The notes beneath the pieces are model-generated. The model did no database searches, was not told where the DNA came from, and saw only the letters and a program-made list of their open reading frames with translations. The position numbers and the translations under genes are program-made. From contig JAFTWA010000060.1 in NCBI GenBank assembly GCA_017465565.1, forward strand, positions 1-34,282: 34,282 bases of DNA, in the 5' to 3' direction. Positions 1 to 34,282 of this stretch are shown here, in pieces; within the stretch, counting starts at the first letter, position 1, and each line of letters starts with the position of its first letter. The DNA comes from Tyzzerella sp. (lineage in GTDB: Bacteria; Bacillota; Clostridia; Lachnospirales; Lachnospiraceae).

Positions 1-120
1 ATTTCTCTGTGCCACCGCATTATAAAGCTGCAATAGCTCCTTCTTGTCCCTAAAAATCATGGTAAACATTCTGGACTTATAGTCCCTTTTGACAAGCTTC
101 TTGTCTTTGTGTGTTGTCAT
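1..120 (-). CDS. Rpn-family recombination-promoting nuclease / putative transposase, N-terminal part
   Basis: Only the first 40 codons are in the window; the gene runs off the left edge. The peptide contains the segment MFTMIFRDKKELLQLYNAV. I recognise this as the conserved start of the Rpn/PD-(D/E)XK nuclease family that is present in many copies in Lachnospiraceae. The ATG at 120 is preceded by AAAGGAGG with a 7-nt gap, a strong site that fixes the start. A second member of the same family lies at the right edge of the window in the same orientation. The catalytic part is not visible, so activity cannot be judged. Confidence 0.7.
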   Translation of the reverse strand, partial: MTTHKDKKLVKRDYKSRMFTMIFRDKKELLQLYNAVAQRN

Positions 121-288
121 ACACATACCTCCTTTGTAACGCGCAGGAGGCTTCTATTTTTCCTCCAAAACCTCGCTGCTTTTTTTAATGAATTGATTTC
201 GAAAGCATCAAGATTTCTTTAGAATTGAAAATAGAATTTCAGACTGGTATTCACCAAATGATTTGTTAGAAATATAATGCTTTTATTA

Positions 289-317
289 ATTGTAACACTT
301 AAGCCGATGATATTCAA
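289..317 (-). promoter_or_regulatory. Candidate promoter of the left Rpn-family gene
   Basis: On the minus strand a TTGAAT -35 (312-317) and a TACAAT -10 (289-294) are separated by 17 nt. Transcription would begin near 282, giving a leader of about 160 nt before the ATG at 120. I see no other structure in the rest of 121-366. This is a sequence-match call only. Confidence 0.35.
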
Positions 318-366
318 GTGAGGAATATGAAAAGTTGGGGAAGATAATACCGATGCGAGATTTAAA

Positions 367-444
367 ATCGGGTAGGAGGTAGATAATTATTTTATCTACC
401 GACCTCCCACACCACCGTACGTACCGTTCGGTATACGGCGGTTC
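367..444 (-). ncRNA. Group II intron ribozyme domains V and VI
   Basis: Domain V is a hairpin at about 409-444, with ACCGCCGTA pairing to TACGGTGGT around an internal bulge and a CGAA-type loop. Domain VI follows at 367-408, where GGTAGATAA pairs with TTATCTACC. The intron then ends CTACCCGAT. The maturase stop codon at 446-448 abuts domain V. Confidence 0.7.
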
Positions 445-445
445 T

Positions 446-1864
446 TTAGTTTTCACATATTTTCACATAGAACTCTGTGAATGTTGGATAACCCCATTCG
501 CGGAGTTTTGCATTATTCAAAGCGAACTGTACCATTCTGTTACTGCTACTGTTCCAAATGCCTTGTCGCATACTTGCGTGCCATTGAATAAAGTTTTCAT
601 CCATTCCGAGTTCTTTCAATCTTCGGTATCTTGTTCTGATTTTCTTCCACTGTTTCCAATAAATCGCCCTTATTCTATGGCGTAGCCATTCATCATTACT
701 TTGTAATAGCCTTTTCATATCAGCCATTCCAAAGTAGTTTACCCATCCTCTGATAAACTGTGTCAGTTTCCATGCACGATATTCATTTCCCCATCCGTTA
801 TGTCTATCAGTAAGTTCTCTGATTTTATTCTTCATCTTCTCCACTGATTTTGGATGTACCCTAAATCTGCATTTCCCTTTGTATCTATAGAAACTATAGC
901 CAAGATACTTGACTTTGCTGATATGTGCCACGCATGTTTTGATACGATTTACTTTGAGGAACAGCTTCCCTTCAATGTATGGCACTATGTTGTTTAAGGT
1001 TCTTTCTGCACTCTTTCTACTTTTGCAGAAAATCATACAATCATCTGCGTAACGGACAAATCTGTGTCCTCTGCGTGTAAGTTCCTTATCCAATTCATTC
1101 AGCATTATGTTACTTAAGAGTGGGCTTAACGGTCCACCTTGTGGCATACCAACCTCTGTCTTTTCAAACATTCCTCTGCTGATAACTCCAGCATTGAGAT
1201 ATTTGTGAATGAGCGATATTACTCGTCCATCCTTGATGGTGCGTGATAGTACTTCAATGAGTTTACTTTGACATACTGTATCAAAGAACTTCTCTAAATC
1301 CATATCCACCACGTAAACATAACCATCATTGACATTTGTCTGGCATTGTTTTAGTGCGTCGTGCGCACCTCTGCTTGGTCGGAAACCAAAACTGTTCTCT
1401 GAAAACTGTCTCTCATAGATTGGAGAAAGTACCTGTGTAATTGCCTGTTGAAACACTCTGTCAACCACTGTTGGCACTCCCAGTTTTCTAAACTCACCTT
1501 TTGTTTCTTTGGGTATTTCTACCCTACGAACTGGATTAGGTTTATATCTCCCTTCCCTTATCTTTTGGATTAGTTGCTTTTGGTTATCTCTAAGAAAGCC
1601 TAGAAGTTCATCCACGCTCATTCCGTCAACACCGCCTGCCCCTTTGTTCGATTTTACTTTCTTGTAAGCCTTATTTAGATTATCCTTGTGTAAAATCTGT
1701 TCCATTAGATTGTCCTTTTGAAAATCTGTGATGATGTCGTTGTTTTCAGTAATCCTCTGATGGGCGGACACTTCTGCATACTCTTTCTGTTCCGCAGATA
1801 CCATTTGCAGATAGTCCTCAATATGAAGTTGTCTGTCCTTTAATCCATTTTTGGTTACATTCAT
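446..1864 (-). CDS. ltrA: Group II intron reverse transcriptase/maturase
   Basis: This 472-residue intron-encoded protein should copy the spliced intron into a target site and assist RNA folding and splicing. The reverse transcriptase palm carries the catalytic aspartates at D187 (VVDMDLEKFF) and the YADD motif at 272-275. The PQGGPLSP motif begins at 241, and RPSRGAHDA lies at about 162-170. A maturase (domain X) region follows, with IRGWVNYF. No C-terminal HNH zinc-finger endonuclease is seen, so it belongs to the endonuclease-lacking maturases. The frame is complete with no internal stops. It lies inside the intron RNA and ends next to domain V. The gene symbol is the generic family name. 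Confidence 0.93.
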   Translation of the reverse strand: MNVTKNGLKDRQLHIEDYLQMVSAEQKEYAEVSAHQRITENNDIITDFQKDNLMEQILHKDNLNKAYKKVKSNKGAGGVDGMSVDELLGFLRDNQKQLIQKIREGRYKPNPVRRVEIPKETKGEFRKLGVPTVVDRVFQQAITQVLSPIYERQFSENSFGFRPSRGAHDALKQCQTNVNDGYVYVVDMDLEKFFDTVCQSKLIEVLSRTIKDGRVISLIHKYLNAGVISRGMFEKTEVGMPQGGPLSPLLSNIMLNELDKELTRRGHRFVRYADDCMIFCKSRKSAERTLNNIVPYIEGKLFLKVNRIKTCVAHISKVKYLGYSFYRYKGKCRFRVHPKSVEKMKNKIRELTDRHNGWGNEYRAWKLTQFIRGWVNYFGMADMKRLLQSNDEWLRHRIRAIYWKQWKKIRTRYRRLKELGMDENFIQWHASMRQGIWNSSSNRMVQFALNNAKLREWGYPTFTEFYVKICEN

Positions 1865-1889
1865 TTACTCACATCTCCTAAAGTTCAGT

Positions 1890-2265
1890 CCTTCCCATTG
1901 TGTTTGCAACCACAATGGTACTATGACCTCTGCTGACTTCTCATAGTTCGTTGTTACTATAGATTTCATACTCCGTTTCCATCTACCCATGAGACCTCCC
2001 TAGGTACCACACGTTTCTTTCTCTCCATATATCTGCCACATTTACCACAGTTAATTCCGAGTAGTTATTGGACTTCAATTTGTAGTGCAATCTTATCCTT
2101 AACTGTAGCCTTATGTGATTTCTATTCGTCAGACCAGAGATTTGCCTACACCTTCCTTCAGATTCCATCTCACGATGGACACCCTTGGTGTTCAGCTATA
2201 TCCTTCCCACTACTAGGGCGGATTAGGGACTTTCACCCATTAGAAACGTGCGCCGCTAGGCGCAC
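1890..2265 (-). ncRNA. Group II intron ribozyme, 5' part (domains I-III and start of IV)
   Basis: About 375 nt of non-coding RNA precede the maturase start. The first 18 nt form a perfect inverted repeat, GTGCGCC / GGCGCAC with a TAGC loop. This is followed by a GGGTGAAAGTCCC segment typical of the start of bacterial group II domain I. Many short self-complementary segments follow. The small reading frames seen here are not genes. Confidence 0.7.
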
Positions 2266-2278
2266 ACTTAAAGAATGA

Positions 2279-2298
2279 GGCGGAATATTCATTCCGCC
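2279..2298 (-). terminator. Intrinsic terminator of the long operon, immediately upstream of the group II intron
   Basis: The inverted repeat GGCGGAAT-GAAT-ATTCCGCC is a perfect 8-bp stem with a 4-nt loop. On the minus strand it is followed by TCATTCTTTAAGT. It lies 33 nt after the stop codon of the FAD oxidoreductase and 13 nt before the intron start. The intron therefore displaced part of the original downstream sequence. Confidence 0.75.
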
Positions 2299-2331
2299 CC
2301 AGGTTATCACTGAATAGCATTTTATGCTCTT

Positions 2332-3459
2332 CTACACTTCTGGCAAATAAACGCCGTCTTTTTTGAGTGTACAAACGAGTTTCGGTACATCTACTTCCTT
2401 CGTTTTCACTCCGTCTACCGCTGCAATGGCCGCTGCTGTTCCGGCTGCCTGTCCCATCGCAAAGCATGGAGGCATTACACGAATCGCAGCCATAATCTCA
2501 CTTTCTGTCGACGCACATCTTCCTGCCACAAGGAGATTATCAAACTCTTTTGCAATCAGAGAACGATATGGGAAATAATACGGTTCGTTTGTATTACGTG
2601 CCACATAGGTAACACCATTTGGTGTATGGATATCGATGGAATTTGAGCAACAGAAAACAGAATCTTCATATCGGTATGAGTCTACTGCATCCGCTACCGT
2701 CATCACATATTCGCCAATAATGTGTCCTGATTCTCTGACACCAAGCTGGTCTGCTGTCTTTGAAAGCTTAATGTTCTTACATCCAGCAACGTATTTTTTC
2801 AGGAATTCGATGATTCCAACTGCCTGCTCACGACCTTCCATTTCAGCTGCTGTCACTTCTTCACTAGAATAAGCGTCCACATCATCAATCTGTGTCATGT
2901 TTACCAGCCACTCGCCATTGATAGCTTCGAAAAGCTGGATTTTGGCACGGTTAGAAGGAAATTCTCCTTTTGCCCTCGCTTCCTTAATCACATCCATGTA
3001 AAATCTCTTTTCCATGGTTTCTGCCGGAATCATGTAAGCATCCATTTCAGCCTTATCTACACCTGTCACGGTAAAGAAAAGTGTGGCTGACTGTTTGTGT
3101 CCCTCTTCATTTCCATACTGCATTTCTACGCCACTTGCCTTAGCAATCACTGCGTCACCAGAGCAGTCCACAAATACCTTTGCACTGATTTTGTAAATAC
3201 CTGCCTGTGTTGCATAGTACGCAGCTGTTACTTTACCGTTTTCTGTATCACAGCCTACAAAAAGCATGTGATAAATTAAGTTTACTCCACTTTCTTTACA
3301 CATTTTTTCTGCCACAGATTTGTAACATTCGATATCAAACTGTGAAAGGTTAAAGTGTCCTGTTGTACGGTAGGAAGAATAAGCCGTACAGATTGTTCCT
3401 TTTGAAGGGTGTACGGCGCCACCTTCCGCTTCCATTCTTCGCACAAACTCCTGAATCTC
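2332..3459 (-). CDS. FAD-dependent oxidoreductase, 3' exon (residues about 82-456), split by the IStron
   Basis: This is the C-terminal 375 codons of a PF12831-type FAD_oxidored protein. The other part is at 5254-5496. Joining GAT at 5254 to GAG at 3459 gives an unbroken frame through FFDEIQEFVRRMEAEGG, a continuous family-like helix, for a 456-codon protein of normal family length. The segments VFVDCSGDAVIAKASG and FDNLLVAGRCASTESEIMAAIRVMPPC match the FAD-binding and redox-helix segments of the family. The reading frame extends a few codons into the IStron from a TTG, but that TTG lies in mobile DNA and is not a credible start. Function depends on splicing of the inserted element. Substrate is unknown; the neighbours suggest a sugar or polyol. 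Confidence 0.85.
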   Translation of the reverse strand, partial: EIQEFVRRMEAEGGAVHPSKGTICTAYSSYRTTGHFNLSQFDIECYKSVAEKMCKESGVNLIYHMLFVGCDTENGKVTAAYYATQAGIYKISAKVFVDCSGDAVIAKASGVEMQYGNEEGHKQSATLFFTVTGVDKAEMDAYMIPAETMEKRFYMDVIKEARAKGEFPSNRAKIQLFEAINGEWLVNMTQIDDVDAYSSEEVTAAEMEGREQAVGIIEFLKKYVAGCKNIKLSKTADQLGVRESGHIIGEYVMTVADAVDSYRYEDSVFCCSNSIDIHTPNGVTYVARNTNEPYYFPYRSLIAKEFDNLLVAGRCASTESEIMAAIRVMPPCFAMGQAAGTAAAIAAVDGVKTKEVDVPKLVCTLKKDGVYLPEV

Positions 3460-3560
3460 CCTCGACTTAAGTCGCAAGGTTCTTGGTCGATAGTGCTATC
3501 GCACTAAGCATAACCAAGCTATCCCCGCAATTCCTACGGTTCTTATATATGTTGTTATTA
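3460..3560 (-). ncRNA. Putative omega-RNA scaffold and intron 3' end
   Basis: The roughly 100 nt between the tnpB stop and the element's end are strongly structured. One hairpin spans 3482-3518, with outer arms CTTGGT/ACCAAG and an inner TAGTGC/GCACTA stem with a 4-nt loop. A second is the palindrome GACTTAAGTC at 3464-3473. In TnpB elements this region is the guide-RNA scaffold, with the guide in the flanking DNA. The first 16 nt of flank read GAGATTCAGGAGTTTG. The same nucleotides must also form the 3' splice site of the group I intron, so the two RNA fates exclude each other. Confidence 0.65.
3538..3558 (-). repeat. 3' arm of the long-range stem enclosing tnpB
   Basis: This 21-nt segment reads ATAACAACATATATAAGAACC on the minus strand, written here as its 5' half ATAACAACAT and 3' half ATATAAGAACC. 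It is complementary to 4759-4780 apart from one extra base there. It begins at the tnpB stop codon. Confidence 0.7.
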
Positions 3561-4664
3561 GGCTACATCAGCCAATAATCTCTTGCCTTCACTCAGTATG
3601 TTCCTTGCTGCATTTTCATCTCTGTCTAACTGTGTATGACAGTTTGGACATATCCATTCTCTTACGGATAAATCCTTAGTGATTGGAAATTGATGACCAC
3701 AGCAATTACATATCTGACTGCTCGCATACCACTTATCTACTTTCACAAGTTTTCTTCCATACCAGTCTGCCTTATATTCCAACTGTCTCGTAAACTCTGA
3801 CCAAGAGACATCTGCTATACATCTTGCCAGCTTGCGATTCTGAATCATGTTCTTTACCTGCAAGTCCTCGATACAAATGACATCATTCTCTCGAATTAGT
3901 TTGGTAGATAACTTTTGTAGAAAGTCCGTTCTTTGATTGGCTATGTGTTCTTGAAGTCTTGCAACTTTCATTCTTGCTTTATTCCAATTGGAGCCACCTC
4001 TTGTTTTTCGAGACAACCCCCGTTGTAACCTTGCAAGTTTGTCTAAAGACTGTTGAAGATATTTCGGATTTGGAATAAAATCATCATTACTTGTAACAGC
4101 AAACGCTTTGATTCCCAAATCGATACCAATCTCTTTTCCAGTTTCTTTGAACTGTGGAATGTCTACTTCTGTACAACAAAGTGAAACATAATATTTCCCA
4201 CTTGGCTCCTGCGAAATTGTCGCATTCAAAATTCTGCCTTGTGGTATGAGTCTGGTTCTGGTTTTTACCATACCAAGTTTTGGAAGCTTAATGTATTTTT
4301 CACAATACGCAATGTTTCCATTTGTTGCATTCGTCCGGTAAGAAAAGCGATGTGTTTTCTTCGACTTATACTTTGGAAAGCCTGCGTTATTTTTGAAAAA
4401 ATTCCTGTATGCTTTATCCATATCCTTTAATGCATTTTGCATAGAACATTTATCCGGTTCTTTCAACCATTCGAATTCTGTTTTTAGTTTCGTCAGTTCT
4501 GAGGAACATTGATTATAAGTCAAAGTTTTCTGCTCAGTTTGGTACGTTTCAATTCGTTTATTTAAAAAATAATTATAAATGAATCTGCAACATCCAAAGG
4601 TTTTCACCAAAAGTTCTTTCTGTCTTTTGTTTGGATAAATGCGATATTTATAAGCTTTTACCAT
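3558..4664 (-). CDS. tnpB: TnpB RNA-guided nuclease of the IStron
   Basis: This 368-residue TnpB is full length for the family. RuvC catalytic residues are present at D182 (GIDLGIKAF), E266 (CIEDLQVKN) and D349 ([10 protein letters not shown]). The zinc ribbon has C319/C322 and C339/C342. The N-terminus, [15 protein letters not shown], is the usual TnpB start. By family knowledge it uses a guide RNA from the element's 3' end to cut target DNA next to a TTGAT-like motif, helping the element persist. Here the guide would be copied from the second exon (3459 downward), so the predicted target is the empty oxidoreductase allele. No TnpA accompanies it. The stop codon overlaps one arm of a long-range RNA stem. 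Confidence 0.93.
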
Positions 4665-4758
4665 TATGCTTCACCTCACTTTCCATAAGTCCATTGTATC
4701 ACAAACGATTCAATAGCACAAACATTTATTCGAATATTTTTATAGAAATTTAAGGCTC

Positions 4759-4780
4759 ATAACTAACATATATAAGAACC
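4759..4780 (-). repeat. 5' arm of the long-range stem enclosing tnpB
   Basis: The arm lies about 95 nt upstream of the tnpB start codon and pairs with 3538-3558 with a single bulged base. Pairing would fold the whole tnpB reading frame into a loop closed by a roughly 21-bp helix, bringing the intron core next to the 3' end of the element. Confidence 0.7.
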
Positions 4781-4859
4781 CTAAGGTCCTGTTTGTCGTG
4801 TAGAGGTTGTCGTTCATACAAAGCCGCTACGCTCTGCACAGTTCTCTGATGAACTTCTT

Positions 4860-5253
4860 ATGCTTTCACATAAGCACAGACTATATCTTCTCCCTCAGCC
4901 TTACCTGTTAGGGGCTACCCACTTCCACTGCCAATCGCTTGCAGTGTACTTCCCTCAAGAGGAATAGTCGTTGAACTTTACCTTTCGGTCTTAGCTGCTG
5001 ATTGCCCATTGTTACTTAGTGTTTAGGGTTTAACCATGCACCATACAACAAATTTTTTCTGCTTTCGCCACATTCACACTGATACCTTTTTCGGTATTAT
5101 GTTGTAGTTTTGTTGTCTTTAGGGGTTTCCAGCAATTCAGGTAGTATTGGATGGGTGTAGTGCCCATCACTACATACACATTTCTGTATATGCTGACTAT
5201 TTGCGCCTCACTAACTCATCACTGAAGTAACGAGTGTGAGTGAGGTTTTTCTA
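4860..5253 (-). ncRNA. Group I intron catalytic core of the IStron
   Basis: All four conserved group I core elements appear in order on the minus strand: P as AATTGCTGGAAA (5126-5137), Q as GGGCAATCAGCAGC (4994-5007), R as GTTCAACGACTA (4965-4976) and S as AAGATATAGTC (4879-4889). A guide GTCAG at 5193-5197 can pair with the exon end TTGAT, placing a U-G wobble at the 5' splice site as group I introns require. A CCTCACT/AGTGAGG hairpin lies between the splice site and the guide. The 3' splice site would be the G at 3460, after the tnpB segment. The intact core argues for a working ribozyme. Confidence 0.85.
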
Positions 5254-5496
5254 ATCAAAGAAACCTACAATTAACTGTTTCTTTCCTTCGGCATCATAGG
5301 AAGTCATAAATGGTCCAACCATCCCTGCAGTCGCAGTACCTCCCAGATATCCATTTTTATCTACTAAGATTGTATTTGCTCCATTTCTTGCAGAACATAC
5401 AGCCGCTGCAAGACCTGCGCATCCGCCGCCTGTCACTAAAACATCGCAGCAAAGTTCTTTTACTATCGGTAATGTAATCGTATTCAATCTAATCAC
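5254..5496 (-). CDS. FAD-dependent oxidoreductase, 5' exon (residues 1-81)
   Basis: This exon encodes the N-terminal Rossmann segment of the split oxidoreductase. DVLVTGGGCAGLAAAVCSARNG shows the dinucleotide-binding glycines, followed by VDKNGYLGGTATAGMVGPFM, typical of the PF12831 family. Unspliced translation would stop one codon after FFD at the TAG at 5251-5253, the first bases of the IStron. The start is either the GTG at 5496 or, more likely, the TTG at 5487, because the GTG lies within the ribosome binding site AAGAGGTGAT. It is the last gene of the long operon, behind the small acidic lipoprotein. Confidence 0.85.
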
Positions 5497-5506
5497 CTCT
5501 TATTTT

Positions 5507-5806
5507 CTAATATTCTGATTCTTCTTCTGGAACAACTTCCACGTCATCAGACTCATCAATCGCTGTCTCTTCCTCATGGCCATCAACAACACCTTCTGAA
5601 GACTCATCATCCACAGTTTCATCATCTTCTACATAGTCGTTATCGTATTCGATTGGTTCGTCACTAATCTCATCCCCTGTAGAATCGTTTTGTTCATTGT
5701 TTATTGGTGCATCCTGTCCTTCATCTGCCTCTTCGCATGCAGAAAGGAAAACGCTTGTGAGCAGCAATAAAACTGCTATTAAAACTATATTCCATTTCTT
5801 TCTCAT
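5507..5806 (-). CDS. Small acidic lipoprotein of unknown function
   Basis: The 99-residue protein has a signal peptide with lipobox LSAC, so C24 would be lipidated and the protein tethered outside the membrane. After the lipobox it is almost wholly Asp/Glu/Ser with hardly any hydrophobic residues, so it is expected to be disordered and strongly negative. No family is recognised. The ATG at 5806 overlaps the stop of the isomerase gene as TAATG and has the ribosome binding site AGAAGGTGA, which indicates translational coupling. Possible roles are a cation-binding tether or spacer; this is a guess from composition only. Confidence 0.75.
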   Translation of the reverse strand: MRKKWNIVLIAVLLLLTSVFLSACEEADEGQDAPINNEQNDSTGDEISDEPIEYDNDYVEDDETVDDESSEGVVDGHEEETAIDESDDVEVVPEEESEY

Positions 5807-6684
5807 TATTTTGTCACCTTCTTTTCAATCTGCGATGCCATATATCGCCCAGTTTCCAACATAAATTTAAGTCCGTGTGGAATGAGCGGCTCTGGCAAGA
5901 AACGTAAAAATCGGTCCGCTTCAAACGTGAAATCACCTTCATATCCAATTTCCTGCAGTGCCTTTAATGTCAAATCCCAGTTAATATTTCTCGTATATGG
6001 CAATGTGTGAAGGTCATCACACAAATTGTTGTCATGTACATGGAGCGCCTGAAGACGCTTCGTTCCTAATACACGTATTGTTCGCTCTACACTCTCTCCC
6101 ACAACGGCAACATGTCCGATATCGAGACAGGCCACAAACCATTCGCTGTCTAAATCATCCAGATAACGACAGAATTCTTCTGGTCTAGAGCAAGTGCTAT
6201 GTACAATGTGATAAGATTTGTTTACCCCTTGCCACATATTTTCCAGCGCAACTTTGATTTGAAATTTCTCACAGTACGGTATCAGGCTTTTATAAAATTC
6301 CATGTTCATTTTATACAGCTCTTCCACATTTTCCTCGTATGGCAAATGCTGAATTGGGTGTACTACGATAATCTTGGCTCCAAGGATAGACGCAACTTCC
6401 ATGGAACGCACAATTTTATCGAAAATCTCTCTCTGGTCTTTCTTGCCTGTTGTAAATGGAGCATGTGCCTGATTACAAACTATGCCAAGTTCATCTGCGA
6501 GTGCACGAAGTCCTTTGGCGTATTCTACATAGTTGTCTGCATTTAATGGTTCGTCAGGCTCTTTCGAAAGCATCTTCTGCATAGTGAAGTCATAGGCTGG
6601 AAATCCTGCTTCGTGTAGCATGCGAATTGCCTCCGCATCTCCATAACTAGTGCCTAAAAGCTGCGTTTGTGTTGATACTAACAT
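5806..6684 (-). CDS. Sugar phosphate isomerase/epimerase family protein (xylose-isomerase-like TIM barrel)
   Basis: This 292-residue protein belongs to the AP endonuclease 2-like TIM-barrel superfamily (PF01261). Likely divalent-metal ligands are visible: E148 (VALENM), D188 and H191 (CLDIGH), H215/H217 (LHVHDN) and E255 (FTFEAD). Members isomerise, epimerise or eliminate from sugars and inositols; the exact substrate cannot be read from sequence. The start ATG has a strong GGAGGTGA site 7-8 nt upstream. It is followed, with a small lipoprotein between, by an FAD-dependent oxidoreductase. Pairs of oxidoreductases and such barrels act through 3-keto sugars in other gut bacteria, which is a possible reading here. 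Confidence 0.88.
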   Translation of the reverse strand: MLVSTQTQLLGTSYGDAEAIRMLHEAGFPAYDFTMQKMLSKEPDEPLNADNYVEYAKGLRALADELGIVCNQAHAPFTTGKKDQREIFDKIVRSMEVASILGAKIIVVHPIQHLPYEENVEELYKMNMEFYKSLIPYCEKFQIKVALENMWQGVNKSYHIVHSTCSRPEEFCRYLDDLDSEWFVACLDIGHVAVVGESVERTIRVLGTKRLQALHVHDNNLCDDLHTLPYTRNINWDLTLKALQEIGYEGDFTFEADRFLRFLPEPLIPHGLKFMLETGRYMASQIEKKVTK

Positions 6685-6721
6685 TTGGCTTTCACCTCCG
6701 TTATTTGTTGAAATTCAGGTT

Positions 6722-6741
6722 GCCGCCCCAAAGGGGGCGGC
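6722..6741 (-). promoter_or_regulatory. GC-rich hairpin between beta-helix gene and isomerase gene
   Basis: GCCGCCCC and GGGGCGGC form a perfect 8-bp stem with a 4-nt loop. It starts 8 nt after the beta-helix stop codon and ends about 38 nt before the next ATG. No T-run follows on either strand (AACCTGAATTTC downstream). It therefore looks more like an mRNA-stabilising or processing hairpin, or a weak attenuator, than a classical terminator. Confidence 0.55.
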
Positions 6742-6748
6742 TGTGGGT

Positions 6749-7309
6749 CTAGTTCACTTTATTTCCGCTTATATCATAATTAGAGACTTCATCTTTTTCT
6801 GTCGTAGAAACGGACGTATTTTCAATCAATAGTTGAGATACATTCTTTAATTGAATTTTTACACTACAATTCTCAATTGTAGCTCCACTTACTTGATTGT
6901 CACTCGAATTGTTATCTGTCAATTGAATACCAGCTCTTGTCTGCCCATTTCCATCAATTGTAATTTTAGAAATGTTCATACTACCGCCTGTAGAGTAGAT
7001 TCCATGCCCTTTTACATTGCAGATATATAATCCTTTATTGCCTCCCTCTACTACTTCATTTGCTGTTACTATCAATTGCCCACCTTGATGGTCAATTCCA
7101 TGATTATTATTAGTTTTACCCTTACTATCTGTACCTCTAAAATGCTGAATCGTTACATTATCCAGCGTTAATGTACCGCCATGTGCTGCAATTCCAATTC
7201 TGGCTGCTGTTGTGGTAGTTATGCCCGCATTATCGATAACTGTATTTTTAACTGTTACAGTTCCTTTTTTTACTACTAATCCATATGTACCAGAATCTTT
7301 GATTTCCAC
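6749..7309 (-). pseudogene. C-terminal part of the giant beta-helix protein, in a shifted frame
   Basis: This frame continues the same beta-helix repeats seen upstream (GLVVKKGTVTVKNTVIDNAG, then LTLDNVTIQHFRG). It can be read upstream to about 7356 as QQGVRINKGAATIQGVEIKD, which is the expected continuation after VVIGNA in the main frame. One missing base near 7356-7357, most simply one G of a GCGGTT, separates the two frames. The apparent ATG inside MEIKDSGTYG is therefore not a real start. The piece ends with a stop at 6749, just before the hairpin at 6722-6741. The shift may be real or a sequence error. Confidence 0.75.
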
Positions 7310-10300
7310 TCCCTGGATAGTTGCTGCTCCTTTATTAATACGAACGCCCTGCTGAACGCATTTCCAATCACTACATTTGTAAGCTGAAGTGTACCATTGC
7401 TTTCAATTGCATATTTAGCAATATTATCCCCCGCAAATGTGATTTTCTTATTGGCATCTGCGCCTGTTACAATAAGTGTTCCTCCTTCAGCAACATTAAA
7501 CATATTGCCAGTAAAATTATCACTCGCTGTGATTGTAACGTTATCATCACATGTAAGAGTTAATTTTCCTGCAACTTCAACAGTAGAACTAATTTCCTGG
7601 TTATGCAAAATCTTAAGTGTAGATTCGGTTTTTACTTCTGCCAATGCATCATTTAAGCTAGCATAACTTACTCCATCTAATACGACAGGTGCTGCAAGTA
7701 CACCACTATCATTTACATACCAGTGATTACCGTTGTAAGCCTCTACAGAAAGTTTCTTCATAGAATCCTTAAATTCCACATCAGTAATTTCACCCTTTAA
7801 TGCAATCACTGTTGATTCAGAATAGTTTTTAGGACTAATCGAAATCTCATTTGTCAATGCTTTTTCAAGTGTGATTTCACCTTCCAAATAAATATCATTA
7901 CCGCGATTATCAGCACTGTTATTTGCAAATGTACCGCCATTTAAATTAAATGTTGTACTACCTGCTAAATACAATCCGCCGCCTAAATTGTCAGCTGTAT
8001 TATTTGAAATAACAGCCCCTTCATTCATGGTAAAAATGCCCTTACGCACTACAATTCCACCAGCACTTCCCGTTGCGTGATTTGCTGTGATAGCACCGCC
8101 ATTCATCGTAAAATTACCATTTCTCACAGAAACTCCTACACCAGCCTTAGATGAATAGTTGTTTTTAATTTCTCCACCATCCATTGTGAAGACTGCACTT
8201 GTTCCATCAACACATACACCTGCTCCTTCAACAGCCAGTGGTTTCTGCTCACTTCCGTGATTTGAGATTTCTCCTGCATTCATATCGAAGGTACCGCATA
8301 CAAACACACCAGCGCCATAATTTGTTGCGACATTCTCTTCGATTGTACCACCTGACATTGTAAATACACTATTAGCAAGAATAAGTACGCCACCGCCGTT
8401 ATATGAACTCTTGTTTCCTGAAATCGTACCTGCATTCATCTCAATCTTTGTATTCTTATGTTGGAAAATCGCGCCGCCACCATTAGCATTGTTTACTAAC
8501 GCGCTATTACCAGAAATCGTTCCGCCATTCATAACAAATGCTGCTGCCAGAGTTTCCTGTCCTCCAACGGTTTCTTCTCTTGTCGAACGAATAATCATTC
8601 CTCCGCCTGATGCTTTTGCAGTATTATTACTAATTGTTCCGTCATTCATAATGAACTTCGCTGTATCCATTACAGAAACACCTGCACCAGAACCATTTAC
8701 GTAGTTATTAGAAATACTTCCACCATTCATATTTACAATACTTGTTCCAGCCGCACAAACACCAGCACCTTCATAAGCACCACGGGTAGTTACTTCCGTA
8801 TCACTTCCAACTCCATGGTTGCAAATGCTTCCACCATTCAAATTGAAGGTTCCAGAAGCCAGATAAACCCCTGCACCATATGTATTTCCACTAGAAGGAG
8901 TAGTATTGTTAGTAATTTTGCCACCTGACATTGTCAATACACCACTGTTGACATATACACCGCCACCGTTAGTGGCTGTTTCATTGTTTTGAATAGTTGC
9001 ATTACTCATATTAACTATCTTGGAACAACTAATATAAATACCGCCACCAGCATTCGCCTTGTTACCTTGGATATTTCCACCTGTAATATTGACATCTGCT
9101 GCAGATGTTTGAATAAAAATACCACCGCCATCGGCACTTGCACCATTACCTAAGATTTCTCCACCTGTCATTGTAAATGTACCTGTACTTCTTACCATTA
9201 CACCGGCACCTTTACTAGCTTTATTGTTCTGGATTGTTCCACCATTCAATATAAAGCTTCCACGTACCGCTACACCGCCACTGGTATTGGTTGTTTCGTT
9301 ATTCTCAATTACACCGCCATCCATCACAAATGATGCACCTTCGCAAACATATACTCCTGCACCTTCTGATGTGTTTCCTTTGGAATTTGCAATCTTTCCG
9401 CCTTTTAGATTAAAGTTTCCAGCTTCTTCTACCCAAACTCCAATTCCTGGTTTTTCCTGACCATTTACCAGAGATTGTTTATCTTCGGCGGTTCCTTCTC
9501 CGTTTTGCATCGTTAGAGAAGAATCTTTCATAATCCATACTAAATAATTTGTATTGTTTTCCTGACGAAGAATTCTTACATCCTCTGCAATAGCAGAAGC
9601 TGTACCACTAATTGCAATACCGTATGTTGTTGCATTGATTGTTCCGTCTGTCAGTTTCATATCTTTCGTGTTCATAATACGAACAGCTGCTTCAGTTGAG
9701 TCAGAAATGTTAAATCCATTAATTTGGATTTTCGATTCCTTTCCACCATCCACATAAACAGCCTGATTGCCTGTTCCTGTGATGTTAAGACCATTAACTA
9801 CTGCTTCACTATCTGTAGACATAGTCAAAGCTCTGTTTGTAGATTGATTGATTTTCAATGTTTTACCAGTTAATTTTCCACCGGCATTTTGAATACCATG
9901 TTGTCCTGCATCTTCAATAGTCACATCCGTTACATTTGCAACTGCTGTTTTTCCTATGTAAATACCTGTAGAACCAGAATTCTTAATTGTACCATCAGCC
10001 AGTGTTACATTCTCAACTGCTGTTTCGTCTATTTCTTCTGTTTTTCCAAGACAGAACGCGGCACTCTTAGTTGTATCTACCATAAAGTTTGATAACTCTA
10101 CAGTACTGTTTTCTACATAGACACCTTGATTTCCTACATTCTTCACAGTAAGTCCAACAACTTTCGTTGTACTGCCACTGATTAAATTCAACGCACGGCT
10201 TGTTGTTGTATCAATGCTAATTGTATTTCCGCCAACTTTTCCGCCATTGTTTACAAGGCCAGCTTTTGCATTCTTGACATTAATACTATTTGCCGTCAAT

Positions 10301-12666
10301 TCCGCTTGATATGCCATCATACCGTATCCTGCGCTGTCTAAAATATCTACTGCTTCTACCTTAATTGCAGCTGCATCGCATACATATACACCATCACTTC
10401 CGGCATTCTTAATCGTACCGGTTTTGATTGATACATTCTGTGATTTTGAAGCACGGATTGCTGCACCCTTTGTTTTATCAATATTAATTTCTTTGAGCAC
10501 TACCTTCGTTGTATCATCAATATATACGCCCTGGTCACCTGCATTTTTTACGGTAAGACCAGTAATCGATGTTGTACTCTTGTTGATAAGATTCAGTGCT
10601 CTGCTCGTTGAATCCTTAACGACAACAGTATTTCCTGAAACTGTTCCGCCATTATTTACAAGACCTGCACGGGCATCATTCACCGTAACATTGACTGCTG
10701 TTACTTCTGCAGTTCCATACACTTCCACACCATATTTTGTCGGCGCTGTGATAACAGTATCCTGCACTTTCATCTTGGCATTTTCAGATACCCAGATACC
10801 GTCACCGTTTGCATTGGTGATTGTTCCTGATTTAAGTAAAACATCTGTAGATTTCGTAATACGGAATGCACTCTGTCCAGATTTATCAATTGCGAAATCA
10901 GAAAAATGAGCCGAAGTTACTGCATCGATATATACAGATTGATTTTTTGATTCATTAATTGTAAGACCCTTTATATTTGTCGTACTTGCATCTGTAAGAC
11001 TCATTGCTCTTGAACCAGATTTATTGATTGTTACTTTTTCTCCTGTGAGCGTTCCCTGATTCAAAATACCTGCATTTGTAGGTGCTTCTACGCTTACGTT
11101 TTTCACCACTGCAGTACCAAAATAGTTTGCAATGCCATGCTTATTTACACCTTTAATTGTGGCATCTGAAAGGTTTAATTTTGCATCTTTTTGTATATAA
11201 ACACCTGTATTTGCAGTTCCATTAATCTCAACATCTTTTGCCGTGAGAGTACCAATTGACACACCAATCGCACTCTTTCCAGAATTCACAAGCTTTGCGC
11301 CATCAATGGTTGTCTTTGACTTTTCAGTTGTTGTGTAGATAGCTGTTCCTGCCGCATCCGTGATTTCGATATCTTTTGCAGTCACAGTTCCACCTGTGAT
11401 ACCAATACCACTCTTTCCTACTTTGGAAATTTTTGCTTTTTCAATTGTTGTAACTGATTTCTCACCGATTGTGATAATACCAGCACCTACCAGATTATCT
11501 ACGGTTATATTTTTCATTGTAACCGTAGATGTATCGTTTACAATACCACGATGTCCACCATTCAAAATGGTAATGTCTTCTAGTTCTACTGTCGACTTAT
11601 TGGTTAAGTTGATACCTACACTTTTTCCGTCCTTAATTTCTACATCCTGCATAGTAAGTTTCGAACTGTTCGTGTAGAAGGCACTCTTGCCCATATTCTC
11701 AGCCAAAACATTTTTTACATCACCCACACTGTCTTTTTCCAGATTCATAACATGAGCTGCAATATCATGCACATAAAGTCCATCAATTGTTACAGTAGTT
11801 CCTGCAACAGAACTGATGACAGACCTGCCAGTATCAAAGAATTCTACCAGTTTGTCAGATTCACTGATAATATTCAGTTCACCCTTGTTATAAATACAGT
11901 TTGAGTAAGAGTCACTAAATGTTCCGCCCGTAATATCCAACGTTCCAAAGTTGTAGAACAGGGAACCTGCTGATTTTTGAATCACCGCGTCTTTGCTTAC
12001 TTTTGCATAAGCCTTGGTAGAAGTTGCAATCCCCGTCTGGATACAGTTGGTAATCTTACCGCCATTCATATATAATTCGCCGCCGGCTTCTACATAGATA
12101 CCGGTATGCATCGAACGGTCGATTGTGATATCTTCTACGTTTACAATGCCCTCGGTTACGATACCATATGGCATTGGATATACAATGCTTCCTGAAAGAC
12201 AATCTAATGTTCCACCGTCTTCCACCTCTATACCAGATGAAACACCATTTCCATCAATCGTTGCTCCATCTAAAATAAGGTGTGCGTCTGGGGATACTAA
12301 GCAGACTCTTTGTTTTGCATCTGTATTTAAATTCATAATAATGCTCTTATCACCCACCAGCGTTTTGGTTCCATTTACAGTCAATGGCTCACTTACGTAG
12401 ATGTCTTCTGTAATCGCTATCGTATAAGTTGCATCGTCCAGTAACACTTGCCGCAGGGACGCTTCGTCATTTGCGAGCATTTCGCCTGCTTCATTTTTCT
12501 CTATTGCAATTTTTTCAGTATCTGTTGGCACTTTTTTATCAGCACCGATATTTTTTGAAAGCAATACGCCAACTGTAGCTAGAGCACAAACTACTACCAC
12601 AGCAATACAGGCAATCAAAGGTATCAGAGATTTTTTCTTTGTTTTCATTTCTTGATTCTGTTCCAT
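7276..12666 (-). CDS. Giant membrane-anchored right-handed beta-helix repeat protein (main frame)
   Basis: The main frame has 1,796 residues, and correcting the frameshift near 7356 gives about 1,972. Residues 13-38 form one transmembrane helix after a short Lys-rich start, with no lipobox or LPXTG. This suggests an N-terminally anchored protein with its bulk outside the cell. Nearly everything else is beta-helix rungs. From about residue 500 to 1,050 there are four long super-repeats of about 130-135 residues (AGLVNNGG...SRALNLI...GLTVKN...GVY). From about 1,070 to 1,580 there are shorter GGxIxNN...GGGVYV rungs like those of polymorphic surface proteins. It sits between an MBL-fold lipoprotein and a sugar isomerase. 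Carbohydrate binding or lyase activity is possible, but no catalytic site was recognised. Ribosome binding site: GAGGAGGAG. Confidence 0.85.
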   Translation of the reverse strand: MEQNQEMKTKKKSLIPLIACIAVVVVCALATVGVLLSKNIGADKKVPTDTEKIAIEKNEAGEMLANDEASLRQVLLDDATYTIAITEDIYVSEPLTVNGTKTLVGDKSIIMNLNTDAKQRVCLVSPDAHLILDGATIDGNGVSSGIEVEDGGTLDCLSGSIVYPMPYGIVTEGIVNVEDITIDRSMHTGIYVEAGGELYMNGGKITNCIQTGIATSTKAYAKVSKDAVIQKSAGSLFYNFGTLDITGGTFSDSYSNCIYNKGELNIISESDKLVEFFDTGRSVISSVAGTTVTIDGLYVHDIAAHVMNLEKDSVGDVKNVLAENMGKSAFYTNSSKLTMQDVEIKDGKSVGINLTNKSTVELEDITILNGGHRGIVNDTSTVTMKNITVDNLVGAGIITIGEKSVTTIEKAKISKVGKSGIGITGGTVTAKDIEITDAAGTAIYTTTEKSKTTIDGAKLVNSGKSAIGVSIGTLTAKDVEINGTANTGVYIQKDAKLNLSDATIKGVNKHGIANYFGTAVVKNVSVEAPTNAGILNQGTLTGEKVTINKSGSRAMSLTDASTTNIKGLTINESKNQSVYIDAVTSAHFSDFAIDKSGQSAFRITKSTDVLLKSGTITNANGDGIWVSENAKMKVQDTVITAPTKYGVEVYGTAEVTAVNVTVNDARAGLVNNGGTVSGNTVVVKDSTSRALNLINKSTTSITGLTVKNAGDQGVYIDDTTKVVLKEINIDKTKGAAIRASKSQNVSIKTGTIKNAGSDGVYVCDAAAIKVEAVDILDSAGYGMMAYQAELTANSINVKNAKAGLVNNGGKVGGNTISIDTTTSRALNLISGSTTKVVGLTVKNVGNQGVYVENSTVELSNFMVDTTKSAAFCLGKTEEIDETAVENVTLADGTIKNSGSTGIYIGKTAVANVTDVTIEDAGQHGIQNAGGKLTGKTLKINQSTNRALTMSTDSEAVVNGLNITGTGNQAVYVDGGKESKIQINGFNISDSTEAAVRIMNTKDMKLTDGTINATTYGIAISGTASAIAEDVRILRQENNTNYLVWIMKDSSLTMQNGEGTAEDKQSLVNGQEKPGIGVWVEEAGNFNLKGGKIANSKGNTSEGAGVYVCEGASFVMDGGVIENNETTNTSGGVAVRGSFILNGGTIQNNKASKGAGVMVRSTGTFTMTGGEILGNGASADGGGIFIQTSAADVNITGGNIQGNKANAGGGIYISCSKIVNMSNATIQNNETATNGGGVYVNSGVLTMSGGKITNNTTPSSGNTYGAGVYLASGTFNLNGGSICNHGVGSDTEVTTRGAYEGAGVCAAGTSIVNMNGGSISNNYVNGSGAGVSVMDTAKFIMNDGTISNNTAKASGGGMIIRSTREETVGGQETLAAAFVMNGGTISGNSALVNNANGGGAIFQHKNTKIEMNAGTISGNKSSYNGGGVLILANSVFTMSGGTIEENVATNYGAGVFVCGTFDMNAGEISNHGSEQKPLAVEGAGVCVDGTSAVFTMDGGEIKNNYSSKAGVGVSVRNGNFTMNGGAITANHATGSAGGIVVRKGIFTMNEGAVISNNTADNLGGGLYLAGSTTFNLNGGTFANNSADNRGNDIYLEGEITLEKALTNEISISPKNYSESTVIALKGEITDVEFKDSMKKLSVEAYNGNHWYVNDSGVLAAPVVLDGVSYASLNDALAEVKTESTLKILHNQEISSTVEVAGKLTLTCDDNVTITASDNFTGNMFNVAEGGTLIVTGADANKKITFAGDNIAKYAIESNGTLQLTNVVIGNAFSRAFVLIKEQQLSREWKSKILVHMD
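9540..11110 (-). repeat. Four tandem super-repeats of about 400 nt within the beta-helix gene
   Basis: The peptide module NxGxxxGxTxxI...SRAL...S.T...GLT(V/I)...(N/D)Q(G/A)VY(I/V) recurs four times. The four begin near 11,080, 10,670, 10,265 and 9,890, a spacing of roughly 380-410 nt. The DNA between copies also remains visibly similar (ccgccattgtttacaaggcc against ccgccattatttacaagacc). This indicates internal duplication rather than only convergent rung patterns. Confidence 0.65.
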
Positions 12667-12688
12667 AAATCCTTCTCCTCCTCTTCCT

Positions 12689-13780
12689 TTACTCTACTAA
12701 CATGTGCCCATTTTCAGTGGCTATTGTTCCATAGTAATTTGTGGTACGGTCTCCCGATACCTGCACATCATAAGTGCCATCTCCCGATGTGTAGATCAAA
12801 ATGTCTCCATCCAAGGCTGTTGTAAGTGTCAACGCTCCTGTTTTTACGTGACTAAAATGTTCTAACTCATCACGTACATATGGAGAAGTTGTCACGAAAA
12901 TCTTAGCCCCTACTGTTTCTCTCCAGATATCACTGCTTTTTGCTTTATCTGAACCATGGTGACCTGTCTTACTTACATCTGCCTTGAGCTCGTCGCCCCA
13001 TTTGGCAACTAACACTTCCTCGGTTTTCTGTCCGTAATCTTCATTGTTACCGATGTCCCCGTTTGTTAAGAAAGAAGACTCTCCATATGTAAATTTCAGC
13101 ACCAATGAACTCTCATTTAAATTAATCTTTGTATCTTTGGCAAATCCTGCCGGAGGGTTAAAGTTTTTCACCTGTACATCCTCTCCCAGTGTGAAGGTTT
13201 CACCCTCTGCCAAATATTTATATGGGATTCCCAGTTCTTCAATCTGATACATCAAATCAATACCCACATAATCCGAACGGTCCATCGCCTCCACTGGCGG
13301 CATAAGTATCTGTCCGATTTCGATATGGCGGGCTATAATAGAAAATCCACCGACATGGTCTGTATGTCCATGCGATAAAATGAGATAATCTAATTTTTCA
13401 ATTCCTAATGCTTGTAATTTTGTGACAATGGAAGCACCCTCTGCCTGATGTCCACAGTCGATGAGTGCCGTTGTTCCATCCGGTGTAATTACCAGAATAG
13501 AATCCCCGCCCTGTGTATTATTCAGCCATGTAGGTAAATCGTTGCCGGAACTCATATAATAGAATGCAAGTTTTCCTTCTACTAGTTCGCGGTCATACAC
13601 GGCGTCCTGATATTCTGTAAGACCCTTAACAGTACCTACAATTTCTCCAGATTCTTGGTTTTCTTTCGACTGTCCGTCAGACTCTTTTGAAGTCTCCTGT
13701 CCGGCACCGCAACCGGACAGGGTAAGAACCATGGTCAACAGGAATAGAAAGACGATTTTTAAATACTTATTTTTATTCAT
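12689..13780 (-). CDS. MBL-fold hydrolase lipoprotein (ComEC/Rec2-like metallo-beta-lactamase domain)
   Basis: This 363-residue protein has a signal peptide with lipobox LSGC (C24), so it should be lipid-anchored on the outer face. The metallo-beta-lactamase site is clear: SHGHTDHVGG gives H137, H139, D141 and H142. Later ligands lie in NGDIGN and TGHHGSD. The domain resembles the soluble part of ComEC and other extracellular MBL hydrolases or phosphodiesterases; the substrate is unknown. The frame opens from a TTG at 13798, but the ATG at 13780 has the ribosome binding site GAGAGGAAG inside that extension, so the ATG is preferred. It follows the solute-binding protein and precedes the beta-helix gene by 22 nt. 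Confidence 0.88.
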   Translation of the reverse strand: MNKNKYLKIVFLFLLTMVLTLSGCGAGQETSKESDGQSKENQESGEIVGTVKGLTEYQDAVYDRELVEGKLAFYYMSSGNDLPTWLNNTQGGDSILVITPDGTTALIDCGHQAEGASIVTKLQALGIEKLDYLILSHGHTDHVGGFSIIARHIEIGQILMPPVEAMDRSDYVGIDLMYQIEELGIPYKYLAEGETFTLGEDVQVKNFNPPAGFAKDTKINLNESSLVLKFTYGESSFLTNGDIGNNEDYGQKTEEVLVAKWGDELKADVSKTGHHGSDKAKSSDIWRETVGAKIFVTTSPYVRDELEHFSHVKTGALTLTTALDGDILIYTSGDGTYDVQVSGDRTTNYYGTIATENGHMLVE

Positions 13781-13800
13781 TTCTATTCTTCCTCTCAAAT

Positions 13801-15162
13801 TTATTGCCCACGCAACTGTAAGATTTCAATTGATTTATTTAATGCTTCTGCTGCATTTTCAATATATGTGTTTACATCGCCAGTTGGCTCTGAAATAATG
13901 TTTGAAACAATTTCAAAGCTTGTATCAAGAAGCTTATTTGTAATCGTTGCATTTGGGAATTTCAATTCTGCATTTACTGTTTTTAACTTTTCTTCTAATT
14001 TTGCTTCTGAAGGATAGTTTTCATCTCTCCATGTAATCCATTCTTGACTTGTGAGTGCTTCTTCTGTATATGGTGTATATCCACGGAATGTACTCCAGAA
14101 AATTTGATTTTCTGGCTTAGCAAGGAATTTTAAGAATTCATATGCTCCCTGCATTTCCGTCTCATCTCCTGTATTTGCGATGAAAATACTTGTTCCTTCT
14201 GCAAGTACGCTGCCTTTATGTTTTGCATTATCATCAACGCCCTGGAATGGAAGAAATGCCCATTCAAACTCGATATTTACATCTTGAAGTTCATAAACGA
14301 AGGAACTTGTACATGCCCAGAACAACGATCTTCCATTTACAAATGTAGCTGTTCCTGCATCCTGACCTTTTGTATTCTTCATACAAGCACCGCTCTTAAC
14401 CATATCCGCATAAATCTTAGCCATCTTTGTTAAAGCTGCTTTTGTTTCTCCTTCGTTATACATGCTCTTTGTGATGTCACCTGAATGTCCATTGTCTGCA
14501 TCAAAAATGCCTACACCTTGATAAAGCAGCATATCTAATACCTCAGAACCATCTCCTGGAATGTATCCGTACTCAGAAGCACCCTTATCAAATGCAGCCT
14601 GTGCTGCTGCTGCAATTTTTTCAAAGCTTGTCAAATCATCAACTGTGTATCCTGTCTGTGCCAATACATCAAGATTTACCATATAACCTTTTACACTGAC
14701 ACCAACTGGCATACCGATAAGTTTTCCTTCTGTATCTGAATAAGAAGTTTTTACACTTTCTAACATTCCTTCTGTAAAATCTTCACTGTCCTTGTCGATA
14801 AAATCCTGCAGCGGTGCTACATACTCAGCTTCTGCATATTCATAAATCGCATTGTTTGTTCCCATGAAAAGTGATGGGTAATACTCTGGTGTAGATGTAG
14901 AAAGTTTTTGACGGTTACCAGATGCAGCCTGACCTGTTTCCAGCGAAACCGAATACTCTGCATTTTCTTTATTAAATTTCTTTACCAACTCTTCAAATTT
15001 TGCATTTGATGCTGCAGTGTAAGAACTCCACAGAGTCAACTCTGTCTTCCCATCTGGCGTTTTTCCTTGGCTGTCTCCACCATTACTGCTTCCGCATCCT
15101 GCTAATCCTGTACATGCAAGTGCCAAAGCCAATAATCCTGCCAACAATTTCTTTTTCATCAT
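13801..15162 (-). CDS. Carbohydrate ABC transporter solute-binding lipoprotein
   Basis: The 453-residue protein is a family 1 extracellular solute-binding protein. It has a lipoprotein signal peptide with lipobox LAGC (C23) and a start TELTLWSSYTAASNAKFEELVKKFN-type strand and helix usual for sugar binders. It should capture the operon's sugar substrate and deliver it to the two permeases encoded just upstream. The first of two adjacent ATGs is preceded by GGAGG at good spacing. The sequence does not identify the sugar. No ATPase gene accompanies the transporter in this window. Confidence 0.92.
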   Translation of the reverse strand: MMKKKLLAGLLALALACTGLAGCGSSNGGDSQGKTPDGKTELTLWSSYTAASNAKFEELVKKFNKENAEYSVSLETGQAASGNRQKLSTSTPEYYPSLFMGTNNAIYEYAEAEYVAPLQDFIDKDSEDFTEGMLESVKTSYSDTEGKLIGMPVGVSVKGYMVNLDVLAQTGYTVDDLTSFEKIAAAAQAAFDKGASEYGYIPGDGSEVLDMLLYQGVGIFDADNGHSGDITKSMYNEGETKAALTKMAKIYADMVKSGACMKNTKGQDAGTATFVNGRSLFWACTSSFVYELQDVNIEFEWAFLPFQGVDDNAKHKGSVLAEGTSIFIANTGDETEMQGAYEFLKFLAKPENQIFWSTFRGYTPYTEEALTSQEWITWRDENYPSEAKLEEKLKTVNAELKFPNATITNKLLDTSFEIVSNIISEPTGDVNTYIENAAEALNKSIEILQLRGQ

Positions 15163-15193
15163 AAATTTTTACCTCCATAATAAATTTTTTATT

Positions 15194-16003
15194 TTAACTC
15201 TTAACAGCTCCGGCTGTCATACCTTCCACGATTTCATCCATACCGAAGAAATAAATCAACAGCGGAATAATAGAAGTTATGGTAGCTGCCGCAAGTGTAA
15301 GGCCGTCATGGCTGCTCCAAGCAATACTTGCAACCCCTGTCTGAATCGTTCTCATCTCATCTTTGGTAGTAACAAGAAGTGGCCACATATAGCTGTTATA
15401 AATTGAAACAAATGATCTAAGTGCAAATGTTACAATCATGGTTTTACAAACTGGAACTAAAATCGAGAAGAAATATTTCATATCTCCACATCCATCTATC
15501 GTCGAAGCTTCCCGAAGTTCCTTTGGAACAGACTGCATCGTTTGCCGGAACAGGAACACCGCACTTACATCCGTCAGACCCGTTATCGTCAAACCGGCGT
15601 AGGTGTCAATCATGTTCCACTTCAAAATCATCTTAAACAATGTTACTTCAAGCACTTCCCCTGGAATCATCATTACCATTAACAGTATTGCAAACCATAC
15701 ACTCTTAAATGGAAATTCAAAATGAGAAAACGCATAGGCTGCCAGTAAGGATGTAAGAAGTCTTGCAGGAAGACAAACCACAATCATCACAAACGTATTT
15801 TTCATATAAGTACCGAGATTCATGTATTGAAACGCTTCGATATAGTTTGCAAACGTTGCATTTTCCAATGTCAGTTTAAAAGGACTCGCTAAAATGTCTG
15901 CTTTAGGCATAAATGCCACAATCAACGCAAGGAGAATTGGCGATATCATACAGATTCCCAGAAAAATTCGAACAACCTCCAACATAACTGTTTTTATTTT
16001 CAT
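15194..16003 (-). CDS. Carbohydrate ABC transporter permease, MalG type
   Basis: This 269-residue integral membrane protein has about six hydrophobic segments. A cytoplasmic EAA loop, LREASTIDGCGDMKYFFSILVP by family pattern, lies at about 160-185. It pairs with the MalF-type permease upstream to form the channel of a sugar importer. The GTGAGGTGAG ribosome binding site lies about 10 nt before the ATG. The 28-nt gap from the previous gene suggests co-transcription. Confidence 0.92.
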   Translation of the reverse strand: MKIKTVMLEVVRIFLGICMISPILLALIVAFMPKADILASPFKLTLENATFANYIEAFQYMNLGTYMKNTFVMIVVCLPARLLTSLLAAYAFSHFEFPFKSVWFAILLMVMMIPGEVLEVTLFKMILKWNMIDTYAGLTITGLTDVSAVFLFRQTMQSVPKELREASTIDGCGDMKYFFSILVPVCKTMIVTFALRSFVSIYNSYMWPLLVTTKDEMRTIQTGVASIAWSSHDGLTLAAATITSIIPLLIYFFGMDEIVEGMTAGAVKS

Positions 16004-16031
16004 AATTAAATGCTCACCTCACTCTCACAAA

Positions 16032-16895
16032 TTATTGGTAAAATACAAGTTTCTTTTCACAGAAAAATTGTATTCTTGTTAGTATGAAAAGAAGCAAGAA
16101 CATTACTATAGAAAGACAACATGCATATTCGTATTCTCCATATCGAATTGCTCTCAAATAAATTTCATACATTATTGTGGTCGTAGACCCTGCCGGTCCA
16201 CCTGACGTTAACAATTTTGCCTGTGTAAAACATTTCATTGCGCCAAGAATATTTAAAAACAATACATAAAAAATCTGTGGCGATGCCATAGGCAGCATAA
16301 TCTTAATTGCTTTTGTAAATCCATTCGCCCCATCTACCGTCGCAGCTTCCTGAATGTCATCTGACACTCCACGGAATCCTGCCAACAGATATAAAAAGCT
16401 GCCTGAAATGTGAGTCCAAATGGTAACAACTGCCACCACCCAGAATGCCGTATCCTTATTCGTAGTCCATGAAATATCGGTTCCCAGCCATGAGTTAAGT
16501 AATCCACCATCCGTTTTAACTACGAAAAGAAAGATAACGGAACTAGTTGCGTGGGCGATTGCAATTGGCAGTGCATAAAGCATCTGAGAAATCTTCCCAA
16601 GTTTCGTCTTCTTCGTAGTCAAGAGTGCCAATAACATTGCAATTCCGAAAGTTCCAATAAAAATTACAACGGCAAAAACTAATGTAAACTTCAAAATCTG
16701 CCAAAAACTATCCTCATGAAACATCATGTCCCAATATGTAGTTCCTGCCCAGCTTTGCCATGCCCCGAACTGATCGGTAAAAGAAAATGAAGATAAAATC
16801 GTTTTAAAAAATGGATAAAAACTAAATACTCCAGCTCCTACGAACGTTGGTAACATCAGCAAATATGGTAAGGCACGTTTCTTTTTCTTTTTCAT
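16032..16895 (-). CDS. Carbohydrate ABC transporter permease, MalF type
   Basis: This 287-residue membrane protein begins with a Lys-rich cytoplasmic start (MKKKKKRALPYLLM), followed by about six transmembrane helices. The EAA loop is seen as IQEAATVDGANGFTKAIKIM at about 180-200. With the MalG-type partner it forms the transmembrane part of a CUT1-like importer. Energy would have to come from a shared ATPase (MsmX/MsmK type) encoded elsewhere, as is common in Firmicutes. Confidence 0.92.
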   Translation of the reverse strand: MKKKKKRALPYLLMLPTFVGAGVFSFYPFFKTILSSFSFTDQFGAWQSWAGTTYWDMMFHEDSFWQILKFTLVFAVVIFIGTFGIAMLLALLTTKKTKLGKISQMLYALPIAIAHATSSVIFLFVVKTDGGLLNSWLGTDISWTTNKDTAFWVVAVVTIWTHISGSFLYLLAGFRGVSDDIQEAATVDGANGFTKAIKIMLPMASPQIFYVLFLNILGAMKCFTQAKLLTSGGPAGSTTTIMYEIYLRAIRYGEYEYACCLSIVMFLLLFILTRIQFFCEKKLVFYQ

Positions 16896-16926
16896 AAAAC
16901 CTTTCCACTCCTTCCTGTTTTATATC

Positions 16927-17946
16927 TTATTGTTCAAATTTACTCCAAGGTACATCTACTGTAATACCTTTTGTAATCATGTCGTAAATGTGACTGAGAA
17001 GTGGGAATTCCGCTAAGTCAACACCTTTATTCATTAACGCTTCAATTACAACCTGTGTAATTGCAACGGATTCTAATGTCACACCGCTGAGTTCTTCTCT
17101 CGCTTGTTTAAATGTCATTCCACGGCCGAGTAAAGTTCCAATCATTCTTGTTCTGCCGCCGAATACAGTTACGTATAAGTCACCAGCTCCGAAGAGAATC
17201 TGTTCTTTTTGTCCACCTGTCATTTCAATGAGCTTATACATTTCTTTTGTACTTTGCGCGAATAAACCAGCTTGTGGGTTGTAGTGTTCTTTACAGCCCA
17301 CACCGTTCTTTGCTTCTGTAAGGCCGATTGCTAAAGCAACACCGAGTGCGTATGCATTTTTCATTGCTACTGCTGTCTCTACGCCAATCACATCTGTTGT
17401 TGCTGTAATGTGATAGTAATCTGTAGAAAGCATGTTTTTGATTTTCACAAGGTCTTCCATGTTGTTTCCGCAGAATGCAACTACTGTGTGATGTCTGTCT
17501 GCAAGTTCAAAGCTGATACATGGTCCGCCTACTGCATTCAAGGAAAGTCCATCACATCCTGGCTTTGTAGCAAGGTAATCTGGGAATGCTGTTAATGTTC
17601 CGTCTGGTTCACTATGTAACCCCTTTGTAATAGATAATACTGGTAAGCTTTTTGGAATCACTGGCAATACATTTTCTGCGAACCATTCCACACCAAAGCT
17701 GCTCACACCGCCGATTAATAAATCTGCATCTTTTAATGCTTCTGAGAGTTCTTCGATTTGATAGCAAGTTACTCCTTCTGGCAACTGTCTTTTTAAGGTT
17801 TTGTGATATCCTGTTTCCTTTGCCTCTGAAATAATTTCTCTGTCAAGTGGTGTTCCAACTAATCGAACCTCATGCCCATTATCCACTGCTGGCATACACA
17901 TAGCCGACCCCATCATTCCAGCTCCTACAATTGTTACAATACTCAT
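16927..17946 (-). CDS. NAD(P)-dependent glycerol-3-phosphate dehydrogenase-like protein
   Basis: The 339-residue protein has an N-terminal Rossmann fold with GAGMMGSA at 8-15. The GpsA-family catalytic region is present (AMKNAYALGVALAIG), as is the C-terminal signature GAGDLYVTVFGGRTRMIGTLLGRG. Length and domain order match GpsA. However, a GpsA paralogue inside a sugar-acid operon is more likely to oxidise or reduce another sugar phosphate or hydroxy acid than to serve lipid synthesis. The ribosome binding site AAGAAGG lies 9 nt before the ATG. The precise substrate is unknown. Confidence 0.8.
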   Translation of the reverse strand: MSIVTIVGAGMMGSAMCMPAVDNGHEVRLVGTPLDREIISEAKETGYHKTLKRQLPEGVTCYQIEELSEALKDADLLIGGVSSFGVEWFAENVLPVIPKSLPVLSITKGLHSEPDGTLTAFPDYLATKPGCDGLSLNAVGGPCISFELADRHHTVVAFCGNNMEDLVKIKNMLSTDYYHITATTDVIGVETAVAMKNAYALGVALAIGLTEAKNGVGCKEHYNPQAGLFAQSTKEMYKLIEMTGGQKEQILFGAGDLYVTVFGGRTRMIGTLLGRGMTFKQAREELSGVTLESVAITQVVIEALMNKGVDLAEFPLLSHIYDMITKGITVDVPWSKFEQ

Positions 17947-17984
17947 TTTTAATACCTTCTTTCTTTATATTTTTCTTTTGATTG

Positions 17985-19838
17985 TTATCTCAATATATTC
18001 CAGTCATCTAAGGTTTCCAGAATCAGGTGTCTGAAAGTACCCTGCCATCCGGTGCACCACTCAGATACAACGAAATATCTATGGTCTGGTCGTCCCCATC
18101 TTGTGTGACGAATGGATTCATCCTGGCATCCCGCTGGACGTACACGGCCTTTCACTACCATCGTTCCGTCTGAAATAAGCTGTGTTCCGTTATACCATAG
18201 GGCCCGTGCCCGCTCTTTCCAGACCTTATTTCCTGTCAGCTCTGCCAATTTCAGATAATCTGTAACCCACCATAATCCATAGTGGTCCAGTGCGTTATGT
18301 GCAGCTGAAACTGCAGTCGAACCATAGGTGTCAAATCGAAGCTGTGCTGTCATAGAATCCTTTGGAAATGCCACGCTGTAGTGATATTGCCAGGTTGCCA
18401 GATAATATGCCAATTCTACTGCCAACTCTAAATATCTTTGCTCACCGGTCAGTTCATACGCTCTAAGCGATGCTCTAAGAACAGGTGCTCCTGATTCCTT
18501 GTCAATGCAGTTAGAATCCAGCGCGCCGGCTGTCGTGCAGCCTCCTTTTTCAAACTCACCCAGATAGAAATCAAGTCCTTTTAAAGCCGATTCTAAATAT
18601 CTCTTTTCTCCTGTCTTTTCATAAGCATCAAGAATTGGAAGAATGACAAATGCTCCTACACTTCCATGTGCCTTATCAATCGAGCCGTCCATAAAATAGC
18701 TCTTTGCAAACTCACCACTGTCCTGCTGTGCATTTACAAAGAAATCCACCAGCCCAAAAGCTCGTTTTTCATAGCTTGGTCTCTCGATTCCTGCCTTCTT
18801 ACAAAGGTCTGCTGCTCTAAAGAAGTAAGTGGCCGCTGTACCAAGATTACAAGCATCCAAATCGGTCGGAATATCTCCGTTTAATGTCGAATCCAAACGT
18901 TCTGGCTTTTCTTTCACTTTTACCAGCATCAAACCGTTTGGCAAAAATGTATATTTATCCCAACTGTCCAGAACGCTGATTGCTTTATCTCTCGCATCCT
19001 CATCGCCCTCTTCTATGTACTGGTCTAGAAGTGCACATGCCTTTGCGCCATTTTGTCCAACCCATCCAATTTCAAAGTTCTGTGACTGCTGAATGAATAA
19101 ATTACTTTGGTCGTCCCAATTCAGCCCGTGTGTGAATCCAACTAAACCATTGTATTTTTTGCTCCAGAGTTGACGGAAAAACAATAAATCTAATTGCTTT
19201 ACCCGCTCTGGTGTGTGTTGCATCTTCACCTCACGATAAAAGAACTCCCATGCAAAATCCAAAAGGTCATGCATTCTTTCTCTTGGCTTGCCGGCATACA
19301 TCAGCATTACAATACCTGTAAACTCGTCTGCCGGTTCCATCGTTCCATAGTAAGGTGCATCCCATGCACGTTTAAAAAGTACCTTTGGAGCCTCAGTTTC
19401 CGGCCAAATCAGTTCTTGTACCGTATTCCCATCCTGCTCATAAACAGAGCAGCTCATGCCGCCTTTTTCTTCTCCGAATAAAGCCACTGCATATTCTTCG
19501 GATTCCGTATAGGTACATGCCGGAATTGCAACCCTATGCCACGCATAAACCCACGGCTCTCCTTTGTCTGCATAACCTGAATATTGAGCTCCCGAACCCC
19601 AGCCGTTTCCATTGTAGTTGACTGCTGGAATTTGGAAATATCTTGGCTTGTATGCAGCCTTTAGAGAAAGCTTCATTTGTGTCACAGGCTTTTCTGTTTT
19701 TCTTTTCCAATAAAAGGCTTTATCATTGATTATCTCGAAATAATCCTGACATCCTTCTGGAACGGAAATGCAAAGCACTTCTGCCCCATCTAGAAGAACA
19801 TGCCAATTGGAATCTTTCTTTTCAAATTGAATTGCCAT
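17985..19838 (-). CDS. Six-hairpin (alpha/alpha-barrel) glycosidase-like protein, function unassigned
   Basis: The protein has about 617 residues and no signal peptide, so it is cytoplasmic. The first 190 residues look beta-rich. From about 200 onward there are repeated helix pairs of the (alpha/alpha)6 type (YLESALKGLDFYLGEFEKGG, then RYLELAVELAYYLATWQYHY). These are seen in unsaturated glucuronyl hydrolases, epimerases and related glycosidases. I did not recognise a specific GH family or its catalytic acids. The ATG at 19838 is chosen because the upstream in-frame ATG at 19856 lies within the sequence ATGAAAAAGGAGGAGACT, whose AAGGAGG serves 19838. Co-location with a mutarotase and importer suggests action on an imported oligosaccharide. 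Confidence 0.6.
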   Translation of the reverse strand: MAIQFEKKDSNWHVLLDGAEVLCISVPEGCQDYFEIINDKAFYWKRKTEKPVTQMKLSLKAAYKPRYFQIPAVNYNGNGWGSGAQYSGYADKGEPWVYAWHRVAIPACTYTESEEYAVALFGEEKGGMSCSVYEQDGNTVQELIWPETEAPKVLFKRAWDAPYYGTMEPADEFTGIVMLMYAGKPRERMHDLLDFAWEFFYREVKMQHTPERVKQLDLLFFRQLWSKKYNGLVGFTHGLNWDDQSNLFIQQSQNFEIGWVGQNGAKACALLDQYIEEGDEDARDKAISVLDSWDKYTFLPNGLMLVKVKEKPERLDSTLNGDIPTDLDACNLGTAATYFFRAADLCKKAGIERPSYEKRAFGLVDFFVNAQQDSGEFAKSYFMDGSIDKAHGSVGAFVILPILDAYEKTGEKRYLESALKGLDFYLGEFEKGGCTTAGALDSNCIDKESGAPVLRASLRAYELTGEQRYLELAVELAYYLATWQYHYSVAFPKDSMTAQLRFDTYGSTAVSAAHNALDHYGLWWVTDYLKLAELTGNKVWKERARALWYNGTQLISDGTMVVKGRVRPAGCQDESIRHTRWGRPDHRYFVVSEWCTGWQGTFRHLILETLDDWNILR

Positions 19839-19861
19839 AGTCTCCTCCTTTTTCATATTTA

Positions 19862-20749
19862 TTATCCAACTCGAAATGTCAGTGTACGCTCAAACACCCC
19901 ACCAACATCAACCGATTCTATTCCAAGTTTATTCTCCCACACATGGTCTGTACTTGCCAAATCAGATGTGCCGCACCATGGTTCAATACACATGATGGAC
20001 ATTCTGTTTCCGACGCCCCACAGGCACATGTATGGAAAATCCTTGATTCCCAGTTCTACAAAGTGTCCGCTGCGTTTTGATTTCATAGTGATGAAATCTG
20101 CGTGAACCTCTTCGAGTAACTGCGGACCATCATCAAAATAGTGGTCACTTAATTTTTTTTCAGTTTCACCATGAAGCCATGGGATTCTTTTTCCCGTCAA
20201 GAGGCGAGTCCCTTCTTCTAATTCAAACTGATTAATATATTGTGGAGAATCGAATTCTAAAGAATAATCCTCTCCACTTTCATCTAGTGCGATTGGACAA
20301 TAAAATCCAGGGTGTGCACCTAATGAAAAGTAAATTCTTTTATTATCGTCATTGATCACACGGAACTTCTGAACGACAACTTCCCCGTCTAATGAAAATT
20401 CCACTTGGAATCGAAACTCATAAGGAAAGCTCTTTCTCGTTTCTTCTGTTGCAGATATTTGAAGCAAAATATGCTTATCATCTGCTTCTAACACTTCAAA
20501 ATCCATGTCATTTGCAAATCCATGCATCGTAGCTGGATAAACTTTTCCGCCGATGATGGTTCTGTCTCCGGCGATACGCCCTGGATTTGGAAATAGCAGC
20601 ATGGAATGATGAGGCCAAGTATCGCCTCCTGGCTGCCACAAATATTCCATTTCCGTCTTTTTGGAATACAGACTTTGAAGCTCTGCGCCAATAGGAGCAA
20701 CTTCAATTTTTATGAATTCATTTTCAAGTTTTAAGTTTTTGTCTCCCAT
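19862..20749 (-). CDS. Aldose 1-epimerase family protein (LacX-like)
   Basis: The 295-residue protein has the galactose-mutarotase superfamily beta-sandwich. A histidine lies at H76 in TMHGFAND and another at H146 in SLGAHPGFYCP, with IEPWCGTSD near the C-terminus carrying the likely catalytic acid. It should interconvert anomers of a free sugar and so feed the downstream dehydrogenase. Its closest flavour is the LacX-like subgroup found beside sugar catabolic genes. The ribosome binding site AGAGGA precedes the ATG. Confidence 0.88.
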   Translation of the reverse strand: MGDKNLKLENEFIKIEVAPIGAELQSLYSKKTEMEYLWQPGGDTWPHHSMLLFPNPGRIAGDRTIIGGKVYPATMHGFANDMDFEVLEADDKHILLQISATEETRKSFPYEFRFQVEFSLDGEVVVQKFRVINDDNKRIYFSLGAHPGFYCPIALDESGEDYSLEFDSPQYINQFELEEGTRLLTGKRIPWLHGETEKKLSDHYFDDGPQLLEEVHADFITMKSKRSGHFVELGIKDFPYMCLWGVGNRMSIMCIEPWCGTSDLASTDHVWENKLGIESVDVGGVFERTLTFRVG

Positions 20750-20768
20750 TTCATTTTCCTCTCATACT

Positions 20769-21626
20769 TTACAAAATACAGTCGAGCGCTTTTTCTAAAC
20801 CATAAAGCATATCCATTCCAGATGAATGTCCTACCTCTTTTATCTTCTCAAGTACTTTGACAAGATCTGCTTCATAATCTCCAGCCAATATCTGAATTAA
20901 TCTGCACAATATTTCTGCAAATTCACCACGGCAGGCACATTTTAAGTACTTGCAGCTGATTTCTGTTGTTTGCTTTTCTCCAATTAGATAGGAAAGGATT
21001 CTTTCAACCCTGGCAAAATAGGTGTCTTGTTTTTTATGTAAAGCCAACCCTAGCAAACATCCTGCAAGTGTGCCTACTATTGCATCATCGGCAGCCGGGG
21101 TCAAACCTCGCCCCGCTCCTATCAATGTCTGGAAGGAACTTTCTACTGCTGATAGATTACTATCTAGTACACCTTCCACAAATGTACTTAATGCAACCCC
21201 ATAACGCTCTGGTAATCTCTCGAAATCACTCTTTTTTCCACTGTATCCTATAAATGTTTCTATTTGTTTTTTCTTTTGTTCAAACTGTTCTTTATTAAAA
21301 TTCTCTAAGGAGATGTTCAAAAGGCTGCAGGATGAAATATTGGATAGCGCAATTTTTATATCCTTTATTTGCATGTAGTCTTTTGATTTCACTGCCCGAA
21401 ACTCATCCTGCTTTTTCAAACGTTCATAATCTTCCCTTCGAAGTATGATGCTGTCTGGCAAAAGGATATTTCCTTCGCGCATGATGGTCAGTAATCTTGC
21501 CTCTCCTTTTATAGAGAATCGGAAATTTTGTACTCTGTCGAATTTGGAATGTAAGGTTCCCCAGGATATTTCGTCCTGGTTCCACTCTGACGCCAGGTTC
21601 ATCTCTATTGGAGTAACTTCAAACAT
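20769..21626 (-). CDS. DUF2877 protein, AllH-like subunit
   Basis: The DUF2877 signatures are clear: GAGRGLTPAADDAIVGTLAG mid-protein, then TTEISCKYLKCACRGEFAE, then VGHSSGMDMLYG near the end. In E. coli the DUF2877 protein AllH (YlbF) is the third component of oxamate carbamoyltransferase, with FdrA (AllF) and a DUF1116 protein (AllG). Those two partners are encoded upstream here. The frame opens at 21662. The ATG at 21626 (MFEVTPIE) is preferred because it limits overlap with the kinase gene to 22 nt, though its ribosome binding site is weak. The kinase gene lies between this gene and its two partners. Confidence 0.82.
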   Translation of the reverse strand: MFEVTPIEMNLASEWNQDEISWGTLHSKFDRVQNFRFSIKGEARLLTIMREGNILLPDSIILRREDYERLKKQDEFRAVKSKDYMQIKDIKIALSNISSCSLLNISLENFNKEQFEQKKKQIETFIGYSGKKSDFERLPERYGVALSTFVEGVLDSNLSAVESSFQTLIGAGRGLTPAADDAIVGTLAGCLLGLALHKKQDTYFARVERILSYLIGEKQTTEISCKYLKCACRGEFAEILCRLIQILAGDYEADLVKVLEKIKEVGHSSGMDMLYGLEKALDCIL

Positions 21627-22744
21627 TGTCTCATCACCATAAGTTCTTCGTTCGTTTTCCATATGTAAACTCCAATTTTGCTTTCAGGTTTGCTGATTCT
21701 GCCTTCGTTTCCAACCTCGTTTGCCTCATCATCGAGAACGATTCCTTTGTAGGAAAGTTCTTCGCAAACTCTCTTACGAATCAGGCTGCTTCCCTTTCCA
21801 ATACCACCGGTAAATACAAGTGCATCTGCTCCCTTGAGGTATGCATCAAACATTCCCGCATATCCAACAAGATTGTCTACATATGCATCTAATGTAAGAT
21901 TTGCTCGTGCATCTCCCTCGTTTGCTGCTGCCTCTATAAGCCGCAAATCATTGCTGATTCCACTAACTCCGAGAAGCCCGCCTTTCGAAGACAAGTCTTT
22001 CAAAATCTGATTCCAGTCTCCATCATAAGCTTTCATAAGACCCGGAAGACAATACATATCAATATCGCCTACACGGTTGTTCTGAAACACTCCTGATTGT
22101 GGTGTCGCACCCATGCTGGATGCAATACTCTCTCCATCTTCAATGGCACAAACGGATGAAGAGCCTCCCAGATGAAAGGAAATGATTTTCTTACACTCTG
22201 GTGCTTCTTTCCCCATCTTCCATGCCATAAAGCTGTGTGATGAGCCATGAAAACCATATCTTCGAATACCCATTTTTTCTTTCCATTCGTAAGGAACTCC
22301 GTAGAGTACTCTTTTTTCTGGAATGGATGCATGAAAGGAAGTTTCAAAATACCCAATCTGTAAAAGCTTTGGAAATCTTTCTTTCATCTCTTTCATGACC
22401 TGAATGTATACTGGGTTGTGGGCTGGTGCGAATACGGAATAATGTTCCATAATTCCTAAGATTTCATCATTAATGACTCTTGCACCTGTCACATCACCTG
22501 CGTGAACCGCCTTATAACCAACTGCATCAAGGCTTTCAAAGGAATCTAACACTCCTTTTGCTTTTAGTTCTTTTTCTGTCTCTGCAAATGCGTCCATGTG
22601 ACTCATAGTTCCGGCAGAACCCACATTTTCAAAACCACCTTCAGCCACCTGCTTTTCCTCATCACAGATTTCAAATAATTTGTATTTGAAGCTGGTAGAA
22701 CCGAGGTTTAATACCATAATGTGATACGTTTTTTTATTTTCCAT
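21605..22744 (-). CDS. Acetate kinase-family protein in an FdrA/DUF1116/DUF2877 operon
   Basis: The 379-residue protein has acetate/butyrate kinase (ASKHA) motifs: LNLGSTSFKYKLF at 12-24, FAPAHNP at 105-111, RRYGFHGSSH at 161-170, NNRVGDID at 222-229, FTGGIGKGS at 311-319 and TNEELMV at 364-370. Residues matching M. thermophila acetate kinase Arg91 and Asp148 are changed. Here they are K78 (GYKAVHAG instead of HRVVHGG) and E134 (FETSFH instead of FDTAFH). The acyl substrate is therefore probably not simply acetate. Related operons usually carry a carbamate kinase in this position. The ATG at 22744 overlaps the DUF1116 gene by 11 nt. It probably exchanges an acyl phosphate with ADP/ATP. Confidence 0.85.
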   Translation of the reverse strand: MENKKTYHIMVLNLGSTSFKYKLFEICDEEKQVAEGGFENVGSAGTMSHMDAFAETEKELKAKGVLDSFESLDAVGYKAVHAGDVTGARVINDEILGIMEHYSVFAPAHNPVYIQVMKEMKERFPKLLQIGYFETSFHASIPEKRVLYGVPYEWKEKMGIRRYGFHGSSHSFMAWKMGKEAPECKKIISFHLGGSSSVCAIEDGESIASSMGATPQSGVFQNNRVGDIDMYCLPGLMKAYDGDWNQILKDLSSKGGLLGVSGISNDLRLIEAAANEGDARANLTLDAYVDNLVGYAGMFDAYLKGADALVFTGGIGKGSSLIRKRVCEELSYKGIVLDDEANEVGNEGRISKPESKIGVYIWKTNEELMVMRQCLKLLQ

Positions 22745-24134
22745 ATTTCTTAACATAAGCAGCCATCGCTTTCTCGAAACATTCCATTGGAACACGGGCA
22801 CTACCTGCACCGATTAATCCACCTTCGAAGTTAAACATACCACCATGGATTTCTGGAGTAATTCCTGTCTCTAATACCTTGCGGATATCAATACCAACTG
22901 GAAGGAATTCAAAGTCCATATTTGGAATTGGGAAGTTTGGATTCTTTGTAATACAAATCTTCTGCATTTCCTTTGTAAGCGCTACTGCGTCTTTATTTTT
23001 CATACCACGAAGTGCACATACGATAGGGCTGGCTGCTGCTGCAAGTCCACCCATGCCGGCACATTCTACCACGCAGCTGTCTCCAATCCATGGGAGCTGG
23101 TCTTTGATAGTATATTTGCTTGATGTGTAACGTCCCTTCATCATTGGAGCTGGCGCTGTAAACCATTCATCTCCAAGACCTGCAACCTTGATACCGAAAG
23201 TTACACCGTTTCCACAAACGGCTGTTACCATGGTAGAATATTCTGTTCCAACTGCAGAAAGCATTGCACTTCTTGATGCGCCTTGTCCATAGCAGTGGAA
23301 ATAACGTGGTGTGTCTACAATATAGTTCACAACTGGAAGTAATTTTTCCTTTGGAACATCCATCTTAAATAAGTTTGGCAATACCTGATGTTCGAAAATA
23401 AGGTCTGCTGCTGACTGTCTTGTATGATTTTCATCACCCATCTGGAAGCTTTCTGCTAAGATTGGTTTGATTGCAATCGGTCCAAACTCTTTTAACATCT
23501 GTCTCACAACAGGGAATAATTCTTCTCTCATATAGCGAAGGTTTTCTGCAATTTCTGGTGAGTATAAGCCCCAACCACAGAAGCCTCCTTGGAAAGGTCC
23601 TTCTGCTGGGAATGTTGCAGCGCGGATTCCTGTTCTTCTGTCTTCAATAATAATCATGGCTACTGATTTTGTGATAATACCAGTTCCGGCACCTACTGTA
23701 TTGGTATCCAGGGCTGACATGATTTTGAGTTTCCCTGATTTAATCAGCTCCACTGCTTCTTCCTGTGTCTTTGCCCAGCCTTCAAACAGACAAGCACTTA
23801 CAAGACCTCTCTGGTGAAGCATTACCATATCGTCGTATTCAATCGGTGGTCCAGAGTGAATGATGGTATAATCATCTAATCCCTCGATAACCTCTCCTGC
23901 TGGAAGAATGTCTACCCACGCTGGATCAGAATCAATGATGCAATGTACTGCCTTGTCATTCGCCGCATCGATTTTTTCTTTTAATTCACTTTCGTTTACT
24001 ACTTCTAACATTCTCTCTGTTTCGCAGCTTCTCTGTACTGGAACTCTCCAGTCTACCTGAACTGCTTCGCAGTCTTGTGCTTTCAGCGCATCATAGAAAA
24101 ATTGAAGTCCGATATTTACTACTTTCCATTTCAT
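22734..24134 (-). CDS. DUF1116 protein, AllG (YlbE)-like subunit
   Basis: The 466-residue protein is a full-length DUF1116 member, recognised by DTNTVGAGTGI, EGPFQGGFCGWGLYSPEIAENLRYMREE-type segments, GDENHTRQSAA, and the glycine-rich C-terminal run VECAGMGGLAAAASPIV. In E. coli this family (AllG) works with FdrA (AllF) and AllH as oxamate carbamoyltransferase, acting between carbamoyl phosphate and oxalurate. The start ATG has the ribosome binding site GAAAGGAGAAA and lies 3 nt after the fdrA stop. Its 3' end overlaps the kinase gene, so the four genes form a translationally coupled module. Confidence 0.88.
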   Translation of the reverse strand: MKWKVVNIGLQFFYDALKAQDCEAVQVDWRVPVQRSCETERMLEVVNESELKEKIDAANDKAVHCIIDSDPAWVDILPAGEVIEGLDDYTIIHSGPPIEYDDMVMLHQRGLVSACLFEGWAKTQEEAVELIKSGKLKIMSALDTNTVGAGTGIITKSVAMIIIEDRRTGIRAATFPAEGPFQGGFCGWGLYSPEIAENLRYMREELFPVVRQMLKEFGPIAIKPILAESFQMGDENHTRQSAADLIFEHQVLPNLFKMDVPKEKLLPVVNYIVDTPRYFHCYGQGASRSAMLSAVGTEYSTMVTAVCGNGVTFGIKVAGLGDEWFTAPAPMMKGRYTSSKYTIKDQLPWIGDSCVVECAGMGGLAAAASPIVCALRGMKNKDAVALTKEMQKICITKNPNFPIPNMDFEFLPVGIDIRKVLETGITPEIHGGMFNFEGGLIGAGSARVPMECFEKAMAAYVKKYGK

Positions 24135-24137
24135 AAA

Positions 24138-25667
24138 TTAATTTCTCCTTTCCAATTCTTGCATAAGCGCTCCTGCGAGGCGCGCACTTTCATAACTAGA
24201 AGCTGTTACAATAACTCCTGCATCTTGAAGGAGCTTCTTCTTTTCCACAATGTTTTGTGGGTCCTGTTTTGAACCACAAATATTTGCAATATATGTAATA
24301 TGTCTTCCTGTATCTGCTTTTTTGATTGCATCCACAAATGGTGTAATTGGGTCTTCTGCTACCCCTGGTCCTGTAATGAAATCAAGAAGCACTACTGCTG
24401 TCTCTTCATCCTTTAATTCTTTCATAAGTCTGCGGATACGAAGCTGTGGGTCGAATACAGGATGTGGAGCTTCGCTTGTAAAGTCTTCTGCACCCATATC
24501 TAAGATACTGTGTCCGAAGCTTACGTGACTGTCTTCTAATTTCTCCGCATATTTTGTATTGAGGTTCGAGTACAATTTAATTCCAGGAATCTTGCTGTAG
24601 TAAAGAAGCCCTTCTTCTGTGAATGTACCGCCACAGTACAATCCTCTGAAATATTTCTGTGTTTCGTTATATTTTTTCATTTCACCGGCTACGATTTCTG
24701 CAATTTCTGCATCTTCATATCTGAAATTCAAGTCGATGTCTGGTTTAATTAATTTTGCAGCCTTACATGCAGCTTCTTCTAAAGAGAATGCTGGAACTGT
24801 TTTATGTCCTTCAAATAAAGCTTCATCTCCGCCTAAGAATACTGCAACCACCGGTTTTGTTAAGCTGTCAGCTGCTCCAAGCACCTTTTCCATAACTTGA
24901 TAGTTTGCTAATTTGGAAACTAAGATGATGACCTTTGTATCTTCATCTTTTTCCAGAAGCTCCATACCTTGCAGCATTTCGATACCACCGATTTCTGGGT
25001 AAAGGTCTCTTCCGCCGGTTCCAATCAGTGATGAAATACCGATGCCACATTGGTCAAGGAGACATGCTACTTCCTGTGCACCGCTTCCTGATGCTGCTAC
25101 AATACCAACTGGACCTTGATTCATGATAGAGCCCGCTGCTAAGCAAACACCGCCGACCATACCAACGCCACAGTCTGGCCCCATAACAAGCAGTCCTTTT
25201 TCTCTTCCCTTTTCTTTTAACCTGCGTTCTTCTTCCAAGCTCACATTGTCGCTGAAGATAAATACGTGAAGACCTTTGTCTAAGGCTTTGTTTGCTTCTT
25301 CGTATGCGTATCTTCCTGGAAGAGAAATCTGTACTAAATCGAAAGGTGTTTCTTCTAAATCAATTTCACTCAGGTCAGAGTAGTGTTCTTCCTCATCCTC
25401 ATCTCTGTGTTCTAAGATATCTTCAATACGGGTAAATGCTGCTGCCAGATGTTCCTCTGTATCACCAGTCACAGCCATTACCAAATCATCTGGTCCTGTA
25501 CCTTCTGGAATCTCATAGCCAAGCTCCACAAGAAGTTCTTGGTTTGCCCATGTTCCCATCTGTACTTCTGCATTTTCAATGCCGTCCATTTTCATAATTT
25601 TATCGCCAACAGACATCAGCGTTACGGAATCAATGTATCGATTCTTTTTTACAACAATCTTTTTCAT
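24138..25667 (-). CDS. fdrA: FdrA-family protein, AllF-like subunit
   Basis: The protein has about 509 residues and is related to the succinyl-CoA synthetase alpha subunit. It has GPDCG at about 163-167, a phosphate-binding-type loop ASGSGAQ at about 192-198, GTGGRD at about 216, and SFGHSILDMGAEDFTSEAPHP further on. Genes of this family combine with DUF1116 and DUF2877 proteins; in E. coli the trio is oxamate carbamoyltransferase. An acidic insert (EHRDEDEEEHY) lies at about 86-97. Two ATGs occur: 25673 is only about 2 nt from AAGGGAG, while 25667 has proper spacing and is preferred. The gene lies directly after the KDPG aldolase gene. Confidence 0.87.
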   Translation of the reverse strand: MKKIVVKKNRYIDSVTLMSVGDKIMKMDGIENAEVQMGTWANQELLVELGYEIPEGTGPDDLVMAVTGDTEEHLAAAFTRIEDILEHRDEDEEEHYSDLSEIDLEETPFDLVQISLPGRYAYEEANKALDKGLHVFIFSDNVSLEEERRLKEKGREKGLLVMGPDCGVGMVGGVCLAAGSIMNQGPVGIVAASGSGAQEVACLLDQCGIGISSLIGTGGRDLYPEIGGIEMLQGMELLEKDEDTKVIILVSKLANYQVMEKVLGAADSLTKPVVAVFLGGDEALFEGHKTVPAFSLEEAACKAAKLIKPDIDLNFRYEDAEIAEIVAGEMKKYNETQKYFRGLYCGGTFTEEGLLYYSKIPGIKLYSNLNTKYAEKLEDSHVSFGHSILDMGAEDFTSEAPHPVFDPQLRIRRLMKELKDEETAVVLLDFITGPGVAEDPITPFVDAIKKADTGRHITYIANICGSKQDPQNIVEKKKLLQDAGVIVTASSYESARLAGALMQELERRN

Positions 25668-25687
25668 TTCCATTCTCCCTTCTGCTT

Positions 25688-26335
25688 TTATTTTACAGCT
25701 TCCACATAGCGTCTTGCCAATTCTGTAATGCCAGCATAGTTTCCTTCTGCCACCATTTTCTTATCTACGATGTTAGATGCCATTCCAAAGCCACACACAC
25801 CAACCTTTAAGTAGTCTTTTAAGTTATGATGGTCTACACCGCCCACCGCTAAAAGTCGAATGTGTGACAATGGCGCTTTTACTGCTTTTACATATTCTGG
25901 TCCAAATGTAGAAACTGGAAATAGTTTTACAAAATCTGCACCCATCTCATGTGCATCTTCTATCTCCGTTGGAGTGAGTGCTCCTGGCATAGAAACCATA
26001 CCAAGCTCTCTTGTTTTTTGAATGACTGCTTCTTTCACATTTGGCGAAATGATAAAGGAGCCACCTGCTGCTTTTGTCATTTCTACCTGCTTTGGTGTTA
26101 ATACGGTACCCGCACCCACCAGCATTTTACCTTCAAAATGCTCCTGAATTGAACGAATGCATTCTGCTGTCACTTCATCTGGAATGGAACCATTTGCAGA
26201 ATAAGTAACTTCAATGAGACGAATTCCGCCTTCGTACATCGCCTCTGCAAGTGGAATCATTTTCTCTTTTTCCAATCCACGTACAATTACGATTAATTTT
26301 TCATCTAAAATCTTTTGAATTACATCTTCTCTCAT
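25688..26335 (-). CDS. eda: KDPG / 4-hydroxy-2-oxoglutarate aldolase
   Basis: This 215-residue class I aldolase has the Schiff-base lysine K137 in DFVKLFPV and the general acid/base E42 in LIEVTYS. The phosphate-binding regions VGAGTVLTP (73-81) and AVGGVD are present. It splits 2-keto-3-deoxy-6-phosphogluconate (or an epimer) into pyruvate and glyceraldehyde-3-phosphate in the cytoplasm. Its position right after a KDG-type kinase gene supports the last step of a semi-phosphorylative Entner-Doudoroff route. The length is normal. The ribosome binding site AGAGGCG precedes the ATG. Confidence 0.93.
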   Translation of the reverse strand: MREDVIQKILDEKLIVIVRGLEKEKMIPLAEAMYEGGIRLIEVTYSANGSIPDEVTAECIRSIQEHFEGKMLVGAGTVLTPKQVEMTKAAGGSFIISPNVKEAVIQKTRELGMVSMPGALTPTEIEDAHEMGADFVKLFPVSTFGPEYVKAVKAPLSHIRLLAVGGVDHHNLKDYLKVGVCGFGMASNIVDKKMVAEGNYAGITELARRYVEAVK

Positions 26336-26353
26336 CTTTATCGCCTCTCTGAC

Positions 26354-27376
26354 CTATCTTTGCACACGACCAGAACCATCGCCATCCATGAGTTTCGTCA
26401 CTTCATCGATTGTCACTTCATTAAAGTCGTGTTCAATGGAATGCTTGAGACAAGAAGCAGCCACTGCAAATTCAATTGCCTTTTGCGGTTCATATCCACT
26501 AGAAAGTGCATAGATGAGTCCGCCGCCGAATGAGTCTCCGCCGCCAACGCGGTCTACAATATGTACCAAATATTCTTTTGAAAAATAACTCTTTCCATCT
26601 ACGTAAAGCATTCCTGCCCATTTATTATCGCTTGCTGAAAGCGAGCTTCTAAGTGTGATTGCAACCGTTGGAATGTTGAATTTCTTTGAAAGTGTCTCTG
26701 CAACCACTGTATAGCCTTCTTTCGAAAGGCTTCCGCCTGTTACGTTCGTGCCTTCTGATTTAATGCCAAATACCTTTTCGCAGTCTTCTTCATTTCCGAT
26801 TGCCACATCTACGTATTCCATAAGTCCTGCCATAACCTGACCAGCTTTTTCACTGCTCCAAAGCTTATTTCTATAGTTTAAGTCACAGCTTATTTTCACG
26901 CCTTTTCCCTTTGCTTTTTTGCAAGCTTCCAAACATACTTCTGCAGCTTCATCGGAAAGGGCTGGTGTAATTCCTGTAAAGTGGAACCATTCTGCCCCGT
27001 CAAAAATCTTATCCCAGTCAAAGTCCTCTGGCTTTGCCATAGAAATGGATGAATATTTTCTATCATAAATAACCTTTGATGCTCTCTGAGAAGCTCCTTT
27101 TTCTACAAAATAGATTCCCATTCTTTCTCCGCCAAGTACAACGTCAGAAACATCTACTCCATATCCTCGAAGCTTTCTTAAAGCTGATTTTGTCAAATCA
27201 TTATCAGGAAGCTTTGTCACAAATGAAGCATCTTTTCCGTAGTTTGCTAAAGATACCGCAACGTTTGCCTCTCCTCCTGCATAGCTGATTTCCAATTGCT
27301 CTGCCTGTACCACTCTTAAATACCCTAATGGATTTAAGCGGGCCATAATTTCACCAAAACATACAAATTTGCCCAT
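26354..27376 (-). CDS. kdgK: 2-keto-3-deoxygluconate kinase-like PfkB sugar kinase
   Basis: This 340-residue PfkB-family kinase starts at the ATG at 27376, which overlaps the previous stop as TAATG and has AAAGGAGG 8 nt upstream. An in-frame opening at 27406 is too early. YAGGEANVAVSLANYG (32-47) is the substrate-binding N-terminal signature. DRVGGGDSFGGG carries D275 and the catalytic base D281. The position between a dehydratase/oxidase pair and KDPG aldolase points to phosphorylation of 2-keto-3-deoxy-sugar acids with ATP. The stereochemistry of the substrate is not determined by the sequence. Confidence 0.9.
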   Translation of the reverse strand: MGKFVCFGEIMARLNPLGYLRVVQAEQLEISYAGGEANVAVSLANYGKDASFVTKLPDNDLTKSALRKLRGYGVDVSDVVLGGERMGIYFVEKGASQRASKVIYDRKYSSISMAKPEDFDWDKIFDGAEWFHFTGITPALSDEAAEVCLEACKKAKGKGVKISCDLNYRNKLWSSEKAGQVMAGLMEYVDVAIGNEEDCEKVFGIKSEGTNVTGGSLSKEGYTVVAETLSKKFNIPTVAITLRSSLSASDNKWAGMLYVDGKSYFSKEYLVHIVDRVGGGDSFGGGLIYALSSGYEPQKAIEFAVAASCLKHSIEHDFNEVTIDEVTKLMDGDGSGRVQR

Positions 27377-29016
27377 TATTTTTCCTCCTTTAAGCTTTCT
27401 TTCCAAAGTTTTCTCTTTCCTCTGTTATCCTTTTGCAGCATAACATTATATTTATAGTCACCTTCATCGCTATCCTTACGAACATGGCATCCCACACTTT
27501 CTGTTCGCGCAAGTGCCGCATGCGCAAGGAGTGTTGCACAGATTAAGTCATTTTCTAGTCTTAATTTTCCATAAGGATTCTGGTGACAACTATGTGTTTT
27601 CACATAAGCTTCCATTTCTTCTATAGAAGCTACAGCCTTCTCTAAATCCGCCCCGTTTCTTATGACGAACAGATTATTTTGCAAGAGCTTTTCCATCTTC
27701 TCTCGGATTTCTATGATTTCTTCTGGGTTCATGACAGCCTCATTTTCTTTTCCAATCAAAGAAGAAATCCGTTCTGCCTCATTTGTGTTCTGATCCCTAA
27801 AATTTTTCACATCAGCTTCCACAAAATACTTGTACATTCCATCTGCCGCACGTTTTCCGAATACTAAGGTTTCTAGCCCTGCATTGCCTCCAACACGATT
27901 GGCGCCATGAAGCCCTCCGATAATTTCACCTGCTGCAAATAATCCTTTTATATTTGTTTCACAATTTGTGTTAACCACAACTCCGCCAAGAGATGTGTGG
28001 GCTCCCGGTGCTATCTCAAATGGTTCTTTTGTGATGTCTACACCAACTTTTTTATATCTATCCACGTAGGAAGCGTAGCTTTCCATGAGCTTTTCAGCTC
28101 CAACTCCAGTGGCATCAAAATAGACGCCGCCGTGCTCGGTAGGTGTACCTTCCTGCATTTCTCTATAAATCGCTTTTGCAAGGGTATCCTTGCCTACACA
28201 TTCTCCAGGTCCTTCACTGCCTTCTGGTTTCATGAAGCGTTCGTTCTTACCATTTCGAAGAACTGCGCCCTCATAGAACATGGTAGTAATCACGCTTTTA
28301 CTGCGTACCCCTTCTGGATATAACGCCACACTTGGCTCAAACTGGATAAATTCCATGTCTGTAAGCACCGCGCCTGCCTCAAATGCCATGGCAATACCGT
28401 CTCCGCCGCTGTCAGGCATATTGGTAGAGAATGGATAAATCCCACAAAAGCCGCCACTTGCAAGCATCACAATATCCGCTTCTCTGTATTCGAACTCTTC
28501 TTTCTTCTTATTCCAAAGAACAGCTCCCCGTACGCTTCCATCCTGCACATCCAATCTAAGTACTCTTGCGGATGCAGTAAAACATACTTCTTTTCTGCTT
28601 TTGAGCAGCGCATCCAGTCGGTTCATAATCTCTGCCCCTGTGTGATTTCCGCTTCCCGCCACACGTGGCCATGTTGAGCCGAGAGGCTTTAACAGTTTGT
28701 ACTGTCCATCTTTCTTTTCCAGAAAAACCTGCAGACGTTCCAAAAGCGCCGGCATGTCCTCGCTGTCTTCGCAAAGATATTTCACCAGTTCTGAATTCGA
28801 TAAGCCATATCCTCCATCCATGGTATCTTGTTTGAAAATATCCACCGTGTCATTTGGATGCAGTGGAACATTAAACCCATGCACATAAGGAGAAGCGCCG
28901 CTGCCGTCGCTGACAATCTCTATTTCCAGCTCAGCACTTCCTGTTTTTTCTAACAGCTGCCAAGCCGCCATAAGTCCTGTCAGGCCTTTCCCTACGATTA
29001 ATACTTTTATTCCCAT
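27376..29016 (-). CDS. Soluble fumarate reductase / L-aspartate oxidase-like flavoprotein
   Basis: The 546-residue flavoprotein belongs to the FrdA/SdhA/NadB superfamily. An N-terminal GKGLTGLMAAW nucleotide-binding motif is followed by MLASGGFCGIYPFSTN, GGDGIAMAFEAGA, and the C-terminal FAD segment AAGEIIGGLHGANRVGGNAGLE. No iron-sulfur or membrane anchor partner is encoded nearby, so it would work as a stand-alone dehydrogenase or reductase. It overlaps the dehydratase gene by 10 nt and the kinase start by 1 nt, which implies coupled translation. Its place between dehydratase and kinase suggests redox chemistry on a sugar-acid intermediate, but the reaction is unknown. Confidence 0.85.
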   Translation of the reverse strand: MGIKVLIVGKGLTGLMAAWQLLEKTGSAELEIEIVSDGSGASPYVHGFNVPLHPNDTVDIFKQDTMDGGYGLSNSELVKYLCEDSEDMPALLERLQVFLEKKDGQYKLLKPLGSTWPRVAGSGNHTGAEIMNRLDALLKSRKEVCFTASARVLRLDVQDGSVRGAVLWNKKKEEFEYREADIVMLASGGFCGIYPFSTNMPDSGGDGIAMAFEAGAVLTDMEFIQFEPSVALYPEGVRSKSVITTMFYEGAVLRNGKNERFMKPEGSEGPGECVGKDTLAKAIYREMQEGTPTEHGGVYFDATGVGAEKLMESYASYVDRYKKVGVDITKEPFEIAPGAHTSLGGVVVNTNCETNIKGLFAAGEIIGGLHGANRVGGNAGLETLVFGKRAADGMYKYFVEADVKNFRDQNTNEAERISSLIGKENEAVMNPEEIIEIREKMEKLLQNNLFVIRNGADLEKAVASIEEMEAYVKTHSCHQNPYGKLRLENDLICATLLAHAALARTESVGCHVRKDSDEGDYKYNVMLQKDNRGKRKLWKESLKEEK

Positions 29017-30665
29017 ATGCCACCTTTTGCCATAGAGCCTACATTTTTCACGAAGAGATTTAAGAATCTTGGATAGTCATTTTCTGGGAACTCCCAGTGG
29101 AATGCCTCTACACGAGCTTTCATCTCTTCCTCTGTGATATCCAGATGAATCTTTCTTTCCTTCACATCTATTTCAATAGTGTCGCCTTCTTCTACAATTC
29201 CAAGTGGGCCTGCAAGTGCTGCCTCTGGAGATACATAACCGATGCTAAGTCCGCTTGTTCCGCCCGAGAATCTTCCGTCCGTAATAATTGCACAGCTATT
29301 ATATAATACAGGATTTCCTTTTAATTCCTCTTGGAAAGTAAAGGCAGTTGTACCAAATCTTGCCTTTAATCCGAGGAAACGAATGATAATCGCATCTCCT
29401 TCATGAATCTGGCCGCCGCGAAGTGCATCGAGTGCATCATGAAGTCCGTCAAATACTCTTGCTTTTCCCTTGAATTGCATCAATTGCTCTGGAACAGCCG
29501 CAATCTTTAAGATAGCGCCTTCTGGTGCTAGATTTCCATAAAGTACACCAATTCCTGGTTCCCACATCACTGGATTATCTAAGCTTCTGATAATCTCTGG
29601 ATTGTAGTTCACCGCATTTTTCACGTTCTCTGCAATTGTATTTCCCGTTACAGTCAGACAATTTCCATCTAAAACTGGAAGCATCTCTTTTAATAGCGCT
29701 GGCATTCCTCCCGCAAGGTCAAGGTCCTTCAGTGAATATGGACCTCCTGGTGCCAAATGCGAAAGAAGTGGCACTTCCTGTGAAGCCTCATCAAAATATT
29801 TCCACCATGGAAGGTCATAACCTGCTTCGTTTGCAATTGCTGGAATGTGAAGAATCAGGTTCGAGCTTCCTGCAACCGCCATATCTAATTTAATGGCATT
29901 TTTAATTGCCTCTACTGTCATAATATCTCTTGCTTTGATATCTTGCTCTACTAAATTTACAATCTGCTTTCCTGCTTCATAAGCAATCAAATAAAGCTGC
30001 GAGCTCACTGCAGACACCGTTGAATTCCCCGGAAGAGACATTCCAAGCGCCTCTGCAACCATACACATGGAATTGGCTGTTGTCATAGAAGTACAGGCTC
30101 CACAGATTCCCCATGATTTTGCAATCAAATCATTATATTCATCCATGTCCATTTTGCCTTCTTTGGCAGTTCCAACTTTATCCTGTGCATGAATATGTAA
30201 TACTTCTTTCCCTCGGCATTGTCCTAATGGCATATAACCACCTGTTACTAGGATTGTAGGTATGTTAATTCTCGCTGCTCCCATCAAGTGTCCCGGTACG
30301 ATAGAATCACAGGTAGAGAGCATTACCATACCATCGAAGAAATTGCCTTCTACGGTAAGCTCCACTTGATCTGCAATAGAGTTACGGCTTGGAACTTCAA
30401 TGTAACGCGGGTCTTTTAATACCATTCCGTCACAGATACCAGTTGTCATTACTTCTAATGGAAGCCCGCCTGCTTCCCGAATCCCTGCCTTTACACGTTC
30501 TGCCACCTTTTGCAGATGTACATGCCCCGGGTTAAATTCATTCCAAGAGTTTACAATTCCGATTAGTGGACGCTTCAATTCCTCATTGGAATAACCCATT
30601 CCCATCATGAGACCTCTACGACACTCACTCGCTTCACCAAATTCCCATTGACTTCTTAATTTCAT
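29007..30665 (-). CDS. IlvD/Edd-family dehydratase, probably sugar-acid specific
   Basis: This 552-residue protein has the IlvD/Edd fold. A cluster cysteine lies at C119 (STCDS) and others at C188/C191 (GICGACTSMTTANSM). A metal-site aspartate D79 is in GICDG, and a C-terminal TDGRFSGGTSG loop is present. The family removes water from dihydroxy acids using an Fe-S cluster and Mg. Next to KDG kinase and KDPG aldolase, the likely product is a 2-keto-3-deoxy sugar acid rather than a branched-chain keto acid. The usual CDK motif, whose lysine is carbamylated to hold Mg, reads CDS here (S121). The ribosome binding site TAGGAGG is strong. Confidence 0.87.
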   Translation of the reverse strand: MKLRSQWEFGEASECRRGLMMGMGYSNEELKRPLIGIVNSWNEFNPGHVHLQKVAERVKAGIREAGGLPLEVMTTGICDGMVLKDPRYIEVPSRNSIADQVELTVEGNFFDGMVMLSTCDSIVPGHLMGAARINIPTILVTGGYMPLGQCRGKEVLHIHAQDKVGTAKEGKMDMDEYNDLIAKSWGICGACTSMTTANSMCMVAEALGMSLPGNSTVSAVSSQLYLIAYEAGKQIVNLVEQDIKARDIMTVEAIKNAIKLDMAVAGSSNLILHIPAIANEAGYDLPWWKYFDEASQEVPLLSHLAPGGPYSLKDLDLAGGMPALLKEMLPVLDGNCLTVTGNTIAENVKNAVNYNPEIIRSLDNPVMWEPGIGVLYGNLAPEGAILKIAAVPEQLMQFKGKARVFDGLHDALDALRGGQIHEGDAIIIRFLGLKARFGTTAFTFQEELKGNPVLYNSCAIITDGRFSGGTSGLSIGYVSPEAALAGPLGIVEEGDTIEIDVKERKIHLDITEEEMKARVEAFHWEFPENDYPRFLNLFVKNVGSMAKGGIWE

Positions 30666-30677
30666 ATATGCAGCCTC

Positions 30678-31475
30678 CTAAAATTCGAAATTCATACTTT
30701 CAATTGAGCCATCTACAGACTGTCCACCATCAATAAAAATGGTCTGTCCTACAATAAATTTTGATTTCTCTTTATCTGCCAGGAAAAGCATCATAGGAAC
30801 AATGTCATCTACTGTGCCGCCTGTACCGTATGGAATCTTTCTAGAGAAGGATGCCAAATCGGCTTCACTATATCTTTCGGCCAATTTTGTAAATACAAGT
30901 CCTGGTGCAATTCCATTTACATTAATCCCATATTTAATCAATTCCACACCCAAAGCCTTTGTGAACATGTTAAGTCCACCCTTACCTGCTGAATATGGAA
31001 GCATTCTTCTATGTACCCAGGTAACTTCTGAATGGATAGACGAAACATTAATAATGCTTCCTTTAATTCCTTTCTTAATCATATCTTCCGCTGCATAGCG
31101 GGATGTATAAGCTGCGGAGCTTAAGTTGAGTGCAATCTGTGAATCCCAGTATTCCATTGGCATATCGACGAATCTGCCCTTTGGACCGTCTGGAATCTGA
31201 AGTGCTCCGCCTGCATTGTTAATCAAAACATCAATGTGGCCAAAATATTCTATAAAATCATCAATCATCTTTTTACATGCATCATGCTTGCTGACATCGC
31301 ATACAAAGATTTTTGTTTTTGCTCCATATTTTTCACATTCTGCTGCTACTTTTTCAGCTCCCTCAGGATTCTTGTTCGCAGTTACACCTACGTTGTACCC
31401 TTCCTTTGCAAATGCAATTGCTGCTGCTGCTCCGATTCCGTGTGATGAGCCTGTGATTAATACATTTTTCTTCAT
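30678..31475 (-). CDS. SDR-family dehydrogenase (sugar or sugar-acid dehydrogenase type)
   Basis: The 265-residue classical short-chain dehydrogenase has TGSSHGIG (8-15) for the cofactor, NNAGG at 86-90, S145/S146 in INVSSIHSE, and Y161 and K165 in YSAGKGG. The Ser-to-Tyr distance is two residues longer than usual. The motif resembles glucose- or gluconate-type dehydrogenases. In this operon it could oxidise an aldose to a lactone or interconvert keto and hydroxy groups of a sugar acid. It lies 12 nt before the dehydratase gene, with the ribosome binding site AGAAAGGAAG. Confidence 0.88.
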   Translation of the reverse strand: MKKNVLITGSSHGIGAAAAIAFAKEGYNVGVTANKNPEGAEKVAAECEKYGAKTKIFVCDVSKHDACKKMIDDFIEYFGHIDVLINNAGGALQIPDGPKGRFVDMPMEYWDSQIALNLSSAAYTSRYAAEDMIKKGIKGSIINVSSIHSEVTWVHRRMLPYSAGKGGLNMFTKALGVELIKYGINVNGIAPGLVFTKLAERYSEADLASFSRKIPYGTGGTVDDIVPMMLFLADKEKSKFIVGQTIFIDGGQSVDGSIESMNFEF

Positions 31476-31477
31476 GA

Positions 31478-32374
31478 CTATCTTCCTTTCTGTCTATTTC
31501 TTGTTATTTTTATTTCTTCGATATGTGTCTTCACCGTATACATCGGCAAAAATAAATATCCTGGTTTTATATTATTCATATGGGAAATCAACTGCTCTGC
31601 AATGGCAGCAATCTCTGTTTCGCCGTCATCCAATCGCTCCGCAATAAACTTTCCATATATCTCAACAATTCGTTCGCAATTTTTCAGATATGTAATCGCT
31701 TCTTCTTCTCCAATTGCCTTATCTCCTGAGAAAAGATAAGGGTGACCGCTGATAATATTTTGAATATCCATTGTCCTAAGCTTCGAAAGACTTTCTTGGT
31801 AGTCTGTCAAACTCATATATAGTGCGGTGCCCTGGGATGCTGTCCCATTTCCCTGAAGCGAATCACCTGTAATGAGAGATTTTGTTTCCAAATCATAAAA
31901 GCACACGCAATCGTCATCATGACCCGGTGTGGCGATAAGCTGCAATCTACCGGCAACAATATCACCCTCTTCAAGAATACTTGTCTCCTTTACACCCTCC
32001 AGAACGGCCGGTGCTGCCGGTGAATGTTCTGGGAACGTGGCACGAATTAGTTTGGAGTATTTCAGTGGATTATGAAGCTTATCCACGGATTTCCTGTAAA
32101 CTGCCACTTTCACATTTCCAAGTTCCACGATTCGCCTGTGTCCTCCCACATGGTCCCCATGACAATGGGTGTTTAACAGCCAATCCATATCTGAAAGCTG
32201 ATATCCCAATTGCTTTAACGCTGGCACCAAACATTCATCAATGTTCTTCGCATCAAGTCCACTATCAATCAGAATTTTTTCTTTTCCGTCTATGAAAATA
32301 ATTCCGTTCCATACTCCTTCCACTGGCGTTTCCAGACGATAGATATCATTCATTATTTTTTTGAACTTAACCAT
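31478..32374 (-). CDS. Cytoplasmic MBL-fold hydrolase, possibly a lactonase; first gene of the operon
   Basis: The protein has about 298 residues. THCHGDHVGG gives zinc ligands H70, H72, D74 and H75, and ATPGHDDDCVCFYD and ISGHPYLF supply further ligands. There is no signal peptide. The frame is open to 32455, but that extension crosses the predicted promoter, so the ATG at 32374 (MVKFKKIMND), with AAAGAGG upstream, is chosen. MBL enzymes of this kind hydrolyse lactones, thioesters or phosphate esters. Together with the SDR and dehydratase, a sugar lactonase role is attractive, but this is inference from context. Confidence 0.85.
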   Translation of the reverse strand: MVKFKKIMNDIYRLETPVEGVWNGIIFIDGKEKILIDSGLDAKNIDECLVPALKQLGYQLSDMDWLLNTHCHGDHVGGHRRIVELGNVKVAVYRKSVDKLHNPLKYSKLIRATFPEHSPAAPAVLEGVKETSILEEGDIVAGRLQLIATPGHDDDCVCFYDLETKSLITGDSLQGNGTASQGTALYMSLTDYQESLSKLRTMDIQNIISGHPYLFSGDKAIGEEEAITYLKNCERIVEIYGKFIAERLDDGETEIAAIAEQLISHMNNIKPGYLFLPMYTVKTHIEEIKITRNRQKGR

Positions 32375-32413
32375 CAATATGCCCTCTTTACCCATTATTT
32401 TTTTACTTATTAA

Positions 32414-32442
32414 ATTATCTGAAAATTTATAGTCTTTCACAA
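32414..32442 (-). promoter_or_regulatory. Candidate promoter of the long operon
   Basis: On the minus strand, -35 TTGTGA (32437-32442), a 17-nt spacer and -10 GATAAT (32414-32419) give a likely transcription start near 32407. The resulting leader is about 33 nt and supports the ATG at 32374 as the first start codon. No other promoter as good was noticed between the closely spaced genes downstream. Confidence 0.6.
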
Positions 32443-32452
32443 TCCTCAAAAC

Positions 32453-32469
32453 CATTTACAAAATAAATG
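32453..32469. promoter_or_regulatory. Candidate operator between the divergent promoters
   Basis: The inverted repeat CATTTA-CAAAA-TAAATG lies just upstream of the -35 box of the operon promoter and of the regulator promoter. A second reading, TTACA N7 TGTAA, overlaps it on the opposite strand. Its central place suggests the binding site of the adjacent regulator, but the region is AT-rich, so chance is possible. Confidence 0.4.
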
Positions 32470-32481
32470 TAATTTTAGGTC

Positions 32482-32510
32482 TTGTGTTTTTCTCATTTTT
32501 ATAGTAGAAT
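32482..32510 (+). promoter_or_regulatory. Candidate promoter of the regulator gene
   Basis: TTGTGT (32482-32487) and TAGAAT (32505-32510) are separated by exactly 17 nt. The start codon follows about 38 nt after the -10. Confidence 0.55.
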
Positions 32511-32547
32511 ATTTAATTAATTTTTGCAAAAAGAACGGAGAGGGATT

Positions 32548-33666
32548 ATGAAAAAGCAAGAATTATATGTAATTACCGAAAAACAATATTCCAACACAAA
32601 CTGGTATATCCGCATCATGAATGGACTTTATCAAGAGGCCGCAAAAAAATCATTTAAAATTGTTTTCTGCTCAGATTCTGACCTTCAGTCTTTTGAACCT
32701 GGTACAATTCTTATTTTAATTGGTTCTTCCAAGCCTTTTATGAATAAATACATTCAACTATGTACTAAATTTTCCCTCCGCCCAATTATCACCGGTTCTG
32801 GATTTTATCAGACAAATATGCCAGTCAGCTATATTACAATTAACCGCTATTCTGCAATGATTGATATAGTCCAGGCTTTGATTTCTATTGGTGCGAAATC
32901 CATCGCCCTTTTAGGGGTAAACTCCTCTTTCCAAACAGATATGCAACGTTATGAAGGATGGATGTCAGCGGTTCGTTTCCATAAAGCGGGAAATCCAGAC
33001 ACGGATGTATATTTTTCAGACAACGGTCTCCCAGACTGTATGGAAGCTTTTTGGAAAAACGTACATAAATATGATGCAGTAGCCTGCACCAACGACTGGT
33101 ATGCTTCTTATGTTTGTTCTCATGCACGGGAATATGGTATTTCGATTCCCGAGGATTTAATGGTGACTGGTTTTGGTAACACATTGCTTGGGCAATACAC
33201 AAACCCTCCTCTCACAACAGTCTCGCTAAACCTTTCTTCTGTAGGCACGCAGGTTTTGCCTCTTCACCGCCTGCTATCTCAGAATCCAGATTTGCAAGCC
33301 TGTACTGAGACACTAAAATCTGATATTATTTTCCGCGAAAGCACAAAAAAAACAGCGTCTAATACTACGCTGTTGGATAGTCCTGCTCTATTTGCGGATG
33401 ATTTTTTCTCCGATTTTATTCCTGCTGATAAGCAACATTTGAATCAGTTGTATGCGCTCGAGAATACCATTGGGAAAATGGATGAAACAGACTATAAAAT
33501 GATACATGGACTGTTAGAAGGCACTTCCTACCATGCACTCGCAGAAAATCTTTTCTTGTCAGATACAGCATTTAAGTATCGTCTCCAGAAGCTGTTTTCT
33601 TCTACAGGCTGCAATAATCGTGCGGAACTTGTGCAACTGTTCCATGATTATATTCCAAGGTTTTAA
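32548..33666 (+). CDS. Transcriptional regulator: LacI-type sensor domain with C-terminal LuxR-like HTH
   Basis: The protein has about 372 residues. Residues 1 to about 265 look like the periplasmic-binding-protein-like effector domain of LacI/GalR regulators, with hallmark segments AVACTNDWYASYVCSHAREYG, IPEDLMVTGFGN and NPPLTTVSL. The usual N-terminal LacI helix-turn-helix is missing. Instead the last 60 residues (DYKMIHGLLEGTSYHALAENL, then LSDTAFKYRLQKLF, then NNRAELVQLF) fit a LuxR/GerE-type DNA-binding domain. It is divergent from the operon and probably controls it in response to a sugar or sugar acid. The ATG at 32548 has GGAGAGGG upstream; the open TTG at 32524 is rejected. Confidence 0.82.
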   Translation: MKKQELYVITEKQYSNTNWYIRIMNGLYQEAAKKSFKIVFCSDSDLQSFEPGTILILIGSSKPFMNKYIQLCTKFSLRPIITGSGFYQTNMPVSYITINRYSAMIDIVQALISIGAKSIALLGVNSSFQTDMQRYEGWMSAVRFHKAGNPDTDVYFSDNGLPDCMEAFWKNVHKYDAVACTNDWYASYVCSHAREYGISIPEDLMVTGFGNTLLGQYTNPPLTTVSLNLSSVGTQVLPLHRLLSQNPDLQACTETLKSDIIFRESTKKTASNTTLLDSPALFADDFFSDFIPADKQHLNQLYALENTIGKMDETDYKMIHGLLEGTSYHALAENLFLSDTAFKYRLQKLFSSTGCNNRAELVQLFHDYIPRF

Positions 33667-33688
33667 ATTAATATATGATGTTATAAAA

Positions 33689-33738
33689 ATACCCCACAAT
33701 TAACCTCTTTCTATCAAGGGAGTTAATTGTAGGGGTAT
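33689..33738. terminator. Long hairpin between convergent genes, probable bidirectional terminator
   Basis: The arm ATACCCCACAATTAAC (33689-33704) pairs with GTTAATTGTAGGGGTAT (33722-33738), giving about 16 bp with one bulged A and a 17-nt loop. T- or A-rich stretches lie on both sides. It sits 22 nt after the regulator stop codon and 33 nt before the stop of the opposing Rpn gene, so it could end both transcripts. Confidence 0.65.
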
Positions 33739-33770
33739 TGTTACATTTCTTTAATTTTAGGTCATCATCT

Positions 33771-34282
33771 TCATTCCTTTTTTGCCATAGCCTTCCAATA
33801 TGCCAACTCTTCCTCAGCCTTCTTTGCACGTGTTTCAGCTTCGTCCGCACGTTTCTCTGCTTCGTCCGCACGTTGACGTTCTTTTTCGGTATTCGCTCTC
33901 TCCGCTTCTCTGCCGTCTTCAAAAGCGTCCTCGCGTTCCATCCTTATATGCGCTTCCTGATCATATTCGTATATACTCATAGCTCTTGCCTCCGCTCGAT
34001 TCTTCTCCAGAAAATCCTTCAGAATCCCTTCCCCAATACACTCATCAATCGCTCTGTCCACTGCATCTTCAATTGGATTTTCTTCTGCATACATTGATAT
34101 TAAGTACATCCACTACAAGTTCCAGCGATACCTCTTCATCTTCCGTCATGTAAGCATCCGAAAGTCTCAGAACTTCACGTTCTGGACGTTCTTCCTTGCC
34201 GTTGTAAAATACAACAAACTTCGGTGCCGGTATTTTAATCAGCTTTGAACCATAAATATTCTTCCCCCGAATCATGTCTTCA
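33771..34282 (-). pseudogene. Rpn-family nuclease / putative transposase, 3' part with internal deletion
   Basis: The gene enters from the right edge. Its first visible frame (34282 to about 34095) reads EDMIRGKNIYGSKLIKIPAP, then FVVFYNGKEERPEREVLRLSDAY and LELVVDVLNIN, typical of the Rpn family. At about 34092-34100 the text jumps frame to MYAEENPIEDAVDRAIDECI. The roughly 20 residues normally found between these blocks (the NxELL...YxxFV...VR stretch) are missing. The simplest reading is a deletion that is not a multiple of three. The C-terminus is a Glu/Lys/Arg coiled coil with tandem ADEAEKR-like heptads, visible in DNA as repeated cttcgtccgcacg. It is a probable pseudogene related to the gene at 1-120. 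Confidence 0.7.

Follow-up and report, generated by a model that had tools for sequence, protein, structure and literature searches.

A putative phosphorolytic sugar oxidation operon combining FdrA, AllG and AllH homologues with an acetokinase-family kinase in Tyzzerella sp.

Gene content and organization of the locus

The window, which is the whole stretch of DNA analysed (34,282 nucleotides of Tyzzerella sp.), contains homologues of the three E. coli proteins AllF, AllG and AllH and a kinase of the acetokinase family, AckX, in the order FdrA, AllG, AckX, AllH, all on the reverse strand. FdrA (24138..25673), the AllF homologue, is related to succinyl-CoA synthetase and shows matches to NF004760 (390.7 bits, below the cut-off of 433), Ligase_CoA (97.3 bits) and PDB 3DMY (E-value 6.1e-64). 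The AllG homologue (DUF1116; 22734..24134), proposed as the cleaving subunit, matches PF06545 with 218.9 bits and PDB 3CLQ with an E-value of 1.4e-93 (A1 profile). AckX (21605..22744) has 379 residues from the ATG at 22744, matches PF00871 with 289.4 bits (E-value 4.5e-86) and shows an altered active site, and the AllH homologue (DUF2877; 20769..21626) matches PF11392 with 87.1 bits. The sequence-only reading had described this trio with an acetokinase-family gene wedged inside it and overlapping a partner by 11 nt; the coordinates, the profile matches, an AckX start codon (ATG) at 22744 and an AllG stop codon at 22734-22736 confirm this description, the overlapped partner being AllG. An ATG of AllH at 21626 would give a 22-nt overlap with AckX. 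The starts given are predicted, and longer frames are available for AckX from 22810 and for AllH from 21662, where its longest open reading frame starts.

The conserved operon order is MBL, SDR, IlvD/EDD dehydratase, flavoprotein, FdrA, AllG, AckX and AllH. On the same strand of the window, an MBL-fold hydrolase (31478..32455; PF00753, 94.4 bits) is a probable sugar lactonase, and an SDR dehydrogenase (30678..31475; PF13561/PF00106), which has glucose 1-dehydrogenases and a gluconate 5-dehydrogenase among its closest relatives of known structure, is a probable sugar 1-dehydrogenase. They are followed by a probable aldonate dehydratase of the IlvD/EDD family (29007..30665; PF00920, 365.8 bits), with dihydroxy-acid and L-arabinonate dehydratases as closest solved chains, and by a NadB/FrdA-like flavoprotein (27376..29016; PF00890, 190.2 bits), proposed as a 2-keto-3-deoxy-aldonate 4-dehydrogenase. 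Between the flavoprotein and FdrA, the window shows a KDG-kinase-like PfkB kinase (26354..27406; PF00294, 128.7 bits; NF041633, 567.7 bits, below the cut-off of 700) and a KDPG/KHG aldolase-like protein (25688..26335; PF01081, 130.7 bits). Downstream of AllH are, also on the reverse strand, an aldose 1-epimerase-like gene (19862..20749; PF01263, 77.4 bits) and an ABC sugar-type transporter (13801..16895; PF13416, PF00528) composed of a binding protein (13801-15162) and two permeases (15194-16003 and 16032-16895) with gaps of 28-31 nt. A glycosidase-like gene lies at 17985-19856, and the PDB search gave no match for it. A divergent LacI-type regulator (32524..33666; PF13377, 68.6 bits) lies on the forward strand. 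The window contains neither AllK nor allantoin-degradation neighbours, and no shell protein or PduL was found among the window proteins scanned.

Residue signatures and phylogeny of AckX, the flavoprotein and AllG

AckX belongs to PF00871 over its full length, as AckA does, but differs from it at catalytic positions and in its clade. Arg91, Asp148 and Asn211 of AckA, which we take to be its catalytic positions in M. thermophila numbering, are replaced by K78, E134 and G194 in the window AckX, whose other residues at the sites inspected are A108, S195, Q216, N222 and N223. Across the AckX alignment, Lys at R91 and Glu at D148 were found in 46/46 rows (42 distinct loci), and Gly-Ser at N211-G212 in all 45 rows covering the site; R91, L122 and D148 are kept in the AckA rows of other genomes wherever covered. 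The kinase tree separates 56 AckX-type from 35 AckA rows by a 100/100 branch, and six kinases of microcompartment-type loci fall inside AckX and join the subclade of the window at 99/94. Duplicates (L033, L036, L037 and L038), fragments (L055, L160 and L163), an ordinary AckA (L148) and repeats (L134, L164-L168, L173 and L174) were left out of the tree. The window genome has a second PF00871 gene, of ordinary AckA type (C6, 553 bits). Matches to AckX above 465 bits were present in 11 genomes of a 391-genome sample of the class, among the matches listed down to about 416 bits, and since microcompartment-type AckX score 350-400 bits, further AckX could hide in that sample.

The flavoprotein family includes fumarate reductases; however, the operon flavoprotein differs from these and from NadB in having Glu and Lys instead of His244 and Arg290 (presumably E. 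coli NadB numbering) in 58/58 aligned frames longer than 400 residues, and NadB His351 and Arg386 are kept in the same alignment. Compared with the E. coli group, AllG differs at 13 group-specific positions. Its W349, H430 and Q240 are larger than the residues of that group, and the differences do not all point toward a bigger pocket, which speaks against the reading preferred below. An AlphaFold model of AllG built from seven sequences had a middling pLDDT of 66.3, and the three 3CLQ chains were the only Foldseek hits to it at E ≤ 0.001, so that the fold pointed to no mechanistic relative.

Distribution across genomes

Of 80 AllG loci surveyed, 55 contain FdrA, and these show the FAD flavoprotein in 46, EDD in 45, SDR in 43, MBL in 39, AckX in 38, KDPG aldolase in 35, AllH in 34 and PfkB in 30; allB is found in two, allC in one, and AllK, allD and allE in none. 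As 50 of the 80 loci span less than 21 kb, per-locus gene counts are lower bounds. In 11 E. coli-type AllG control loci, the FAD, EDD, SDR, MBL and AckX genes are all absent and AllK is present in three. The survey of fdrA operons for acetate-kinase-type genes, suggested by the sequence-only reading, thus finds the arrangement conserved elsewhere, and because it recurs in many genomes it is not due to chance. Five of the 38 loci with both FdrA and AckX have no local flavoprotein gene; among 15 genomes of loci without it, four (G429, G316, G403 and G450) gave no copy of the Glu/Lys type. L097 and L098 show FdrA, AllG, flavoprotein and AckX joined to a TRAP transporter, without SDR or EDD, and L098 also has KDPG aldolase and PfkB. 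A plasmid search found FdrA only, at less than 60% identity.

The 13 FdrA-positive genomes without AckX at the locus all have AllH, and 12 of them have AckX elsewhere. In six of the 13 this distant AckX belongs to a microcompartment-type locus, and its role may be confined to the microcompartment. AckX-AllH pairs that stay together apart from FdrA-AllG were also seen. AckX was found in one of the 25 FdrA-less loci, L090, whose contig ends inside AllG. All 18 FdrA-less genomes searched lack FdrA, AllH and a kinase with the AckX signature, a co-absence that amounts to only three independent pairs (sign test, p = 0.25). The known diketo-acid hydrolases belong, as we take it, to PF01557 (FAA_hydrolase); of 44 genomes searched, 38 gave no match to this family, and the window genome (88.6% complete) is one of these. 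Comparative evidence, namely the counts of AllK (0/55) and AckX (38/55), the signature and clade of AckX and the co-absence in 18/18 genomes, supports the earlier proposal that the trio would release an acyl phosphate other than carbamoyl phosphate.

Proposed pathway, alternatives and significance

The kinase and the trio form the lower half of a whole sugar oxidation operon, a context that the sequence-only reading missed and that suggests both substrate and product. We propose, with a probability of roughly 0.6, that the operon encodes an oxidative, non-phosphorylating sugar pathway that would end in a phosphorolytic cut, with ATP formed from the acyl phosphate by AckX. The SDR would oxidize the sugar to a lactone, the MBL protein would open it, and the IlvD/EDD enzyme would dehydrate the aldonate to a 2-keto-3-deoxy acid, from which the flavoprotein would take the C4 hydride and the C3 proton to give the enol of a 2,4-diketo-3-deoxy acid. 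FdrA-AllG-AllH and phosphate would then split R-CO-CH2-CO-COO- into pyruvate and R-CO-OPO3, and AckX would move the phosphoryl group to ADP. The model for the split would be E. coli AllFGH converting oxalurate (H2N-CO-NH-CO-COO-), isosteric with the diketo acid, to oxamate and carbamoyl phosphate; AllG is probably the subunit with the cleaving site, and FdrA and AllH probably divert the acyl group to phosphate. The KDG kinase and KDPG aldolase would serve those 2-keto-3-deoxy acids that bear a 6-hydroxyl. When 2,4-diketo-3-deoxy acids are hydrolysed, the energy of the bond that is cut is lost and, to our knowledge, water is the only agent known for this cleavage step.

The proposed route is a phosphorolytic variant of two known kinds of system. 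With the oxamic transcarbamylase AllFGH and AllK of E. coli it shares three homologous subunits and an acyl phosphate, there carbamoyl phosphate, passed to a kinase of the same operon; here, however, the kinase is of the unrelated acetokinase family, sugar genes replace the allantoin genes, and AllG differs as described. The non-phosphorylating L-fucose/L-rhamnose route 3 (FucF-FucG, LRA5-LRA6; PMC11199699) has the same succession of dehydrogenase, lactonase, dehydratase, C4 oxidation and a cut that yields pyruvate and a hydroxy acid, but uses an SDR 4-dehydrogenase instead of a flavoprotein and hydrolysis instead of the phosphorolysis and kinase, with ATP gain, proposed here. By family, the operon has candidates for its sugar dehydrogenase and aldonate dehydratase. 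A search of the window genome, 88.6% complete, gave no match to its FAA_hydrolase-family hydrolase. The fucose-rhamnose microcompartment of Planctomycetes and Verrucomicrobium has a related AckX-type kinase and a predicted step from lactyl phosphate to lactate; there, lactaldehyde gives rise to lactyl phosphate by way of lactyl-CoA, and FdrA is not involved (PMC8857213).

The 2-hydroxy acid R-COO- would most likely be lactate, from a 6-deoxyhexose such as fucose or rhamnose, or else glycerate, from a hexose. EtfBA and lactate-dehydrogenase-like (LctD-like) genes lie beside AckX-AllH in three of the five genomes of one subclade, two of these with lactate racemase (LarA): L075 shows AckX-AllH-LarA-EtfB-EtfA-LctD-like (LarA, 604.7 bits; cut-off 460), L271, from the genome of L079, shows AllH-LarA-EtfB-EtfA-LctD-like, and L082 shows AckX-AllH followed by EtfB-EtfA-LctD-like; L072 has a different gene after the pair and L078 ends at AllH. 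LarA is adjacent to AckX or AllH in these two genomes only, and exceeds the cut-off in 15 of 28 AckX genomes against 56 of the 391 sampled from the class (Fisher p = 4e-6, relatedness ignored). Among the six microcompartment-type loci, five have a FucA-like aldolase, and among the three analysed with Pfam, L233 has PduL, ALDH and a class II aldolase, L234 has a BMC shell gene and L229 has ALDH. For lactaldehyde-microcompartment loci, lactyl phosphate has been proposed as the intermediate (PMC8857213), a role that is itself a prediction. The fucose isomerase marker PF02952 matched in 18 of 33 genomes, the best match of the window genome reaching only 50 bits, and Pfam analysis of 93 neighbour proteins, selected among the 216 listed for 39 of the 80 loci, found GH43 in seven and sulfatase in two, which does not name the sugar.

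A hexose or pentose could instead feed the same phosphorolytic pathway and give glyceroyl or glycoloyl phosphate, which we consider possible but rather unlikely. Glyceroyl phosphate agrees better than lactoyl phosphate with the presence of PfkB and KDPG aldolase in the operon, as these point to a 6-hydroxyl on the substrate; furthermore, the search of the window genome gave no LarA, against the lactoyl reading, and the TRAP-linked L097 and L098 point in the same direction. However, the LarA and Etf-linked genes beside AckX-AllH and the microcompartment-type kinases grouped with the window subclade, predicted to use lactyl phosphate, argue for lactate, and a query for GlxK-type glycerate kinase, limited to that type and to the loci then collected, matched only the E. 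coli enzyme itself.

That the flavoprotein and the trio work at another level, FdrA through acyl-CoA thiolysis for example, or the flavoprotein as a reductase, would agree with the kinship of FdrA to CoA ligases and with the fumarate reductases in the flavoprotein family. We regard it as improbable, as the flavoprotein differs at two fumarate reductase/aspartate oxidase positions and the homologous E. coli enzyme works with carbamoyl phosphate, in a reaction written as reversible with phosphate (PMC11326118). Gene context, residues and tree led us to reject two further readings. That AckX is one more ordinary kinase for acetate or propionate, acting on acetyl phosphate and placed in the operon without mechanistic relation to the trio, would explain the full-length PF00871 match, but is very improbable given the invariant R91K/D148E and N211G replacements, the separate clade, the ordinary AckA elsewhere in the genome and the AckX-AllH pairs that persist away from FdrA-AllG. 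Carbamoyl phosphate production as in E. coli, with AckX substituting for carbamate kinase, is hardly credible: all three subunits are AllFGH homologues, but AllK and allB to allE are absent or nearly so, most loci carry sugar oxidation genes, and the 13 AllG positions are group-specific.

Going further than the phosphorolytic pathway itself, we see evenly balanced chances that it is a widespread fermentative route, so far undescribed, in which phosphate would cut the C-C bond of a 1,3-diketone to give pyruvate and lactoyl phosphate, with ATP made by a dedicated lactate kinase; FdrA, AllG and AllH would be a general phosphorolase for X-CO-Y-CO-COO-, and the lineages with AllG only would have reverted to hydrolysis. 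The AckX-type clade is proposed as a kinase family for 2-hydroxyacyl phosphates that would be common to this route and the microcompartments. A search of an open-access library listed no paper tying FdrA or DUF1116 to sugar acids, diketones or an acetate-kinase partner. If the proposal is true, anaerobes would gain one ATP per sugar at the cleavage of the diketo acid, and a family found characterized only as a transcarbamylase would have a second reaction. DUF1116 and DUF2877 would receive a general chemistry, and genes nearest to acetate kinase, dihydroxy-acid dehydratase, fumarate reductase/aspartate oxidase and the acyl-CoA synthetase FdrA would receive testable functions.

Operon organization and conservation of the arrangement

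The window is contig C52 of an assembly of 3.22 Mb that is 88.6% complete. Seventeen consecutive genes extend from 32455 down to 12689 on the minus strand, separated by gaps of no more than 38 nt or by short overlaps. In this direction they encode a lactonase-like MBL-fold hydrolase, a sugar-dehydrogenase-like SDR protein, an IlvD/EDD dehydratase, a NadB/FrdA-like flavoprotein, a PfkB kinase, a KDPG aldolase, FdrA, AllG, the acetokinase-family kinase AckX and AllH, followed by an aldose epimerase, an unclassified glycosidase-like protein, a GPD-like dehydrogenase, three ABC transporter genes and a second MBL protein. A divergently oriented gene next to the operon encodes a LacI-type regulator. 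AckX, with 379 aa counted from the ATG at 22744, overlaps AllG by 11 nt, which confirms the FdrA/AllG/AllH module with an overlapping acetokinase-family gene described in the sequence-only reading. Downstream of the operon, 7276-12666 encodes a right-handed beta-helix protein of 1796 aa with seven Beta_helix stretches, and a group II intron reverse transcriptase/maturase (446-1864, minus strand) is close to the contig end.

Genome contigs were scanned with seven AllG proteins and the best 80 of 129 loci were kept. Genes were called using a profile for each family derived from these loci, and counts are lower bounds, since 50 of the 80 loci are shorter than 21 kb. The glycosidase-like gene (17985-19856) has a homologue in 10 of these best 80 loci; that of L105 gave weak GH76/GH127 matches, and a PDB search with the window product gave no match. 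FdrA was found in 55 of the 80 loci, and these FdrA+ loci include at least 46 with the flavoprotein, 45 with the dehydratase, 43 with SDR, 39 with MBL, 38 with AckX, 35 with KDPG aldolase, 34 with AllH and 30 with PfkB. The profile search found the carbamate kinase AllK in none of the 55, within the same length limits (50 of the 80 loci below 21 kb). AckX and AllG are on the same strand throughout the 38 loci having FdrA and AckX, and only one of the 25 FdrA-less loci shows AckX (L090, whose contig starts inside AllG). Eleven E. coli-type control loci drawn from the class survey (L042-L052) contain no AckX, flavoprotein, dehydratase or SDR, and three contain AllK. Two E. coli-type loci, L013 and L016, show AllG within open frames of about 1010 aa resembling FdrA-AllG fusions.

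The arrangement is conserved, and among the FdrA+ carriers are Clostridia, Erysipelotrichaceae, Opitutales, Lentisphaerota and a single Planctomycetaceae MAG. AllG of any type occurs in 24 of the 391 genomes sampled from the class, and in seven of these 24 (G000, G012, G042, G052, G115, G177 and G316) AckX is within the same block. In L097 and L098, a TRAP transporter (DctM) adjoins FdrA-AllG-flavoprotein-AckX with no sugar dehydrogenase or dehydratase, a layout that suggests direct sugar-acid uptake.

AckX as a kinase distinct from acetate kinase

AckX residues were read by alignment to the AckA of the window genome, with site numbers following M. thermophila. Arg91 is replaced by Lys and Asp148 by Glu in 46 of 46 rows (42 distinct loci), Asn211-Gly212 by Gly-Ser in all 45 rows covering the site, and Leu122 by Ala, Val, Thr or Ser; position 240 is mostly Asn. 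Kinases of other genomes outside the AckX group retain Arg91, Leu122 and Asp148 wherever covered, and three vary at 211. In a 91-row tree, a 100/100 branch divides 56 AckX-type from 35 AckA-type rows. By these sequence criteria AckX is distinct from AckA. The signature and separate clade, together with the AllK and AckX counts in FdrA+ loci, support the earlier proposal that the complex releases an acyl phosphate other than carbamoyl phosphate.

Six kinases of microcompartment-type loci are within the AckX clade, joined at 99/94 to the subclade holding the window, and it is unsure that the six form a single group. Pfam, run on three of these loci, identified PduL, an aldehyde dehydrogenase and a class II aldolase in L233, a BMC shell gene in L234 and an aldehyde dehydrogenase in L229; L231, L232 and L235 were otherwise assigned by eye from their gene lists. 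A FucA-like aldolase is found in L229 and L232-L235. Lactyl phosphate is the intermediate that PMC8857213 proposes for loci like these.

Four more AckX-type kinases (L221-L224) are located in other operons, and the L224 copy retains Asp148. In L221-L223 the operon has an apparent branched-chain-type ABC transporter, judged by eye, and Pfam on L221 alone found a D-galactarate/altronate-type dehydratase, a 2-hydroxyacid dehydrogenase, a LarA-like racemase and an HMGL-like protein; we read it as another putative, uncharacterised hydroxy-acid pathway.

Co-absence of FdrA, AllH and AckX, and residues of AllG

Some loci retain MBL-SDR-EDD-flavoprotein-AllG and have no FdrA. For 18 FdrA-less loci the search covered the whole genome, and the outcome was compared with that of 13 FdrA+ genomes without AckX in the locus, a comparison that omits L092, L101 and L116 (FdrA+, AckX-less) and L083, L090, L118, L122, L125, L131 and L132 (FdrA-less). 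None of the 18 has FdrA (a single 43-bit match is far under the others), AllH or, with all listed kinase matches read, a kinase with the AckX signature. Their kinase matches have Arg at 91 wherever covered; the site is uncovered in the G408 fragment, which starts beyond it, and in one of two G406 fragments, and G412 has no kinase match. In contrast, all 13 FdrA+ genomes have AllH and 12 have AckX elsewhere: adjoining AllH in G391, G394, G395, G403 and, by coordinates, G393, in another FdrA locus in G402, and in a microcompartment-type locus in G396-G401. The thirteenth, G392, shows a 136-aa fragment beside AllH at a contig edge, with the signature sites uncovered. On the AllG tree, three independent pairs are all concordant (p 0.25), too few for significance.

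Forty AllG positions, including H93, E178, D234, H237, D352, E357 and C452, are conserved at thresholds of 80-95% across four groups (FdrA+ sugar, E. coli and both older AllG-only groups), and R239 is replaced in 4/6 and 14/14 rows of the two older AllG-only groups. We read the co-absence as a division of labour in which AllG would cleave, and FdrA and AllH would trap the acyl part on phosphate, ready for use by AckX; these positions fit that reading. Four sites are glycine in sugar-type AllG and Met, Lys, Arg and Arg in the E. coli group, which might give room for a larger R group; however, sugar-type AllG is larger at other group-specific sites (W349 for Asp, H430 for Asn).

Proposed phosphorolytic route and its product

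Glu and Lys stand where NadB has His244 and Arg290 throughout the aligned flavoproteins (58 of 58, frames above 400 aa), with His351 and Arg386 retained. Fifteen genomes whose locus has no flavoprotein of its own were checked (including G441, whose second locus has one): ten have an E/K-type copy, an eleventh (G413) has a Lys-bearing fragment and four have none, and ordinary copies have His/Arg at the two sites. L093, L094 and L115 come from genomes with a second E/K-type flavoprotein in a 691-aa frame (L297, L298 and L299). Malate oxidation by succinate dehydrogenase is a precedent for the proposed step, in which a succinate-type dehydrogenase would remove the C3 proton and C4 hydride of a 2-keto-3-deoxy acid to give the enol of a 2,4-diketone.

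The hydrolase of the known diketone route is presumably of the FAA_hydrolase family, which had no match in 38 of 44 genomes searched, including that of the window and 11 of 12 AllG-only genomes; single absences are weak because several assemblies are incomplete. In the known route, as PMC11199699 describes it, the 2,4-diketone is hydrolysed to pyruvate and lactate. AllFGH interconverts oxalurate plus Pi and oxamate plus carbamoyl phosphate, and PMC11326118 gives kinetics for carbamoyl phosphate and oxamate. Oxalurate and the 2,4-diketo acid proposed here have a common X-CO-Y-CO-COO- frame, with NH in one and CH2 in the other; thus, phosphate attack on the distal carbonyl of the diketo acid, with enolpyruvate as leaving group, would be the same reaction.

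The acyl phosphate formed would most likely be lactoyl phosphate, with glyceroyl phosphate as a plausible alternative. Lactate-type genes next to AckX-AllH in three of the five genomes of one subclade (L075/L079/L082/L072/L078) point to the former, but KDPG aldolase and PfkB, common in the loci, and the lack of a LarA match in the window genome (88.6% complete) speak for the latter. The L075 operon continues as AckX-AllH-LarA-EtfB-EtfA-GlcD/LctD-like, with LarA above the lactate racemase model cut-off; L271, at a contig end in the L079 genome, shows AllH-LarA-EtfB-EtfA (two frames)-LctD-like; and in L082 AckX-AllH precede EtfB-EtfA-LctD-like. L072 has a different gene after AllH, and the L078 locus stops at AllH. 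The dehydrogenase and Etf genes of L075, L271 and L082 resemble LctBCD, from which we infer that these dehydrogenases act on lactate; their best NCBIfam name is glycolate oxidase GlcD, below cut-off. There, lactoyl phosphate would lead directly on to L-lactate, then to D-lactate and then to pyruvate.

AckX is probably a 2-hydroxyacyl-phosphate kinase, and in the window itself the product may be lactate or glycerate. The description that would fit the system best is a phosphorolytic form of the diketo route for breaking down sugar acids, with AllFGH-like machinery and a distinct kinase.
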